Source of the DNA: Prosthecobacter dejongeii
GTDB taxonomy: Bacteria; Verrucomicrobiota; Verrucomicrobiia; Verrucomicrobiales; Verrucomicrobiaceae
Direction: 5' to 3'
Assembly (NCBI RefSeq): GCF_014203045.1
Contig: NZ_JACHIF010000002.1
Span: 248,001-312,000 of the forward strand
DNA length: 64,000 nucleotides
Part shown: positions 1-64,000 of the stretch, piece by piece
Layout: each line of letters starts with the position of its first letter
Numbering within the stretch: the first letter of the stretch is position 1
Notes under the pieces: model-generated
Database searches by the model: none
What the model was told of the DNA's origin: nothing
The model's input: only the letters and a program-made list of their open reading frames with translations
Translations under genes and position numbers: made by a program

Positions 1-7
1 TAAGTTT

Positions 8-1300
8 ATGTCTGATTTAGCCTCCAGTGCCGAGTCCGGTATCAGTCACTTGGCAGACCATCTTTTCCGTCATGAATCGGGAAAGCTGGTTTCCATCCTG
101 ACGGGTATCTTTGGCATCCATCGTCTGCAGATGGCGGAAGATGTGGTGCAGGAGGCACTGGCACGGGCGCTGCAAACGTGGCCCTTTTATGGCGTTCCGG
201 CGAACCCTGCTGCTTGGTTGATGCAGACGGCGAAGAACCTTGCCCTCGATCTCATCCGCCGGGAATCCAGCTTTCAGCAAAAGCAGCCGCAAATTGTCCA
301 TTTCATCGAGCATCGGCTGGCGGAGACGGAGACGGGAGCGGAGCCGCGTTTTGACAGTGAGATTAAGGATGATCGTCTCCGATTGATGTTTGCGTGCTGT
401 CATCCACAGCTCCCGCAAGAGGCGCAGACGGCGCTGGCTTTGAAAGTGATGTGTGGTTTCAGCCCGCTGGAAATTGCTCGTGCCTTTCTCACTTCGGAGG
501 CTGCGATTGCTAAAAGACTGACACGCGCGCGGCAGAAGCTGCAGGAGGAAGCGGTGGCTTTTGAAATCCCTTCTGGGGTCGAGTTGCCCGTTCGATTGGA
601 GGTGGTGTTACAGATTTTATACCTGCTGTTTAATGAAGGCTACAAAGCCTCCAGTGGGCTGCGATTGATCCGCGAAGATCTGTGTCATGAGGCTATCCGC
701 CTGACCTCTTTGTTGGCTGCGCATCCTGCTGGGAATCAGCCGCGCACGCATGCTTTGCTGGCGCTCATGCTGCTGAATGGTGCGCGTTTCGCCGCGAGGC
801 TGGATGCGGGGGGCAATATCCTGCGACTGGAGGAGCAGGACCGCCGGCGTTGGGATAAGGGCATGATTCAGCGGGGGATTTTTCATCTGGGATTGTCCAC
901 ACAGGGAGACCAGGCCAGCGAGTATCATCTTCAGGCGGGCATTGCGGCCTGCCATTCCTTGGCTCCAGATGCGGCCTCCACGGATTGGCCGCAGATCCTT
1001 CGGCTCTACGATCATCTCCTTCAAATGAATGACTCCCCCATCATCGCTCTAAATCGCGCGGTGGCGCTGGCCAAGGTGCAGGGGCCTGCCCAAGGTCTAG
1101 CGGCTGTGGAGGCCATCTTGGACCGCCAACCTCTGGACTCCTACCATCTTTTCCATGCTGTGATGGGAGAACTGGAGGCCCAGCAGCAGCATTACCAGTC
1201 AGCGGCAGCGCATCTGCGGGCAGCTTTAAAACTCACCGAGATGGCTTCCGAACAGAGCTTGCTGAGCAAACGGCTGCAAGAAATCGAGGAATCTGACTGA
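8..1300 (+). CDS. ECF RNA polymerase sigma factor with C-terminal TPR-like domain (COG4941/ECF42 type)
   Basis: This protein should direct RNA polymerase to a small regulon. Sigma region 2 lies at about residues 20-85, including the helix DVVQEALARALQTW and a core-binding segment ending in DLIRRE. Region 4 lies at about 125-185, with a helix-turn-helix around GFSPLEIARAFLTSEAAIAK. The roughly 240 residues after it are helical and match the DUF6596/TPR-like extension of the COG4941 family, so the 430-residue length is normal for this group and about twice that of ordinary ECF factors. No anti-sigma gene adjoins it. ECF42-type factors are usually encoded beside DGPF/YCII proteins; here the partners are SRPBCC, VOC, DoxX and DUF1428 proteins, and a YCII gene could lie just left of the window. 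The ATG start is close to the window edge and its upstream region cannot be seen. Confidence 0.88.
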   Translation: MSDLASSAESGISHLADHLFRHESGKLVSILTGIFGIHRLQMAEDVVQEALARALQTWPFYGVPANPAAWLMQTAKNLALDLIRRESSFQQKQPQIVHFIEHRLAETETGAEPRFDSEIKDDRLRLMFACCHPQLPQEAQTALALKVMCGFSPLEIARAFLTSEAAIAKRLTRARQKLQEEAVAFEIPSGVELPVRLEVVLQILYLLFNEGYKASSGLRLIREDLCHEAIRLTSLLAAHPAGNQPRTHALLALMLLNGARFAARLDAGGNILRLEEQDRRRWDKGMIQRGIFHLGLSTQGDQASEYHLQAGIAACHSLAPDAASTDWPQILRLYDHLLQMNDSPIIALNRAVALAKVQGPAQGLAAVEAILDRQPLDSYHLFHAVMGELEAQQQHYQSAAAHLRAALKLTEMASEQSLLSKRLQEIEESD

Positions 1301-1341
1301 ACCCCATTTCACACGAACCCAACCTAACTAAAAGATAAACT

Positions 1342-1881
1342 ATGTTCGCTAAAATTCTCATCGGCCTTGCCGTTCTACTCACTGGTCTTGCCGTCGTCAT
1401 TTCCATGCGCCCAGATGATTTTCGGGTGTCCCGTTCTGCCACGATGCAGGCCACACCCCAGGCTATTTTTGAGCAGGTGAATGATCTGCGCAAAGGCCAG
1501 GCCTGGTCTCCCTGGGTCAAGCTGGATCCTTCTTGCAAATACACCTTTGAGGGGCCTGCGACAGGTGTGGGTTCCTCCGTGAAATGGTCGGGCAACAATG
1601 ACGTGGGTGAAGGCAAGCAAACCATTGTCGAAAGTCGCCCCGGAGAACGAGTGGGAATGAAGCTGGAATTCGTCCGCCCCTTTGCAGGCACGAACGATGT
1701 GGAGTTCACTTTTAAACCTGAAGGGCCGGGCACACTGGTCACATGGACCATGTCTGGCAAAAACAACTTCATGAGCAAGGCCGTGGGGCTAGTGATGGAC
1801 TGCGACAAGATGTGCGGAGACTTCTTCGTGGAGGGGTTGGCCAGCTTGAAAAGCATCGTTGAAGTCACGCCGAAGGCCTAA
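1342..1881 (+). CDS. SRPBCC-family protein with N-terminal membrane anchor
   Basis: A 179-residue protein with one N-terminal hydrophobic segment (about residues 3-22) followed by a START/polyketide-cyclase-like SRPBCC domain. The domain begins with the typical pattern of a strand, ATPQAIFEQVNDL, and the WSPW motif. SRPBCC domains bind hydrophobic ligands in a deep pocket; the ligand here is unknown. It starts about 40 bp after the sigma factor on the same strand and is probably co-transcribed, so it may belong to the sigma factor's own regulon. The anchor suggests a membrane-attached domain. Confidence 0.75.
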   Translation: MFAKILIGLAVLLTGLAVVISMRPDDFRVSRSATMQATPQAIFEQVNDLRKGQAWSPWVKLDPSCKYTFEGPATGVGSSVKWSGNNDVGEGKQTIVESRPGERVGMKLEFVRPFAGTNDVEFTFKPEGPGTLVTWTMSGKNNFMSKAVGLVMDCDKMCGDFFVEGLASLKSIVEVTPKA

Positions 1882-1963
1882 ACACGGACTGATTTAGATG
1901 TGTGCTGAATCAGTTCATCCAATTCCCATTCTAAGTATCCTACCCATTTAATTCTCTCAATTT

Positions 1964-2401
1964 ATGAAAACATCTCTTGTTCAACCTTATCTCTTTTTTG
2001 GCGGTCGCTGTGAGGAAGCTCTTGAGTTTTATCGCACGGCCATCGGCGCTCAAGTGGGCATGGTGATGCGCTTCAGCGAAAGCCCTGAGCCGCCGCCGCC
2101 GGACATGCTGGCCCCTGGTTTTGCAGATAAAGTGATGCATGCCTCCTTCACCGTTGGTGAGACGGTTTTGATGGCCTCCGATGGCTGTGGCGGCGCAGAA
2201 TCTTTTGCCGGTTTTTCATTGTCTTTGAGTGTAGGGACGGTGGAGGAGGCTGAAGCGAAATTTGCAGCGTTGGCAGAGGGAGGGGAAGTGACCATGCCTC
2301 TGGGGAAGACTTTTTGGTCCCCTTGCTTTGGCATGCTGAAAGATCAATTCGGGATGGGGTGGATGGTTACGCTTTTTGAAGAGGCAGCTCCCAATCCCTA
2401 G
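1964..2401 (+). CDS. VOC (glyoxalase-fold) protein, PhnB-like
   Basis: A 145-residue protein of the vicinal-oxygen-chelate fold in the PhnB-like branch. It opens with a strand and the segment YLFFGGRCEEALEFY, typical of PhnB-like proteins, and later has KVMHASFTVGETVLMASD. Proteins of this type bind metal or small electrophiles, or act in antibiotic and aldehyde handling; the substrate cannot be read from sequence. It lies third in the run behind the ECF sigma factor, about 80 bp after the SRPBCC gene. Confidence 0.78.
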   Translation: MKTSLVQPYLFFGGRCEEALEFYRTAIGAQVGMVMRFSESPEPPPPDMLAPGFADKVMHASFTVGETVLMASDGCGGAESFAGFSLSLSVGTVEEAEAKFAALAEGGEVTMPLGKTFWSPCFGMLKDQFGMGWMVTLFEEAAPNP

Positions 2402-2624
2402 AAGTTGAAGGTGACGAAAATGCGACTGGAGAAACGGCGTGATGGATGACTGGAGGTGCCGCCTAAAAGACGCCGGAGCCCAAGGAAAGCTTAGCTGCCT
2501 GATTCTGCGGGCGAATTTTCTCAAAAAGCACACTGGCTGTCTTTAGGGCGGCCGTTCGTTCGTCATCTCTTTGAACAGCCATTCAATCCTCCTGCCACGA
2601 ATCCTTCCAGAACTCACTGCTCGC

Positions 2625-3035
2625 ATGACTAACAAAATGATCTTCGTCAATATCGCCGTCAAAGATCTGCCCAAATCCAGGGCGTTTTTTGTCGCCTTAG
2701 GCTACAGTTTCAATGAGCAGTTCTGCGATGACAACGCTGCCTATTTGGTGATTGGAGAGAGCATTTTTGCGATGCTGCTGACCGAGCCGAAGTTCCAGAG
2801 CTTTACACCTAAACCCCTTGTGGATGCAAAACAGAGCACGGAGGTGTTAATCGCCCTATCCTGTGAAAGCCGTGATGAGGTGGATGCGCAAGTGGCCAAG
2901 GCCGTCGCAGCGGGTGGCTCCACCTACAATGACCCGCAGGACCATGGCTTCATGTATAGCTACGGTTTCCAGGATCTCGACGGCCATATCTGGGAGGTGT
3001 TTTGGATGGATCGTTCTACCACCGTGCAATCCTGA
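2625..3035 (+). CDS. VOC-family (glyoxalase/bleomycin-resistance-like) protein
   Basis: A second, distinct VOC-fold protein of about 136 residues. It begins MIFVNIAVKDLPKSRAFF, the usual first strand and helix of lactoylglutathione-lyase-like proteins, and ends DLDGHIWEVFWMD, the usual last strand with an acidic ligand position. The frame stays open upstream to a TTG at 2571, but the ATG at 2625 fits the family start better; an ATG at 2637 is also possible. It lies in the same run as the sigma factor. The two VOC genes are not close copies of each other. Confidence 0.75.
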   Translation: MTNKMIFVNIAVKDLPKSRAFFVALGYSFNEQFCDDNAAYLVIGESIFAMLLTEPKFQSFTPKPLVDAKQSTEVLIALSCESRDEVDAQVAKAVAAGGSTYNDPQDHGFMYSYGFQDLDGHIWEVFWMDRSTTVQS

Positions 3036-3075
3036 AATGACACGAACTTTTCACGCCTGAACTCAATCTTCTTTT

Positions 3076-3480
3076 ATGAAATACATACCCTCCATCGTTA
3101 GCGCCCTTTTGGGCTTCCTATTCATTTTCGCATCTGTGATGGTGCTGTTTAATTTGGCCCAGCCTAAGCCGGAAGACATGCCGCCGGAAGGTTCGCCTGC
3201 CGCACTTTTCATGGCAGCTATCGGGCCCTCTGGCATGCTGACACTGGTGAAAGTGTGTGAGCTAGTGGGCGGTCTGCTGCTCATCATTCCGCGCACGCGC
3301 AATCTTGGCCTGCTTTTCCTAGGGCCGATCATTGTCAATATCCTGGCCTATCATGCATTGATTGCCAGAGATCTGACCAGCAGTGGCGGCACCATCGGTA
3401 TGCTGGCCTTCATCAGCTTAGCTCCTCTTTACCTCCTATGGGTGGAGCGCCGGGCGTGGATGGGACTTCTCCACCGCTAA
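3076..3480 (+). CDS. DoxX-like small integral membrane protein
   Basis: A 134-residue protein with four predicted membrane helices, roughly residues 4-26, 45-75, 77-95 and 105-125. The KVCELVGGLLLIIPRTR segment, with its helix-loop pattern, is typical of DoxX/DoxD-like proteins. Such proteins are linked to oxidative and thiol stress responses in some bacteria, but no enzymatic role can be assigned here. It is tightly placed in the ECF-associated run, 40 bp behind the VOC gene and about 45 bp before the DUF1428 gene. Confidence 0.72.
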   Translation: MKYIPSIVSALLGFLFIFASVMVLFNLAQPKPEDMPPEGSPAALFMAAIGPSGMLTLVKVCELVGGLLLIIPRTRNLGLLFLGPIIVNILAYHALIARDLTSSGGTIGMLAFISLAPLYLLWVERRAWMGLLHR

Positions 3481-3524
3481 ATCTTTTCTCACTTTGGTTA
3501 AAACCACAAACCCAGCCTAACAAT

Positions 3525-3893
3525 ATGTCACACTACATTGATGGATTCGTCCTGCCCATCGCGGCAGATAAAATTCCCGAGTATCAAAGCATCGCCGAAA
3601 AGGTGAGTAAGATCTGGATGGATCATGGAGCTCTCGACTACCGCGAATGCGTGGCCGAAGACACGGACGCCAAAGACATGGTTTCTTTTCCCACCCTCGC
3701 AGGAACTAAGGACGGAGAGACCGTGGTCTTTGCCTACATCGTTTATGAATCGCGAGAACACCGTGATGAGGTGAATGCCAAAGTCATGGCCGATCCACGC
3801 ATGCATGAATTTTGCCCAGATCATGGAGGCACTCCCCCTTTTGACTACAGACGCATGGCCTACGGGGGTTTTAAGACCATCGTGAGCGTTTGA
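3525..3893 (+). CDS. DUF1428 family protein
   Basis: A 122-residue protein matching the DUF1428 family (an alpha/beta ferredoxin-like barrel related to YbaA): MSHYIDGFVLPIAADKI at the start, then VFAYIVYESREHRDEVNAKV, and the C-terminal PFDYRRMAYGGF motif seen in this family. The frame extends upstream to 3438, but the ATG at 3525 is the family start. The function is unknown. It is the last gene of the sigma-factor run and is followed 24 bp later by a strong terminator, which supports reading 8-3893 as one transcription unit. Confidence 0.85.
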   Translation: MSHYIDGFVLPIAADKIPEYQSIAEKVSKIWMDHGALDYRECVAEDTDAKDMVSFPTLAGTKDGETVVFAYIVYESREHRDEVNAKVMADPRMHEFCPDHGGTPPFDYRRMAYGGFKTIVSV

Positions 3894-3916
3894 TCCTGCC
3901 TGCTAAGGCCACGAAG

Positions 3917-3945
3917 GGTGCAGAGAAATCTGCACCTTTTTTTTT
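3917..3945 (+). terminator. Rho-independent terminator of the ECF sigma-factor run
   Basis: A perfect 8-bp stem (GGTGCAGA pairing with TCTGCACC) with a GAAA tetraloop, followed directly by nine T residues. It lies 24 bp after the stop codon of the DUF1428 gene. Confidence 0.9.
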
Positions 3946-4022
3946 GTGGACTAACAAAATGGATGAAACGAATGGCGGATTCTTGGGTTGCCTCACGGGT
4001 TTGACTCCCTAGGGTAGGGCGC

Positions 4023-5294
4023 ATGAATCCTGCCCCCATGGAAATTCTGGCCACGGTCTTGTTTGCTCTGGCGGTCCTGCACACTTTTGCTGTAAAGCGT
4101 TTTGCGCATTGGGCGCATCGTTATCCCCGGGGTTCCATTCAGGAGAATCTGCTTCATTTTCTGGCCGAGACGGAGGTGGTTTTTGGCCTGTGGGCGGCAG
4201 CCCTGTTCGCTGGCATTGTGGTGCTGAAAGGCTCCGTCCACGAAGCGGTCGTTTACATTGAAAGCCTGAATTACACAGAGCCTAAATTTGTGCTGGTCGT
4301 AATGGTGGTGGCCGCCACCCGGCCTGTGGTGAAGATGGCTGAAGGTCTCATCAGCGGCATTGCCCGACTGCTACCGATGCAGGAGGCCATGGCGTTTTAC
4401 GTAGCGGCTTTGGTGGTGGGCCCGTTGTTGGGGTCGTTCATTACCGAACCTGCTGCGATGACGCTTTTGGCCCTGGTGCTGAAGCGTCGATATTTTGACC
4501 AGGGTATCAGCTTGAAATTGGCCTACGCCACGCTGGGCCTGCTATTTGTGAATGTCTCTATCGGCGGTACGTTGACACACTTTGCGGCACCGCCCGTCCT
4601 GATGGTGGCAGCAAAGTGGGAGTGGAATACGATGTTCATGCTCACCCACTTTGGCTGGCGTGCAGCGCTGAGTTGCCTCACGGCAACGACAATCATCACC
4701 TTTCTGTTTCGGCAGGAATTGCGAGGGCTCAAGGTGGCGGAAAATCACAGTGGTGCTGTGCCTATCTGGCTGACAGTGCTGCACATGCTTTTCCTCGCCG
4801 CTGTCGTCGGTTTTGCGCATCACCCCGATGTATTTTTCGGCGTCTTCATGCTGTTCTTGGGGCTTGTTTCGGCCACACGTGAGTATCAGGACAACCTCAA
4901 GCTCAAAGAAGGTCTTTTGGTGGGGTTCTTTCTGGCGGGATTGGTCACTCTGGGGTCTCTTCAGGCTTATTGGTTAAAGCCGTTGATCAGCAGCCTCAGT
5001 GGCCATGCTTTGTTCTATGGGGCGACAGGGCTGACAGCACTGACGGACAATGCAGCGCTGACCTATCTGGGGTCCCTGGTGGATGGCATTAGCCCCGATC
5101 TAAAATATGCGCTGGTGGCGGGTGCCGTGACCGGTGGTGGATTAACGGTGATCGCCAATGCGCCGAACCCTGCGGGCGTGGGGATCTTGCAGAGTGCGAA
5201 GGTCTTTGGGGGGGAGGGCATCAGTCCACTGCGCCTGCTGTTGGGGGCCCTTTTGCCCACGTTGGTCGCCATCATGTTTTTCTGGTGGGTGTGA
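4023..5294 (+). CDS. Putative Na+/H+ antiporter family membrane protein
   Basis: A 423-residue polytopic membrane protein with about ten to twelve hydrophobic segments across its length. It matches the putative Na+/H+ antiporter family (formerly DUF1504). Conserved-looking stretches include FITEPAAMTLLAL near residue 140, NVSIGGTLTHFAAPP near 178 and LTALTDNAALTYLG near 340, which has the polar and acidic residues inside a membrane span expected of an ion antiporter. Ion specificity is not proven by sequence. The start is either the ATG at 4023 or the one at 4038. It stands alone after the terminator. Confidence 0.7.
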   Translation: MNPAPMEILATVLFALAVLHTFAVKRFAHWAHRYPRGSIQENLLHFLAETEVVFGLWAAALFAGIVVLKGSVHEAVVYIESLNYTEPKFVLVVMVVAATRPVVKMAEGLISGIARLLPMQEAMAFYVAALVVGPLLGSFITEPAAMTLLALVLKRRYFDQGISLKLAYATLGLLFVNVSIGGTLTHFAAPPVLMVAAKWEWNTMFMLTHFGWRAALSCLTATTIITFLFRQELRGLKVAENHSGAVPIWLTVLHMLFLAAVVGFAHHPDVFFGVFMLFLGLVSATREYQDNLKLKEGLLVGFFLAGLVTLGSLQAYWLKPLISSLSGHALFYGATGLTALTDNAALTYLGSLVDGISPDLKYALVAGAVTGGGLTVIANAPNPAGVGILQSAKVFGGEGISPLRLLLGALLPTLVAIMFFWWV

Positions 5295-5349
5295 GGTGGG
5301 CTGTCATTTTTCTTGCATCCTGGGCTAGGTCCATCCCACTGTGCGGCGC

Positions 5350-6420
5350 ATGTCTGAAGTCACCGCCATCAGCAAGTTTGCCTGCCCCGGTTGTGGGGGC
5401 GAGGCTGTGTGGACCCCGGCTAAAAAGGCCCTCGTTTGTCCCTACTGCGGCACGGTCTCGCCGGCGGAACTGAAGGCCGATGGGTCTTTGATCGAGGAGA
5501 GTGATCTTGCAACAGCTCTGCGCTCCATCCCCGAAGATCAGCGCGGCTGGGCGGCCCAGCGGAAAACGGTGCGCTGCCAGAGCTGCCAGGCCATCTCAGT
5601 CTTTGATGCGAAGCGGGTGGCGCAGCGTTGCGACTTCTGCGGTTCTTCCTCATTGCTCAAGGTGGATGACATCCAGGCCCCCATCCGGCCGGGTAGCCTA
5701 CTGCCGTTTAAGATCGCCGAGACGCATGTGCGCGAGGACATCCGTAAATGGTATGGCAGCCACTTTTGGGCGCGGAGTAATCTGAACGACAAGGCCATGA
5801 CGGATACGCTGCATGGCCTTTATCTGCCCTACTGGACCTTTGACGCTCATGCCGAATGCCCGTGGGAGGCTGAGGCGGGTCACCACTACTACACGCGGGA
5901 TAGCCAGGGCCGCCAGCAGCGCCAGACCCGCTGGGAATACGCGAGTGGGCATGTGAGCCAGGACTTTGATGATGTACTGGTGCCAGCCTCCAAAGGCGTG
6001 CATCCGGCACTGCTGACGGCGCTGGAGCCTTTCCCCACGGTGGACAGTCTGGTGCCGTATGATGCGGGGTACCTTTCTGGCTGGGTGGTGGAGCAGTATC
6101 AGATTGACCTTATCGAGTCTGCCCAGGCCTCGCGTTCCCGCATGGATGCCCTGCTGCGCAGTGCCTGTGCCCAGCGGATCCCTGGCGATACGTACCGGAA
6201 CCTGCAAATTTCCCCTGAGTACAGTGCACAAACTTTTAAGCATGTGCTGCTGCCGGTGTGGCTACTCACTTACACTTACGGCACAAAAACTTACCAAGTG
6301 GCGGTGAATGGCGTCACCGGGAAGATCACGGGTGAATACCCGCTGAGCTGGGTGAAGATCACCATCGCGGTGGTGCTAGGATTGATCATCCTCATGATCT
6401 TCTGGCTGAATGGAAATTGA
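5350..6420 (+). CDS. Zinc-ribbon protein with C-terminal membrane helix
   Basis: A 356-residue protein with two zinc ribbons at the N-terminus: CPGC (C12/C15) with CPYC (C30/C33), and CQSC (C76/C79) with CDFC (C94/C97). The middle region is rich in W, Y and H (for example LYLPYWTFDAHAECPW). One membrane helix lies near the C-terminus (about residues 333-352), leaving only a few residues after it. Similar proteins are often called PriA- or TFIIB-like because of the zinc ribbons, but no helicase motifs are present. The frame opens at a GTG at 5341; the ATG at 5350 is preferred. The function is unknown. Confidence 0.65.
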   Translation: MSEVTAISKFACPGCGGEAVWTPAKKALVCPYCGTVSPAELKADGSLIEESDLATALRSIPEDQRGWAAQRKTVRCQSCQAISVFDAKRVAQRCDFCGSSSLLKVDDIQAPIRPGSLLPFKIAETHVREDIRKWYGSHFWARSNLNDKAMTDTLHGLYLPYWTFDAHAECPWEAEAGHHYYTRDSQGRQQRQTRWEYASGHVSQDFDDVLVPASKGVHPALLTALEPFPTVDSLVPYDAGYLSGWVVEQYQIDLIESAQASRSRMDALLRSACAQRIPGDTYRNLQISPEYSAQTFKHVLLPVWLLTYTYGTKTYQVAVNGVTGKITGEYPLSWVKITIAVVLGLIILMIFWLNGN

Positions 6421-6497
6421 GACGTGTTCAGGCCGATGGGGATTTCTGGCCTTGACGTCCCCTTCCACTCTTTCGACATCGAGGGCCAGCCAGTGAA

Positions 6498-6529
6498 GCG
6501 CGAGTTTTTAACGCGCCTCACTTTCCTGG
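6498..6529 (+). repeat. Dispersed intergenic repeat, short copy A (core only)
   Basis: A 32-bp core (GCGCGAGTTTTTAAC then CTCACTTTCCTGG) matching the cores at 34180, 38161 and, inverted, 43989. It lies in the gap between two convergent genes (zinc-ribbon gene and murG). A nearby TCCCGC/GCGGGA inverted repeat sits at 6571-6584. The long-copy palindrome is not present here. Confidence 0.6.
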
Positions 6530-6661
6530 CGGAAACGGAGGCGTTTACGCTCTCGTTTCTTTTCAGACCGTCCCGCGTGCGGGATGGAACTACAATGCAC
6601 GGAGTTCAGCTTTCGATGACCTTCAAAGGCCACCTGCTGGCGCAGGCAGCTACGTGGGAAT

Positions 6662-7771
6662 TCACGCTTCTTTGACGATCAAGTCGGCGATCTTTTCGGC
6701 AGAATTGCGCACGGCGATCTTGTTCGCGGCGCGTTTCATTTCTTCAGCCTTTTTCGGATTCATGAGGATGTCGCGCACGGCATCGGCCAGGACGTCGGCG
6801 TTGATCTCTTTTTCCGTGAGCAGGCGTGCCGCGCCTTCTTTGGCGAAGACTTCGGCATTGCGCGTCTGGTGATCATCTGCGGCAAAGGGGTAAGGCACTA
6901 GCAGGCTGGGCACGCCGAAGTAGGCCAGTTCAGACATGGAGGAGGCCCCACTGCGGGCGATGGCTAGATCTGCCACCCGGTAGGCCATGTCCATGCGATG
7001 GCAAAAGGCGGCCACGTGTTGGGGCAGGGTAGGGTGCTTGGCATACACGTCCCGCACCTCTTCATAATCTGTCGGCCCCGCGATGTGCAGGACTTGGATG
7101 CCCATGCGTTCAAATTGCTCCAGCGTCATGCCCACCACCCGGTTCACGCCACGGGCACCCTGGCTACCGCCCATGATGAGGAGGGTCTTTTTGGTCTTAT
7201 CCAGCTTGAAAAACTCGTAAGGGTCTTCCTTTGAAGTCGTGCGCATGGAACTGCGCACGGGAGTGCCCACCACGCGCACATCACTGTGCTGGGGAAAGAA
7301 GGCTTTGCAGGCATCCAGCCCACAGAGCACGGTGTCTGCATAGCGGGCGTTCAGTTTGTTCGCCTTGCCTGGGATGGCATTGCTCTCATGGATAAGTGTG
7401 CGGCGTTTTTCCTTTTTGCCTGCATAAAGAGGCGCAAAGGAAGTGAAGCCGCCCATGCCCAGCACCACGCTGACGTTCTTGTCACGGATGATTTTCCGGC
7501 ACTGGCTCATGCCTTTCCATAGGCCCGAGAGAAAGCCGATCATTTTGGGTGACCACGGCTTAGGCATGGCGAGGAAGGGCATTTTTTCAAAACGCAGATC
7601 CTTGTGGCCAGAGGCGGCAATGGAATCGATCTTTTTCTCGCTGATCAGCAGGGTGACTTCATGACCGCGTGCGGAGAGCACTTCACCTACGGCGATGCCG
7701 GGGAACAGATGACCGCCCGTGCCCCCACAAGCGATCAGCACGTGGAGGGACTTTTTGGATTTGGATTTCAC
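6662..7771 (-). CDS. murG: UDP-N-acetylglucosamine--N-acetylmuramyl-(pentapeptide) transferase MurG
   Basis: The GT28 glycosyltransferase that adds GlcNAc to lipid I to make lipid II on the inner face of the cytoplasmic membrane. At 369 residues it has normal length. The signature loop GGTGGHLFPG lies at about residues 16-25, and the UDP-GlcNAc-binding half carries MGGSQGARGVN (about 195-205) and an ARSGASSMSEL stretch near 270. It is the last gene of the minus-strand cell-wall cluster, starting 6 bp after ftsW. In most bacteria murC or murB follows; here the cluster ends and faces a convergent gene. Confidence 0.95.
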   Translation of the reverse strand: MKSKSKKSLHVLIACGGTGGHLFPGIAVGEVLSARGHEVTLLISEKKIDSIAASGHKDLRFEKMPFLAMPKPWSPKMIGFLSGLWKGMSQCRKIIRDKNVSVVLGMGGFTSFAPLYAGKKEKRRTLIHESNAIPGKANKLNARYADTVLCGLDACKAFFPQHSDVRVVGTPVRSSMRTTSKEDPYEFFKLDKTKKTLLIMGGSQGARGVNRVVGMTLEQFERMGIQVLHIAGPTDYEEVRDVYAKHPTLPQHVAAFCHRMDMAYRVADLAIARSGASSMSELAYFGVPSLLVPYPFAADDHQTRNAEVFAKEGAARLLTEKEINADVLADAVRDILMNPKKAEEMKRAANKIAVRNSAEKIADLIVKEA

Positions 7772-7777
7772 AGAGAT

Positions 7778-8953
7778 TCAAAGCTGGGGTGTCCAGCGGC
7801 GTTTTCTGCGGATCACTGGAAGCTGATCCCAAGTCAGATGCACGCCCTGGCGGTGGATATTGATGAGGACCCCGACGGCCATCATGGCAGCCAGGAGGCT
7901 CGACCCCCCGTACGAGACGAAGGGGAGCGGCAATCCCTTATTCGGCAGCAAAGCAGTGGTTACGCCCATGTTCAAGAGCGCTTCGAGGGCGAGGAGAAAA
8001 GTCAGGCCGAAACCCAGCAATTTACCAAAACGATTGGGTGCATAGGAGGCGATGCACATGCCTGCAAAGGTGAGGAGGATGAAGGCCAAGACAGCCCCGC
8101 CCACACCCCAGAGGCCCAGTTCTTCACCCACCATGGGGAAAATGAAGTCCGTGTGTGCCTCAGGCAGGTAAGAGAGTTTCATGCGCCCTTCACCCAGGCC
8201 ACGCCCTTCCAGGCCGCCTGAGCCGAAGGCCAGCTTAGAAATCCACTGCTGCAGTCCCAGCGTTTCTTTGTGTTTCTCCAGGTCAAAGATGATCATGACA
8301 CGCTCAAAGCGGTTGGGCGCCAGCTTGATCCCCGTCCACAGAGCGGCTAGGGCGGTACCACCGATGACGGCGAGATAACTGAAGCGTGTGCCTGCGACGA
8401 ACATGATGCCTGCCCCTACAGCCGCAGAGACGGAGGCATTTCCCAGGTCCACCTCACCGCCGATGAGGCCCACAAACGCGCCTAAAAGTAGGCCTGGGAG
8501 AATGAGACCATGTTTCAGCGTGCGTTCCAAATTTTCATGCGTGGCAAACCAACCTGCCATTCCGACGATGAGGACCAGCTTGGCAAATTCGGAGGGTTGC
8601 ACGCGCATGCTGCCATAGCCGATCCAGCGCGCAGCGCCATTCACGCGAGCGGCAATGACCGGCTTGTAGCCGAGCAGTTGGGCGAGGTGCCATTCATAGC
8701 AAAGCAGCAGGGTAAAGGCAGCCCCACCTAGCAACCACCAGCGCCAGCGGAACCATAGATTGTAATCCACGACGGCCATGACCACACAACCCACCAGGGA
8801 GACGCCTAACCAAAGGCCTTGCCGCCACAGAGTGACGTAGTCTTCGCCGCCGCCTTCTTTGGTGAAGAAGCTGGTGCTGGCCAGCATGGTGATTCCCAGA
8901 CCTGTGAGCAGCGCGACCGCCAGCAAAAGAAGGAGGATGGAGCGTTTGGCCAT
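7778..8953 (-). CDS. ftsW: Lipid II polymerase FtsW (SEDS family)
   Basis: A SEDS-family septal peptidoglycan glycosyltransferase with about ten membrane helices, 391 residues from the chosen ATG. The family pattern is visible: GAARWIGYGSMRVQPSEFAK in the first half, and near the C-terminus a GVTTALLPNKGLPLPFVSYG segment before the last helix. The frame stays open to a GTG at 9001, but MAKRSILLLL at 8953 matches the usual N-terminus at the first helix. Its position between a LysM protein and murG supports FtsW rather than RodA. It should work with the FtsI encoded in the same cluster. Confidence 0.92.
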   Translation of the reverse strand: MAKRSILLLLLAVALLTGLGITMLASTSFFTKEGGGEDYVTLWRQGLWLGVSLVGCVVMAVVDYNLWFRWRWWLLGGAAFTLLLCYEWHLAQLLGYKPVIAARVNGAARWIGYGSMRVQPSEFAKLVLIVGMAGWFATHENLERTLKHGLILPGLLLGAFVGLIGGEVDLGNASVSAAVGAGIMFVAGTRFSYLAVIGGTALAALWTGIKLAPNRFERVMIIFDLEKHKETLGLQQWISKLAFGSGGLEGRGLGEGRMKLSYLPEAHTDFIFPMVGEELGLWGVGGAVLAFILLTFAGMCIASYAPNRFGKLLGFGLTFLLALEALLNMGVTTALLPNKGLPLPFVSYGGSSLLAAMMAVGVLINIHRQGVHLTWDQLPVIRRKRRWTPQL

Positions 8954-9023
8954 GGGAGAAGAACCAAGTTCAGGGTGCAATGATGGACAAGAGACAGCCA
9001 CAGGGACTGTCTCCCCACTGTCC

Positions 9024-10127
9024 TTATTTGCGCGGGATGACCAGCTTCATGCCGATCTTGAGCGCTTCGGGGCGAGTATTCTTGTTCGCCTCTTGCAGAG
9101 CTTTCACGGAGATGCCGTGTTTGCTGGCGATGCGATAAAGGGTCTCACCCGACTGCACGATGTGGCTACCTGCCGTAGCCTTGGTAGGCTCTTTTTTGGC
9201 TGGAGGCGGTGCATCGGCGATCTTTTTCACCGGGGCTTTTTCCACCACAGGGGCGGGTTTGGGCTCAGGCTGACGTGGCACGGGGATGGCTTTGGGCACT
9301 TCCTTCTCCACCTCTTTTTTCACCACGGGCTGGGGAGCCGGGGCAGGGGGGGCGGGAGGGGCTTCTTCGATCTTGGGTGCGGAGGTCTGGGGCAACTCGA
9401 CGATGACAGGCGTGCCGGAGGCTTCCTTGCTGACCGCAGGGGGGGGGCTGTCCTGCACCTGCATGCCGGAGGCGGCTGTGGGGGCCACCGTCGGGGCTGG
9501 GGTCAGCTCATTCTCAATGGTAGGGCTGAAGCTGAATCCGCTTTCACCAGGAAGAGCCAGATTGATGGGTACCTGGGCCTCAGCCAGGGAGGCCGTGGGG
9601 GCTGCTGGCTGGGCGATCTCGCCATTGGCACCGGCCACGCTGATGCCGACCGCTTTCACCACGGGGCGCATTGGGTAGCGGATGACGTCGTTGATCTTGA
9701 TCTGACGGCCTTCGTCCAGCTTGTTCAGCTTGATCAGCACTTCTTCAGACACTTCCAGCTTCTTGGCCACGCTGGGGATAGAGTCGCCAGACATCCAGGC
9801 GTAGGTGGAGTATTCTTCCAGCGACTTGTCCGTGACGAGACCGAGGTCCACAGAGGCCCCTGGCAGCACACTGGCGGGAGCGGGCTTGTTGTAATTTTCA
9901 GCCAGGGCCGTGGTGGGGGCTTCCTCCCCATTCATGAAGTCGTAGATGATGATGCCGCCGATGACGACGACATGGATCAGCAGCATGACGACAAACATGC
10001 GCGCCATGTTGGAATTTGGTTCATGCTGATTGAAGGCACCTTCGTCTGTGACCATGGCCACACGGTGCTTGTATCTCTCACCCTCCAGGAGGTTGAGCAG
10101 GAGCTTGTCTTTCTTCTTTTTGCTCAT
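9024..10127 (-). CDS. Membrane-anchored LysM peptidoglycan-binding protein
   Basis: A 367-residue protein with a cytoplasmic N-terminus (K-rich start), one membrane helix at about residues 43-62, a degenerate LysM-like motif at about 105-150, a long Pro/Ala/Glu/Lys-rich linker at about 190-310, and a clear C-terminal LysM domain (SHIVQSGETLYRIASKHG to KLVIPRK). The topology places the LysM domains in the periplasm, where they would bind glycan strands. It sits inside the division cluster between murD and ftsW, where canonical clusters have no such gene, which suggests a division or septal-wall role. No catalytic domain is visible. Gaps of 25 bp (to murD) and about 70 bp (to ftsW) fit one operon. 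Confidence 0.85.
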   Translation of the reverse strand: MSKKKKDKLLLNLLEGERYKHRVAMVTDEGAFNQHEPNSNMARMFVVMLLIHVVVIGGIIIYDFMNGEEAPTTALAENYNKPAPASVLPGASVDLGLVTDKSLEEYSTYAWMSGDSIPSVAKKLEVSEEVLIKLNKLDEGRQIKINDVIRYPMRPVVKAVGISVAGANGEIAQPAAPTASLAEAQVPINLALPGESGFSFSPTIENELTPAPTVAPTAASGMQVQDSPPPAVSKEASGTPVIVELPQTSAPKIEEAPPAPPAPAPQPVVKKEVEKEVPKAIPVPRQPEPKPAPVVEKAPVKKIADAPPPAKKEPTKATAGSHIVQSGETLYRIASKHGISVKALQEANKNTRPEALKIGMKLVIPRK

Positions 10128-10152
10128 GGTGTTCGGGATGTTGAGGTGATCT

Positions 10153-11484
10153 TCAGGTCAAGGATTGGACAGCCGTGCGGAAGGCTTCACCGCGCTGGGC
10201 GTAGCCGGTGTACATGTCAAAGGAGGAGGTGCCGGGGCTGAGGATGATGCTGTCCCCAGCTCGTGAAAGTTCTGTGGCCAGTTGCACGGCCTCGGCCATG
10301 TCGGCGGCGGTCTGGCAGGGCACGAGGTCTTCAAAAGTAGTCTTCAGTGCCTGGGCGATCTCTCCAATGCACACCATCGCGCGGACCTGACCTTTCAGGG
10401 AGTCGCGCAGCGGGGTGTAGTCGAGCTGTTTGTCCTTGCCACCCACGATCAAAACGATGGGGCGTTCCATGGCCCCGATGCAGGCTTCCAGAGCATGCAG
10501 GTTGGTGGCCTTGGAATCATTGATGTACTCGCGGCCATGCAGCTCGCGCACCAGTTCACAGCGGTGCGCGGGGGCTTCATAACCGGCCAGGGCCGCCTGC
10601 ATTTCTTCTAGTGACAGGCCATGCACCTGGCAGGCCATCATGGCCGCCATGACGTTTTCCATGTTGTGGCGTCCACGCAGCGTGGAGTTCACTTCGAAGG
10701 TCACGTTTTCAGGACCTACCTGGATGCAACCTGCGCTGTAGGTCCAGTCGGCTTCTGCGCCATAGGCAGAAAAGGTCAGCCGCTGGGCCGCACCTGTATC
10801 CACCGTTTCACCGGCGCGGACGATGGCGACATCGCTGGCGGTGACGTTTTCAAAGATGCGCGCCTTGGCCGCGTAGTAGGACTGCATGTCCGGGTAGCGA
10901 TCCAGGTGATCCGCAGCGAAGTTGAGCCACAGGCTCGCTTTGGCCCGATAATTCTGGATCGTCTCCAGTTGGAAACTGCTGATCTCCAGTGACAGCACGT
11001 CATAAGAAACGCCGCTTGCGACGACTTCACTCAGCGACATGCCATGATTGCCACAGGGAACTGATTTTTTCCCGCACGCATTGAAAAGATGCGCGATCAG
11101 CTCCGTGCAGGTGCTCTTACCATTGGTCCCCGTGATGCCGACCAGAGGCAGATCTGTGAGATTGAAGGCGAACTCCATTTCCCCAGTGAGGGGGATACCG
11201 ACATCGGTAAATTTCTTGGGCAGTGGCCAGTTGGCATCCAGGCCCGGACTGGTGATGACGAGGTCAAAATCTCCCGGTTTCACCACCAGATCCCGCGCGG
11301 CCTGGCCGCTGAGGGTGCGAAAGCCTTCAGCGTGCTGTTTATCCAGCGCGGCTTTGATTTTCTGCGGTTCCCCCTCATCCACCACCGTCACTTCAGCCCC
11401 ATGCAGGCGCGCGAGACGGGCAGCCCCTAGGCCGCTGCGTCCTGCCCCCAGGATGGCGAAGTGTTTTCCGGTGAATTTTGGCAT
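10153..11484 (-). CDS. murD: UDP-N-acetylmuramoyl-L-alanine--D-glutamate ligase MurD
   Basis: The cytoplasmic ATP-dependent ligase that adds D-Glu to UDP-MurNAc-L-Ala. The N-terminal Rossmann segment FAILGAGRSGLGAARLA is followed by the ATP-binding P-loop GITGTNGKST at about residue 120, and the Mur-ligase C-terminal domain carries YINDSKATNLHA. Length is about 443 residues. The ATG at 11484 is preferred over an upstream TTG at 11517. It lies between mraY and the LysM gene. The D-Glu specificity follows from similarity and cluster order (mraY-murD-ftsW). Confidence 0.94.
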   Translation of the reverse strand: MPKFTGKHFAILGAGRSGLGAARLARLHGAEVTVVDEGEPQKIKAALDKQHAEGFRTLSGQAARDLVVKPGDFDLVITSPGLDANWPLPKKFTDVGIPLTGEMEFAFNLTDLPLVGITGTNGKSTCTELIAHLFNACGKKSVPCGNHGMSLSEVVASGVSYDVLSLEISSFQLETIQNYRAKASLWLNFAADHLDRYPDMQSYYAAKARIFENVTASDVAIVRAGETVDTGAAQRLTFSAYGAEADWTYSAGCIQVGPENVTFEVNSTLRGRHNMENVMAAMMACQVHGLSLEEMQAALAGYEAPAHRCELVRELHGREYINDSKATNLHALEACIGAMERPIVLIVGGKDKQLDYTPLRDSLKGQVRAMVCIGEIAQALKTTFEDLVPCQTAADMAEAVQLATELSRAGDSIILSPGTSSFDMYTGYAQRGEAFRTAVQSLT

Positions 11485-11565
11485 GGAAACGATGGTGATT
11501 TTTAAAACTCTAGTCAACTACCACTAATTTGGCATTGATCATTCGGTTTTATTAATATTTTGGAT

Positions 11566-12717
11566 CTACCGAAGTTTCAAGGTCGCTAAACCAAGAAGAG
11601 CGAAAAAGAGTGACATGGCCCAGAACCGCACGATGACCTGGTTCTCATGCCAGCCGCCCAGCTCAAAATGATGGTGAATGGGTGACATGCGAAACACGCG
11701 CTTGCCCCGAGTCTTGAAGCTGATGACCTGGATGATCACGCTCATGGCCTCCATGACAAAGACGCCGCCGACTAAGGCCAGGACGATCTCTTGCTTGCAA
11801 CCGATGGCCAGGGTGGCGATGCAACCGCCGAGCGCGAGGGAGCCGGTGTCTCCCATGAACATGCGGGCGGGATGAGCATTGAACCACAGGAAACCGACGC
11901 AGGCCCCGGCGAGAGCCATGGCGACGATGGGCAGTTCATTGGCCAAGCTGTGGTGCGCGACGCCCAGATAAGTGGAATAATTAGCATTTCCACAAACATA
12001 CCCAAAGCCGGCGTAAGCCAGTGCTGTGGTGAGGGAGCAGCCTGTGGCGAGGCCATCCAGCCCGTCTGTGAGGTTCACCGCATTCGAGGCTCCCACTATG
12101 ATGAGGGTGAAAAGCAGCACGGAGAATATGCCCATGTCAGCGATGATGGCGTCTTTAAAAAACGGCACATACAGCGCCCTGAGTGTGAGGCCGCCTTCGG
12201 GATCGGTCGGCACCGCATAGGCCATGAGGATGCCTGCGATCAGGGCCACGCTGGTCTGCCAGATGAGTTTGAGGCGGGCGCTGGCGCCTTTGGAGTTCTT
12301 TTTGCTGATCTTGAGGTAGTCATCCCAGAAACCCAGACCGCCGAGGCCGATGGTGGTGAAAAGGATGGTCCAGACCATGATGTTATCCCATTTGGCCCAA
12401 AGGAGAGTGGAGATAACGATGGTGCCCAGGATGAGAATGCCGCCCATGGTGGGGGTGCCTGCTTTTTTACCCTGGAGTTCAAAGAGCTTGCCCACTTCTT
12501 CCGCCGTGCGGATAGGCTGGCCGATCTTGAGAGAGATGAGTTTCCGGATCAGTTTTTCTCCATAGAGGAGAGAAAGGACAAAGGCGGTGATGAAGGCCCC
12601 ACCTGCCCGAAAGGTGTGGTAGCGGAAGATGTTGAGCAGCTTGTACAGCGCGGAGTCGTCGCTGATCCAGTCAGCGGCTTCGAGCCAGTTGCGGAGTTCG
12701 TAGAGCCAATAAATCAT
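11566..12717 (-). CDS. mraY: Phospho-N-acetylmuramoyl-pentapeptide-transferase MraY
   Basis: The integral membrane enzyme that transfers phospho-MurNAc-pentapeptide to undecaprenyl phosphate to form lipid I. At 383 residues it has about ten membrane helices. Signature stretches include the aspartate motif NAVNLTDGLDGLA at about 215-227, and the PIHHHFELGGWHE histidine motif near residue 345 which marks MraY within the PNPT superfamily. Its ATG overlaps the murF stop codon by 4 bp (ATGA), so translation is probably coupled. Confidence 0.95.
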   Translation of the reverse strand: MIYWLYELRNWLEAADWISDDSALYKLLNIFRYHTFRAGGAFITAFVLSLLYGEKLIRKLISLKIGQPIRTAEEVGKLFELQGKKAGTPTMGGILILGTIVISTLLWAKWDNIMVWTILFTTIGLGGLGFWDDYLKISKKNSKGASARLKLIWQTSVALIAGILMAYAVPTDPEGGLTLRALYVPFFKDAIIADMGIFSVLLFTLIIVGASNAVNLTDGLDGLATGCSLTTALAYAGFGYVCGNANYSTYLGVAHHSLANELPIVAMALAGACVGFLWFNAHPARMFMGDTGSLALGGCIATLAIGCKQEIVLALVGGVFVMEAMSVIIQVISFKTRGKRVFRMSPIHHHFELGGWHENQVIVRFWAMSLFFALLGLATLKLR

Positions 12718-14084
12718 ACCGTCTGAAAGTGAGGGAGAATTTTCTCCATGCCTGCGGAGCGGCTGCCCTTCAGCAGCACGGCATCTCCAGGCTGCAGCAT
12801 TTGCTTCAAATGCGCGGCGCAGGCTTCGTGAGTGGGGAAATTGAGGGTGGTGGCTAGGCCAGCGGACTGGGCGGCTGAGGAGATCTGTGCGGCTTCTTCA
12901 CCCACGGTGAAAAGTGCAGTGAGACCTAGGCCGGCGGCAAACTGCCCCACACCCTGATGCTCAGCCACCGCATGGGGGCCAAGCTCGCCCATGCGGCCAA
13001 GCACGGCGATTTTTTGCCCGGCAGAATTCAGGGCCGCCAGGGTACCCAGCCCCGCTCTCATGGAGTCAGGGTTGGCGTTGTAGGAGTCGTCAATGAATAG
13101 GATGCCCTGCACGAGCTTGGTCTCCATGCGGCCACCAGTCAGTTTGGCACTGCTAAAGGCGGCAGCGATGTCTGTGGGGGCGATGCCGTGGGCCCAGCCC
13201 ATGCAGGCGGCCAAGGCGGCATTTCCCACCATGTGATCTCCCATGATGGGCAGGAAGGTCTCCACAATTTCACCAGCGAAGTCCAGTTTGAAGCGGGTGC
13301 CTTCACCACTGGCGCGCAGGTCAAAGGCGTGCACGTCTCCAGCCCCCGTGCCTGCGGTGAACACGGTGGCCTGGCAGTGGCGGGAGATCAGCGGGGTGTA
13401 GGGGTCGTTCGCGTTCAGCACCACCACGCCCTCGGCATGGACGTTGGCGGGAACGGTGGCTTTTTCCCAACCGATGGCATCTCGGCTGCCCATGTACTCA
13501 ATGTGAGCCAGGCCGACATTCGTGACGATGGCAGCATCTGGCAGGGCGATGTCTGCCAGCACTTTCAGCTCGCCAGGGTGGTTCATGCCCATCTCCACCA
13601 CGCCGCACTCATCGCCTTCACCCAGGCTGAGGAGCGTGAGTGGCACGCCGATGTGGTTGTTCAGATTGCCAAAGGTGGCGCGGGTTTGCACCCGTAGGCC
13701 CATGATCAGGGCGGTGAGGTCCTTCGTGGAAGTTTTGCCATTGCTGCCGGTGAGGCCGATAATCATCGGCTGGTGCCAGGCGCGATAGCCGCGTGCCATG
13801 TCTTGCAGCGCCAGGAGGGTATCCTTGACCTCGATGACGGCACAGCCTGAGGTGGGCCAGGCGCTGTCCCGGCGGCTCACCACCACGGCGGCAGCGCCAG
13901 CGGCCATGACCTGGGGGATGAAATCATGGGCATCAAACCGATCTCCCACCAGCGCTACGAAGACCTCTCCATGGCCGACTTTTCGGGAGTCGGTGGTCAC
14001 CTGCGTCACCAACCGCGTGCCGTCTCCGTGATGGAGCGTGCCATCGGCGAAGTCGGCCAGCGTTTGGAGAGCGATGGGTTTCAT
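12714..14084 (-). CDS. murF: UDP-N-acetylmuramoyl-tripeptide--D-alanyl-D-alanine ligase MurF
   Basis: Adds D-Ala-D-Ala to the UDP-MurNAc-tripeptide, completing the pentapeptide. At 456 residues it carries the ATP-binding GLTGSNGKTSTKDL at about 109-122, the FGNLNNHIGVPLTLL stretch typical of MurF, and IDDSYNANPDSMRAG in the C-terminal domain, another MurF hallmark. It lies 2 bp after the murE stop and overlaps mraY by 4 bp. Confidence 0.95.
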   Translation of the reverse strand: MKPIALQTLADFADGTLHHGDGTRLVTQVTTDSRKVGHGEVFVALVGDRFDAHDFIPQVMAAGAAAVVVSRRDSAWPTSGCAVIEVKDTLLALQDMARGYRAWHQPMIIGLTGSNGKTSTKDLTALIMGLRVQTRATFGNLNNHIGVPLTLLSLGEGDECGVVEMGMNHPGELKVLADIALPDAAIVTNVGLAHIEYMGSRDAIGWEKATVPANVHAEGVVVLNANDPYTPLISRHCQATVFTAGTGAGDVHAFDLRASGEGTRFKLDFAGEIVETFLPIMGDHMVGNAALAACMGWAHGIAPTDIAAAFSSAKLTGGRMETKLVQGILFIDDSYNANPDSMRAGLGTLAALNSAGQKIAVLGRMGELGPHAVAEHQGVGQFAAGLGLTALFTVGEEAAQISSAAQSAGLATTLNFPTHEACAAHLKQMLQPGDAVLLKGSRSAGMEKILPHFQTV

Positions 14085-14086
14085 TT

Positions 14087-15634
14087 TTAGCGATCGTAAG
14101 GGCGACGATTCATTTTTTCCTGCTCGCGGAGCATCTCGCGTTCGGCGCGCTCCACATCGCGATTTCCGGCGATCTGGAGCATGACCTGGCGAACCACGCG
14201 GCGATCATCAAAGGGGTGCTTTTTACCCTGGATCTCTTGGTAATCCTCGTGGCCTTTTCCAGCCACCAAAACGATGTCGCCACCGCGAGCGTTTTCGAGG
14301 GCGATCTGGATGGCCTCGCGGCGATCCACGGCGGTGACGTGATTTTTGGGCCGGGCAAAGCCTTTCACCGCATCGGCGATGATGACCTGGGGATCATCGT
14401 TGCGCGGGTTGTCACTTGTCAGGATGCAGATGTCGCTGCCAGCTTCTGCGGCGGCGGCCATGAGCGGGCGTTTGGAGCGGTCGCGCCCTCCGCCACAACC
14501 AAAAACGGTAATGATGCGGCGCGGGCGCAGGGAGCGCACGGTGCGCAGGGCATTTTCGATGGCGTCGGGCGTGTGGGCGTAGTCCACAAAGACTTGGAAC
14601 TTGGTCGTCGCTTCCGTCACGCGCTCCAGGCGGCCAGGCACCTGGGGGGCGTTTTTCAGGTGGCTTACCGTTTCCCGCAGATTCAGGCCCATGGCGCTGG
14701 CGGCGGCGAGTGCGCCTAACGAATTGTACACGTTGAAGTCACCGATCAAAGGCGTGCGCACCAGGAAGGTGCGGCCCTTGGCTTCCAGTTCAAAGCTGGT
14801 GCCAGTGAGGTCAAAACGCACGTTGGCCGCGCGGAAGTCAAAGCCGACTCCGTAACCGAATTTGACCACTCGGCCTGTGTGCTCAAAGCGGGTGATGAGC
14901 TTGCGGCCCCAGGCGTCATCGGCATTGATGATCATTGCCCCTTTGGGCTGGGCGGCGATGGTTTCAAACAAACGCACCTTGGCCGCAAAGTACTCTTCCA
15001 TGGTGCCATGGTAGTCCAGGTGGTCCTGCGTGAGGTTGGTGAAGATGCCAGCGGCGATGGGTAGGCCGTAAGTACGCTGTTGGTCCAGGGCGTGGGAGCT
15101 AGCCTCCATGGAGACGGCGCGGCAGCCGTTGTTCAGCATCTGGGAGAGCAGGCTCTGGATCTCCAGCGACTCCGGCGTGGTGTGGGTGGAGGGCATTTGC
15201 TCGCCACCGAGATCGTAGAGGATGGTGCTCAGCAGGCCGCAGCGTTTTTGCCCCGCATTCAGGAGGTGGTGGGTGAGGAAGGCGGTGGTGGTTTTTCCAT
15301 TCGTCCCGGTGACGGCGGCGATGGCCAGCTTTTGCGCGGGGAATCCGTGCAGAACTGCGGCGGCCTGCGCGAGGGCGACGCGGCTGAACTTCACATGGAC
15401 CCAGGGCAGCTTCACATCGTCAGGCGGGGCCTGTTCAGAGATGATCACGGCCGCCCCAGCGGCGATAGCTTTGGGGATGAAGTCATGACCATCCACGGTG
15501 TTACCACGCAGGGCCACGAAGGCGATGCCCGGGCCCGCCGTGCGGGAATCATAGGTCAGGCCGGTGATTTCGGTGTCGAGACTCCCAGAAACGACGGGGT
15601 TATCCAAATGGGGAATAAGATCGCGTAAGATCAT
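14087..15634 (-). CDS. murE: UDP-MurNAc-L-Ala-D-Glu--meso-diaminopimelate ligase MurE
   Basis: Adds the third stem residue. At 515 residues it has the ATP-binding TGTNGKTTTAFL at about 109-120, the MurE-typical MEASSHAL stretch near 155, and the motif DNPRNDDP near 410. The DNPR sequence marks meso-diaminopimelate specificity rather than lysine, which agrees with the presence of mpl elsewhere in this window. The C-terminus carries an extra charged tail (EREMLREQEKMNRRPYDR). The start overlaps the ftsI stop by 4 bp. Confidence 0.95.
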   Translation of the reverse strand: MILRDLIPHLDNPVVSGSLDTEITGLTYDSRTAGPGIAFVALRGNTVDGHDFIPKAIAAGAAVIISEQAPPDDVKLPWVHVKFSRVALAQAAAVLHGFPAQKLAIAAVTGTNGKTTTAFLTHHLLNAGQKRCGLLSTILYDLGGEQMPSTHTTPESLEIQSLLSQMLNNGCRAVSMEASSHALDQQRTYGLPIAAGIFTNLTQDHLDYHGTMEEYFAAKVRLFETIAAQPKGAMIINADDAWGRKLITRFEHTGRVVKFGYGVGFDFRAANVRFDLTGTSFELEAKGRTFLVRTPLIGDFNVYNSLGALAAASAMGLNLRETVSHLKNAPQVPGRLERVTEATTKFQVFVDYAHTPDAIENALRTVRSLRPRRIITVFGCGGGRDRSKRPLMAAAAEAGSDICILTSDNPRNDDPQVIIADAVKGFARPKNHVTAVDRREAIQIALENARGGDIVLVAGKGHEDYQEIQGKKHPFDDRRVVRQVMLQIAGNRDVERAEREMLREQEKMNRRPYDR

Positions 15635-17523
15635 TCGGCACCTCCTTCGAGAGCGAGGGGACGTTGAGGACGAACGGAGAGTTGTTTGAGTGTTTCAGCC
15701 ACGATTTCAGCAAAGATGGGAGCGGCGACCTTACCCCCACCGATGTCGGCGGGGTCGGGTGCCTGGGGATTGTCCAGCACGACCACGCACACGATTTTTG
15801 GGTCGTTCGCTGGTGCGAACCCCGCAAAGGAAGTGATCCACTGGTCTTTTCGATAGCCTCCCTTTCGCAGACTTCCATCTTTATTCTTTCCAACAATCAA
15901 CTCGTGGTCGTAGCGCTGGGACGTTCCGGTTTTCCCAGCCACCTGGATTCCTTCGACCTGGGCGCGGGAGCCGGTGCCGTGTTCGACGACGCCCTGAAGC
16001 AGCTCCCGCATCATGGCGGCGGTTTTCCCGGTGCAGACCTGGCCCACGGTCTGCGGTGGCACGGGCGTGACCTGACGCCCCCCATCGCTGACGATGCGGT
16101 CCACCAGCCGAGGTTTCATGAGGATGCCGCCATTCGCGATGGCCCCGTAGGCCATGGCCATCTGCAAGGGGGTGACGTTCACTTCATAGCCCATGGGGAA
16201 GCGGGAGTAGGTGGTATTGGACCAGTCGCCATCATTGATGTAGCCCCGGCTCTCACCGGAGAGGGCGATCCCGGTCTTTTTGCCAAAGCCGAAGCGCTTC
16301 ACATAATCCAGGTAAGTATCCTGCCCCACACGCTTGAAGACTTTGTAGGTGGCGATGTTGCTGGATTTGGCAAAGGCCTCACGTGCTGGAACGGTGCCCA
16401 TTTTGGAAACGTCTCGCAGGGTGGCTTTCAAGACAGGATCCGTGTAGAGGCCCCAGTGGCAGTCAAAATTCTCGTCCGCATTGAGTTTGCGCTGGTCCAG
16501 CGCGGCGGTGAAGGCCACGACTTTGAAGGTGGAGCCGGGCTCATACGGCTCGTTGATCGTGAGGTTTTTCCAATTGGTCGTGTCGGGCTGGGCGCGGTCG
16601 TGGCCGGGCAGGAAGCTCATGGCTAGGATGGAGCCGGTGGCGACCTCCGTGACGATGGCCATGATTTTGTTAGGTCGGTAGGTGGCCTGGGCCTGGGCTA
16701 CGATGGCATCCACGGCATCCTGCATCTGCAGATCCACGGTGAGGTGCACGTCCTTGCCATGCACGGGTTCCTTGATCTCGCCACGGTACAGCAGCAGCTC
16801 GCGACCGTATTTGTCATGCTCCACACAGACGGAGCCGGGCACGCCACGCAGCGTGTCTTCAAAGGTTCTTTCGATGCCCTGCACCCCGCCTTTGCCTTCC
16901 TCGAGACCGCCGATGATGAGGGCCAAACGGTTGTCCGTGGGGTAATGGCGGCGCACGGCAGGCTTCACGTAGATTCCTTTGACAAAGAGGTTTTCCAGGT
17001 GCTGGCGCCATTCTTTGCCCTGGTCATCATTCATGTTTTGCGTCAGCACCTCGATGGGGCGCTTGGAGGTGACTTTCTCCAGCATGGTTTCCACTGGCAC
17101 GCCCATTTTAGAGCTGAGGGCCTCGGCGACGTGGACATGGTAGGTCTTCAGGATTTCCTCTGGCGTCAGAGTGCGGGTCAGCTCCTTTTGGCTCACACCA
17201 CGGATGCGTGCCAGATTCGGCAGCACGGAGCGCACGTCATGCAAATGCACACGGTCGGTGCGCAGCTCATACACTTCTTCATCGTAGGCCAGGTAGCGGT
17301 CTGAATGATCTTTGATGGAGCCACGCTGTGCTGGCAGCACGCGGTCTTCGCGGAATTTTTTGGCGGCTTCTTCCGCCAGTGCTGGACCTTTTTTCAAATG
17401 CAGGTCATAGAGCCGCCACAGCACGCCAGAAAAGCACAGCGTGAGGAAGCAGGTGATGAACATCATCCGGTGACAGAGCGGACGATCGCGGCGCAGTTGG
17501 GCCTGGTTGGGGGTGGGCGTCAT
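15631..17523 (-). CDS. ftsI: Septal peptidoglycan transpeptidase FtsI (PBP3)
   Basis: A class B penicillin-binding protein that cross-links septal peptidoglycan. At 630 residues it has a short cytoplasmic N-terminus, one membrane helix at about 21-41, a dimerisation domain, and a transpeptidase domain with all three active-site motifs: STFK (in EPGSTFKVV), SSN (in AKSSNIATYK) and KTGT (in VAGKTGTSQRY). It lies between ftsL and murE with 4-bp overlaps on both sides, the standard position. It should act with FtsW and the small FtsL-like protein. Confidence 0.95.
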   Translation of the reverse strand: MTPTPNQAQLRRDRPLCHRMMFITCFLTLCFSGVLWRLYDLHLKKGPALAEEAAKKFREDRVLPAQRGSIKDHSDRYLAYDEEVYELRTDRVHLHDVRSVLPNLARIRGVSQKELTRTLTPEEILKTYHVHVAEALSSKMGVPVETMLEKVTSKRPIEVLTQNMNDDQGKEWRQHLENLFVKGIYVKPAVRRHYPTDNRLALIIGGLEEGKGGVQGIERTFEDTLRGVPGSVCVEHDKYGRELLLYRGEIKEPVHGKDVHLTVDLQMQDAVDAIVAQAQATYRPNKIMAIVTEVATGSILAMSFLPGHDRAQPDTTNWKNLTINEPYEPGSTFKVVAFTAALDQRKLNADENFDCHWGLYTDPVLKATLRDVSKMGTVPAREAFAKSSNIATYKVFKRVGQDTYLDYVKRFGFGKKTGIALSGESRGYINDGDWSNTTYSRFPMGYEVNVTPLQMAMAYGAIANGGILMKPRLVDRIVSDGGRQVTPVPPQTVGQVCTGKTAAMMRELLQGVVEHGTGSRAQVEGIQVAGKTGTSQRYDHELIVGKNKDGSLRKGGYRKDQWITSFAGFAPANDPKIVCVVVLDNPQAPDPADIGGGKVAAPIFAEIVAETLKQLSVRPQRPLALEGGAE

Positions 17524-17876
17524 GGCAGGGTAGCCTCAGCAGATTGAACCACAGCGGTGGCTGTGGGGATGGGTTTCAAATGGATGATGGCCCGGGCATC
17601 CGGGCTCAGCTTTTGCAGCCAGGTGCCTTTGGACTGGAGGATGGGCTGCACGCGTGCCCCATCCAGCAGCAGGTCCACCTTGCGGCCCAGACTGACGATC
17701 TCGAAATTCAGCAGCTTCATTTCCTGCTCCACCTGCCGCTGCTGCTCCGCCAGGGCGGTGATGCGGTTCTTATTCACCACCACGCTGAGGGCGGCCAGCA
17801 GGACGGCCCCGCACAGGATCAGGACCGCTGTCAGCACCGGCAGACCGATGGTATTGCGATAGCGATTGTTCTTCAT
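17520..17876 (-). CDS. ftsL: FtsL-like cell-division protein
   Basis: A 118-residue bitopic protein: a short basic cytoplasmic tail (MKNNRYRNTIG), a membrane helix at about residues 12-34, and a periplasmic coiled-coil-like helix (RITALAEQQRQVEQEMKLLN). FtsL sequences are poorly conserved, so the name rests on topology, size and position between rsmH and ftsI. The ATG at 17876 overlaps the rsmH stop as ATGA, which fixes the start even though the frame is open much further upstream. Confidence 0.75.
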   Translation of the reverse strand: MKNNRYRNTIGLPVLTAVLILCGAVLLAALSVVVNKNRITALAEQQRQVEQEMKLLNFEIVSLGRKVDLLLDGARVQPILQSKGTWLQKLSPDARAIIHLKPIPTATAVVQSAEATLP

Positions 17877-18904
17877 TGAGGCAGGCGTTCCACACCGCGC
17901 AGACGGGCGCTGCGGGCACGGGGGTTGAGGCTGAGTTCGTTTTCCGTGGCTTCCAAAGGTTTGCGCGAGAGCAGGCGGTAAACGCAGTCTGGATTGGGCC
18001 GTGGGGCGGGCCATTCAGGGCGATCCAGCCAGACTTGGCTCTGATGTTGAAGCGTGTGTTTCACCACGCGATCTTCGAGGGAGTGGAAGCTGATCACGGC
18101 CAGGCGACCGCCAGGCTTCAGCCATTTCGGGGCTGCGGCCAGGAAGTCTTCCAGCGCAGCCAGTTCCTGGTTGGTTTCAATTCGCAGCGCCTGGAAGGTG
18201 AGGGTGGCGGGGTGCTTCTTGCTGTATTTTGGGCACACTTTGGAAATCAGGTCTGCCAGTTGCAGGGTGGTCTTGATCGGTGCTTTGACCCGCTCGGCCA
18301 GGATGGCCTTCACGATCTTTCTTGCCTGTGGCTCCTCACCATATTTCCAAAGGATCTGCTCCAGCGCGCCTTGGTCGTAGGTGTTCACGATGTCTGCCGC
18401 CGTGATGGGCCCCGAGGTATCCATGCGCATGTCCAGAGGGCCATCCTTATTAAAAGAGAATCCGCGCTCGGCAGCGTCCAGGTGGCGGCTGCTCACGCCG
18501 ATGTCAATCAGCATGCCATCCAGCCCAATGACCCCCGCCTCACCGAGGACGGTGGGAAAGTCGCGGAAATTGCCTTTCAGTGCGCAAAAGCGGTCAGCGT
18601 AGCCCTTCAGGCGCTCGCTGGCATGGCGCAGGGCTTCGTCATCCTGGTCCATGGCCACCACGCGGGCGCCTTTTTGCAGCAGGGCCTCCGTGTGCCCACC
18701 GCCGCCCAGGGTGCCATCGAAAATGAGTTTACCGGGCGCAGGTTGCAGGATCTCCAGCACCTCCGCCAAAAGCACCGGTAGGTGATAAAACGGCACCTCA
18801 CGGGAGCCGCCAGGCTCTGGCCCTGCACCCCCGCTGGAGCCTGCTTCACCCTCTGTGGCACGCGTCGTCAGCGTGCCCCGACCCCAAGGCATCATGTCGT
18901 CCAT
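17873..18904 (-). CDS. rsmH: 16S rRNA (cytosine(1402)-N4)-methyltransferase RsmH
   Basis: An S-adenosylmethionine-dependent methyltransferase for 16S rRNA C1402 and normally the first or second gene of the division cluster. The SAM-binding region includes IFDGTLGGGGHTEALLQ, followed by later family motifs SSRHLDAAERGFSFNKDGPLDMRMD and FHSLEDR. From the ATG at 18904 the protein is about 343 residues, with an N-terminal Gly/Ser/Glu-rich extension of about 35 residues before the conserved HLPVLLAEVL. The open frame reaches 19066, but nothing upstream looks conserved. No mraZ gene lies upstream; the next gene is divergent. Confidence 0.92.
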   Translation of the reverse strand: MDDMMPWGRGTLTTRATEGEAGSSGGAGPEPGGSREVPFYHLPVLLAEVLEILQPAPGKLIFDGTLGGGGHTEALLQKGARVVAMDQDDEALRHASERLKGYADRFCALKGNFRDFPTVLGEAGVIGLDGMLIDIGVSSRHLDAAERGFSFNKDGPLDMRMDTSGPITAADIVNTYDQGALEQILWKYGEEPQARKIVKAILAERVKAPIKTTLQLADLISKVCPKYSKKHPATLTFQALRIETNQELAALEDFLAAAPKWLKPGGRLAVISFHSLEDRVVKHTLQHQSQVWLDRPEWPAPRPNPDCVYRLLSRKPLEATENELSLNPRARSARLRGVERLPQ

Positions 18905-19361
18905 TCCATCTTCAGAAGTTCCGAACCACGGCCAGACGCCGACTTGGAACGTTTGTACAATTCTAGAAATCCATCCTTTTTCCCCATCCTGGCGCGCTTT
19001 TCCCGCAGCCGAAAGGACATCGGCATTCCAGGGATTCGAGAAAATACTGGCGGCTGAAGCAAACATGCGCGTAGATCACGGGAACGGTGACTTTCTCGAT
19101 CACTAGCAATTGATATTCCACAATTGCTGGTAATTAAGATGAGCTTAGTAACGAGAAAGGCCACAAAAGGCAATCTCGGATTTGCTGAAAGTATGTCATA
19201 AGTGAGTCGCATGAATGCGTTCAAATGAACACTCCTGTGCTAAAAAGCCTCTTTATAAGAAGGCGGTCTTCATACAAATAGATTTTTGAGTGCAGCGACC
19301 GTGGCTGTCCAGGGCCTGCATCAGCGCGCAGGCCACATTTGCATCGGCAGGGTTCCTGGTC
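18905..19361. promoter_or_regulatory. Divergent intergenic region between rsmH and glgE with dyad symmetries
   Basis: About 450 bp without a supported gene. It must hold the promoter of the whole minus-strand cell-wall cluster and probably that of glgE. Visible structures are an 8-bp inverted repeat AGCAATTG-N8-CAATTGCT at 19105-19128, and two abutting small palindromes, CGCAT-GA-ATGCG (19208-19219) and GTTCA-AA-TGAAC (19219-19230). These could be operator sites. No convincing paired -35/-10 boxes were identified, and no regulator can be named. Confidence 0.35.
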
Positions 19362-21341
19362 ATGTTGGGCGCATTCATGCCTGCTCCCGCCGCCCACGCT
19401 CCCACCGTTGTCATCGAGAACTTTTATCCCTGCATTGAAGGGGGCCGCCATGCGATCAAACGCATCGTCGGGGAACCGCTAGATCTGTGGTGTGACATCT
19501 TTACCGACGGGCACGTGGTCATGTCTGCCGTGGTGAAGTGGCGTCTTTCCGGCACGCGGCGCTGGTTTGAGTCTCCCCTGAAGCCGCTGGAAAATGACCG
19601 CTGGCAGGGCCAGTGCCGGTTTGAAAGCATGGGCCGCTGGGAGTATGCGGTGGAGGCTTGGTCTGACACCTTCCGGGGTTGGAAAAAGACCTTCGCCATC
19701 CGCGTGCAAGCCCAGGATCCCGATGTGCCCGTGGAGGCCCTGGAAGGCGCACGCCTGCTGCGTGACTCCGCGCAGCGCGCCCGTGCTGCGGGGGCGGAAA
19801 GTGTGGGGGCCCAGATGGATGAAGTGGCGGAGCTGCTGAGCCAACTGCCGCCTCAGGAAGTGATGGAAGTGCTGCTGTCTGACGACCTCCAGGCGCTGGT
19901 GGATTGCTACCCTGACAGGGCGCTTTCCACGACTTCGGAGCCACTGCGTGTCATCGTGGAGCGGGAGCGGGCACGCTTTTCCGCCTGGTATGAGTTTTTC
20001 CCTCGTGGAGCCGAAGGCCGGGCAGACAAACACAGCCGTTTCCGCGACTGCCTGCCGCGCCTGGACGATGCGAAGGCGATGGGTTTTGACACCCTTTATT
20101 TTCCCCCCATTCACCCCATCGGCATCACTGCCCGGAAGGGAAAAAACAATACCCTCATTGCCTATGACGGGGATGTGGGCAGCCCCTGGGCCATCGGTGG
20201 GCCAGCGGGAGGTCACCGCGATGTGGAGCCGCAACTCGGCACGGTCGAAGACTTTGTCTGGTTAGTCGGGGAGGCCAACAAACGCGGGCTGGAGATCGCC
20301 CTGGACTTCGCCATCAACTGTTCCCCGGATCATCCATATGTGAAGGATCACCCAGATTGGTTTTACCAGCGTCCGGATGGCAGCATCCGCTACGCAGAAA
20401 ATCCGCCGAAGAAGTACCAGGACATTTACCCCATCAACTTCCACTGCGCCGACTGGAAAAACCTGTGGCGCGAGCTGATCGACGTGGTGCTTTTCTGGGT
20501 GGATAAAGGCGTGAAAATCTTCCGCGTGGATAACCCACACACGAAGCCGGTTTCGTTCTGGGAAGAGCTCATCAGCACGGTGCACCGCCAAGACCCGAGC
20601 GTGATCTTTTTGGCCGAGGCCTTCACCAAACCAAAGATGATGCAGGTGCTGGGCAAGGTAGGTTTTACCCAGAGCTACACTTACTTCACCTGGCGGGAAG
20701 ACAAGGCGGGCCTCACCGAGTATGTGCGGGAGCTGACCCAGAGCGACATGCGCTGGTACTACCGTGGGAACTTTTGGCCGAACACGCCTGACATCCACCC
20801 CTTTTACCTGCAAAACGCGCCTGCGAGCATGTTCCGCCTCCGCGCGGCTCTGGCGGCCACGCTTTCCAGCACCTGGGGCATGTATGCGGGCTATGAGCTC
20901 TGCGAGAATGAAGCTCTGCCAGGGAAAGAGGAGTATCTGGACTCCGAGAAATTTCAGCTCCGCCAGCGGGACTACAATGGCCCGGGGAACATCAAGGGTT
21001 TCATCGCCCGGCTGAACGCCATCCGCCGGGACAATCCGGCCATGCATCTCTATGATAATGTGGTCTTTCACGGGGCCGACCACGACCAAGTGATCTGCTA
21101 CAGCAAAACCACGGCAGATTTTAGCAACCGTCTGCTCTGCATCGTCAGTCTCAATGGCTATGCACCTGTCTCCTCCATGGTGCGACTGAACCTGGAGGCG
21201 CTAGGTTTAAATCGGCACCAGCCCTATCGCGTGCGGGATTTGATGTATGGCGGTGTTTACGAATGGAGGGGGGAAGACAACTTTGTCTCCCTGAATCCCG
21301 ACGGCACCAGCCTGCACATCTTCAAGATCGAATCGGTCTAA
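19362..21341 (+). CDS. glgE: Alpha-1,4-glucan:maltose-1-phosphate maltosyltransferase GlgE
   Basis: A GH13_3 enzyme that extends alpha-1,4-glucan with maltose from maltose-1-phosphate. An N-terminal beta domain (VVIENFYPCIEGGRHAIKRI, then FTDGHVVM) and a helical insertion precede the (beta/alpha)8 barrel. The catalytic nucleophile is D390 in FRVDNPHTKP and the general acid is E419 in FLAEAFTKPKMM; both motifs are GlgE-specific. Length is about 660 residues, as expected. The frame opens at a GTG at 19290; ATGs at 19362 or 19377 fit the family start, and the weak GCAGGG upstream favours 19362. The usual partners treS, pep2/mak and glgB are not in the window. Confidence 0.92.
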   Translation: MLGAFMPAPAAHAPTVVIENFYPCIEGGRHAIKRIVGEPLDLWCDIFTDGHVVMSAVVKWRLSGTRRWFESPLKPLENDRWQGQCRFESMGRWEYAVEAWSDTFRGWKKTFAIRVQAQDPDVPVEALEGARLLRDSAQRARAAGAESVGAQMDEVAELLSQLPPQEVMEVLLSDDLQALVDCYPDRALSTTSEPLRVIVERERARFSAWYEFFPRGAEGRADKHSRFRDCLPRLDDAKAMGFDTLYFPPIHPIGITARKGKNNTLIAYDGDVGSPWAIGGPAGGHRDVEPQLGTVEDFVWLVGEANKRGLEIALDFAINCSPDHPYVKDHPDWFYQRPDGSIRYAENPPKKYQDIYPINFHCADWKNLWRELIDVVLFWVDKGVKIFRVDNPHTKPVSFWEELISTVHRQDPSVIFLAEAFTKPKMMQVLGKVGFTQSYTYFTWREDKAGLTEYVRELTQSDMRWYYRGNFWPNTPDIHPFYLQNAPASMFRLRAALAATLSSTWGMYAGYELCENEALPGKEEYLDSEKFQLRQRDYNGPGNIKGFIARLNAIRRDNPAMHLYDNVVFHGADHDQVICYSKTTADFSNRLLCIVSLNGYAPVSSMVRLNLEALGLNRHQPYRVRDLMYGGVYEWRGEDNFVSLNPDGTSLHIFKIESV

Positions 21342-21462
21342 CGGGCGTTCCAACGGTCGCTTGTGTCTGAGCTATAGCGGGCGCTCGTGCGTCCGTTAGA
21401 GCTAACCAAGAACCAGGAACCAGAACCAAAGCACGTGAGCCATCCAGGGGTAAGCCCGGCGC

Positions 21463-21490
21463 TTGCACTTAGGCAAATATCGGTTACACT
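21463..21490 (+). promoter_or_regulatory. Possible sigma70-type promoter upstream of the signalling gene cluster
   Basis: TTGCAC, a 16-bp spacer, then TACACT, about 118 bp before the first signalling gene. The rest of the 266-bp gap after glgE holds a degenerate direct repeat of AACCA-type units (about 21404-21430) and nothing gene-like. This is a visual match only. Confidence 0.28.
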
Positions 21491-21607
21491 GTGGGACAAT
21501 GGAGGTGGGGTTCGCGGAATATTGCTCGAAAAAGAATCCGTGAAGGAATGGGAGGCGTTATGAAAATTTTATTTGTGTCTGGAAACTAATGAAATTATTC
21601 TTTTGAA

Positions 21608-23338
21608 ATGCAAGTATCTCAGTCCATCGCCTCCGGCACGGCCAAGTATCAGGTGCTGATTGCCACCGCTTCTGAGAGCACGCTGAGGCTGCTGCAGCCG
21701 CTCCAGCAAGTGACCCAGGCCGAGAGCGTGGCGGAAAGCGGGGGCCTGTTCCGGCCACAGCAGCGGCTGGTGTTTCAGGGCCTGGATTACCATGTGGTGG
21801 ATACGGTAGTGAGGAGCCGCATGGGGGATCGCCCCGTGGGGGTGGTCATCGTGGACTTGCAGCCTGGCACGGAATCTAAAACGGAGCAGATTCTCAACGC
21901 GCTGTACTACGCGGAGCCGACTTTGAGCATCCTGGTTTTGCTGGCGGATGGGGCTTCACTTTCCAAGCCTTTTCTCGACCTCATTACCCACAGCCCGAGG
22001 TTGAGTTTCCTGCAAATGCCCGCCTCTCTGGCACAGGTGTATCAGGCGCTGAAGCTGATGGTGGCGGGATGGCAGGCGAATCACAAATTGGCGGAAATGC
22101 AGGCTGCGCGCGCCCAGCAGGAGACGACTGCAGCCCAGCCAGCGGCGGCAAGCACGGCCACGGAAGGTGGCGGCGCTATGCACCTGGAGGTGGTAGGTAG
22201 CCTGGCCGCAGGCATCTCTCATGAGTTTAACAATGTGCTGACCGTGATCCAAAGCCAGATGGACATGGCGCTCCAGCAGGCGGGAGATCTACCCCATGTG
22301 GTGGATCTGCTGACGCAGGTGATGGATACGGCGCGCAGTGCTTCCGCGCTTTCGAAGAAGCTCGTTTCCTTCACACCAGAGGAAGAAAGTGCCCCTGCGG
22401 CCCTGGATGTACCCACGGCGGTGAATGACGAGGTGGGCCTGCTGGCAAAGACTCTGGGCGAGCACATTTCCCTGGAGGTGAACCATGGCAGCCACCTGCC
22501 TGCGGTGTGGATTTCCCCTGCGACTTTGAGCCAGCTCATCATCAACGTGGCGCTGCATGCGCGCAATTCCATGCCGCAGGGCGGGGTGCTGCAGTTTTCC
22601 TCCAGCAAGATCCACCACCAGACGGGCAGCAAGTATGCGCGCCTTTTTCCAGAGGCGGAGCACGGTGAGTATGTGATGCTGACGATCGAGGACCCAAACC
22701 CGATGGATGCCACCACGGAGGCAGACCCCCGGCATGTGGTGGTGAGCCTGCCTTCCATTGTCCAGCGTGCGGCAGATGATCGCCTGGCCTGGATCCAGCG
22801 GGCCCTGCAAAAGGCCGGTGGGGCCTTCAATGTAACACTGCTGCCGGGAATGATCCGCACCTATCAAATGCTGCTTCCGCTGGCCGAGGTAGAGGTGGAG
22901 AATGAGGAGGCAATGGTGCCGGTGATTAGCCGCCAAGAGACCGGGCCTGTGGTGCCTTCGACCGTTTTGGTGGTGGATGATGATGACACCATCTGCATGA
23001 TCATGAGCCAGGTGCTAGCCACGGAAAAGCACCGCGTGATCACCGCTAAAAGTGCCGATGAAGCCTGGCAGCAATGGTGCCAAAATCGCAGCACGATCAA
23101 GCTGCTGATCACAGACATCAACATGCCCGGCGGGGCGAATGGGGTGGCACTCGGCCATGCCATCCAGGAGCAAGATGGCTCCGTGCCGGTCATTTACACG
23201 AGTGGCCACCGGGCGGTGCATCAGTTCGCGGAGTTAGAGATCGGCACGAATTATCTGCCGAAACCTTTTGGCATGAACGACCTGCTAGCCGTGGCCAATC
23301 GTGCCCTAGCGACCCATGCTCATCATGGATTGAGCTGA
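21608..23338 (+). CDS. Degenerate histidine kinase-like protein with C-terminal receiver domain
   Basis: A 576-residue soluble protein. The N-terminal ~170 residues resemble an atypical receiver-like domain (VLIATASESTLRLLQPL, then VVIVDLQ). Next comes a DHp-like helix with the phospho-acceptor pattern AGISHEFNNVLTVI (H205). The ATPase-like region has a recognisable but altered N-box (LSQLIINVALHARNSMPQGG) and lacks the usual DxGxG and GxGxG boxes; IEDPNPMDA stands where the first would be. A normal receiver follows at about 455-570, with phospho-acceptor D503 (LLITDINMP) and acidic cluster DDDD. It may be a phosphotransfer or scaffold protein rather than an active kinase. It leads the signalling cluster. 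Confidence 0.75.
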   Translation: MQVSQSIASGTAKYQVLIATASESTLRLLQPLQQVTQAESVAESGGLFRPQQRLVFQGLDYHVVDTVVRSRMGDRPVGVVIVDLQPGTESKTEQILNALYYAEPTLSILVLLADGASLSKPFLDLITHSPRLSFLQMPASLAQVYQALKLMVAGWQANHKLAEMQAARAQQETTAAQPAAASTATEGGGAMHLEVVGSLAAGISHEFNNVLTVIQSQMDMALQQAGDLPHVVDLLTQVMDTARSASALSKKLVSFTPEEESAPAALDVPTAVNDEVGLLAKTLGEHISLEVNHGSHLPAVWISPATLSQLIINVALHARNSMPQGGVLQFSSSKIHHQTGSKYARLFPEAEHGEYVMLTIEDPNPMDATTEADPRHVVVSLPSIVQRAADDRLAWIQRALQKAGGAFNVTLLPGMIRTYQMLLPLAEVEVENEEAMVPVISRQETGPVVPSTVLVVDDDDTICMIMSQVLATEKHRVITAKSADEAWQQWCQNRSTIKLLITDINMPGGANGVALGHAIQEQDGSVPVIYTSGHRAVHQFAELEIGTNYLPKPFGMNDLLAVANRALATHAHHGLS

Positions 23339-23685
23339 GGCAGCGCCATTGAATCTAGAATCTATCAAGTAGCTGGCGGTTTCTCAAGAGGGACCCGCCC
23401 TGATAAGGCGCAGTCTAGAAGGTGCTGGAGATGCGAGGCTGCGGCGAGCTACAGCTCTGGCTACTTTGGCATGACCTTCGTCGCTTGTCCGTCGTTTTGA
23501 CCAAGCTGGTTTTTCCTCTTAGCCCAGACGCTCTTATTCCAAGAAGGCCGCATAAACGTGCTTTTTGCATGCGTATTTGATTGCATCACTTCCCGCGAAG
23601 TGAATTACTAGAGCAACCTATATGATGGGTAAGGGGATGAGAGCTTGGCTAACTTGTAGAAGCTTGATCTCTGTGAAGTTTCTTG
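23339..23685. other. Gene-free gap within the signalling cluster
   Basis: About 347 bp with no supported ORF. It contains one perfect 7-bp hairpin (TCACTTC-CCGC-GAAGTGA, 23586-23603) with no T-run, located about 80 bp before the PAS kinase gene. It may hold that gene's promoter; no clear -35/-10 pair was found. Confidence 0.4.
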
Positions 23686-25641
23686 ATGATATTTCTCATG
23701 GTGCACCGATTTCATGGCTTTCTTTCGGCTCTTTCCGCTCGGGTTTCCCCGGTGGTCAGTGTCTTGGCCATCGGTGCAGGGGTGGCGGCGCTGGTGGGCT
23801 GGAACTGGCATGTGGAGGTGCTGCGGCGCGGGCTTGCGGGGGCGGTTTCGATGAATCCAGTGACGGCGCTGCTTTTTATCTTGGCGGGGATTTGTTTGGC
23901 GCTGCATGGCCGCCCTTTTTCTGGGGCGAGAGGTCTCTGGGCTCAGGGGCTGGCGCTGGTGGTGATGGGCGTGGGAGGGTGGCGGCTGCTGGCTTACGGG
24001 GTGGAGGGCATGGGACGTCTGGATCAGTGGTTTTTTGCCGACCAGTTGGCAGGAGATCTTCCGGGGCGGGTGAATGAAATGTCTCCGAATGCGGCCCTGG
24101 GCTTTGTCCTTTTAGGCCTGGGTTTGCTGGTGATGAATTGGACCACGCGGCGTGGGTTTCGGCCGACGGAGGTGTGCGCGCTGCTCTTGAACTTGCTGTC
24201 GTTTTTAGCGCTGCTGGGCTATCTTTATGAGGTGCCTTGGCTGTACGGGGTGGTGACGTTTATCCCCATGGCACTGCCCACGGCGGCGGTTTTTTTACTG
24301 CTGTCGGCAGGTCTCCTGTTTGCACGCAGGGATCGAGGCTGGATGCGGTTGATTTTGAGCTCTAGCCCGGGCGGGGTGCTGGTGCGGCAGTTGTTTCCGC
24401 TGCTAGTGCCGGCGCTGGTGCTGCTGGGCTGGCTGCGGCTGGCAGGGGAGCGGCGTGGCCTTTTTGTGGCGGAAATGGGGACGACTCTTTACACCATCGT
24501 GGCCATCTTGCTGGTGGGCGGCTTGATCTGGTGGAGTGCCCGCACGCTACACCACACGGATAAAGCTAGGCGGCAGGCCGAACACTTTTTCACCCTGTCT
24601 ATGGACATGCTCTGCATCGCAGACCGGGAGGGGAAACTGCGGCGCATCAATCCAGCCTTCGCTGAGACGCTGGGATTGACGATGGAGGAGATGCTCGGGC
24701 GGTCGTTTTTGGAATTCATTCATCCTGAGGACCGAGAAAAGACGGAGCGGGAGGCGGAGCAGGTCATCTTGGGGCAGCCCACGCGGGTTTTTGAGAATCG
24801 CTACTGTTGCCGGGATGGGACTTACCGCTGGTTTTGGTGGCAGGCTCAGTTTTATGAGGATGACGGCCTCATCTTTGCCACGGGCAGGGATGTGACGGAG
24901 CAAAAGCGTGCGCAGCGGGAATTTCGCCTGCTGAATGAGGCGCTGCATGAGCGGGCCACGCAATTGGATGCGTCAAACCAGGAGTTGGAAGCTTTCAGCT
25001 ACTCCGTCTCGCATGATTTACGCGCGCCGCTGCGTGGGATTTCAGGCTTTGCCCAGGCGCTGGAAGAGCGTGCAAAGGGGATGCTGGATGAGACCTCGCA
25101 AAGCTACCTGCTGCGAGTGCGGCGGGCGGCGGACCGGATGGGGTACCTCATTGATGATCTGCTGAAGCTTTCCCGGCTGACACGCACAGAGATGCGTCTG
25201 GAGGCGGTGGACCTCACCGGGCAGGCTCTGGGCATCCTCACCCAGCTCAAACAACGGGACGCCGAGCGCCAGGTGGAATGGCGGGTGCAGGGCGGGATGA
25301 CGCTACAGGCAGATCCGGCCCTGATGCAGGTGCTGATGGAAAACCTGCTGGAAAATGCCTGGAAATTCACTTCCAAAAACCCTCAAGCCCAGATCGTGGT
25401 GGAGATGAGTGTGGGAGAGTCTGGGGAGAAAATCTGTCATGTGCGGGATAATGGTGTGGGCTTTGACATGCGCTACGCTTCCAAACTTTTCGGGGCCTTT
25501 CAGCGGCTGCATTCCATGGTGGAGTTTCCTGGCACTGGCATCGGCCTGGCGACGGTGCAGCGGGTGGTGCGCCGTCACGGTGGCCGGGTCTGGGCAGATT
25601 CTGAAATGAATGTCGGCACCACGTTCTCTTTTGTTGTATAA
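23686..25641 (+). CDS. Membrane-bound PAS sensor histidine kinase
   Basis: A 651-residue kinase. The first ~290 residues contain about eight membrane helices in a MASE1-like or uncharacterised integral sensor. A PAS domain follows at about 300-410 (FFTLSMDMLCIADREGKLRR, ending GRDVTEQKRAQ). The DHp domain has H443 in FSYSVSHDLRAPLRGI, and the ATPase domain has the N-box ENLLENAWKFTSK, DNGVGFDM, and a GTGIGLATV G-box. The kinase core is of the bacteriophytochrome-like type often paired with Rcp1-like receivers, as the next gene is. The start could be the TTG at 23683 or the ATGs at 23686 or 23698. Confidence 0.87.
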   Translation: MIFLMVHRFHGFLSALSARVSPVVSVLAIGAGVAALVGWNWHVEVLRRGLAGAVSMNPVTALLFILAGICLALHGRPFSGARGLWAQGLALVVMGVGGWRLLAYGVEGMGRLDQWFFADQLAGDLPGRVNEMSPNAALGFVLLGLGLLVMNWTTRRGFRPTEVCALLLNLLSFLALLGYLYEVPWLYGVVTFIPMALPTAAVFLLLSAGLLFARRDRGWMRLILSSSPGGVLVRQLFPLLVPALVLLGWLRLAGERRGLFVAEMGTTLYTIVAILLVGGLIWWSARTLHHTDKARRQAEHFFTLSMDMLCIADREGKLRRINPAFAETLGLTMEEMLGRSFLEFIHPEDREKTEREAEQVILGQPTRVFENRYCCRDGTYRWFWWQAQFYEDDGLIFATGRDVTEQKRAQREFRLLNEALHERATQLDASNQELEAFSYSVSHDLRAPLRGISGFAQALEERAKGMLDETSQSYLLRVRRAADRMGYLIDDLLKLSRLTRTEMRLEAVDLTGQALGILTQLKQRDAERQVEWRVQGGMTLQADPALMQVLMENLLENAWKFTSKNPQAQIVVEMSVGESGEKICHVRDNGVGFDMRYASKLFGAFQRLHSMVEFPGTGIGLATVQRVVRRHGGRVWADSEMNVGTTFSFVV

Positions 25642-25665
25642 TTCGTTAACCTTTGAAGTCTTCTG

Positions 25666-26109
25666 ATGAATTCTAAAGTCATTTTGCTGGTCGAGGATAA
25701 TCCTGATGATGAGGAGCTGACGCTGATGGCGTTGCAAAAGAACAACATCCTCAACGAGGTGGTGGTGGCGAGGGATGGAGTGGAGGCGCTGGACTATTTA
25801 TTTGGCGAAGGAGCAGGCAGTTTTCCGCAGCGGCGCCTGCTGCCCACGCTCATTTTGCTGGATCTGAAGCTGCCAAAAGTGGATGGGCTGGAGGTGCTGA
25901 AACGCATCCGCTCAGACGACCGCACACGCATGCTGCCCGTGGTGGTGCTGACCTCTTCCCGCGAGGAGCGTGACCTTTTGGAAAGTTACTCCCTGGGCTG
26001 CAACAGCTATGTGCGCAAGCCTGTGGACTTTGCCCAGTTTGTAGAAGCAACACGCCAGTTAGGCCTATACTGGCTGCTGCTCAATGAGGGACCTCCTGTG
26101 AAGCCATGA
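25666..26109 (+). CDS. Single-domain response regulator (Rcp1-like receiver)
   Basis: A 147-residue stand-alone receiver domain. The acidic pocket starts with EDNPDDEE at residues 10-17, the phospho-acceptor is D66 in LILLDLKLPKVDG, and the conserved lysine is in YVRKPVDF. The NPDDEELTL start and the extended loop before the acceptor are typical of Rcp1-like regulators paired with phytochrome-type kinases. It has no output domain. It begins 24 bp after the PAS kinase gene, so that kinase is its probable partner. Its last bases overlap the next start codon by 4 bp. Confidence 0.9.
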   Translation: MNSKVILLVEDNPDDEELTLMALQKNNILNEVVVARDGVEALDYLFGEGAGSFPQRRLLPTLILLDLKLPKVDGLEVLKRIRSDDRTRMLPVVVLTSSREERDLLESYSLGCNSYVRKPVDFAQFVEATRQLGLYWLLLNEGPPVKP

Positions 26110-27152
26110 AACCACTAAGACTGCTCTTGATCGAAGACTCCGAGGACGATGCGTTGCTCATCCTCAAATATCTCGAACGTCATGGTTATGAGTGCATGAC
26201 GCGACAGGTGATGACGGCGCGGGATCTCCAGGTGGCCCTGCAAGCCGAGCGCTGGGACATCATCCTTTGTGACTATGTGATGCCGGGGTTTGATGCGCTG
26301 GCCGCGCTAGAAATCGTGCGCCAGCAGCAGGTGGATACGCCGGTGATCATCGTCTCCGGCACCGTGGGGGAGGATGTGGCAGTGGCCTCGCTGAAGCATG
26401 GAGCTCATGATTACATCCTGAAGCAGAACCTGACGCGCCTGGGGCCTGCGGTGGACAGTGAGCTGGGGGCTGCCTCTGCAGGCAGGTACAGCCGCCTGCT
26501 GGAGGCCATCACCGTCAGCCATTCCGAGGTGCTGGAGATGATCCTTTCTGGCTCTGCTCTGACGCCCATTTTAGACCACATCGCCCTGCGGATTGAGAAG
26601 CTGAGCCAGGGCGGGGCGCTATGCTCCATCTTACTGATGGATGCGCATGGCACTCACCTGCTACCGGGGTCGGCTCCCCATCTCCCACCGGCTTACACGG
26701 CTGCAATCACGCCGCTAGCCATCGGTGCAAACGTGGGGTCCTGTGGGCGGGCGGCGGCGCTGAAGGAGACCGTGGTCATCGAAGACATCACCACTCATCC
26801 GCACTGGGCCTCTGTGCGGGCTGTGGCGATGGAGCATGGTTTGCGGGCCTGCTGGTCTGTGCCAGTGTTTTCCTCGGGGCGTGAAGTGGTGGGCACCATG
26901 GCCATCTACTACCGCACGCGGCGCGCACCGACGGTGGACGAGCTACGGTGGGTGGAGTCGGCTGCGAAGCTGGTGGGGGTGGCCATCGAGCGATGCCGCT
27001 CGGAGGTGCGCCTGCGGGAGCATTTAGACGAACTGCTGCGGTGGCAAAATGCGATGTTAAATCGTGAAGACCGCGTGCAGCAGCTTAAAGCTGAGGTAAA
27101 TGAATTGCTCCTGCGTCTGGGGGAACCCGTCCGTTACGCCAGCCAGGCCTGA
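26106..27152 (+). CDS. Response regulator with GAF domain
   Basis: A 348-residue protein with an N-terminal receiver (acidic EDSEDDALL at 10-18, phospho-acceptor D56 in ILCDYVMPG, lysine in ILKQN) followed by a GAF sensory domain at about 145-300 (ILDHIALRIEKLSQGGAL to GTMAIYYRTRR) and a C-terminal coiled coil. There is no DNA-binding or catalytic output, so it probably relays signals to other proteins, perhaps the large hybrid kinase that starts 3 bp later. The overlap with the receiver gene upstream (ATGA) suggests coupled translation. Confidence 0.82.
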   Translation: MKPLRLLLIEDSEDDALLILKYLERHGYECMTRQVMTARDLQVALQAERWDIILCDYVMPGFDALAALEIVRQQQVDTPVIIVSGTVGEDVAVASLKHGAHDYILKQNLTRLGPAVDSELGAASAGRYSRLLEAITVSHSEVLEMILSGSALTPILDHIALRIEKLSQGGALCSILLMDAHGTHLLPGSAPHLPPAYTAAITPLAIGANVGSCGRAAALKETVVIEDITTHPHWASVRAVAMEHGLRACWSVPVFSSGREVVGTMAIYYRTRRAPTVDELRWVESAAKLVGVAIERCRSEVRLREHLDELLRWQNAMLNREDRVQQLKAEVNELLLRLGEPVRYASQA

Positions 27153-27154
27153 AC

Positions 27155-30100
27155 ATGAAAGCCCCGCTGCCTGAAGATGAAGACCTGCGCCTCGCTGCCC
27201 TGCGGGAATATGAGATTCTGGATACCCCACCGGAAGCGGCCTTCGATGGCCTGACACAACTGGCCGCCCACATCTGCCAGACCCCCATGGCGGTGGTCTC
27301 GCTGATTGATGAAGGCCGACAGTGGTTCAAGTCCCAGATCGGCATGCCGGTGAATGAAACACCGCGCGACATCGCCTTCTGCTCCCATGCCATCTTGCAC
27401 AAGGACCAAGTGATGGAGGTCTTTGACGCGAGCCTGGACGAGCGTTTTGCCGATAACCCCTCAGTCACATCGGGGCCAGAAATCCGCTTTTACGCAGGTG
27501 CCCCGCTGGTGGCCCGGGGAAATCAGCCCCTGGGGACTTTGTGTGTGATTGACCGTGTGCCACGGCAGCTCACAGCCGCGCAGACGGAGGCCCTGCAAAC
27601 TCTGAGCCGGAATGTGGTGGCACAGATGGAACTGCGCCTGCATGCCAAGCAACTGGCTGCGGAACTGAAAGAAAAGGCCCGCATCACGGAGCAACTGCGG
27701 GAGCAGAATGCCCAGCTCCTGCACAGTGAGCAGGAGACGGGACGGCTGCTAGAACTGGCGGAAAAGTCCCGAAACGCACTGCTGAGTGTGCTCGAGGATG
27801 AGCAAAGGCTGGGGCATGAGCTGCGCCGCTGGGCGGATGCATTTGAAAACTGCGCTCAGGGCATCCTCATCGGCCTACCGGGGAGTTTGGGCATCTTTGC
27901 CTGCAATCGGGCCCTGGCGCAGTTGCACGGAAAGTCGGCGGCCGAAATTGCGCACCTGAGCCTCATGGATTTGTTCGTCCCGGGTGACCATGAGCGCGTG
28001 TATGCGGCCATCACCGCCTCGCAGGTGGAAGGTCAGGCGAAGTTTGAAGTGGCCATGCTGCGCGCGGGTGGGGCCAGCTTTGCCGCAGAGGTGGATCTGG
28101 TAAATGTGCAGGGGGAGGATGGGGCTCCGGTGTATTGGGTGGTCACCATCCAGGATATTTCTGAGCGGAAGCTGGCGGACCTGATGCTGGCGCGCACAAA
28201 CCGGGCGCTGAAGATGATGTCTGCCTGCAATGAAGCTGTGGTGCGTGCCACGGATGAGCCGCACCTGCTGGCGGAGGTCTCCCGCCTTGCGGTTGAAATC
28301 GGGGGGTATCGGCTAGCCTGGGTGGGCTACGCGCAGCATGATGAGGGAAAAAACATCCAGCCCATCGCACATGCGGGGGCAGAGGCTGGGTATCTGCAGG
28401 AGATCCGGCTGAGTTGGTCTGAGACCGCCCCGTCTGGCATGGGGCCCGCTGCACGTTGCATCCGCACGGGAAAGACGGTGGTCTGCGAAGACATCACTTC
28501 GGATGGTGAAGGTTTTTTTTGGAAGACGGCTGCCCTCAGTCGGGGGTATCGCGGCATCGTGTGTCTGCCTTTGCTGGATGAAGGCCGTACCTTTGGCCTG
28601 CTGGCCCTTTATGCCTCTGAGGTCCAGCAGGTGGGGGCAGATGAGATCAAACTCCTCCAAGAAATGGCGGAGGATTTAGCCTTTGGCATCCGGCACCTGC
28701 GCAGCCGGCAGGAAAAACAGCGCATGCAGGACGTGGTGCTGAAGGTCTCCCAGGCGGTTTCAGCCGGGCACAGTGAAGACTTTTTCCACTCCCTCACCCG
28801 CCACATGGTGGAGGCACTGGGTGCGGATGGCGGCCTCGTGGGACGCCTGAATCCAGAAAGCCGACAGAGCATCGAGACCCGCGCCCTTTTCATGAACGGG
28901 CAGTTTGTCGAAAACGTCAGTTATACCCTCCCTGGCACGCCGTGTGAGGGGGTCAGCCTGGGCTACACCTGCATTTTTGAGCGGGGTATCCAGGGTGAGT
29001 TTCCTGCCGATGATTGGCTAGCGGAGCAGGGGATCGAGGCCTATGCAGGCATCCCGCTCATGGATACGAAGCGGCAGGTCAGCGGCATCATGTCTGTGTT
29101 TTTCCGCCGTCCGCTGGACCAGGCCTCCCTGGTCCACTCCACCTTGAAAATCTTCGCCGCACGTGTGGCGGATGAACTGGAGCGCCAGGAGACGGATGAG
29201 CGCATCCGCGAGCAGGCCTCCCTTTTGGACAAAGCCCAGGATGCCATTTTGGTGCGGGATCTGGACCATCGTATCACCTTCTGGAATAAAAGTGCCGAGG
29301 CCCTCTATGGCTGGACGGCTAAGGAAGTGCTGGGAAAAGCGGTGACGGACATCTTTTACCCCAACACACAGGACTTCGATGCGGCGATCCGGCAGCTTCT
29401 GCAGGAAGGGGAATGGGTGGGGGAGCTGGACCAAGTGACCAAGGATGGTAAGCCACTGATCATCGAATGCCGCTGGACGATGGTCAATGACCGCGCGGGT
29501 AAACCGAAGTCGGTCTTGTGCATCAATACCGATATCACGGAGAAAAAGAAGCTGGAGCAGCAGTTCCTCCGGGCCCAGCGCATGGAGAGCATCGGCACGC
29601 TGGCGGGCGGCATCGCGCATGATTTGAATAACGTGCTGGCCCCCATCATGATGGCCATTGATTTGCTGAAAATGACGGTCAAAGACCGCCAGGGGCAGGA
29701 GATCCTAGCCACCATCTCCCAGAGTGCGCAGCGCGGGGCGGAGATGGTGAACCAAGTCCTCTCCTTTGCCCGTGGCATGGAAGGCCGACGCATGGATGTG
29801 CATGCCCACATGCTGATCCGTGACATTGAAAAAATAGCGCGGGATACCTTTCCGAAAAACATCCAGATCTTCACCGATCACCGGGAAAATCTGTGGCCCG
29901 TGGTGGGGGATCCTACTCAGATCCATCAGGTGCTGCTGAACCTGTGTGTGAATGCGCGGGATGCCATGCCAGACGGTGGCCGCCTGGTGGTGACTGGAAA
30001 AAACGTGTGGCTGGATGAAAACTACGCAGCCATGAATCTGGATGCGGTGCCGGGCCCCTACCTACGGGTGGAGGTGACAGATACAGGCCTGGGTATCCCT

Positions 30101-30706
30101 CAATCCATCATCGAACAAATTTTCGATCCGTTTTTCACCACGAAAGAGCTGGGAAAAGGCACGGGCCTGGGGCTTTCGACCTCGCTCGCCATCATTAAAA
30201 GCCACGGCGGCTTCATCCGGGTGACCAGTCAAAGCGGGCAGGGCAGCAGCTTTCGCGTTTACTTGCCTGCCCGTGAAGGCACCGGGGAACACACGCTGGA
30301 GACCCGCACGGTGGAACTGCCCCATGGCCAGGGCCAGACCGTGCTGGTCGTGGATGATGAGCAGACCATCCGGGAAATCACCCAACAGACGCTGGAGGCC
30401 TTCGGCTACAAGGCCATCCTGGCGGCGGACGGGGCGGAGGCCGTGACCCGTTATGCCCAGTATCGCGACAGCATCGCCATCGTCCTCACGGACATGATGA
30501 TGCCGGTGATGGACGGCCCTGCCACCATCAAGGTCCTGCGGAATATGAACCCGAAGGTGAAGATCATCGCAGCCAGTGGCATCGCCACGAACGAGGCGGT
30601 GAACAAAGCCGCCGGGCAGGGGGTGAAGCATTTTGTCTCCAAGCCCTACACGGCCGAGTCACTGCTGAAAGTGCTGCAGGTGGCCCTGGCGGAGACGGAG
30701 GGGTAG
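27155..30706 (+). CDS. Multi-sensor hybrid histidine kinase (GAF-PAS-GAF-GAF-PAS-HisKA-HATPase-REC)
   Basis: An 1183-residue soluble hybrid kinase. Domains in order: GAF (about 20-165; starts LREYEILDTPPEAAFDGL), coiled coil, PAS (about 225-345), two GAF domains (about 350-520 and 530-680), PAS (about 690-800, ending INTDITEKKKLEQQ), DHp with H822 (GGIAHDLNNVLAP), ATPase with NLCVNARDAMPDGG, DTGLGIP and a GKGTGLGLS G-box, then a receiver with D1113 (VLTDMMMP). No membrane segment is present, so the sensed signals are cytoplasmic. It closes the signalling cluster; a DNA-binding output is not encoded nearby. Confidence 0.88.
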   Translation: MKAPLPEDEDLRLAALREYEILDTPPEAAFDGLTQLAAHICQTPMAVVSLIDEGRQWFKSQIGMPVNETPRDIAFCSHAILHKDQVMEVFDASLDERFADNPSVTSGPEIRFYAGAPLVARGNQPLGTLCVIDRVPRQLTAAQTEALQTLSRNVVAQMELRLHAKQLAAELKEKARITEQLREQNAQLLHSEQETGRLLELAEKSRNALLSVLEDEQRLGHELRRWADAFENCAQGILIGLPGSLGIFACNRALAQLHGKSAAEIAHLSLMDLFVPGDHERVYAAITASQVEGQAKFEVAMLRAGGASFAAEVDLVNVQGEDGAPVYWVVTIQDISERKLADLMLARTNRALKMMSACNEAVVRATDEPHLLAEVSRLAVEIGGYRLAWVGYAQHDEGKNIQPIAHAGAEAGYLQEIRLSWSETAPSGMGPAARCIRTGKTVVCEDITSDGEGFFWKTAALSRGYRGIVCLPLLDEGRTFGLLALYASEVQQVGADEIKLLQEMAEDLAFGIRHLRSRQEKQRMQDVVLKVSQAVSAGHSEDFFHSLTRHMVEALGADGGLVGRLNPESRQSIETRALFMNGQFVENVSYTLPGTPCEGVSLGYTCIFERGIQGEFPADDWLAEQGIEAYAGIPLMDTKRQVSGIMSVFFRRPLDQASLVHSTLKIFAARVADELERQETDERIREQASLLDKAQDAILVRDLDHRITFWNKSAEALYGWTAKEVLGKAVTDIFYPNTQDFDAAIRQLLQEGEWVGELDQVTKDGKPLIIECRWTMVNDRAGKPKSVLCINTDITEKKKLEQQFLRAQRMESIGTLAGGIAHDLNNVLAPIMMAIDLLKMTVKDRQGQEILATISQSAQRGAEMVNQVLSFARGMEGRRMDVHAHMLIRDIEKIARDTFPKNIQIFTDHRENLWPVVGDPTQIHQVLLNLCVNARDAMPDGGRLVVTGKNVWLDENYAAMNLDAVPGPYLRVEVTDTGLGIPQSIIEQIFDPFFTTKELGKGTGLGLSTSLAIIKSHGGFIRVTSQSGQGSSFRVYLPAREGTGEHTLETRTVELPHGQGQTVLVVDDEQTIREITQQTLEAFGYKAILAADGAEAVTRYAQYRDSIAIVLTDMMMPVMDGPATIKVLRNMNPKVKIIAASGIATNEAVNKAAGQGVKHFVSKPYTAESLLKVLQVALAETEG

Positions 30707-30815
30707 GGGCCGCCGTGGAAACCCGGGGATGGAAATCTCCGGGAATCTTCTTGCCCGTTGTCCGTCTTGCCCTACTTGAGGAGACCTCTGTACCTGGACG
30801 GGTGCGGTTTTTGAC

Positions 30816-32195
30816 ATGTCCTCCTTCAAGCATCTTCATTTCATCGGCATCTGCGGCACGGCCATGGGCTCCACCGCAGCGGCTCTCCGCACTCTTGGTT
30901 ATACCATTTCTGGCTCGGACGAAAAGGTTTATCCCCCCATGTCAGACGTGCTGCGGCAGGCGGGCATCACCCTCACAGAAGGTTACCGGGCAGAGAACCT
31001 GCCGGCGGGTGCAGACCTCTACATCGTGGGTAATGCCATCTCCCGTGGCAATGAGGAACTGGAGACCGTGCTGGAAAGGAAGCTGCCCTACATCTCCATG
31101 GCGGAGCTGCTGAAGCAGGAAGTCATCCAGGGAAAGCGCAGCTTTGTCGTCAGCGGCACCCATGGGAAGACCACTACCACCACCATGCTGGCCTGGATCT
31201 TTGAGCACGCGGGGAAAGACCCCGGCTTCATGATCGGTGGCGTTCCAGAAAATTTCACCAGCGGGGCTCGCTTCAATCACAGTGATCTTTTTGTGATCGA
31301 GGGGGATGAGTATGACACCGCTTATTTCGACAAGCGGTCCAAGTTCCTGCATTACCTACCGGAGTGCGTCATCGTGAATAACATGGAGTTTGACCACGCG
31401 GATATTTTCCCGGATTTCGCGGCTATCCAACTGACCTTTCAGCGCCTGCTCAACAGCGTGCCACGCAATGGCCTGGTGCTGCTGAATGGCGATGACAAGA
31501 ACTGCACCTCCCTGAAGAGCTATGCCCCAGTGAAAACAGTGGGCACGGGCGAAAACTGTAGCGAGCGTATCCTCATCACGGAGGCGAGCCCAGAGGGCAC
31601 GGCCTTTGAGATCAATGGCGTGGCCTTCAGCGTGCCGATGATCGGCGAATTTAATGTGCGCAATGCCGCCATGTGCGTGTGTGCGGCCCGCCACGCAGGC
31701 CTAACCGATGATGAAATCCGCGCCGGGTTGGAGACCTTCAAGGGCATCCGCCGTCGCCAGCAGGTGCGTGGTGTGGTGGGTGGCATCACGGTGATGGATG
31801 ACTTTGGTCATCATCCCACAGCCTTGCGTGAAACGCTGCGTGGCCTGCGCCAGAAATACCCTGGCCAGCGCCTGTGGGCCGTTTTTGAGCCCCGGTCTAA
31901 CACCAGCCGCCGCAACGTATTGCAGAATGATCTGATCGAGGCCCTGAAAGAGGCCGACGGTTCCGTCATCGCAGCGGTGGCCAATCCTGAAAAGGTGGCT
32001 GACTCTGAAAGGCTGGACCCTGAAACCGTGGCGAATAGTGTGACCTCCGCTGGCAAAGCCTGTTTCCATGAACCGGATACCGACGCCATCGTGGCCCGGC
32101 TGAAGGCGGAAACTCGCGCCGGAGATGTCATCGTCATCTTCAGTAACGGGGGATTCGACGGCATCCATGGCAAGTTGCTCGCGGCCCTGGCTTGA
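30816..32195 (+). CDS. mpl: UDP-N-acetylmuramate:L-alanyl-gamma-D-glutamyl-meso-diaminopimelate ligase Mpl
   Basis: The peptidoglycan-recycling ligase that attaches a recovered tripeptide to UDP-MurNAc in one step. It is related to MurC but separated from it by HFIGICGTAMGSTAA with SGSDEKVYPPMS at the N-terminus, and by DEYDTAYFDKRSKFLHYLP and NNMEFDHADIFPD, all typical of Mpl. The ATP-binding loop is SGTHGKTTTTTML at about 112-124. At 459 residues it has normal length. It lies alone on the plus strand, 12 kb from the minus-strand cell-wall cluster. Together with the DAP-type MurE it indicates active wall recycling. Confidence 0.9.
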   Translation: MSSFKHLHFIGICGTAMGSTAAALRTLGYTISGSDEKVYPPMSDVLRQAGITLTEGYRAENLPAGADLYIVGNAISRGNEELETVLERKLPYISMAELLKQEVIQGKRSFVVSGTHGKTTTTTMLAWIFEHAGKDPGFMIGGVPENFTSGARFNHSDLFVIEGDEYDTAYFDKRSKFLHYLPECVIVNNMEFDHADIFPDFAAIQLTFQRLLNSVPRNGLVLLNGDDKNCTSLKSYAPVKTVGTGENCSERILITEASPEGTAFEINGVAFSVPMIGEFNVRNAAMCVCAARHAGLTDDEIRAGLETFKGIRRRQQVRGVVGGITVMDDFGHHPTALRETLRGLRQKYPGQRLWAVFEPRSNTSRRNVLQNDLIEALKEADGSVIAAVANPEKVADSERLDPETVANSVTSAGKACFHEPDTDAIVARLKAETRAGDVIVIFSNGGFDGIHGKLLAALA

Positions 32196-32278
32196 ATAGC
32201 CTGCGCGTTGTCACGCCCGCATGCCGAAATGGGTGCGCGGCAATAGACGAGTGATCGTTGGCGTTTCATTCAGTTCAC

Positions 32279-33904
32279 ATGTTGCACCGTCGCCATTTCA
32301 TCCAAACCACTGCCGCAGCGCTGGCTACGGTGCCTTTCATCCGTGCCCAAGCTCCACGGGCCAAGGCACCGTTTCGAGTGCTCTACAGCAATGATACGAC
32401 GAACATCACCAGTTGTGTGAGCCTCTTCCGCCAAGCGCGTGAACCGTTTCGTGAAGGGATGCTGGAGGCGACGGTGGATGAAGTGGCGGGCAAGGTGGAT
32501 GCGCATTTTCTCCAGCCTGGTCTGGGCATGGTGCCCATGTGGCCGAGTAAGGTGCTGCCGCTGGCGGAGCATTACGCCTGGATCAAAGAGCGTTATGGGG
32601 TGGCCCCGGATTCATTTGGCCAGTATGTGATGCGGGGGGGCGATGTGGTGAAGGTGTTTGTGGACCGCTGTCGCCAGACGAAGCAGGCGGCTTTTATTTC
32701 CTTTCGGCTCAATGACGCGCACCACAAGGAATACGCGGATCCCAAGCCTGGAGATAAGCCGGGAACCAGCATCGGCATGAGTGTAACACGGCACTATGTG
32801 GAGCACCCGGAATACGTTTTTAACAAGGCCTCCAAACGCGGGGCCGACCTCGTGCAAAACTGGCTGCATGACGAAGTGCGGGCGCAGAAACTGGCGCTCA
32901 TCACCGAGCTGTGTGAGAACTACGATCTCGATGGGCTGGAGCTGGATTACATGCGCTTTTACAACTTCTTTGATGTTGAAAAAACCACGCTGGAACAGCG
33001 TCAGCGCATCATGACCGGATTTATGCAGCAAGTGCGTGGCGTGCTGGATCGCACTCAGCGAGGCGGCCACCGCCGCTGGCTGTGCGCGCGTGTGCCCTGC
33101 CTGAGCAAAGGCCTGGATGCCCTGGGCCTGGACCTGCGGGCACTGGTCGCAGCGGGGCTGGACATGGTGAATCTCTCCGCCAGTTATTTTACCACTCAGC
33201 AGATGGATCTGGCCGCCATTCGCGCACAAGTGCCCGAAACGGCAGCCCTCTATGTGGAGATGTGTCACTCCACTGCCAATGGTGGCAAATTGGTGCCGGG
33301 GTATGACACTTTCACTTTTCGCCGCACCACCCAGCAGCAGTATGAGACCACGGCGCATCTGGCCTATGCCCGGGGTGCAGATGGCGTGAGCCTTTTTAAT
33401 TTTGCTTATTACCGCGAGCACGGTGGGCCAGGGCGCGGCCCCTTTGCCGAGCCTCCGTTTGAGGTGCTGCCTGCTTTGGCCAAACCTCAAACAATCGCCA
33501 ATCAGCCGCAGCACTGGTTTCTCGCTTCTGGCTGGAACAACCCTTACGTTAGGCCGCCAGTGCTCCCTCGTGGATTGAATGAGAAGGCCAAGACGAGTTT
33601 TGAACTGGACATGGCCCCGCCCACGAGGGGCTGGAAAGGACAGGGAAGACTGCGGCTCCAGGCCGATGCCACGCTGGAGGGACGTAACCTGGAGGCGCGC
33701 TGCAATGGCACGCTCTTAGAGTCCGTGAGCGATGTCCGTGAACCTTTTGAAAATCCTTACCCTTCCTTGTTAGGCCTGCCTGAAAACCTGCATGCTTGGA
33801 GCCTGCCCACCGCGCTTTTAAAAAATGGCCCCAACATCTTTGAGGTTCGCCATCTGGGTGGTAAACCTGTGACTCTGGAATACCTGGATGTGAGCATCGC
33901 TTGA
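32279..33904 (+). CDS. Tat-exported glycoside-hydrolase-like protein
   Basis: A 541-residue protein with an apparent twin-arginine signal (LHRRHFIQTTAAALATVP). The body looks like a (beta/alpha)8 barrel related to uncharacterised glycosyl-hydrolase-like families: ELCENYDLDGLELDYMRFYNF has the acidic end-of-strand pattern (DGLELDY) of sugar hydrolases, with later MVNLSASYF, and ALYVEMCHS. The last ~130 residues form a beta-rich domain. The substrate is unknown. The frame reaches a TTG at 32258, but the ATG at 32279 sits right before the signal peptide. It stands alone, 83 bp after mpl. Confidence 0.6.
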   Translation: MLHRRHFIQTTAAALATVPFIRAQAPRAKAPFRVLYSNDTTNITSCVSLFRQAREPFREGMLEATVDEVAGKVDAHFLQPGLGMVPMWPSKVLPLAEHYAWIKERYGVAPDSFGQYVMRGGDVVKVFVDRCRQTKQAAFISFRLNDAHHKEYADPKPGDKPGTSIGMSVTRHYVEHPEYVFNKASKRGADLVQNWLHDEVRAQKLALITELCENYDLDGLELDYMRFYNFFDVEKTTLEQRQRIMTGFMQQVRGVLDRTQRGGHRRWLCARVPCLSKGLDALGLDLRALVAAGLDMVNLSASYFTTQQMDLAAIRAQVPETAALYVEMCHSTANGGKLVPGYDTFTFRRTTQQQYETTAHLAYARGADGVSLFNFAYYREHGGPGRGPFAEPPFEVLPALAKPQTIANQPQHWFLASGWNNPYVRPPVLPRGLNEKAKTSFELDMAPPTRGWKGQGRLRLQADATLEGRNLEARCNGTLLESVSDVREPFENPYPSLLGLPENLHAWSLPTALLKNGPNIFEVRHLGGKPVTLEYLDVSIA

Positions 33905-34292
33905 GCTTCGCGGGCCAAAGTCAGGGGCGGTCGAAATTTGAATAAACATTGTTTGTGAAGGAGCACCATGTACCCAAAACAACGATTCTAGACTTTGGGC
34001 TCCTAGACCACTCGACCGCCCCTCACCCCTGGCCCTACTCCCCGCAAGCGGGGTGAGGGGGATGTCTTTTGGCCTTCGTCTAACAAAGACCATTCACACC
34101 TTCAAAGAGGCAGCACTGGTCTCGACCTTATCTCAGGTTTACCCCTCAAACGCTGGAGTGCCGCAGGCCGCAAGACAGAGCGCGAGTTTTCAACCCGCCT
34201 AACTTTCCTAGCGATAGCGGCCTACCCAATAGCCCTCGTTCGCTCTTCTGCCGCTCTCCAAAAGCATCTGCTAACGCCGCAGCGACTCGGCG
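33905..34292. repeat. Gene-free gap with nested inverted repeats
   Basis: A 388-bp gap between convergent genes with no supported ORF. It holds a 12-bp perfect inverted repeat (AGGGGCGGTCGA at 33923-33934 and TCGACCGCCCCT at 34012-34023), an overlapping 11-bp inverted repeat (CCCCTCACCCC at 34019-34029 and GGGGTGAGGGG at 34050-34060) which encloses a CCCCGC-AA-GCGGGG hairpin, and copy B of the dispersed repeat further right. The second structure may act as a bidirectional terminator, but it lacks T-runs. Confidence 0.6.
34180..34211 (+). repeat. Dispersed intergenic repeat, short copy B
   Basis: Core GCGCGAGTTTTCAAC then CTAACTTTCCTAG, matching the cores at 6498, 38161 and 43989 (inverted) at most positions. 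Weak similarity continues to a CGTTCGCTC at about 34238-34246, as in copies A and D. It sits between two convergent genes like copy A. Confidence 0.6.
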
Positions 34293-35759
34293 TCACAACT
34301 CCGTCATGCCGCCGCGTTTGATCCAGGCATTCAGGGGTTCATAGCTCTCGAGATCCAGCTCAAACGCGCAACCAAAGGGCGCTGCATTGACACTGTGAAG
34401 ATCCAACCGCCCTTTGCGAATATGCAGCGTGGGAAAGCCACTTTCATGCTGGCGATAAAGATCGCCATGGTGCAGGAGGGCGGCGTTTTGTATGGCATCG
34501 GGATGCATCGAGAGTCCTTTGAAATAGTGGTGGCCATTGCGCTCCACATGCGTCACCCCCAGGGCGGCCATCATGGCCAGATCTTGCAGTAGGGCTACGG
34601 GGCCCACATTGGCTAGATCTTCGCCACTGAGAATGAGTGGGCGCGAAGAAGTGGCCGCCCGCACTTTCAGCAAAGCCGCATTGGCTAGGCCTTTGACGAT
34701 GCCTTTGCAGTTCTTGTGACTGGTGCCGATGTAGCCCAGAGCCAAGGCGCGGGGGAGGTCGGTCACTGCGCTGTCGGATTCATCAATGATGAGTCCAGGC
34801 CCATCCTGCCAAGCGGCGAAGGCAGGAGCGACGTCGTCTTTCAGTGCATGGGCGCGATGCAGTGGTTGCTCAATGAGCAGCAGGTTTTGAAAAAGTGGGG
34901 CGAGGGCAGGTTCGGCTCGCAGCGTCTCGTAAAAGTCGCGGAAGGAGGCGAGGTCTAGAAACTGCTCATTGCCATCCAGCGTGGCGTGAAAGCCCGTGTG
35001 ACATTCGCGAGTGAGAACCGTAGTGATTTCGCGCAGCCGTTGCAGATCAGTTTCTGGCTGGCCGCAAACTTTGATCTTAAAGTAGCGCAGCCCATAGGCG
35101 CGGATGGATTCATCGAGAGCGTGAGGAAGTCCATCATGCAGTTTTTCCTCTGCTGGGATGTCTTGAGCGAAGAGCGGATCTCCCAGACCCACGGTGTGGC
35201 GCACGTTGATCTGAGATAGAGGCTGTGGAGCTAAGACTCGGGCCACCGAAAGACCGTGCAGCTCCTCATGAATCTCTCCCAGATTAATGCCTAGGCAGTC
35301 AGAGCCTAACAAAGAATGCAGGGGCGTGCCTGCTGCTTTGGCGAGAGCATCCAGCACGGCCCGCTCCATGAGGCTCACACCCAGGTTGGCCAGCAGGGAG
35401 GGGATCTGTTTCACGCTAGCCCAGCGGGCCTGCTCTTGATACAAAGTCTGCCACCAAGCAAAAAATGTGACGGGTGTGGCTGACGCTAAACGAGCGATGC
35501 GGGAGGCATTCTGGACCACGGCCAGCATCTCAGCCAGATCCTGCTCAAAATAGCTGTGAGGATCTTTGGTAAACCATTTGGGCGGCAGGCCTTCACTGGC
35601 GGTGCCCTGGATGGTCTTGCCATTCACGCTCATCTCCACCCGCACCAGCAGGTGGGGCAGGGCGCACATGCTGGCAATCCCATACCGAAAGGGAAAACGC
35701 GTGCGCATGGGCAGCACATGAAAACGGAAGTCGTGAATCTGAAATCGCATGAAGGACAT
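34293..35759 (-). CDS. Enolase-superfamily enzyme (mandelate racemase/muconate lactonizing type)
   Basis: A protein of about 488 residues with the capping domain and barrel of the enolase superfamily. Apparent catalytic elements in order: a KxK pair in YFKIKVCGQ, metal ligands D (ATLDGNEQF), E (LLLIEQPL) and D/E (LIIDESDSA), and a lysine in SHKNCKGI. These follow the muconate lactonizing/dipeptide epimerase pattern. Such enzymes abstract a proton alpha to a carboxylate; the substrate is unknown. It is longer than typical members (350-400), with extra sequence around residues 85-200. The frame reaches a GTG at 35786; ATGs at 35759 or 35750 are likelier starts. Confidence 0.65.
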   Translation of the reverse strand: MSFMRFQIHDFRFHVLPMRTRFPFRYGIASMCALPHLLVRVEMSVNGKTIQGTASEGLPPKWFTKDPHSYFEQDLAEMLAVVQNASRIARLASATPVTFFAWWQTLYQEQARWASVKQIPSLLANLGVSLMERAVLDALAKAAGTPLHSLLGSDCLGINLGEIHEELHGLSVARVLAPQPLSQINVRHTVGLGDPLFAQDIPAEEKLHDGLPHALDESIRAYGLRYFKIKVCGQPETDLQRLREITTVLTRECHTGFHATLDGNEQFLDLASFRDFYETLRAEPALAPLFQNLLLIEQPLHRAHALKDDVAPAFAAWQDGPGLIIDESDSAVTDLPRALALGYIGTSHKNCKGIVKGLANAALLKVRAATSSRPLILSGEDLANVGPVALLQDLAMMAALGVTHVERNGHHYFKGLSMHPDAIQNAALLHHGDLYRQHESGFPTLHIRKGRLDLHSVNAAPFGCAFELDLESYEPLNAWIKRGGMTEL

Positions 35760-35855
35760 GGGAACGCAGATGCGTTCAGGTTTCACGTTCTTTCCGCTGG
35801 TCAGGCAGGATTTGCCGGGGCGGTGTAGGGCGGTGATTCATCGTCTATCTCTCTC

Positions 35856-36551
35856 ATGAAACTTCGCCCTCTGCTGCTATCGTTGCTCTCGCTGGCCCTT
35901 GTGGCACCTGCCTGGTCCCAAGAAACCAAGGCTCCCGCCAAAAAAGCAGTGCCGAATCCCTCGCTCCTGCCCGTGCAGGATGTGGCGGGCCTCCCCCGCG
36001 TGCTGCTGATCGGGGATTCCATCTCCATGGGCTACACGCTACCCACACGGAAGCTGCTGGAAGGCGTGGCCAATGTACACCGCATTCCCCAGAATGGTGG
36101 GCCGACCAAAAATGGTGTGGCCAACATCGAAAAGTGGTTGGGTAACAGCAAGTGGGCGGTCATCCATTTCAACTGGGGTATCCATGACCTGAAGTTCATG
36201 CCGGATGGCAAACGTCAGGTGGAAGCTGCGGACTATGAAGCGAATCTTCGCACGCTGGTGACACGCTTACAAAAGACGGGAGCGAAGCTGATCTGGGCCA
36301 CCACGACGCCCATTCCAAAAGGCCCACTGCTCCCACCGCGCGAGTTTGGTGAAGTGAGCGAATACAATGCCATCGCCGCCAAGGTCATGCAGGAGAATGG
36401 TGTCACCATCAACGATTTGAACGCCTGGATCACTCCCAAACTACCCGAGATGCAGAAACAGCAGGACGTGCATTATCATGAGGCAGGCTCTGAGTACCTG
36501 GCGCAAAAAGTCGCGCAAGAAATCAAGGCTGCGTTGGCGGGAGCGAAGTAG
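35856..36551 (+). CDS. Secreted SGNH/GDSL-type hydrolase
   Basis: A 231-residue protein with a classical signal peptide (residues 1 to about 21, cleaving near AWS-QE). The mature part is an SGNH hydrolase: nucleophile S55 in LLIGDSISMGY, an oxyanion block GIHDLK after FNW in place of the usual GxND block, and the catalytic D and H in DVHYHEAGSEYLA near the C-terminus. Enzymes of this class remove acyl groups from carbohydrates or lipids outside the cytoplasm. No neighbour suggests a substrate. Confidence 0.82.
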   Translation: MKLRPLLLSLLSLALVAPAWSQETKAPAKKAVPNPSLLPVQDVAGLPRVLLIGDSISMGYTLPTRKLLEGVANVHRIPQNGGPTKNGVANIEKWLGNSKWAVIHFNWGIHDLKFMPDGKRQVEAADYEANLRTLVTRLQKTGAKLIWATTTPIPKGPLLPPREFGEVSEYNAIAAKVMQENGVTINDLNAWITPKLPEMQKQQDVHYHEAGSEYLAQKVAQEIKAALAGAK

Positions 36552-36574
36552 ATTTCATCCTTCAATCTGACACG

Positions 36575-38017
36575 TTACACCAACGGCTCCACGATGATCT
36601 TCGGGCCCTGGATTTCGCGAATGCGGACGGGGGTGCCATTGGGCAGGTAGCCACCTTCCACCATGGCCTCCAGGCGGCGCTCACCAAACTGAACGGTGCC
36701 GTAAGGGCGCAGGGCACTGCAAGCATGGCCCTCATTCCCCACACTCAAAGAGACCGTGGGTGTCATCATCGCCTCGCCACCATCAATGGAGGAGGTGAGT
36801 ACCAATTTCTTAAACGGACCCGTTTCAGGCAAGAAGCGGAACACGGCCAGAATGAGAACGCCCGCACCGAGGATGCCTAACGCAAAGTTGCGCAGCCCAA
36901 GGGCATAGACCTGGAGATCGAACCCCACCTCCTGCGGGATGTCTTTGCCATCTCCTGGCAATGGGGTCGGAAGCGGCACTTCCCAGCCGGACATGGTGTA
37001 AACCAGGGCCACCATGATGAGGAAAAAACCGAGGATGCCTGGCACCAGCAGACCGGGGAAGAGGGCGAGCTCAAGGATGAGTAGAAACACGCCAATGACA
37101 AACAGCGCTGCCACCACCGCTGTCTCCTGGCCCACCAGACTGCCCGCCACATAATGACCAAAAAAGAACAAGCTGAAAGCAGCGATGGAAACAAATCCGG
37201 GAATGCCAAACCCTGGCGTCTGCATTTCAAGATACCCACCCGCCACGCCGATGAGAATGAGGATGGCTGCATATTTGGTGACCCAGATGGCAATGGCCTC
37301 AAACATCGTCGGTTCGGCTGTGACCGTGGCTCCTTTCAGCCCTTCAGCCTTTTTGATGTCGTCCAGGCTGTCCACGATACCTTTCGCAAAGACCGGTTTG
37401 CCATCCAGTTTCATGGTCGCTTCCTGGGCATCCAGAGTGAGGATGGAGTCCTTCGTATCCAGCACGAGATCGCCCACTTTCAGCTCACGACTCATGTCAA
37501 TCATGGCCTCGATCACACGCGGGTCGTGGCCTTTGCGTTTGGCTACGGCACGGGCCATGCCCATGGTGGCAGAGTTCATCTTCGCGCGTTCGGCATCGCC
37601 CATTTCCTGGGCATTGCCATAAATGGGCGTGGCAGCCCCGGCAGTGCTGGTGGGGGCCATGTAGATGCCATCGGTGGCCACGGCGATCATCGCGCCGGCG
37701 GAAAGGGCGCGTTTATTGACGAAGGCAAAGCTGCGGGGTTTCAGCTTTTGCAGGTCATTCATCATGAGGTCCACCGTGTCCCAAAGAAGCCCGCCAGGGG
37801 TATCCAGGTCAAAGATCACCGCTTCAGCGCCTTCATCCGTGCAACGTTCCAGCGTGCGGGACATGAACTCAAACCGGGCGCGGGCGATGAGATCCTCCTC
37901 CCCCACCGGGATGATGACCACTTTGCCTTTATAACTGCCTGTCTGTGCCTGGCCATGACCGATCATGATCCACAGACTGAGGCAAACCAACAGCGGCAGG
38001 AGCAGGGCAGACTTCAT
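36575..38017 (-). CDS. NfeD/ClpP-class membrane serine protease
   Basis: A 480-residue membrane protein of the NfeD family (COG1030 long form). A signal peptide or anchor (about 1-25) is followed by a ClpP-like domain with nucleophile S106 in ALSAGAMIAVA and the strand FDLDTPGG. Several membrane helices follow (about 250-380), and a C-terminal OB-like NfeD domain ends with GTPVRIREIQGPKIIVEP. These proteases cleave membrane-associated stomatin-type partners; no stomatin gene is adjacent. The frame is open to a GTG at 38086; the ATG at 38017 gives a clean signal peptide, and 38029 is an alternative. Confidence 0.82.
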   Translation of the reverse strand: MKSALLLPLLVCLSLWIMIGHGQAQTGSYKGKVVIIPVGEEDLIARARFEFMSRTLERCTDEGAEAVIFDLDTPGGLLWDTVDLMMNDLQKLKPRSFAFVNKRALSAGAMIAVATDGIYMAPTSTAGAATPIYGNAQEMGDAERAKMNSATMGMARAVAKRKGHDPRVIEAMIDMSRELKVGDLVLDTKDSILTLDAQEATMKLDGKPVFAKGIVDSLDDIKKAEGLKGATVTAEPTMFEAIAIWVTKYAAILILIGVAGGYLEMQTPGFGIPGFVSIAAFSLFFFGHYVAGSLVGQETAVVAALFVIGVFLLILELALFPGLLVPGILGFFLIMVALVYTMSGWEVPLPTPLPGDGKDIPQEVGFDLQVYALGLRNFALGILGAGVLILAVFRFLPETGPFKKLVLTSSIDGGEAMMTPTVSLSVGNEGHACSALRPYGTVQFGERRLEAMVEGGYLPNGTPVRIREIQGPKIIVEPLV

Positions 38018-38160
38018 GTCGTGCACCATAGCGGGCCGAAGCTCGATGGCAATGCGGGAGGTGGGGGTGAGGCGAGACAGGAGCACACGCTCAAGGAGTG
38101 AGGGCTTCCAGCCCTCTCGAGATCCTCCTCAACTCCTGCAACATCGAAGGCCGGGGCGGA

Positions 38161-38308
38161 GCGCGAGTTTTTAACTCGCTTAACTTTCCTGGAATCTACG
38201 GATACGTCAACGTCATCGCTCACTGTCAAACCGACCTGTAGGCACTGTGGCTTGGGGCGAATGCATCACTCGGAGAGTGATGCATACTGTACTTGCGCTC
38301 TAAGCGCA
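38161..38308 (+). repeat. Dispersed intergenic repeat, long copy C
   Basis: Left module: a 32-bp core at 38161-38192 containing the CGAGTT-TTT-AACTCG hairpin and TAACTTTCCTGG. Right module at 38252-38308: TTGGGGCGAATGCATC, with a perfect 9-bp palindrome GCATCACTC-GGA-GAGTGATGC (38263-38283), then ATACTGTACT, then a TGCGCT-CTA-AGCGCA hairpin (38294-38308). The same order recurs, inverted, at 43871-44020. It sits just after the stop codon of the minus-strand glycosyltransferase gene (19 nt from stop to hairpin) and before the NfeD gene. Confidence 0.75.
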
Positions 38309-38326
38309 GGATCTCCACCGAGTGGC

Positions 38327-39613
38327 CTAACCACGAGCTGCGGTGAGAACTTCATCGAAACGCTCAGCCATGCGTGCGGCGCTGAATTCGTTGCGCACAC
38401 CTTGCAACCCCTTGTTGGTGATCTGTTCCCGCTGGTGGTCATCCTGCAGCAGGGTTTCCAGGGCATCTGCCAAGGAGCTCACGTCATCGGGTGCACACAA
38501 AACGCCGCCACCGGAGGCCGCAATGAGCTCGGGGAAGGCGCCATGCTCAGGCTGCACCACAGGCACGCCACTGGCCATGGCCTCGACGATGTAAAGGCCA
38601 AAAGCCTCGCCATAAGTGGCGGGCACGGACATGACGGTGAGGTTGCGGAAGAACTTCACTTTGTCGGTGAAATTCAGGTTGGGGTGCCACTCCACGCGCT
38701 GGGTCAGCCCGGCCTGCTGGAGCTTCTTTTTCAGACCGTTGACGTACTTGTCATCGGCGGCGGTTTTGGCCCCGCCGATCTTCAGTTTCACCCGTGGGAC
38801 CGTGCCGCGTTTGGCGAGTTCAATGTAGGCATCCACCAGGGTGGTGAGGCCTTTGCCATGGATCATGCGGGCGAAGTAGCCGATCACGGGCCAGTTGGGG
38901 TCGGGCTCGGCCACGCCGAAGGAGTTGGCATCCAGGCCATTGTAAACCACGGCCATTTTTTCCTCACCTACGCCCAGTTTCTCCTGCATCACGCGGGCGT
39001 AAAACTGGCTGGGAGCGACGAACCGGGAAACATGCTGCGCATTCACCCGCATGGCGGACCAGGACTGGCTGCGGTAAGGCTCGATCAAGGTATCGAGAAA
39101 GGAATCTTCCCCCTGAAGCGAAACGACCACGGGGATGCCGAGATCACGCTCGATGGCTGGGCAAAGGCCCATGAGCAGGCTATTAGAAAGGGAGATCACA
39201 TCGGGGCGACCCTCGGTGCGGATCCATTCGATGAGGCGCTTCCACTCCGGCCACTGGCGGCCGCCTTCGCCTTGCAAGGCCCCCAAGGCCATTTCGCCAA
39301 GATCGCGCGGGCTAGTCATGCCCATGAATTTGGAGGCAAAACGCAGCCGCTCCGGTTTATCCAACCAACGGTGGATGAATCGCGGCATGAAACGGAACCA
39401 GGGCAGCTTCTGCTGCAAATACAAGGAGATGCCCCCTACCCGAATGCCAATCTCAGGGTTGGGTGCCTCGCGATCCGTCACCAGTGGGAGGTAGAGCGGA
39501 GCCATGATGGCATCATGCCCGCGTGAGCGCAGGGCTTTGATCAGCGCATGATCTCGCAGGCAGCTTCCGCAGTGAAAGTTGCCGGTGCCGGGCGTGAGGT
39601 GGAGGATGCGCAT
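38327..39613 (-). CDS. GT4-family glycosyltransferase
   Basis: A 428-residue GT-B glycosyltransferase. The N-terminal Rossmann half starts MRILHLTPGTGNFHCGSCLRDHAL, with the glycine loop and LRDHALIKALRSRGH. The C-terminal half starts WPVIGYFARMIHGKGLTTLVDA and carries the GT4 E-x7-E motif in GEAFGLYIVEAMASGVPVV. The donor is probably a nucleotide sugar and the acceptor is unknown. No other polysaccharide genes are nearby. Confidence 0.87.
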   Translation of the reverse strand: MRILHLTPGTGNFHCGSCLRDHALIKALRSRGHDAIMAPLYLPLVTDREAPNPEIGIRVGGISLYLQQKLPWFRFMPRFIHRWLDKPERLRFASKFMGMTSPRDLGEMALGALQGEGGRQWPEWKRLIEWIRTEGRPDVISLSNSLLMGLCPAIERDLGIPVVVSLQGEDSFLDTLIEPYRSQSWSAMRVNAQHVSRFVAPSQFYARVMQEKLGVGEEKMAVVYNGLDANSFGVAEPDPNWPVIGYFARMIHGKGLTTLVDAYIELAKRGTVPRVKLKIGGAKTAADDKYVNGLKKKLQQAGLTQRVEWHPNLNFTDKVKFFRNLTVMSVPATYGEAFGLYIVEAMASGVPVVQPEHGAFPELIAASGGGVLCAPDDVSSLADALETLLQDDHQREQITNKGLQGVRNEFSAARMAERFDEVLTAARG

Positions 39614-39686
39614 AGGAGCTGGGACAGAGAAAAGGGGCGCGATGTTTAACGCAGGGGATACGCATCGGCAAGGGCCGAGGAATCAT

Positions 39687-40787
39687 TCATCCCACACGAA
39701 CATAACGTCGGCCAGGCAATGCCCGGACGAGACGTTTCATTTCCAGGCGCATGAGGTTGACATTCACCGTGGCTGTGGCCAGGCCTGAGCGGGATGTCAC
39801 TTCATCAATGTGCAGTTCTTCCGTGCTCAATGTCTGGTAGAGAATCTTTTCATCCAAGGTGAGATTGGCAGGAGACGAGACGGGTTCCACCTTAGGCGCG
39901 ATGGGGGCTGTGGGGAAAAGGGTGGTGAGGTCATCCAGGATATCCGCCGCATCCATCACCAGCTTGGCCCCTTGCTGAATGAGGCGATTGCAGCCGCTGG
40001 AGGTGGGCTTGTCAATGGGCCCTGGCACGGCATAGACGGAGCGGCCCTGCTCAGTGGCCTGCTGCGCTGTGATGAGAGAGCCGCTCTTGATCGGGGCCTC
40101 CACCACCAGCAGCCCACTGCCCCAGCCTGCCACCACGCGGTTGCGATACGGGAAGGTCTGGCGATCTGCCATGCGATCCACCGGGTATTCACTGATGACG
40201 GCACCATTTTCAGAGATGCGCTGGGCCAGGGCAATGTTTTCAGGCGGATAGAGTTTCCCCATGCCTGAGCCGATGACCGCCACAGTGCGTCCTTTAGCCG
40301 CCAGGGCAGCCTCATGAGCGGCGGTATCAATGCCACGCGCCAGACCGCTGATGACGGTGTAACCCGCATAGGCGATCTGAAAGCTGAGCTTCTTGGTCGC
40401 ATTCATGCCGTAGATCGTCGCATGGCGGCTGCCCACCACGCCGATGGCCTGATGGTCGCGCTTTTGCAGCTCCCCCCATACGTAGAGCAGGATGGGTGCA
40501 TCGTAGATGCCCTTGAGGAGGGGAGGGTAGAGATCATCCTCCTGAGTTAGCAGGGTTAAGCCGCGATCTTGAATCTTTCGCAGCTCCTGCTCCAGTTCCA
40601 CCACGCTTTCCCAGGCCGCAATGGCTTCCGCCTGCTTCGGGCCAAAACTTTCCACCTGGGCGATTTCAGATGCCCTGGCCCGCAGCGCGGCTTCAGGAGA
40701 GCCAAAGGCCTGCACCAGCCGCCGAATGCGCACCGGTCCCACTTGGGGGATCAGGTTCAGGGCTAGGTAGGCTTCCGTGCGGGTCAT
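39687..40787 (-). CDS. dprA: DNA-processing protein DprA
   Basis: Binds incoming single-stranded DNA during natural transformation and loads RecA. At 366 residues it has an N-terminal helix-hairpin-helix region (NLIPQVGPVRIRRLVQAFGS), the central Rossmann-like DprA domain (AIGVVGSRHATIYGM, SGLARGIDTAAHEAAL, AVIGSGMGKLYPPEN), and a C-terminal winged-helix domain (about 310-366; ELHIDEVTSRSGLATATV). The ATG at 40787 is preferred over an upstream start at 40820. No other competence genes are in the window. Confidence 0.94.
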   Translation of the reverse strand: MTRTEAYLALNLIPQVGPVRIRRLVQAFGSPEAALRARASEIAQVESFGPKQAEAIAAWESVVELEQELRKIQDRGLTLLTQEDDLYPPLLKGIYDAPILLYVWGELQKRDHQAIGVVGSRHATIYGMNATKKLSFQIAYAGYTVISGLARGIDTAAHEAALAAKGRTVAVIGSGMGKLYPPENIALAQRISENGAVISEYPVDRMADRQTFPYRNRVVAGWGSGLLVVEAPIKSGSLITAQQATEQGRSVYAVPGPIDKPTSSGCNRLIQQGAKLVMDAADILDDLTTLFPTAPIAPKVEPVSSPANLTLDEKILYQTLSTEELHIDEVTSRSGLATATVNVNLMRLEMKRLVRALPGRRYVRVG

Positions 40788-40871
40788 GCAGCATGGTCGC
40801 GAAAGTCCGGGCAGACTCAAGCCTGCATGCGCTCCTTTCTTCCCGTGAGGGCAGTTTTATCAAAGCACGCC

Positions 40872-41612
40872 TCAAAGATACAGAGTGGTCCCTGGTGGCA
40901 CAGTCCCTTTTTTAGGAGCCTTTTTACGGCTTCCTGGGCGCATCCCGCCATCGGGGGCATTGGACTTCGGCTTCTTCACCTTTTCGGAAGTCACTGGGGC
41001 CAGTGGCACTGGCGGTTCATACTTGGCGTATGCTGCATTGCCCGTTACCTGCACGGGCGTGCCGTGGGGAGTGGCATGATAGAAGATGGAGGCCATCTTG
41101 GTCGGCAGGCGGATGCAGCCATGCGACGCTGGATACCCCGGCAGGTATCCCTCATGCATGCCCACCGCCCCGACCACACGCATGAAGTAATGCATCTTGG
41201 CCCCGACAAATCGCGCCCCCGCCGGGCAGGGATCAATACGCGAATCCACATCTTCCATCACCACATTTCCCTCCGCATCCACATAAGCTCCGTAAATGGA
41301 CGAACGGTGATAAACATCTTTCTGGGTGATCTTGAAACTGCCTGTGGGGGTGTCATGACCATCACGGCCCGAGGAAATGGGGGATAGGCCCACCAACTTG
41401 CCGCCCTTGTAATAGCGAAGGCGCTGCGCCGACAGGTCAATGACCAGTTTGGGACTGCCTGCCACCTGATCACCGATCCAAAAGCTGTCGTCCCGCTTGG
41501 GCGGTCCCGCCTGGCCGGCTGCTTCCTTTGGAGCCGAACTGCAACTGCTCATCAATAAACCTGCGGCCAAGAGGGTCAATGCAGAGCGGAGAAAGGAGGA
41601 GGCGTCAGTCAT
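40872..41612 (-). CDS. L,D-transpeptidase lipoprotein (YkuD domain)
   Basis: A 246-residue lipoprotein: the lipobox GLLMSSC lies near residues 17-23 from the ATG at 41612. The YkuD domain begins KLVIDLSAQRLRYYKGGK and carries the catalytic cysteine in SHGCIRLP, with the preceding MHEGY histidine. Such enzymes make 3-3 cross-links in peptidoglycan or attach proteins to it. The C-terminus is Pro/Lys-rich. Its catalysis fits a DAP-type wall, as deduced from murE. Confidence 0.88.
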   Translation of the reverse strand: MTDASSFLRSALTLLAAGLLMSSCSSAPKEAAGQAGPPKRDDSFWIGDQVAGSPKLVIDLSAQRLRYYKGGKLVGLSPISSGRDGHDTPTGSFKITQKDVYHRSSIYGAYVDAEGNVVMEDVDSRIDPCPAGARFVGAKMHYFMRVVGAVGMHEGYLPGYPASHGCIRLPTKMASIFYHATPHGTPVQVTGNAAYAKYEPPVPLAPVTSEKVKKPKSNAPDGGMRPGSRKKAPKKGTVPPGTTLYL

Positions 41613-41695
41613 GGGCGGGAGTTTCCTGATCAAAAAACGAGCACAGGAGATTGTCGAGACTGGAATACGATCTGGATGTCTTATGAGCTGAGTTT

Positions 41696-42109
41696 TCAAA
41701 CCAAGACCGCGATAAAAGCCTCTGGAGCCAGGGGTCTGGGACGGTATCCACTGTTGATGAGCGCATTAAAATGTTTGTCCTGCGTAATGACCCATGAAGC
41801 ATCGGCCGCTATCGCGCAGTCAGAAAATTTGTTATCGTCAGGGTCCACCTGAATGACATTAAACCTGAAGCTCGGCTAGATTCTCACCAAATTTCCATTC
41901 AGTTCTTCTCCTAACTGAAGCAGCGAAAGGAAGTCTAACCAACGCGCTGCTCCAATGCGAGGACGAATAATTTCTTCATATTCTGTGAGGATCTCGTTGG
42001 AAACGGCTAGTGAAAAATGACCGTCCATCCAGGCATCTAGGATACGACTGAAAGGGTGCCTGAGGCTCAGCATCGGCAAGACCACATTGGTATCAATGCA
42101 GACAACCAT
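41696..42109 (-). pseudogene. PIN-domain toxin interrupted by an in-frame stop codon
   Basis: The frame starts MVVCIDTNVVLPMLSLRHP, the first strand and aspartate of a PIN nuclease, with ILTEYEEIIRPR supplying the second acidic site. It stops at a TAG (41876-41878) after 77 residues. Reading past that TAG in the same frame continues the family without a break (FRFNVIQVDPDDNKFSDCAI, then WVITQDKHFNALINSGYRP) to a TGA at 41696, giving 138 codons, the normal length of this PIN family. The last two acidic residues of the active site lie beyond the stop, so the short product should lack nuclease activity. Confidence 0.8.
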
Positions 42110-42342
42110 CAGCGGTAAGGCTGGCGCTCACGAAATTCGCGGATCGAATCTTCCACTTGAGTCATCAGTCCCGCCGCATCGGCTTGGTCAATTGCTTGAC
42201 CGATGGAACGGCGCAGTCTGAGCATCTCCAACTTCTTTAAAAAGCGATTCACCGCATCCAATTCGTTATGTTCGACTTTGGACAAGCGTTCGGTCACTTC
42301 AGCAAGGAGAAGTGGGTCTGATGTGGGAAGGCCTACAGACAT
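42109..42342 (-). CDS. Probable antitoxin partner of the PIN toxin
   Basis: A 77-residue acidic, helical protein (TERLSKVEHNELDAVNRFLK, ending REFRERQPYR). Its stop codon shares one base with the toxin start (TGATG), the usual overlap in toxin-antitoxin operons. I do not recognise its family and see no clear DNA-binding motif. The ATG at 42342 is chosen; the frame extends slightly to a GTG at 42363. Because the toxin is broken, the antitoxin may be a relic or may still be expressed. Confidence 0.65.
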   Translation of the reverse strand: MSVGLPTSDPLLLAEVTERLSKVEHNELDAVNRFLKKLEMLRLRRSIGQAIDQADAAGLMTQVEDSIREFRERQPYR

Positions 42343-42447
42343 CGTGTGTGAAGATTGCCACACCTGAATTTAGAATTCAATGCTGAAGGCGGAAAATGAT
42401 CTTGGTCCGCCACGCAAAAAAAGGCATGCTCCGCACGTTCTAACCGC

Positions 42448-43854
42448 ATGTTCTCTTCCCGACGTTCCTTTCTCCAGACCACGGGCTGTGGTTTTGGGTA
42501 CCTCGCCGCGTCTGCGCTGGCGCAGCGGCAGGCGTGGGCGGCGGGCACTGCTGGTATGGGAAGGCAGCCGCATCATGCACCGAGGGCCAAGCGGGTCATC
42601 TTCCTCTTCATGCAGGGTGGGGTTAGTCATGTGGACTCTTATGATTACAAACCTCGGCTGCTGAAGGATGACCAGAAGATCATTGATATTGCCGATCCAC
42701 GCACGGTGGCGAAGACGGGCAAGGGATCTCCCCAGCGCCTAAAGCAGCCCCTCTGGGAGTTCGCTCAGCATGGTGAATCCGGGCGCTGGGCCTCCAATCT
42801 TTTTCCGCACATCAATCGCCATGTGGATGACCTGTGCTTCCTGCATGGCATGCATACGGAAGGCGTGGCCCATGGCCCAGCCACGCTGTTTATGCACACG
42901 GGCACCACCAGCTTCATCCGCCCCAGCATGGGCGCCTGGGTGATGTATGGACTGGGGTCGGAAAATGAAAATCTTCCCGGTTTTGTCACCATCAGCCCCA
43001 GCCTGGGCAATGGTGGGCCTCGCAATTATGGCAATGCCTTCCTGCCTGCCCTTTATCAGGGCACTCCTCTCGGCCGCAGTGGCTTGCCCAGCAAAGAGGC
43101 CACCATCAAAAACATTGTCAATACCACCTGGACTCCGGAGCAGCAGAGGCGGCAGTATGAGTTGTTAGGCGCGCTGAATGCCCAACAGCTTCGCCCTGGT
43201 GATAACGAGATCGAGGCTGTGATTCAGAGCTACGAACTCGCCTGGCGCATGCAGAACAAAGCACCCGATGCGCTGGACCTCGCCCAGGAATCCGAATCCA
43301 CGCTGAGCCTCTACGGCATCGGGGACAAGACCACGGACAACTTTGGCCGCCAGTGCCTCATGGCCCGCCGCATGGCTGAGCAGGGGGTGCGCTACATCCA
43401 GGTGAATTACGGGGATAACTCCAACAACCCAGCCTGGGATCAGCACAGCAATCTGCCCAAGCATGGTGACCACGCCGCTGCGGTGGACAAACCCATTGCC
43501 GGACTGCTGGCAGACCTCAAACAGCGCGGACTGTTGGAAGATACGCTCGTCTGGTGGGGCGGCGAATTTGGCCGCACCCCTTACGCCGAAAGAAACGGCA
43601 CCGGACGCGACCACAACCCCGCCGGATTCACCGTCTGGCTGGCCGGCGGCGGTGTGAAGGCTGGCTTTGCCCATGGGGCTACGGATGACATCGGCTTCCA
43701 GGCAGTGGAGGGCAAAGTCCACATGCATGATCTGCATGCGACCGTGCTTCATTTGTTAGGCTTGGATCATGAAAAACTCACCTTCAACTATGCCGGTCGC
43801 GACTTCCGTCTCACGGATGTCCATGGTCATGTAGTGAAGGAAATCCTCGCGTAA
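42448..43854 (+). CDS. Tat-exported DUF1501 protein
   Basis: A 468-residue DUF1501 family protein (alkaline-phosphatase/sulfatase-like fold). It has a twin-arginine signal (SSRRSFLQTTGCGFGYLAAS), then RVIFLFMQGGVSHVDSYDYKP, the family's opening motif, and later WWGGEFGRTPYAE and GRDHNPAGFTVW, which carry the usual metal-binding-like residues. In Planctomycetes and Verrucomicrobia these genes usually follow a DUF1549/DUF1553 cytochrome-like gene; none is here, so it appears solitary. Its function is unproven. Confidence 0.9.
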   Translation: MFSSRRSFLQTTGCGFGYLAASALAQRQAWAAGTAGMGRQPHHAPRAKRVIFLFMQGGVSHVDSYDYKPRLLKDDQKIIDIADPRTVAKTGKGSPQRLKQPLWEFAQHGESGRWASNLFPHINRHVDDLCFLHGMHTEGVAHGPATLFMHTGTTSFIRPSMGAWVMYGLGSENENLPGFVTISPSLGNGGPRNYGNAFLPALYQGTPLGRSGLPSKEATIKNIVNTTWTPEQQRRQYELLGALNAQQLRPGDNEIEAVIQSYELAWRMQNKAPDALDLAQESESTLSLYGIGDKTTDNFGRQCLMARRMAEQGVRYIQVNYGDNSNNPAWDQHSNLPKHGDHAAAVDKPIAGLLADLKQRGLLEDTLVWWGGEFGRTPYAERNGTGRDHNPAGFTVWLAGGGVKAGFAHGATDDIGFQAVEGKVHMHDLHATVLHLLGLDHEKLTFNYAGRDFRLTDVHGHVVKEILA

Positions 43855-43870
43855 GGTCCAGCCAAGTAAT

Positions 43871-44020
43871 CCCGAGCTTTAGCTCGGGAGTACAGTATTC
43901 ATCACTCTCCGAGTGATGCGTTCGCCCCAACCCGTAGCGACAGCGGGTGGTTTGTGAGCGAAAGAGGACATGGGCGTATCCGCCTCCACCAGGAAAGTTA
44001 GTCGAGTTGAAAACTCGCGC
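43871..44020 (-). repeat. Dispersed intergenic repeat, long copy D
   Basis: The inverted counterpart of copy C within a 314-bp gene-free gap. From the left: an 8-bp hairpin CCCGAGCT-TT-AGCTCGGG (43871-43888), AGTACAGTAT, the palindrome CATCACTC-TCC-GAGTGATG (43900-43918), TTCGCCCCAA, and the 32-bp core (43989-44020) with the CGAGTT/AACTCG hairpin. It begins 17 nt after the DUF1501 stop codon, the same relation to an upstream gene as in copy C. The end hairpin keeps its pairing but has a different sequence from that in copy C. Confidence 0.75.
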
Positions 44021-44168
44021 TCCGCCATCGGCCTGCGCGAAGGCAGGTGTGGAGGGGCTTCTCTGAAAAGGTAGCAGCCCCAGCCTCCCTTGGTGCAAAC
44101 AGCCTTGTTTCATGGAGCATCCGCTGTGGCGCTTGTCAGGGAAGACGCGCTCGGAATAGTCACCCGTC

Positions 44169-44966
44169 ATGAACACTCGCTACGATGTCGAAGGAATGTC
44201 CGTGGTCGTCATGGGCGGCACCACGGGGCTGGGGCTGTCCGCCGCGCAGGCTTTGGTGGCGAATGGGGCACACGTGGTCGTGACCAGTCGCAGCGAGGCC
44301 AATGTGCAGTCGGCCTTGCAGATCCTAGGCAGCGGGGCTTGTGGGTTCGCCGGAGATGCCAGCCAGCCTGAAACGGCAGAGAAAGCCGTGGCACTCGCTG
44401 TTGAGAATTTTGGGCGACTGGATGCCCTCTATCACGTGGCTGGAGGCAGTGGTCGCTCGCGTGGAGATGGGCCTCTGCATGAGATGACGGATGCAGGCCT
44501 GAGCTACACGCTGGATCTCAATCTCGCCTCCCTCATCCTGTCAAATCGCGCGGCGGTGCGCCAGTTTCTCCTCCAGGGTGGGGGAGGGTGCATACTCAAC
44601 ATGGGCAGCGTCCTCGGCTGGTCGCCCTCGCCCGAGTTTTTTGCCAGCCATGCCTATGCGGCGGCGAAGGCGGGCATCGTCGGTTTCAGCCAATCCATCG
44701 CCAGTTACTACGCCAAGCAAAACATCCGGGTGAACGTCATCGCACCCGCTTTGGTGGAGACTCCCATGTCCCAGCGGGCCGTGGGAAATGAGGCCATCGT
44801 CCGTTTTGTCGCGGCCAAACAGCCTCTGGATGGTGGGCGTGTGGGCAATCCGGAGGATGTAGAAGGGGCCGCCCTCTTCCTGCTATCACGAGCGGCAAAA
44901 TTCATCACTGGGCAGGTACTGGCTGTGGATGGTGGGTGGACAGTTTCGGAGGGGCGTGAAGCTTAG
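44169..44966 (+). CDS. Short-chain dehydrogenase/reductase
   Basis: A 265-residue classical SDR oxidoreductase. The cofactor loop TGxxxGxG is present as MGGTTGLGLS near residue 16, the NNAG-type motif is replaced by VAGGSG near 90, and the catalytic Ser and YxxxK are in MGSVLGW and YAAAKAG (about 160-166). The C-terminal GQVLAVDGGWTVS is typical. The substrate is unknown. It is the first of four closely spaced plus-strand genes (SDR-ROK-PaaK-like-TPR/redoxin). Confidence 0.85.
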   Translation: MNTRYDVEGMSVVVMGGTTGLGLSAAQALVANGAHVVVTSRSEANVQSALQILGSGACGFAGDASQPETAEKAVALAVENFGRLDALYHVAGGSGRSRGDGPLHEMTDAGLSYTLDLNLASLILSNRAAVRQFLLQGGGGCILNMGSVLGWSPSPEFFASHAYAAAKAGIVGFSQSIASYYAKQNIRVNVIAPALVETPMSQRAVGNEAIVRFVAAKQPLDGGRVGNPEDVEGAALFLLSRAAKFITGQVLAVDGGWTVSEGREA

Positions 44967-44973
44967 CCTAACC

Positions 44974-45882
44974 ATGAGTGCATCCACCAGCGAACTCGCC
45001 ATCGGCATTGACCTCGGCGGCACCAACATCAAGGCCGCGCTCATTGAAAGAGGTACGGGCAGGCAGATCACGCATCTTTCGCGACCCACGCGGGATGGTG
45101 AGTTCGTGGAGGGTGTGCCCCAGTTTGCCCTCACCGTGCGCAGCATCGTGGCGGAGTTGGAAACACTCGCAGGAGGGCAAAAGCTGCCCGTGGGGCTGTC
45201 CGCTCCTGGTTTGGCCCATCCTGAGGGGCACTGCATTCAGTGGATGCCAGGGCGGATGCACGGGCTGGAGAAACTGGACTGGTCCACCTTTTTAAATCGG
45301 CAGGTGAATGTGCTCAATGACGCGCAGGCCGCCTTGTTAGGTGAGGTCTGGGTGGGGGCGGCGCAGGGCTGCCGGGATGTTTTCATGGTCACGCTAGGCA
45401 CAGGCGTGGGCGGGGCTATTTACAGCGGTGGGCGTTTGCTGAAAGGGACCCTGGGCCGCGCTGGGCACCTGGGCCACATCACCACAGATCTCAATGCCCC
45501 GGTGGATCTCTTTGGCACGCCGGGTAGCCTGGAGGTGGCCATCGGTAACAAGACCCTGCAAGCGCGCGGAAAAGGACAGTATGCCACCACGCATGCGCTG
45601 CTGGCGGCCTGTGCTGCTGGGGATGCTGATGCGGAAAAAATCTGGCTGGAGTCCGTGCGTCATCTCGCCGCAGGTCTGGCCAGTCTCATCAATGTGGTGG
45701 ACCCTGAGCTCATCATTCTAGGCGGCGGCATCGCCACGGGGGCAGGGGAACGTCTCTTGGAGCCTCTGGCCGTGTTTTTGGATCAGTATGAATGGCGACC
45801 CGGGGGCCATCAGGTACGGCTCGTGCTGGCAGCACTCGGTGACGATGCCGGAGCCTACGGAGCCGTGCATAGTCTGGGGTGA
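44974..45882 (+). CDS. ROK-family kinase (glucokinase-like) lacking the zinc motif
   Basis: A 302-residue sugar kinase/regulator-fold protein. It opens AIGIDLGGTNIKAALIERG (phosphate-1 motif), has the conserved NDAQAALLGE, GTGVGGAIYSGG (phosphate-2) and LIILGGGIATGAG (adenosine) segments. The ROK zinc motif with three cysteines after the GH histidine is missing: LGHITTDLNAPVDLFGTPGS stands in its place without cysteine. It probably phosphorylates a hexose, but loss of the zinc site makes the substrate uncertain. There is no DNA-binding domain. The frame is open to 44929, but the ATG at 44974 lies 7 bp after the SDR gene. Confidence 0.8.
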   Translation: MSASTSELAIGIDLGGTNIKAALIERGTGRQITHLSRPTRDGEFVEGVPQFALTVRSIVAELETLAGGQKLPVGLSAPGLAHPEGHCIQWMPGRMHGLEKLDWSTFLNRQVNVLNDAQAALLGEVWVGAAQGCRDVFMVTLGTGVGGAIYSGGRLLKGTLGRAGHLGHITTDLNAPVDLFGTPGSLEVAIGNKTLQARGKGQYATTHALLAACAAGDADAEKIWLESVRHLAAGLASLINVVDPELIILGGGIATGAGERLLEPLAVFLDQYEWRPGGHQVRLVLAALGDDAGAYGAVHSLG

Positions 45883-45941
45883 TCTGCCGATACGAATGCA
45901 TCTCTGTTTGACCCATCCAGGCTGCTCGCCAACCCTTCACC

Positions 45942-47216
45942 GTGGCTGATGTGAGTTCCCCCATAGATCGTGACCGCCTGCGTTCCAACCAATGGCGCAA
46001 GCTGCGCTCCATTCTCGTCAGCGTGAATGGCGCGGGGGGATTTTACGCCAACAAGTTTCAAGCCGCCAAAGTGGTCGTCTCGTCCATGGATGGAGTGGAG
46101 GATTTTATCCAGCAGGTGCCTTTCACTCTGAAGGAGGAGCTGCTGGCAGATCGCTTGGCTCACCCGCCCTTCGGCACGCATTTGACTCAGCCGCTGGAGT
46201 CCTACACCCGCTTTTGCCAGACCAGCGGCACCAGCAGCGGCCAGCCTGTGGCCTGGCTGGACACGCCAGAAAGCTGGGAGGCCATGCTGAAATGCTGGCG
46301 TCACGTCTATGACGGCGCGGATCTGGCGGCAGGCAAAGACCGCATCTTCTTCGCTTTTTCGTTCGGGCCCTTCCTGGGTTTTTGGACCGCGTATGAGGCG
46401 GCCAATGGGCACTACCTCACCCTCCCCAGCGGCGGTCTTTCCAGCCAGGCGCGTCTGGAAATGATGGCCCGTTATGGGGCCACCGTCCTGTGCTGCACGC
46501 CCACGTATGCCCTGCGCCTGGGCGAGATGATCGGCGAGGCCAGTGGAGTCGAGCACCTGTCTCTGCGCGTGCAGAAAATCATCGTCGCTGGCGAGCCCGG
46601 TGGCAGCATCCCTGAGGTCCGTGCCCGCATTGAAAAACTGTGGAATGCCCGTGTGTATGATCACCATGGCATGACGGAGGTGGGCCCCGTGAGTTATGAA
46701 ACCACCGCCGTTCCGGGCCAGCTCGTGGTCATTGAAGAGGCCTATTTGGCCGAGGTGATTGATCCCGCCACCGGTCTGGAAGTGAACGAAGGCGAGTGTG
46801 GGGAACTGGTGCTCACCACGCTGGATCGCACTGCGGGGCCGCTGCTGCGCTACCGCACGGGGGACTGGGTGAAAAAACGCCTCTGGCAGGGCCGCTTAGC
46901 TCTGGAAGGCGGCGTTCTAAGCCGTGTAGATGACATGGTGGTGGTGCGGGGGGTGAACGTGTACCCCAGCGCGGTCGAGGCCGTGGTGCGGCAGTTTAGT
47001 GAGATCGTCGAATTCATGGTGGAACAGCGCAAGGTGGATGCCATGGACGAGATCGAGCTTCTCATCGAAGTGCCGGGCAATGTTTCCAAGGCCCTGATCA
47101 AACGGCTGGAGGCCAAGCTACGGGATACTTTCTCCATGCGCATCCCCGTGCGGCTGGTGGAGGCAGACAGCCTGCCGCGACATGAGTTCAAGGCCAAACG
47201 CTGGCGCAAGGTATGA
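45942..47216 (+). CDS. Phenylacetate-CoA ligase-like AMP-binding enzyme
   Basis: A 424-residue adenylate-forming enzyme of the PaaK-like group. The ATP-binding Thr/Ser/Gly-rich loop is TSGTSSGQPVAW near residue 95, YDHHGMTEVGPVSYE near 240 is the second motif, LRYRTGDWV near 305 is the third, and VRGVNVYPSAVEAVV near 330 is typical of PaaK. It should activate a carboxylic acid as an acyl-adenylate, perhaps to an acyl-CoA. It starts with GTG and ends in a 4-bp overlap with the next gene. No phenylacetate catabolism genes are nearby. Confidence 0.8.
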   Translation: MADVSSPIDRDRLRSNQWRKLRSILVSVNGAGGFYANKFQAAKVVVSSMDGVEDFIQQVPFTLKEELLADRLAHPPFGTHLTQPLESYTRFCQTSGTSSGQPVAWLDTPESWEAMLKCWRHVYDGADLAAGKDRIFFAFSFGPFLGFWTAYEAANGHYLTLPSGGLSSQARLEMMARYGATVLCCTPTYALRLGEMIGEASGVEHLSLRVQKIIVAGEPGGSIPEVRARIEKLWNARVYDHHGMTEVGPVSYETTAVPGQLVVIEEAYLAEVIDPATGLEVNEGECGELVLTTLDRTAGPLLRYRTGDWVKKRLWQGRLALEGGVLSRVDDMVVVRGVNVYPSAVEAVVRQFSEIVEFMVEQRKVDAMDEIELLIEVPGNVSKALIKRLEAKLRDTFSMRIPVRLVEADSLPRHEFKAKRWRKV

Positions 47217-49507
47217 TTCAACACCGCATGGAAGGATTCGTGTGGGCTTGGCCGTTATGGATACCAGCCTGCATGCACCCGCGCCTTCCTTTGTTCCTTT
47301 CCTTCAGCTTGGCCCTGGCCTGTCCAGCGGCAGATCCCCTGCCTGGGCATTCGCAGCACGGGGAGGCCTTCAATGAGGGGCCACGACAGGCAGCGGTCTT
47401 GATGCCGGGCACGGGCAAGGTGGACTTTAAAATCTCCACCAAGAACGCTGAAGCGCAGAAGTTTTTCAATCAAGGCGTCGGCCAGCTTCATGGCTTTTGG
47501 TATTACGAGGCAGAGCGTTCCTTTCGACAGGTGGCGCTTTTGGATCAAGACTGCGCCATGGCCTACTGGGGCCTGACGATGGCCAACGTCAACAACGAGG
47601 CGCGGGCGAAGCAGTTCATCAAAAAAGCCACCGCGCTGAAGGAGAAGGCGACGGCGCGTGAGAAGCTATGGATCGCCACCCTGGAGACTTTTTACAAAGA
47701 GGACAAACGGGATAAAAAACAGCGCGCTTTGGATTTCATTCGCGACCTGGAAACCATCGTCCAGGAGCATGGCGATGACGTGGAGGCAAAGGCCTTCCTG
47801 GCCTGGAAAATCTGGCATGCCAAGGGTGATGCACCCCTCTCCAGTCCCATGGCGCTCAATGCCCTGTTGGATCAAGTTTTCGCCGCCAATCCAGAGCATC
47901 CCGCGCACCACTACCGCATCCACCTCTGGGATGGGCCCAAGCCTGGACAAGCCCTGAAATCCGCTGCGCAGAATGGCCAGATCGCCCCGGCCATCGCCCA
48001 CATGTGGCACATGTCTGGGCACACCTTTTCCAAGCTGAAACGTCCGGACGATGCGGCCTGGCAGCAGGAGGCCAGCACTCGCGTGGACCACGCCTACATG
48101 ATCCAAAACTGGATCCTGCCAGACCAGATCCACAACTACGCTCACAATGAAGAATGGCTGGTGCGCACCTACAATGAACTGGGTCGTGCCAAAGATGCCC
48201 TCGGCCTAGCCAAAAGTCTGATCAGCAATCCACGCCACCCCAAGTATAACAACCTGGGCAAAGGCAGCGCCAACTATGGTCCTCTCCGCCTCATTGATAC
48301 ACTGACAAAATGGGAACTGTGGGACGAGGTGCTGACGCTCACCGATGGCCCCCTTCTCAAAGCGGTGGACCACGACCCAATCGAAATCGCTCGCCTTGAG
48401 GCTCGTGCTCTGGCGTTTTATGACAAGGGGGATCTCAAATCTCTCGAAGCCGACATCACCCAGCTCCAAGAACTGAATCGCAAAGCCATCGCAAAAGCCA
48501 AGGTCGCAGCGGAGAAAGCCAAAGCGGACAAGGCCAAAGAAGCTGGCAAAGCCAAAGCAACGAAGGGGAACGAGGCCAAGCCTAAAACCCCTGAAGTCGT
48601 CACCAAGGAAAAACCCAATGAAGGCCCCGCTGTGAGCACCCTCAAGGAATTGCGGGCGCTGAAAGCCATCCTTTCGAAAAGCAAAGATGCCGCCAAAGTC
48701 TTGGACGCTGCCACCTCCATGCCGCCTGAGCGGGCTGCCTTTCTGTGGCTGACCTTAGGCGACAAAAAGAAGGCAGAGGAAGACATCAAAGAGTTTCCTC
48801 AAGACCTCGCAGGCTTTGCGGCGAAGGCGGAACTGCTAGCTGCGGTAGGCAAAAAAGACGAGGCCAAAAAAGCTCTCGAGCAGGCTGGCAAGCTCGCCTT
48901 TGCCATGGACCAGGACCTGCCTCTAGCTAAGCGCCTCACCTCCCTGGCCCCGACTCTAGGGATCAAAGATAACTGGCAGGCCACTGCCCCTGAGCGCAAA
49001 GACAGCGGCGTGCGCCCTGCGCTGGATACATTAGGCCCCATGCACTGGCAGCCTCCGGTGGGGCCGAAGTGGGAGGCGTTGACGCTGGAGGGCAAAACGG
49101 TGGCCAGTTCCTCTTTGGAGGGCAAACCACACCTCCTGCTTTTCTACCTCGGCAGTGCCTGCACGCACTGCATGACCCAGATCAATGCCTTCTCCAAAGT
49201 CTCTTCCGATTTCGAAAAAGCCGGCATTCAAATGGCGGCTATCACTCTGGAGCCCATGTCTCTGGCTGGACGCATCACGGAGCAGATGACCACGAAAAAG
49301 CTGCCGCCTTTCCCCATCTATTGCGACCCGAGCCTCGCCATGTTCAAGACCTTCAAAGCCTACGACGATTTTGAAGACGAGCCCCTGCACGCCGCCGTTT
49401 TGGTGGATGCCCAGGGGCGCCTGCGCTGGTGGGATGTGAGTTGGGAACCCTTCACCGATACCAAATTCCTGCTGGAGGAATCCCAACGTTTGTTAGGGCT
49501 GGAGTGA
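47213..49507 (+). CDS. Exported TPR protein with C-terminal redoxin domain
   Basis: A 764-residue protein. After an N-terminal hydrophobic export signal (about 10-40) comes a TPR-rich region (about 75-430; for example FFNQGVGQLHGFWYYEAERS and MAYWGLTMAN). Residues about 420-480 are a Lys/Ala/Glu-rich, probably coiled linker. The C-terminal ~150 residues form a thioredoxin/AhpC-like redoxin with a CxxC in GSACTHCMTQI and the cis-proline-side stretch FPIYCDPSLAMF. It is the last gene of the SDR-ROK-PaaK run, coupled to the ligase by an ATGA overlap. The function is unknown, perhaps a periplasmic thiol-linked process. Confidence 0.75.
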   Translation: MIQHRMEGFVWAWPLWIPACMHPRLPLFLSFSLALACPAADPLPGHSQHGEAFNEGPRQAAVLMPGTGKVDFKISTKNAEAQKFFNQGVGQLHGFWYYEAERSFRQVALLDQDCAMAYWGLTMANVNNEARAKQFIKKATALKEKATAREKLWIATLETFYKEDKRDKKQRALDFIRDLETIVQEHGDDVEAKAFLAWKIWHAKGDAPLSSPMALNALLDQVFAANPEHPAHHYRIHLWDGPKPGQALKSAAQNGQIAPAIAHMWHMSGHTFSKLKRPDDAAWQQEASTRVDHAYMIQNWILPDQIHNYAHNEEWLVRTYNELGRAKDALGLAKSLISNPRHPKYNNLGKGSANYGPLRLIDTLTKWELWDEVLTLTDGPLLKAVDHDPIEIARLEARALAFYDKGDLKSLEADITQLQELNRKAIAKAKVAAEKAKADKAKEAGKAKATKGNEAKPKTPEVVTKEKPNEGPAVSTLKELRALKAILSKSKDAAKVLDAATSMPPERAAFLWLTLGDKKKAEEDIKEFPQDLAGFAAKAELLAAVGKKDEAKKALEQAGKLAFAMDQDLPLAKRLTSLAPTLGIKDNWQATAPERKDSGVRPALDTLGPMHWQPPVGPKWEALTLEGKTVASSSLEGKPHLLLFYLGSACTHCMTQINAFSKVSSDFEKAGIQMAAITLEPMSLAGRITEQMTTKKLPPFPIYCDPSLAMFKTFKAYDDFEDEPLHAAVLVDAQGRLRWWDVSWEPFTDTKFLLEESQRLLGLE

Positions 49508-49690
49508 TCCAGGGCGCAGGCGTCTGCACGACCGATTCCTGTATTAATGTGCCCAGCTAGCTGCTGAGGTGGGCGCATGGCATGACCGATGCTTTGCTGG
49601 TTAGGCATCCCCCCAAACGTCTTGTGAAAAACCGGGTTCCCCCACGGCGGGAAGTCCACGGATGCGAGTCAAGGATGGGGGCATTCCGTT

Positions 49691-52600
49691 ATGAAATTCC
49701 CCGTGCACCCTGCCACCCACCTCTCTTCTGCGTGGATTCGGTCTTCCAGTGTGGCCCTTCTATTGCTCTGCCAAACCTACTTGGCACTGCCCCCTCGACT
49801 AGAAGCCCAGGTACTGACCTGGGATGCCGCCCCAGGAACTCCGGGTTTACAAAATGGCAACGGGACCTGGAATACCTCCGTGGCAAACTGGCTTGACTCT
49901 TTGAATGCCAATGTTTTGTGGGGGAATACGGGGCTGGAAACGGCCCAGTTCGGCAGCACCACGCCTGCGGCTGCCAATACCGTCACCATCGCCACCAACA
50001 TGAATTTGAAGGGCATGAATTTCCTGGCGCTGGGCACCGCCACCCCCGTCGCGGGCCAGCAATATGCCCTCAATGGTGCTGCGGCCAACACGGTGTTGAA
50101 CTTCGGCGATGGCGGCCTCATCCAGTTCGCGGACTTTTCCTCGGGTGGATCTCAGTTCGTGAGTTTTGGGACCAACCTCGCTTTCCAGGGTAGCAATCTG
50201 ACACTCCAGAAGAGTGGCGGCACGGCCACCCAGTTTGTGAACTTGAACATGCTCTCCAACCCGAATCTCACGGGCATGTTAACCATCGGCAGCTATGTCT
50301 ATGCAGGCATCGCAGCCCAGGCAACGATCTCGAATGTCAGTGGCATCACGATCCGTAACAATGGCACTCTGACGCTAGGCGGAACTGGCAATTATACCAT
50401 GCCCATCACCGCCTCCGGATTTGCCAATACTTACGCAGCCATTCGCGTGACAGGGAATGGGGTCACTCTTTCTGGTGGCATCACCATGACAGGCAGCACG
50501 GGTGTGCTCATGCACTCCACCAATACGGGCATGGTCATCAATGCCCCGATCACGGATGGTGGGTCGGGGTATGCCTTTCACCGTTTTACTCTAACCAAAA
50601 GTGATGGGACGGTGACGCTCAGTGCGGCGAATACTTACGGTGGAAATACCGTCCTGGGTCGCAACAGCTCTGGCTATACGGGGGGCATCACCGTGCTGGA
50701 CTACGCTGCTGCCACGGCTCCTCAGCAGGACATCCTTTACAATGGCCTGACCACCCCCGGCGGGCTGGATCTCCTGGGGAGCAACATCGGCAGCTCCGTG
50801 CTCATGCTGACAGGTAAAGCGGGCACCATCAACTCCCAGCGCCTAGGCAACATCAGCGTTCAGGGATTTCGTTCCTCCATTGAGCTCACCTCGGGCACAG
50901 GTGGGGAAATGAACCTCAGCTTTGGCACTTTGAGCCGGACGACTACGGGCACTGTTGCCTTCACCGCACCAGCCTCGGGCAGCATCACCACCAGCATGGC
51001 AGATACGGTTTTAGGTCCATGGGCCACTTATAGATCGGGCGTGGGTCTAGGAACCTGGGCGCAGGTTTCTGGCGGTGTTTTGACAAATTTCAGTGGTGCC
51101 ACACCGGCGGTAACGGCCGTGCCTGTCACCAGCGATGCCACGTCACATCTCAGGTTAGATAGCAGCTCCACCGGACCCCTGAACCAGACGGGTGCGCTGG
51201 CAAACCTCGCCACACTTTCCATGGCGGATACCCAGGTGGATAGGACGGTCCTCACGGGGGCGGGAAATACTCTGCGCCTGGGCGTGGTGGGTGGCGTTCA
51301 AATCACCTCGAACGCGAAAAACCTCACCATCGGCCAGCTAGGCGTCGCCAGTTCCCTTTCTGCGGGTGGCGCTAGTGCTGGCACGGGGCAACTGTTCCTA
51401 ACCAATCATTCGAATAGCTCCCTGCTCACCATTCACTCAGGGATCACGAATAATGCTGGCGGGGGTGCTGTGACCCTCTTGGTCAATGGCTCTGCTGGTG
51501 CCACGACCCTTCTGACGGGTGCCAGCAGTCATACAGGTGGCACGGTGGTCGCCAGCGGTGCATTGGAACTGCGAAATGGAGCTGCTCTCGGCACCACGGG
51601 CGGCACCATCAATGTGATCGAAGGGGGCTCTTTACGCTTCTCCAATGGCATCACCTTCAGCCGCCCGCTCACGCTTTCAGGGCTGGGGACCAGCACCACG
51701 GTGGATGGTGTCCTTCGCAATGTCAGTGGGAATAACACTCTGACAGGGCTGATGACTCTAGTGGGAAATTCCACGTTCACTTCCGATGCCGGTCTGCTGA
51801 CTATCCAGTCTGCTACCCCAGCGACCAATGCCATCACAGGCACGGTGAATTTAAATCTTGGCGGGCGTGGGGACATGGCCATCCATGGCCGCATCGGCAT
51901 CGGCACCGGGCTGCTGACCAAGACTGGCAATGGCAGCCTAACTTTGGGTGGGGATAATAATTTCACGGGCGTTCTCACCATCAGCGCCGGGGTGCTGCGG
52001 CCCACTCATGCCAATGCCCTCGGTGTTTCAGGCAGCACCTTTGGCTCCACCGTGATCAGTGCGGGCGCAGCCATGGAACTGGCAGGGGGCATCACTTTAG
52101 CTGCCGAGCCCATCTCCATCTCCAGTCTCGGGGTGGCGAACAATGGCGGCATCCGCAATGTCAGTGGAAACAACACCCTCACGGCGCTCATCACTCTGGG
52201 CGGTGTCACCACCATCCGCATCCAGTCAGACAGTGGCAAACTTATTTTTGATGCGCCCACTGGAGCTGCCATCACACAAACTGCCACGACGGCCCGCGTG
52301 CTGGTGCTGGCTGGAGCTGGCAATATGGATGTGCTGGACCCCATCACCCGCACGAGCACAGGCGCATTGACGATTGTGAAAGAGGGCAACGGCACCGTCA
52401 TGCTGGCATCCTCTGTCGGAAACACCATCACCACGCTGAATGGTGGGGCTTTGCACCTGGACTTCAGTGCGGCCACCAGCCCCACTACGAACATCCTGCA
52501 CAGTGGCATCGCGACGCCCAATGAACTCAACCTCAATAGCGGTACCCTGCTCATCACAGGCAAGAGTGGCGCTAGCAACAGCCAAGCTTTTGGCCCGGTG

Positions 52601-54268
52601 GTGCCTACGGGCGTGAATACCGCGCATGGGGGGTCCAGCTACATCACCGTGGCGCAGAATGGGGCCACTCGGGTAGATCTCTCCTTTGGCAGTTTCACTC
52701 GTGGCGTCGGTGGCATCGTGGGTATCACTCGACCTGCCACGGGCAGCCTCACGACGACGGGTGGCGCGGACAATGCCATTTTTACTTCCTCTCTCGGCGC
52801 GCCTTACCTTTGGTCACTCGATGCCGCTGCTGGAGATGAATGGTTAGGCTCCACGGCCATCAGTGGCGGTGTGAGGCAGATCGTCCCCCTCTCAGCCCTG
52901 CCTTCTGGGGGCTACACTCCTTCCACCGCTACCGCATTGGTGGGCAATGCCAACATCACATTGGGAGAAGGCACGACTACCTTGGGAGCGAACACCACCA
53001 TCACCAGCCTGCGCTTTGGCCAGGCCCAGGCGACCACCGTCACCCAGGATGTGAGCGGACGCGTTTTGACTGTCGGCGGCATCCTAGTTTCCAGCACGGT
53101 GGGAAACTTCACCCAGACGATTTCCACCAGCACGCTGAAGTCGCCGGATGCCGGGGCCAACAATGATTTGCCCATCATTCAAAACAACACTGCTGCACCT
53201 CTGGTGATCAATTCCGCCATCATCAATGCCACCGGTTTCGGCACCACGGTGACCAAAGGTGGGCTTGGCACTCTGGTGATGCGCGGTGCCAGCACCTACA
53301 CGGGCAGCACCCGTGTGCATGAAGGCATCCTGCATCTGCAAGCTGGGTCCATCAGCTCCAATACGGAGTTCCTGCTGGGTTCGGGCGAGCGCAGTGGCAA
53401 GATCATCCTCGGCATCGGCAGCACGGCTTATAATACCACGGTGGACTGGTTACAGGTCATGGGCACAGGCACAGATAACCGCATCGTCGGCGGGGCCAGT
53501 GTCATCTCCACGCTGATGGTGGATAACGTCACGTCTAACAACAACTTCCGCGCGGGTTTCCTCGGCGGACCAGCCGAGAACGAGAACAATCTCTCCCTCT
53601 CCGTGAACGATGTCGCCACTGTCAGCACCGCCACGGTGCCGACGACGATGTTCCTGCCCCTGGGGCCTGCGAACACTTATGCCGGCCAGACCCTCATCCG
53701 CAATGCCACGGTGGAAGCCTCGGTGCTGGCGAATCAAGGCACTGCCAGTTCTCTGGGCACCGGTGCCAGCAATGGAGTCATCGAGATGGCCAGTGGCGGC
53801 AACAGCACGGTTCTTCATATCATCGGGGCGCTGCGTTACGTGGGCAGTGTGGATGCCAGCACAGATCGGCCCATTCAGATCGCCAACTCCGTGAGCACAG
53901 TGCAGACCCTTTTGGCGGTGCTGGAAAACAATGGCGTCGGCAGCGTGAAGTTCACCGCACCCTTCACCTCCACAGGTACCAATCTCACTGCCACACGCAC
54001 CCTGCGTCTTACCGGAACCAACTTGGGAGCGAATGAAATCGTTAGCGTGGGGAACAACGGCAGTGTCGGCACCGTGCTGCAAAAGGCGGGCTTAGGCACC
54101 TGGATAATCACGGGCGACAGCACCCACAGTGGCGGCACACTGGTGGATGCGGGTGCGCTTTTAGTGAGTAACGCCACGGGCAGTGGTTCCGCCACAGGCA
54201 CAGGCAATGTCACCGTAGCTGCAGGGGCTACCTTGGGCGGCAGTGGCCAAAAACGCGAAAAAACTTGA
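49691..54268 (+). CDS. Autotransporter-associated beta-strand repeat protein, 3' end lost to prophage insertion
   Basis: A 1525-residue exported protein with a signal peptide (about residues 1-38) and a Gly/Thr/Asn/Ala-rich beta-helix body. PATR-type units are clear, for example LTKTGNGSLTLGGDNNFTG and VTKGGLGTLVMRGASTYTG and QKAGLGTWIITGDSTHSGG. Such surface proteins normally end with an SGTIxG-type segment plus a sorting or autotransporter domain. Here the reading breaks directly after ATLGGSG and ends QKREKT, within sequence belonging to the adjacent prophage end. The C-terminal domain is therefore missing from this side of the insertion. Native sequence ends near 54248. Confidence 0.85.
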   Translation: MKFPVHPATHLSSAWIRSSSVALLLLCQTYLALPPRLEAQVLTWDAAPGTPGLQNGNGTWNTSVANWLDSLNANVLWGNTGLETAQFGSTTPAAANTVTIATNMNLKGMNFLALGTATPVAGQQYALNGAAANTVLNFGDGGLIQFADFSSGGSQFVSFGTNLAFQGSNLTLQKSGGTATQFVNLNMLSNPNLTGMLTIGSYVYAGIAAQATISNVSGITIRNNGTLTLGGTGNYTMPITASGFANTYAAIRVTGNGVTLSGGITMTGSTGVLMHSTNTGMVINAPITDGGSGYAFHRFTLTKSDGTVTLSAANTYGGNTVLGRNSSGYTGGITVLDYAAATAPQQDILYNGLTTPGGLDLLGSNIGSSVLMLTGKAGTINSQRLGNISVQGFRSSIELTSGTGGEMNLSFGTLSRTTTGTVAFTAPASGSITTSMADTVLGPWATYRSGVGLGTWAQVSGGVLTNFSGATPAVTAVPVTSDATSHLRLDSSSTGPLNQTGALANLATLSMADTQVDRTVLTGAGNTLRLGVVGGVQITSNAKNLTIGQLGVASSLSAGGASAGTGQLFLTNHSNSSLLTIHSGITNNAGGGAVTLLVNGSAGATTLLTGASSHTGGTVVASGALELRNGAALGTTGGTINVIEGGSLRFSNGITFSRPLTLSGLGTSTTVDGVLRNVSGNNTLTGLMTLVGNSTFTSDAGLLTIQSATPATNAITGTVNLNLGGRGDMAIHGRIGIGTGLLTKTGNGSLTLGGDNNFTGVLTISAGVLRPTHANALGVSGSTFGSTVISAGAAMELAGGITLAAEPISISSLGVANNGGIRNVSGNNTLTALITLGGVTTIRIQSDSGKLIFDAPTGAAITQTATTARVLVLAGAGNMDVLDPITRTSTGALTIVKEGNGTVMLASSVGNTITTLNGGALHLDFSAATSPTTNILHSGIATPNELNLNSGTLLITGKSGASNSQAFGPVVPTGVNTAHGGSSYITVAQNGATRVDLSFGSFTRGVGGIVGITRPATGSLTTTGGADNAIFTSSLGAPYLWSLDAAAGDEWLGSTAISGGVRQIVPLSALPSGGYTPSTATALVGNANITLGEGTTTLGANTTITSLRFGQAQATTVTQDVSGRVLTVGGILVSSTVGNFTQTISTSTLKSPDAGANNDLPIIQNNTAAPLVINSAIINATGFGTTVTKGGLGTLVMRGASTYTGSTRVHEGILHLQAGSISSNTEFLLGSGERSGKIILGIGSTAYNTTVDWLQVMGTGTDNRIVGGASVISTLMVDNVTSNNNFRAGFLGGPAENENNLSLSVNDVATVSTATVPTTMFLPLGPANTYAGQTLIRNATVEASVLANQGTASSLGTGASNGVIEMASGGNSTVLHIIGALRYVGSVDASTDRPIQIANSVSTVQTLLAVLENNGVGSVKFTAPFTSTGTNLTATRTLRLTGTNLGANEIVSVGNNGSVGTVLQKAGLGTWIITGDSTHSGGTLVDAGALLVSNATGSGSATGTGNVTVAAGATLGGSGQKREKT

Positions 54269-54340
54269 TACACAAAATTAAAATTCGCGAAAAGGGTCCA
54301 ATTTAAAAACCCAGCAAAAAGCCAAAAGGGTCAAGGGTTT
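54250..54340 (-). repeat. Prophage end with three spaced copies of a transposase-site-like motif
   Basis: Three direct repeats read on the plus strand: ACGCGAAAAAACTT at 54253, TTCGCGAAAAGGGTCC at 54284, and AAGCCAAAAGGGTCAA at 54319. The motif starts are 32 and 34 bp apart, about three helical turns. Mu-like phages carry comparable multi-copy transposase-binding sites at their ends. This 60-bp non-coding stretch lies between the broken host gene and the portal stop codon. The exact terminal bases cannot be fixed from one end; a TG at 54244-54245 could be the terminal dinucleotide. Confidence 0.55.
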
Positions 54341-55947
54341 CGGGCGGTGGCTGAGCCAGTGGCGGCATAGGCGGTGAGAGCGTTCTCTAAAATCGGCTGG
54401 AGCTTGGCGGGGGTCAGGCTGGCGAAGTGGACGTGGAGGCGGTGCTCCAGATCGTCGGCGCTGGTGCTGGCGGCAATGAGATCCTTGACCGCTGCATAGC
54501 GACCCTGGAACGCTGCGGCCAGGCGAGGGGCTCCGTTCTTGGCAATCTTGTCGAGCTGAGCATTGGTCGGCTGGCCGAGGCGCTCCAGGATGGCGACGGC
54601 GTTGTCGGTATGCGTGAGAGCCGAGAGCGCAGCCAGGCTCAGCGGTGGACCTGGCACGGCGGGAGCGGCGGAGCGCTGGAATGGCAGGCCGCCAGACTTA
54701 TTGAGGATCTCGATGCCCTCATCCGTCAGCTCAAGGCCTGCTTTGGCGGCCACCTCCAGGAGCTTGGTCTTGCCTTCCAGATCCTTGGCACTGTCCACGG
54801 CCACTTGGAGCACCGCCCGGCCCTTGATGCCGTTGAGGCGGCAAAAGGGTGCGATGATCTGAGAGTTGACCGTCGCAGCCAGGATGGTGAGATCCCAGGC
54901 CTCAATGTCACCACGGGCATTCTCTTGCACTTCAGCCTGAGCACCGCCACCGAGGCCGGAGGCCTGAGCCGTGACCGTCATGGTCTGGCCCAAGATCAGC
55001 TTGGACAGCTCGGCGTTGGCGAACTCCTGGAAAACCTTGAAAGCCTCCCCGTGTGAAGTGGTGGCCACGCTCTTGACCTCGATCTGAGTATCTTGGCTGA
55101 CCACCAGGCCAAAGAGCCGACTCGCCAAGCTGAAGGCCTGCGTAAGCGTGCCTTTGCTCTTTTTGTCATTCGGGTCGTATTTGGCGACCAAAAAGGGTGC
55201 TCCAAAACGGTCAAGGAAGCGGACCCACCAGTCACGGTCTTGGGTGGCAAACAACCACCAGAACAACACAGCGCGCAACGGGCCGCCCCAATGGTCAGGG
55301 ATGTCCGTCAGAAGGTGGCCACGATGGATGATGTGACGGATGGGCTGAGGTGCTTTTTTGGTGGCCAGGCGATGGCCCGTCGTTTGATCGGCATCCCAGA
55401 TCCTGAGGACACCGTCTGTCCAATCCAGAAGGTGATAAGGCACCACATGCCAGCCAGAGGGCACGTAGCGCAGGCCCGTGCTGGCGGCAGCGGGGGCATA
55501 GACCTGCTCTAAGACGGCCAGCGGATAAAGATGGCCATTGAGCAGGTGATTCATGGCCGTGCCTGTCCAGCCAGGCACATCGGTGAGGATCTGGCAGCGC
55601 TCAGCGGCCTGCACGTCATCGGCGTTTTTGGAGTCTCGCGGAACGATGGTCAGAGCCTTGGTCAAGACCGCCAGCTTGCGCTGATTGATGACCGTTTGGG
55701 TGTGGGCATGGCCGAGGCGAATGTCGCGATAGATGGCAAAGAGATCTCGGCAGTCGCCCGCCTCGGCCTGGCGCAAGGCAGCATGCACCCGGTCGGTGCT
55801 CATGGTGTGGGCGACGGCAGGCGGCTCGCCAAGACTGACGCCGACTGTGTTGGGCGAGGTCGGAGGGATGATCTCAGAAACAAAGGCCTCATCCACCTCA
55901 TCGGATGGAGAGCGTAGCCTTTGGAGAATGGCAGGGGAAAGATTCAT
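54331..55947 (-). CDS. Phage portal protein, DUF935 (Mu gp29-like)
   Basis: A protein of about 538 residues from the ATG at 55947. It forms the dodecameric channel at the capsid vertex through which DNA is packaged. The DUF935 hallmark WWLFATQDRDWWVRFLDRFGAP and the following FLVAKYDPND stretch are present at about 230-260, and the helical stem region GLGGGAQAEVQENARGDIEA follows at about 345-365. The C-terminus is complete. It follows the nuclease half of the terminase by 7 bp and is the last gene before the element's end, which is unusual because in Mu-like phages head genes follow the portal. Confidence 0.88.
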   Translation of the reverse strand: MNLSPAILQRLRSPSDEVDEAFVSEIIPPTSPNTVGVSLGEPPAVAHTMSTDRVHAALRQAEAGDCRDLFAIYRDIRLGHAHTQTVINQRKLAVLTKALTIVPRDSKNADDVQAAERCQILTDVPGWTGTAMNHLLNGHLYPLAVLEQVYAPAAASTGLRYVPSGWHVVPYHLLDWTDGVLRIWDADQTTGHRLATKKAPQPIRHIIHRGHLLTDIPDHWGGPLRAVLFWWLFATQDRDWWVRFLDRFGAPFLVAKYDPNDKKSKGTLTQAFSLASRLFGLVVSQDTQIEVKSVATTSHGEAFKVFQEFANAELSKLILGQTMTVTAQASGLGGGAQAEVQENARGDIEAWDLTILAATVNSQIIAPFCRLNGIKGRAVLQVAVDSAKDLEGKTKLLEVAAKAGLELTDEGIEILNKSGGLPFQRSAAPAVPGPPLSLAALSALTHTDNAVAILERLGQPTNAQLDKIAKNGAPRLAAAFQGRYAAVKDLIAASTSADDLEHRLHVHFASLTPAKLQPILENALTAYAATGSATARNP

Positions 55948-55954
55948 AAAAGGG

Positions 55955-56659
55955 TCAGCAAGAAAGGGGGTCGAAAGTGTAAAAATCCGCGTCCTCATCC
56001 TCGGAGGTGCGGTGGAAAGGATCTAACCGCTGGCCAGATCCAGAGACCGCAGCGGCAGCGGCCTCAACCGCGCCCGAGGACATGAGAGCCCAACGGGCCA
56101 GCTTGCCGGAGTCGAAGGTGTCGCCATGCTTGCCGCCTTTGCCCGTGAGGGTGACAAAGAGGCCTTTGGATTTTTGGACGAGTCGGCGGTCCTCTTTGAT
56201 GAAGGGGCCTTCAGGGGTGCATATCAGGCCATCCGTGTGAGCATTGACATACAGGTTGCCGAGCAGCTCCTTGGATCTCAGCGTTTGGCCCTGGAAAGTG
56301 ATGTTTTCCCCACCCTTGATGAGGTGAAAGGGGCAATGCTCGCGCAGGCCTTTGGCCAGGGATTGCGCAAAGAAGACTTCGTTGCTGGCATCCAGGCAGC
56401 AGGCTTGAATCCTCAGGCCAAAGACACTGGAAAGATCCTCCAACGCGGTGGTGAGCATGGCGCGGGCGACTGCCTCATCTCGCGTCTTCCAGGAGATGAC
56501 CAGGCGCTCATAAAGCCGCCCATCGGTGGCTTGAGTCACCGTGATGCTGGCCGGGTTGCTATTGGGGCCATCGCTCGTCGCGATGTCCATGCCGACCCCG
56601 ACCGGGCCTTCCTTCAGGAAGTCCAGCCAGGAGCGAGGAATGGCGTCTCTGACGGTCAT
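55955..56659 (-). CDS. Large terminase, nuclease half (Mu gp28-like)
   Basis: A 234-residue protein matching the C-terminal RNase-H-like nuclease domain of large terminases: first acidic site in PVGVGMDIATSDG, second in CCLDASNE, third in GKHGDTFDSGKLARW. Its start codon overlaps the stop of the ATPase-half ORF by 4 bp (ATGA), so the two halves are probably translated by coupling. Together (311 + 234 residues) they equal one normal Mu gp28-type TerL. No canonical X-XXY-YYZ slippery site was found at the junction, although a short T-run lies just before it. Confidence 0.82.
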   Translation of the reverse strand: MTVRDAIPRSWLDFLKEGPVGVGMDIATSDGPNSNPASITVTQATDGRLYERLVISWKTRDEAVARAMLTTALEDLSSVFGLRIQACCLDASNEVFFAQSLAKGLREHCPFHLIKGGENITFQGQTLRSKELLGNLYVNAHTDGLICTPEGPFIKEDRRLVQKSKGLFVTLTGKGGKHGDTFDSGKLARWALMSSGAVEAAAAAVSGSGQRLDPFHRTSEDEDADFYTFDPLSC

Positions 56660-57591
56660 ACAAAAAGGGTATCTGTGATCTCAACGGCCAGGCCTTGATT
56701 GCGGCCCCGTTGCTGCGCGGCGATGAGGTCTTGCAGCCCCAGGGCCGCAGAGCCGCCCGCGATGAATTGCAGGAGGTAGTTTCGGCGAAAGCTCTCTTTA
56801 TCAATGGCCTCGCTCATCGCCTCTTCGATGGTCAGCTTTTTGCCCGCCGTCTTCAGCGAGTAAAGCGGGACATTAGCGAGGATGCCGTCATTGGCGTCGC
56901 AGCGATGCACGGGGAAGCCCTCGGTGCCATCCTCAGTGTTAGTCTGGTACCAGTTGCCACGGGCATTCGCTGGCCAGGCATCCCGCTGAGGTTGTAGGAT
57001 CTCAAACGTGGGGTGGGTGTCATCGGCAGGTGGCGAAGAGGCCAGCCACATGATCCAATCAGGACGGCGGGAGATGATGGGCTCAATGGCGTCCATCGTG
57101 GCTTTGAAGTCCGGCCAAAAGCACACCTCATCCCCCAGCACATCGCCAGAGAAACCACGGGCCGTGGCCGGGTTGGGGCTGAGCACACGGGTGCGGCTGT
57201 AACTGGTCTGACTGTGCCAGATGGTGCATTCCAACTTGGCGTGTTGGAAGAGATCCGCGATGGCATCCACATCCAGGGTATTGCCCTTGTCATCATCGGC
57301 AATGCTTGTGAGGTGCAGGCCAGCGGCGCGGGCGGCGATGCGCTGCGCGTCAATGAGCTTGCGCCAAAGGATAGCCTCCTTTTCGATCAGCTCCCCACCC
57401 ATGAGGATGGAGCCCGATACAAAGCAGGCCATGTGGTCGGCACGCTCCATGCAGCGGTCGAGCGCCTTGCCGCCAAAAAGGAAGGACTTGCCGAGCTGGC
57501 GACGCCAGAGCATCCACAGCATGCGGTGCGTGCTCCAAAACACCTCCTCTTGAGGCGGCGTGAATTTGATGATGGGCTCAGGCATGCTCAT
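56656..57591 (-). CDS. Large terminase, ATPase half (Mu gp28-like)
   Basis: A 311-residue protein corresponding to the packaging ATPase domain. A modified Walker A is in WRRQLGKSFLFG near residue 31, as in gp28-type terminases which lack the full GxxxxGKT. The Walker B/catalytic region is in DVLGDEVCFWPDF near 150, with a later coupling-like MWLASSPP motif. It overlaps the DUF3486 gene by 4 bp upstream and the nuclease ORF by 4 bp downstream. The ORF ends where the nuclease ORF begins, so TerL is encoded in two pieces. Confidence 0.85.
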   Translation of the reverse strand: MSMPEPIIKFTPPQEEVFWSTHRMLWMLWRRQLGKSFLFGGKALDRCMERADHMACFVSGSILMGGELIEKEAILWRKLIDAQRIAARAAGLHLTSIADDDKGNTLDVDAIADLFQHAKLECTIWHSQTSYSRTRVLSPNPATARGFSGDVLGDEVCFWPDFKATMDAIEPIISRRPDWIMWLASSPPADDTHPTFEILQPQRDAWPANARGNWYQTNTEDGTEGFPVHRCDANDGILANVPLYSLKTAGKKLTIEEAMSEAIDKESFRRNYLLQFIAGGSAALGLQDLIAAQQRGRNQGLAVEITDTLFV

Positions 57592-58277
57592 GGCGGCCCC
57601 TCCTGACGCTCAGGCCTACGCCCAAAGAGATGCAGGCGGAGTTGATCCATTTTGATGTCTTTATGCACGCCGCTCTCGGCGATCTCGCGGGCCTTTTTGT
57701 CATCCAGATGTTTGAGGAAGGCCTCCACAAATTGGATCTGGAATTTATCCTCAGCCAAAGCCAGCTCGCGGTCTTTTTGCTCCAGCTTTTTGAGGTTGAG
57801 CTGGTGGGTCAGCGTGTCCAGCTCGCGAGAGCGGGCCGCCACCAGGATCTTGTTGATGGCCACCAGGGCCTTGGGGTCTATCTCGCCCCCAGCCTTGCGC
57901 ACGGCGGTGATTTCCTCCATCAGCTCCATCACCTCTCCCGTGACTTGAGCCAATGCTCCTTCACTGAGATTGCCACCGCTGGCTTTGGCTAGCTCTAACG
58001 AGTAGCGCGCCCGGTCGCGTGTGGCCTCGATCTCATCCCGCTGGGAAAGCCAAACCTGATAACCTCCCATGCGCCAGGCGCTGAGGTTTTGGGGCGTGAT
58101 GAGTTCGCCCTCGAAGTGGGTTTCACAAGCCTTGATGACTTCCGGCAGGGCATTGAGCCAAGGCAGGATCTGCCCCGCTGTCTCACCGTCATGGATGCGA
58201 CGGCACACGGCCTCGCGCAGCTTCGCGGGGAGGCGGGCCAGCTTGCCCTTGGGAGTCTTGGGGAGAGGGTCAGACAT
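57588..58277 (-). CDS. Small terminase subunit, DUF3486 (Mu gp27-like)
   Basis: A 229-residue helical protein of the DUF3486 family: an N-terminal helix-turn-helix region (KLREAVCRRIHDGETAGQIL, then LITPQNLSAWRMGGYQVWLS) for DNA recognition, then a long helical/coiled-coil segment. It lies immediately before the TerL ATPase ORF with a 4-bp overlap, as in Mu-like phages. It should recognise phage DNA and start packaging. Confidence 0.85.
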   Translation of the reverse strand: MSDPLPKTPKGKLARLPAKLREAVCRRIHDGETAGQILPWLNALPEVIKACETHFEGELITPQNLSAWRMGGYQVWLSQRDEIEATRDRARYSLELAKASGGNLSEGALAQVTGEVMELMEEITAVRKAGGEIDPKALVAINKILVAARSRELDTLTHQLNLKKLEQKDRELALAEDKFQIQFVEAFLKHLDDKKAREIAESGVHKDIKMDQLRLHLFGRRPERQEGPP

Positions 58278-58282
58278 GCCAG

Positions 58283-58870
58283 TCAGTTGGGAAAGGTCAG
58301 TCGCTGGACGTTGAGGCCGTTACGCTGCATCTGGGCGCGTGCGGCAGCCAACGTAAGACCGAAAGGGGTCTGAAAGTGCGGACCTTCAGGGAAGCTTTTC
58401 CAGGTGCCTGCCCACTCCACATTCATGGAGGCTGCAAGCTGACCCAGCTCAGCATAGAGTTGCCGAGCCAGTTTTGGATTCTTCTCATCCAGATATATCC
58501 CGCCCTTAAACAGCCCCAGATCAATGGCCAACCCATAATTGTGCCAGGAGGAACCGGGTCGCGCATTGGTCACGACCTTACCCGGCTTGGTACGACCCTG
58601 GGCATACAGCGCGGCTTGCTGTGGCCAGGAGCGCAGACCTGAGATGACCTCCACCATCACACCTCTCTTGGCCATAGCCTTCTGAGCTGCTGCAACAAAG
58701 CCTTCCAGCTTCACCTGGGCACGGTCATTAAGGCCGGAAAGGTTTTCGAGAGTACGTTTGGAAAAACCGACTGGCGCGGCAGCTTCAGTGACAGCCTTGC
58801 GTCCAATCAGCCCAAAGAACCAAGTTAAAAAGGGTGTCACGTCGAAGGTAAGATTGAGGTTGGTTTTCAT
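58283..58870 (-). CDS. Endolysin, peptidase M15-like
   Basis: A 195-residue peptidoglycan peptidase of the M15/VanY type (L-alanyl-D-glutamate or D-Ala-D-Ala carboxypeptidase). The zinc site is visible: GLRSWPQQAALYAQGR with SWHNYGLAIDLG supply the H-x6-D pair, and EGPHFQ the third histidine. The N-terminal ~30 residues contain a hydrophobic segment (FLTWFFGLIG) that may act as an anchor. The ATG at 58870 is chosen; an extended frame upstream has unsuitable composition. It lies 5 bp before the small terminase gene, in the lysis block. Confidence 0.85.
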   Translation of the reverse strand: MKTNLNLTFDVTPFLTWFFGLIGRKAVTEAAAPVGFSKRTLENLSGLNDRAQVKLEGFVAAAQKAMAKRGVMVEVISGLRSWPQQAALYAQGRTKPGKVVTNARPGSSWHNYGLAIDLGLFKGGIYLDEKNPKLARQLYAELGQLAASMNVEWAGTWKSFPEGPHFQTPFGLTLAAARAQMQRNGLNVQRLTFPN

Positions 58871-58874
58871 GGGG

Positions 58875-58964
58875 TCAGTCGAGACGCCGACCGAGCCCCC
58901 ACCAGAGCCAGAGCAGGAACGCGAAAGCGATCCAGGCACACCAGCTTGGCGGGAGTCCGTCCAT
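58875..58964 (-). CDS. 29-residue hydrophobic peptide in the lysis block
   Basis: A short ORF from an ATG at 58964 to a TGA at 58875. It encodes a peptide that is almost entirely a membrane helix (CAWIAFAFLLWLWWGLGRR), followed by basic residues and a final aspartate. It starts 3 bp after the stop of the holin-like gene and ends 4 bp before the endolysin start. An AAGGACC sequence upstream could serve as its ribosome-binding site. It may be a holin partner or lysis regulator; the length limits confidence. Confidence 0.5.
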   Translation of the reverse strand: MDGLPPSWCAWIAFAFLLWLWWGLGRRLD

Positions 58965-58967
58965 GGT

Positions 58968-59153
58968 TTATTGCGGTCCTTTCGGGCCGTTGGCCTTGAT
59001 GTAGCCGAGGATGAGAACAATCAGGGAACCCGCCATGCCTGCCCAGCCATAGGCCGTGAGAGAGAGAGCCGTCGCTGCGGTTGAGGCCGCGCCGACGCCG
59101 ATGGAAGTCCAGAAAAAGGCGGGGGTGACGCCAGGCTTGAGATTCAATTTCAT
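58968..59153 (-). CDS. Holin-like small membrane protein
   Basis: A 61-residue protein with two predicted membrane helices (about residues 10-32 and 36-52) and a charged C-terminus (YIKANGPKGPQ). Its position between a lipoprotein and the endolysin suggests that it forms the membrane lesion in lysis. Holins lack conserved sequence, so the assignment rests on topology and context. Confidence 0.6.
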   Translation of the reverse strand: MKLNLKPGVTPAFFWTSIGVGAASTAATALSLTAYGWAGMAGSLIVLILGYIKANGPKGPQ

Positions 59154-59186
59154 GGGATGGAAAAGAAGGATTGAGAGGGTGTGGGT

Positions 59187-59468
59187 TTACTTGGCGGAGG
59201 TGAGGACAGGAGGGGAGGCCAGGCGTTCCTTGGCCTTTTCGAGGGCACGCTCAGCCATCAGGACGGCTGTTTGCAGGGCAGCGATTTTCAGCGGGTCAGC
59301 TCCAGGTCTGACGGCCTCGGCAACTAGACGAGCCTTAGCCAGGTCAAGGGCACCCTCCGCCGCGATGATGGCGTATTCGGCGGCATCCCGTTTGGTAAAG
59401 GGCGCACAGCTCGGCAGCGTGCTGAGGGTGGCGAGAGCGAAGAGGAGGGCGAGGGCTTTGAGTTTCAT
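59187..59468 (-). CDS. Phage lipoprotein in the lysis block
   Basis: A 93-residue protein with a lipoprotein signal: hydrophobic residues 3-18 and a lipobox ending at C21 (TLPSC). The mature part is helical (AAEYAIIAAEGALDLAKARL). Its place in the lysis block raises the possibility of an outer-membrane spanin, but no inner-membrane partner was recognised and the family is unknown. Confidence 0.6.
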   Translation of the reverse strand: MKLKALALLFALATLSTLPSCAPFTKRDAAEYAIIAAEGALDLAKARLVAEAVRPGADPLKIAALQTAVLMAERALEKAKERLASPPVLTSAK

Positions 59469-59510
59469 GGGCGGCGTTGGCTTGAGGTGGACTAACGAAA
59501 AGGGCGGCGG

Positions 59511-59780
59511 CTACTCGTTGCGCTCGTAAGCGAGGATGCCCGCCGAGGTGATTTGGAAGTAGAGCGTTGAACCGAGAGTGGCTTTGGTCTGCTTGACCTG
59601 GCTTGGCTCCAAGCCTGCGAGGAACTCGGCAGCGGCCTGGATTTCCTGAGCCGTGTAGTCACCGCCGAGGCGATTGCTTTGGTGGACAATGGCCTCCACA
59701 GGCAGGGCCGCCGTGGGGCGGGAGTAGAGCACCTTGCGGGTGAGGAAACGGCAGTCTTCAGCGCGGGCGAGATCGGACAT
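59511..59780 (-). CDS. Small phage protein, possibly winged-helix (Mu gp26-like)
   Basis: An 89-residue protein. The pattern RFLTRKVLYSRPTAALPVEAI, with a following helix and a final STLYFQITSAGILAYER strand pair, resembles the winged-helix small proteins found next to DUF2730 genes in Mu-like phages. The function is unknown. Its identification rests on position and weak pattern similarity. Confidence 0.5.
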   Translation of the reverse strand: MSDLARAEDCRFLTRKVLYSRPTAALPVEAIVHQSNRLGGDYTAQEIQAAAEFLAGLEPSQVKQTKATLGSTLYFQITSAGILAYERNE

Positions 59781-59798
59781 AAATTGAGCGGTCGGGGG

Positions 59799-60200
59799 TT
59801 AATCTTGGGAAGCAAGAATGCCCTCGGCTTTGCCCAGGGAGCGATGCAGGGCGCGCAGCTCGCCAAAGATCTCGCGCATGCTTGATTCGATGCCGTGCAT
59901 GCCCGTTTGGATCGTGCCCAGGCGATTCTCCAGGCCCTGGATTTCCATCTTGTGAGCGACGGCGATGCGCTTCTCAACCTCGGCCAATTCCTGGCGCACC
60001 TTGACGCGTTCCGTCTCCAATTCCTCTTTGGTGGCCAGCTTGCTTTGATCCGCTGGATCTGGGTGGAAGCGGTCCCAAATCTTCAGCCAATAATAAGCCG
60101 CTGGCCCGGTGGCCACCAGAGCTGTGATGATCCAAAAAACCAACGTAGGCTGGTCAGCTTCGGAGAGGGCGAGGAGGATGGGCGGCAGCGCGGGAGACAT
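59799..60200 (-). CDS. Membrane/coiled-coil phage protein (DUF2730-like)
   Basis: A 133-residue protein with one membrane helix (about residues 18-40; LVFWIITALVATGPAAYYWL) and a long C-terminal coiled coil (ELETERVKVRQELAEVEKRI). This layout matches DUF2730 (Mu gp25-type) proteins, which sit just upstream of the small terminase block in Mu-like phages. Its role in the phage is unclear. Confidence 0.6.
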   Translation of the reverse strand: MSPALPPILLALSEADQPTLVFWIITALVATGPAAYYWLKIWDRFHPDPADQSKLATKEELETERVKVRQELAEVEKRIAVAHKMEIQGLENRLGTIQTGMHGIESSMREIFGELRALHRSLGKAEGILASQD

Positions 60201-60261
60201 CTTAGCACCGTGGCCTCGCGCCAGTCGCTTGGCTAAGTGCCGGAGGTGCCCTGGCGTGCCC

Positions 60262-60621
60262 TTACGTGCGTGTATAGAGCGGCATGCTCATCAGCTCAGC
60301 CGCAATACTGGCCAGCGTGGACTTTCTCAAAAGCGTGGCCCGGCGCTCAGGCAGGCCAAAGACCATCGTGAGAGGACGTGTGGCCAAGCGCTCGCCCTCG
60401 GGCCGAGTGTTGAGATCTTTCTTGGCGGTGTTGGCGCGTGGTCTTGCTGATTCCAGCGCAGCCAAAAAGTCAGCCAAGTGCCCCACTCGCGCCGGGCCAC
60501 TCACAGGCAAGGCATCCACGGCCTGGCGGATGCGGTCGCGATTGCCCCCGTCTGCATAGGTGGCCAGGCGCTCAGCGACCGGAGCGAGAGCGCTGCGGAG
60601 ATGATGAGCGTGGGCAATCAT
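60262..60621 (-). CDS. Phage hypothetical protein, 119 residues
   Basis: A 119-residue, Arg/Ala/Leu-rich helical protein with no recognised family. It overlaps the preceding ORF by 4 bp (ATGA), which supports its being a real coding sequence in the phage run. It lies between the putative tail-tip gene and the lysis block. Confidence 0.5.
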   Translation of the reverse strand: MIAHAHHLRSALAPVAERLATYADGGNRDRIRQAVDALPVSGPARVGHLADFLAALESARPRANTAKKDLNTRPEGERLATRPLTMVFGLPERRATLLRKSTLASIAAELMSMPLYTRT

Positions 60622-61232
60622 GCAGCGTTAGGCAGGTCATAGGCAAAGGTGTCCACAATCTTGCAAATCCCCGTCAGCGGCGGCAACTCTTCCACCTCCA
60701 GGCTGGCGCGCAGCCAGCCCGTGGCATCGCCCGTGGGGGCATAGGGCCAGCTTGAGCCGTAAGTCGGATTCCACACGCTGGCACCAAAGCCCCAAGTGAC
60801 CCCCACTGGAGCCACCTTGATGCTGCCATTGCCGTTAGGGCGCGTCAGGCTGAAGCGTGTGCGGATGGCGTAGGCAAAGCCGTCCACCAAACCATTGGCA
60901 GCATCTCCACCGACGTTGCGCCGGAACTGCCATGTTTCCTCTTTGGGAGCCATCCATCCCTTGGAAAGCAGCTCCACCACAGGCCGCCCGGCCTTGGTGC
61001 CGATCTGCCTTTTGGTGAAAGCGTAAAACAGGCCATTGGGCAGGCCGCTCTGGATCGTGCGCGTGGAGCCTTGCACAAGGCTCGGATGATCCAAGCTGGT
61101 CACCCACAGCACCTCACGCATGAGATCAAACCCCGCATGCACCTCCTCAAAAAGCGGCGCGCCAATGCGGATGATGCTCTCGCCTGCCACGCCGGGAGGC
61201 GGGCGACCGATGATGATATTAAGGCCAGGCAT
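60618..61232 (-). CDS. Phage hypothetical protein, probably tail-associated
   Basis: A 204-residue, beta-rich protein (SIKVAPVGVTWGFGASVWNP, then LPPLTGICKIVDTFAYDLPN). It begins 6 bp after the tape measure stop and precedes the 119-residue ORF, a position where siphovirus distal-tail proteins are usually encoded. No family was recognised. Confidence 0.55.
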   Translation of the reverse strand: MPGLNIIIGRPPPGVAGESIIRIGAPLFEEVHAGFDLMREVLWVTSLDHPSLVQGSTRTIQSGLPNGLFYAFTKRQIGTKAGRPVVELLSKGWMAPKEETWQFRRNVGGDAANGLVDGFAYAIRTRFSLTRPNGNGSIKVAPVGVTWGFGASVWNPTYGSSWPYAPTGDATGWLRASLEVEELPPLTGICKIVDTFAYDLPNAA

Positions 61233-61238
61233 GAGGGG

Positions 61239-62729
61239 TCAGAAAGTGTTGAGGCGTTGCAGCTCGTTAAGGATGGCATCCAGGCGCACCAGCGATTGCT
61301 GCACGTCCTGAGGGCTACTGCTCTGCATGCCTGCGTCTGCAAAGGGTTGGGCGATGCCAGGCGCAGCGGCATTGGCTAGGCGAGTGAAGAGATCTTCAGA
61401 GACGGACACATCGGGCAGGGCTTCCGCGCCGCCCGTCATGCCTTGGTTGAATGCGCGCCCGCGACTGACGAGGCCATCCAATATGTCCCTCATGCCCTCA
61501 TTGAGCAATGCCTTGGCGGGATCAAAACCGCTCTTTAACTGCACCGAATCGGCACGGAGCTCTTCCCGGCCAGCTCCCTTTTCAAGATTTGAAGCCGTGC
61601 CGCTTAAGGTATCAGCGGCCGCCGTGAATGCTCCAAAATCCATCCAGGTTTCGTCGCCCATTGCTCGGAGCACATCCGCCATGCCATTGGCCATGTCACT
61701 AGCGAAGTGCAGCACGATAGCCCCGAGCTTCGCATCGAGCATCTGCAAGGCGGGGAGGAGGGCCGTAAGCAATGCCATTCCCAACTCTGGCATACCATCC
61801 GCAATGGCCCCAAACGGGATTTTAATCAACTCATCCACAGTCCCCAACAAGTCGCCAAAGCTGCTAGTGAGGGCATCCACCCCGCCTGCCCCCTCATTGA
61901 TTTGCAAGATGAACTCGCGGAAAGAAGAAATGACCTCGGCCACTTGCCCGCCAACTGCCGCAAAGACGGGCTCAATGATGCCGCCCAGGCTGGTGAGGTC
62001 ATCCATGATGGGCTTGAGAGCCTCGTTGATCGGTGCGGCAAAGGCGACCTGGAGAGATGACCAGGCATCGCTCAGGGTGCTGAGCTTACCCGCAAAGGTC
62101 TCGCTCTGACGGGACATGCTGGCGAAGTACGCACCCCCATTGCCTGTCATGCGGCCCAGGATGTTCTCGAAGTCTTTGGCCGACACCGCGCCTTTAGTCA
62201 GGGCATCGCCCACCTCATTGACATTGATGCCTTTGAACTTGGCGATCTCTTCGCGCAGCCCAGCAACACCGCGTTCAGCGAGCTGGAGAAACTCCTCAGT
62301 CGCCAACGTGCCTTTGCCGCGAATCTGATTGAAGATGCTGACCAGGCCGCCGAGATCCGTGTCCGCACCACTGGCGACATCGCCCAGCATCTTGATCTGT
62401 TTGCCCAGATCCTTCGCCGCCGTGCCAGCCCCCAAAAGAGCACGGGCAGCGGGGGCCAGGTCGGACATCTCAAAGGGAGTCTCAGCGCCGATGCGCTTCA
62501 ACTCCGACATCACATCTTTGGTTAGATTGGCATCCTTCAGGATGGTGCCGATGGCGGTCTCTACCGACTCCATGGACGCCGCCTTTTCAAAGGAGCTGGC
62601 CATCACACGGGCCGCCCGATTGACCAGGTTAATGGCCAGATCCAGACTGCCCAGGACGCCGATGGCACTGCTCACCGTCCCGGCAAAGCCGGAGCTGTCG
62701 AGGCCAAGGGTGTAAGAGAGATCAGGCAC
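61239..62729 (-). CDS. Phage tail tape measure protein
   Basis: A protein of about 496 residues, short for a tape measure. It begins VPDLSYTLGLDSSGF and contains the typical conserved segment of lambda-type tape measures: a helical region followed by KRIGAETPFEMSDLAPAAR, then QLAERGVAGLREEIAKF and GAVSAKDFENIL. The rest is helical with hydrophobic blocks. The GTG at 62729 directly follows the stop of the preceding gene and matches the conserved start; the ATG at 62774 would overlap that gene by 43 bp. Its short length implies a short tail, or a missing part. Confidence 0.82.
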   Translation of the reverse strand: MPDLSYTLGLDSSGFAGTVSSAIGVLGSLDLAINLVNRAARVMASSFEKAASMESVETAIGTILKDANLTKDVMSELKRIGAETPFEMSDLAPAARALLGAGTAAKDLGKQIKMLGDVASGADTDLGGLVSIFNQIRGKGTLATEEFLQLAERGVAGLREEIAKFKGINVNEVGDALTKGAVSAKDFENILGRMTGNGGAYFASMSRQSETFAGKLSTLSDAWSSLQVAFAAPINEALKPIMDDLTSLGGIIEPVFAAVGGQVAEVISSFREFILQINEGAGGVDALTSSFGDLLGTVDELIKIPFGAIADGMPELGMALLTALLPALQMLDAKLGAIVLHFASDMANGMADVLRAMGDETWMDFGAFTAAADTLSGTASNLEKGAGREELRADSVQLKSGFDPAKALLNEGMRDILDGLVSRGRAFNQGMTGGAEALPDVSVSEDLFTRLANAAAPGIAQPFADAGMQSSSPQDVQQSLVRLDAILNELQRLNTF

Positions 62730-62731
62730 GG

Positions 62732-63016
62732 CTAGGGAATGATTCGGTAAACTTTTTCGAGCTCGGCCCGGCATTCATCGCGGGCTCTCCAGATGGCCCG
62801 CTCGATGTAGCCGATGGCGTAGCGGGGATTGATGCGGCAGGCGCGGGCCTCAATGAGGGCAAGCCCTGCCTCCAAAGGCAGGCCGAGAACCACCTCCGCG
62901 AGAGTGAAGCGATACTCCGCGCAGAGGATCTCGATGAAGGCCATCACCCACCCAGCCCCCGGCCCGGCTTTAGGCATCGCAGCAGCCAGCGCGGCCACTG
63001 CTTGCCCGGAGGTCAT
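62732..63016 (-). CDS. Small phage protein between tail-chaperone candidate and tape measure
   Basis: A 94-residue helical protein (MAFIEILCAEYRFTLAEVVL, then NPRYAIGYIERAIWRARDE). It overlaps the upstream gene by 4 bp. Its position just before the tape measure is where the second part of a tail-assembly chaperone (lambda G/T-like) is usually found, but no frameshift signal was seen. Confidence 0.55.
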   Translation of the reverse strand: MTSGQAVAALAAAMPKAGPGAGWVMAFIEILCAEYRFTLAEVVLGLPLEAGLALIEARACRINPRYAIGYIERAIWRARDECRAELEKVYRIIP

Positions 63017-63543
63017 CGGCCCCGTCCCGGCTTCAGCGGCTTCCTCCTCTTCGCCGCTTCCCGCTTTCCCAGCTTCACCTCTTGAGGGGCCGGAGCGGGG
63101 GCCACGGCCCGCATGTGATCAGCAAAGGCCGTCATCTCTTCTTTCCCCCACCCACCGACCAGCTCCAAGGCCTGGCTATCCAGTTCCGCCAGGTCATCCG
63201 CTTCGCGAGTCCGCAGCAGCTCATAGGCTCCGATGGGATCATGAAAGAGGAAGGCCGTGCGGGCCACGGTGATGGACTGGCTTGTCGCGCAGGCAAAGGG
63301 GTGAGCTTTGAGAGCCTCATTGGCGGTGCTCACGGCCAGGCACATGTCATGCATGGGCAGACCGCCGATGGTGGTCAGGTTGCGCGGAGTTTCGCCGGCG
63401 CGGGCGGCCCGCAAGACGGTGCGCAGTTGGTGAGGATCTGCGCCCGCTGCTTGGGCTTCCAGGCGGCCACGGATGCCTGCCTCGGCCTCATGGAGCGAGG
63501 CTGTGCGTTCGGTGATGACGGGCCGGGTGTCGGTAGGGTTCAT
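63013..63543 (-). CDS. Putative tail assembly protein
   Basis: A 176-residue helical protein from the ATG at 63543, ending in a basic tail (KREAAKRRKPLKPGRGR). The middle part includes PFACATSQSITVARTAFLF and AYELLRTREADDLAELDSQ. It follows the tail-tube candidate and precedes the 94-residue ORF and tape measure, fitting a tail-assembly chaperone position. The family is not recognised. The frame is open further upstream to 63666, but that stretch is Arg/Gly/His-rich and overlaps the previous gene. Confidence 0.55.
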   Translation of the reverse strand: MNPTDTRPVITERTASLHEAEAGIRGRLEAQAAGADPHQLRTVLRAARAGETPRNLTTIGGLPMHDMCLAVSTANEALKAHPFACATSQSITVARTAFLFHDPIGAYELLRTREADDLAELDSQALELVGGWGKEEMTAFADHMRAVAPAPAPQEVKLGKREAAKRRKPLKPGRGR

Positions 63544-63572
63544 GGGGATGGATTCAGTGGAAGGTTGCGAGA

Positions 63573-64000
63573 TCAGTCTTCGGCAGGTGGCGGCACAGCC
63601 CCCGCGCCGCCGCCTTCCACCGTGACCGTGGCACCCACGCCAATGACGCCGCCGATGCTGGCCCAATGCGCAGCCGTGATCTCGATCTTGCGTGCCCGCT
63701 TTCCCTCATAGACCAGCTTCCATTTCAGCAGGTTGGCAGCGAGATTTAGCTTGGTGATGTCAACACGAGCACCAATCGTAGGCAGCTCAGCAGTCTTGGG
63801 GAAGATGGCCGTGAACTGAATGTTATACTGCGGATTCGTGATCAGGTAAGACTGCCAGCCGCCCTCAGAATCGGGGATGCCTTCCTCATCCCCCATGTGC
63901 TCAATGGAGCCAGATTCCACCTGGCCAAAGACAGTGCCAGCCAGTTCAAGTGTGCCGAAAATAAGATCGGCGTTTCCGATGATGGTGCGCGGTGCGGACA
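63573..64000 (-). CDS. Putative major tail protein, partial at the window edge
   Basis: The frame is open from the window edge, with its stop at 63573; the 5' end lies beyond 64000. At least 141 residues are visible: beta-rich sequence with TIIGNADLIFGTLELAGTVF, then ITNPQYNIQFTAIFPKTAEL and ITKLNLAANLLKWKLVYEGK. It is followed by tail-assembly genes and a tape measure, the place of the major tail (tube) protein in siphoviruses. An internal GTG at 63920 is not needed as a start. Confidence 0.55.
   Translation of the reverse strand, partial: SAPRTIIGNADLIFGTLELAGTVFGQVESGSIEHMGDEEGIPDSEGGWQSYLITNPQYNIQFTAIFPKTAELPTIGARVDITKLNLAANLLKWKLVYEGKRARKIEITAAHWASIGGVIGVGATVTVEGGGAGAVPPPAED

Follow-up and report, generated by a model that had tools for sequence, protein, structure and literature searches.

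A long gene for a repeat-rich surface protein in Prosthecobacter dejongeii ends abruptly at the edge of a block of phage genes, and this raises the question of whether a transposable phage broke it and, if so, what became of the rest of the gene and what kind of phage was responsible. A sequence-only reading of the window, that is, the whole 64,000-nucleotide stretch analysed (positions 248001 to 312000 of contig C2 in a 6.0-Mb genome of 22 contigs, here G000), had proposed such an event, and we extended the sequence to C2 362000. Prophage coordinates are given in window numbering run past 64000; positions in the sequence pieces L005 and L006 equal these minus 54000 and 74000, respectively. 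The truncated frame, 49691 to 54268, encodes 1,525 amino acids ending in ...ATLGGSGQKREKT and a stop. This repeat protein has a signal-like N-terminus and matches repeat families of the autotransporter or beta-strand type (PATR, E 2.6e-16; TIGR02601, E 9.4e-20); homology of the broken gene to a relative of the same genus, G033, ends at 54246 to 54248. As originally read, the protein stays in host sequence through ATLGGSG, after which prophage-derived codons add QKREKT and a stop. The gene had also been called giant, a word that does not suit it: at about 1.7 kilocodons it is outsized by a frame of the same genome that stays open for more than 5,000 codons (L007 4960 to 19998, running off the edge of the sequence examined), which would encode a truly giant protein. 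The junction has the following features.

49691 to 54246, plus strand: 5' part of the PATR-repeat PEP-CTERM gene, 1,518 whole codons and 2 bases, identified by its repeat families and a continuous G033 orthologue
54243 to 54246, no strand: left copy of the 4-bp target duplication GTGG, the right copy being at C2 335012 to 335015 (L006 13012 to 13015)
54247 to 54268, plus strand: prophage bases that, by frame reading, complete the last Gly codon and add QKREKT and a stop
54247 to 54272, no strand: left terminal inverted repeat of 26 bp, 19 bases of which match the other end (C2 334986 to 335011)
54247 to 64000, no strand: left 9.75 kb of the 32,765-bp prophage, the remainder extending to C2 335011 (L006 13011)

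The missing 3' part had been predicted to lie past position 64000 beside the opposite prophage end, and it was present there: directly past the right end (C2 335012), an orphan 3' frame of the same repeat family occupies C2 335016 to 335541 (L006 13016 to 13541) and ends in ...VPEPSRVIFLVFGAMSLLSRRRR and a stop. The closest match to its tail (84%) is part of a G033 frame that runs without interruption for 1,716 codons. A final repeat and a sorting or membrane domain had been expected in the lost part; the orphan frame does carry a PEP-CTERM sorting tail, matched by model TIGR02595 at 17.7 bits, just above the cut-off of 16 (E 0.0048), and the tail of the G033 orthologue, VPEPSRAIFLVFGGLALFTRRRR, is also of PEP-CTERM type. 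The genome encodes two exosortases (PF09721, both above cut-off). Both marks of a PEP-CTERM surface protein were therefore found, the C-terminal tail in the uninterrupted gene and an exosortase in the same genome. With its signal-like N-terminus, beta-strand repeats, VPEPS-hydrophobic-RRRR tail and exosortases in the genome, the system resembles the PEP-CTERM/exosortase proteins of Verrucomicrobia, and it differs from them in that the tail has here been severed by a prophage. Nor did homologues point to a natural end at ATLGGSG: the best 15 matches to the tail, the query itself set aside, lie in stop-free open frames of 755 to 1,772 codons. Genome-wide the tail had 15 matches, that is, 14 besides the orphan tail itself. 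About 3.6 kb past the broken gene lies a second, apparently intact PEP-CTERM repeat gene of 1,266 codons stop to stop (L006 17119 to L007 916).

A close relative without the element had been named as the comparison to make, and G033 has the intact gene at the same place. Its continuous 1,716-codon frame is collinear with both flanks; contig C12 of G033 matched window positions 44087 to 54248 at 88.0% over 10,166 columns and the sequence from C2 335012 onward at 85.5% over 2,586 columns, the two matches overlapping by six bases. Chance can be ruled out because both flanks, 10.2 and 2.6 kb long, match a single unbroken region of G033. When the insert and one repeat copy were deleted in silico, an uninterrupted 1,693-codon frame resulted (ATLGGSGRILAGADRN), with the identical reading in G033. 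The longest word common to both joints, TGGGCG, was rejected as the duplication since it breaks the reading frame. Another conceivable source of such a junction is an assembly error joining phage and host DNA; one assembly was examined, and the IMG/VR record of this prophage (L058) may derive from the same one. Both flanks are nevertheless collinear with G033, with an exact duplication and inverted repeats at the joints, and because a misjoin would not make an exact duplication and inverted repeats, we rejected this explanation and regard its probability as negligible. As the halves of the gene flank the element and join in frame, and the empty site exists in G033, the proposal that a transposable prophage broke the gene holds. 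We conclude with high confidence that a prophage of 32,765 bp (C2 302247 to 335011) transposed into a PEP-CTERM beta-strand-repeat gene. Insertional inactivation by Mu-like phages is textbook knowledge, and for a transposable phage such a disruption is nothing unusual.

The two parts of the gene agree with G033 at 1,412 of 1,517 amino acids (5' part) and 147 of 174 (3' part). The corresponding dN/dS values were 0.054 and 0.127, with 0.066 for the last 177 codons of the 5' part; they suggest mild relaxation at most after a recent insertion, or natural variability of the tail, for which this comparison has no control. The insertion is probably recent because the 3' fragment remains open throughout and under constraint relative to G033. 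Exosortase anchoring, like D-D-E transposition, is a generally known mechanism. The 1,519 N-terminal residues, the last codon of which is finished by a phage base, should together with the six phage-encoded residues still be makeable and exportable. Lacking the last part of its repeats and the tail that exosortase recognises, the protein would be released or degraded and not anchored, and the 3' fragment is probably silent. That the truncated protein with its new C-terminus still functions, so that the insertion is neutral or useful, strikes us as rather unlikely; most of the repeat region is kept and the 14 other tail matches in the genome make redundancy likely, but the protein has lost the sorting tail that presumably anchored it.

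The inserted element encodes a Mu/TnsB-type transposase (recognised by profile and fold), a MuB-like AAA ATPase, Gam, a Mu-type portal, gpF, a gpG-like protein and gpT. A total of 46 prophage frames were called, 30 of which were scanned against PHROGs; those assigned are listed here from left to right.

54331 to 55998, minus strand: Mu-type portal, 84 bp from the phage end (PF06074, E 3.5e-60; phrog_113)
55955 to 56659, minus strand: probable nuclease half of the large terminase, a separate gene (matches the C-terminal half of the fused terminase in G016, G060, G063 and G066; no family match of its own in the Pfam and PHROGs scans)
56656 to 57591, minus strand: ATPase half of the large terminase (phrog_2, PF03237)
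57588 to 58277, minus strand: candidate small terminase, from position and conservation beside TerL in relatives (no family match in the Pfam and PHROGs scans)
58283 to 59020, minus strand: M15-type endolysin (PF13539, phrog_2649)
61239 to 62774, minus strand: tail tape measure protein (PF20155, phrog_9959)
64058 to 67279, left arm, leftward: tail protein
67977 to 68396, left arm, leftward: head-tail adaptor-like gene (weak match, E 4e-4)
69087 to 70016, left arm, leftward: gpT capsid (PF10124, above cut-off)
70573 to 71646, left arm, leftward: head protease
72426 to 73379, left arm, minus strand: S24 repressor
75311 to 77275, right arm, plus strand: transposase
77791 to 78816, right arm, plus strand: MuB-like ATPase (phrog_296; similarity to MuB, E 3e-6)
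80130 to 80705, right arm, rightward: Gam
84623 to 86194, right arm, rightward: gpF (PF04233, above cut-off)
86378 to 86857, right arm, rightward: gpG-like gene, 154 bp from the phage end

The window had been read as containing a block whose first genes are a Mu-type portal and terminase; the portal and terminase were borne out, but "first" was wrong, as the portal is the last gene of a leftward arm. With the repressor on the minus strand and the transposition genes on the plus strand, the element has the two-arm layout of B3. Here and in G061 and G062 two genes make up the large terminase, one for the ATPase and one for a putative nuclease; it was a single frame in G016, G060, G063 and G066 (seven elements tested). 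Between the terminase halves of G061 lies a 409-codon frame that by eye resembles a DNA cytosine methyltransferase. Another prophage gene, L006 6811 to 7335, matched a PHROG labelled cysteine dioxygenase (phrog_4786, E 1.2e-29).

The termini of the G000 prophage were fixed by comparison with a related prophage in G034 that has the same ends and transposase pieces 80 to 88% identical. The right end of the G034 element matches that of G000 to ...AAATCGTGTCTTC and then diverges, and its left end matches from GCCAAAAAC. In each of G033 C6, G000 C7 and G068 C2 the two G034 flanks map to one neighbourhood, equally oriented and separated by less than about 0.5 kb. They therefore very probably border a single insertion, but the alignment at that empty site is not exact to the base. 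When the ends were taken symmetrically, both elements showed an exact 4-bp direct repeat, GTGG in G000 and CACG in G034, with the fifth base mismatched in each; the short target duplication that had been predicted is the GTGG flanking the G000 element. The 19 of 26 matches between its inverted repeats were reached in none of 20,000 single-base shuffles in the fixed, chosen register. G082 was scanned for end pairs with TTGA at the same offset; among 1,710 pairs two tied as best at 19/26, only one of which had a repeat, the four bases ATAG in the same register. In the TTGA-offset scan the own end pair of G000 ranked best of 440. Terminal dinucleotides were CC/CC in G000, CC/CT in G034, CG/CG in G082 and TG/TG in the G090 candidate. 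Candidate ends in G090 (GGCT), G016 (TTGG) and G192 (AAAG) fit the same register and are supportive only: they were picked partly by the 4-bp repeat and were absent from the stricter motif scan, and for G090 and G016 rival end pairs scored equal or higher, chance 4-bp repeats being common in such scans. End scans of G417 gave no termini that could be fixed, and a terminus-pattern search of IMG/VR found no stretch with the right end and only the same prophage with the left end.

Mu makes duplications of 5 bp and B3 of 6 bp (PMC8705779), and the scar described here would not be unusual if it were really of either length with one copy mutated. Homology between the right ends of G000 and G034 stops two bases before the boundary used, which would suit a 6-bp repeat with mismatches, and four-base matches at movable boundaries are frequent by chance, numbering hundreds among the pairs scanned. 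A 5-bp repeat, however, has the same fifth base mismatched in both well-fixed elements (GTGGC/GTGGG in G000, CACGC/CACGG in G034), and a 6-bp repeat needs three mismatches in 12 bases, whereas the 4-bp reading is exact in both, gives symmetrical inverted repeats, and is the one obtained in the same register from G082, where pairs were ranked by inverted-repeat match. We therefore consider the longer duplications unlikely and retain 4 bp. The RNase-H-fold transposase, with its target-selecting ATPase, would have made staggered cuts in the target, 4 bp apart, and linked the phage ends to the cut strands, and gap filling would then have produced the 4-bp duplication.

The G034 prophage target is unrelated in site and sequence to that of G000, a result that also bears on whether the prophage might act as a switch, its precise excision restoring the surface gene. 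The 3' fragment is indeed still open and in frame. Against a switch, the related prophage occupies a different target sequence at an unrelated site, the PHROGs scan of 30 of the 46 frames recognised no site-specific integrase, and the transposition genes are Mu-like; we judge a switch very improbable. Insertion by transposition at unrelated sites remains our preferred reading.

The transposase was recognised by profile-profile and fold comparison only, not by family libraries. Searches gave a sub-threshold HTH match in Pfam (E 0.019), a terminase-small-subunit match alone in PHROGs (E 0.013), no match in NCBIfam, a best E of 0.069 among PDB sequences, and no match in 50,697 deposited phage records. 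With hhalign, a profile of 15 relatives (A3) aligned to a five-row profile of Mu/B3-type transposases (A4) with a probability of 97% (E 1.1e-10); against single transposases the probabilities were 11% for Mu, 10% for B3, 9% for POA1180 and 2% for D3112. The AlphaFold2 model was of middling quality (mean pLDDT 70.0, pTM 0.56). In Foldseek, its best TnsB and MuA chains had E values of 3e-13 to 2e-12, and pairwise comparison gave Z 16.7 with TnsB 7svw_B (rmsd 3.7 over 264 residues), Z 16.6 with the MuA core 1bco (rmsd 4.7 over 257 residues), and Z 18.1 with TnsB 8rdu_R, where the rmsd was 13.9 over the whole chain.

In the hhalign alignment D208 stood opposite the first Asp of B3 (WQID), E281 opposite the second (GVPRILMMDPG against GLPYIWRIEKG), and E328 opposite the Glu (SVENA) that is presumably catalytic. 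D208, D209, D237, E281 and E328 were invariant in 26 of 26 rows, namely the 15 of A3 and 11 class-wide loci, some of them weak matches; L126 is apparently the same contig as L053, so that at most 25 rows are independent. Rows omitted were L068 (a fragment), G090 C16, G156 and the second G208 copy, the last three having no locus. The predicted structure places E281 at a strand end and E328 in a helix, as expected for an RNase-H fold. Asp286 was rejected as the second catalytic residue, being Asp in only 10 of 26 rows. We predict an Asp-Glu-Glu active site with E281 in place of the second catalytic Asp, to which D209 or D237 could also contribute.

The transposase was found in 5 of the 56 genomes of the relatives set (E <= 0.001) and in 13 of 384 genomes sampled across the class (11 of 171 genera; weakest matches E 4e-4), own genome included in both counts. 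Portal and gpF lay on opposite strands in all 11 elements showing both (G000, G016, G060, G061, G062, G063, G066, G082, G090, G192 and G417), and in the same 11 the portal was the outermost match to G000 prophage genes on its arm; non-matching DNA lies between portal and probable end in G016 and apparently in G192. Outside this count stand the fragmentary records G058, G059 and G064 and, with few matches, G032, G056/G103, G065 and G130, as well as G034, which is spread over contigs. The protease and capsid genes were on the repressor side in four elements (G000, G034, G058 and G059) and after gpF, on the transposase side, in 11 (G016, G060 to G064, G066, G082, G090, G192 and G417).

Compared with known systems, the element is like Mu in having a transposase with an AAA target-selector ATPase, Gam, and portal, gpF, gpG-like and gpT head genes of Mu type, and in using unrelated insertion sites with a short duplication (GTGG in the G000 gene, CACG in G034). 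In the broad sense it is Mu-like, with a DDE-fold transposase and AAA partner, Mu-type head proteins above cut-off (PF06074, PF04233, PF10124) and a short duplication at varied target sites; it departs from the exact D-D-E triad in that E281 aligns with the second Asp. It falls outside the Mu and B3 groups proper, since the repeat is exactly 4 bp in G000, G034 and G082, and longer only with mismatches, and the ends are not TG...CA. Unlike Mu, with its 5-bp duplication and ends that are always TG-CA, it makes a 4-bp duplication and ends in CC (CG in G082, TG in the G090 candidate), divides its head and tail genes between two opposite arms, and has Glu at the predicted second catalytic position of a transposase that family libraries miss. 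The best structural matches of the transposase model were to TnsB of Tn7 and type V-K CRISPR-associated transposons; unlike those, this element is a phage, and a PHROGs scan of 30 of its 46 frames recognised no Cas, TnsD or TniQ protein.

The study of Leptospira prophages (PMC8705779) states that, until the Leptospira TA group, TG-CA ends had been described as conserved throughout the Mu- and B3-like phages, so that non-TG ends are known in one Leptospira group; it also describes a separate TerS-TerL-portal block in the TG1 group. Two oppositely transcribed arms around the regulators are shared with the Leptospira prophages (PMC8705779) and, from its map, B3, and we rejected the idea that the two-arm layout is wholly new. 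According to the same study the B3 and Leptospira elements make 6-bp duplications, the Leptospira enzymes are assigned a D-D-E triad, and the Leptospira head and tail modules always have one orientation, unlike the 4-bp repeat, the predicted active site and the oppositely oriented portal and gpF found here. A degraded prophage region of Verrucomicrobia with two Mu-like proteins and a terminase is mentioned in PMC6920513, and Mu-like phage genes in this phylum are thus not new as such; in the open-access literature searched we found no description of the transposable-phage lineage.

We lean slightly towards a separate verrucomicrobiotal lineage of transposable phages, with an Asp-Glu-Glu RNase-H-fold transposase, a 4-bp stagger, no requirement for TG-CA, and portal and gpF on opposite outward-facing arms. 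What is worth following is a phage lineage with a 4-bp scar, variable terminal dinucleotides and a divergent transposase in which Glu takes the place predicted for the second catalytic residue. The locus itself is a clean natural case of insertion in Verrucomicrobia with the empty site known, and it leads to a transposase family absent from the family libraries searched. If the Glu-for-Asp enzyme is active and its stagger is 4 bp, it would be a natural test of active-site geometry against strand-transfer spacing in DDE recombinases, and the family could yield genetic tools, of which the phylum has few.

IMG/VR already contains the G000 prophage (IMGVR_UViG_2861697045_000002, L058), with imprecise borders: on the left the record takes in about 4.6 kb of host sequence, and on the right it stops at the gpG-like gene and misses the terminus. 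Two different prophages of the lineage, L062 and L063, are filed under one IMG genome number (2517572100), and double lysogens may exist.
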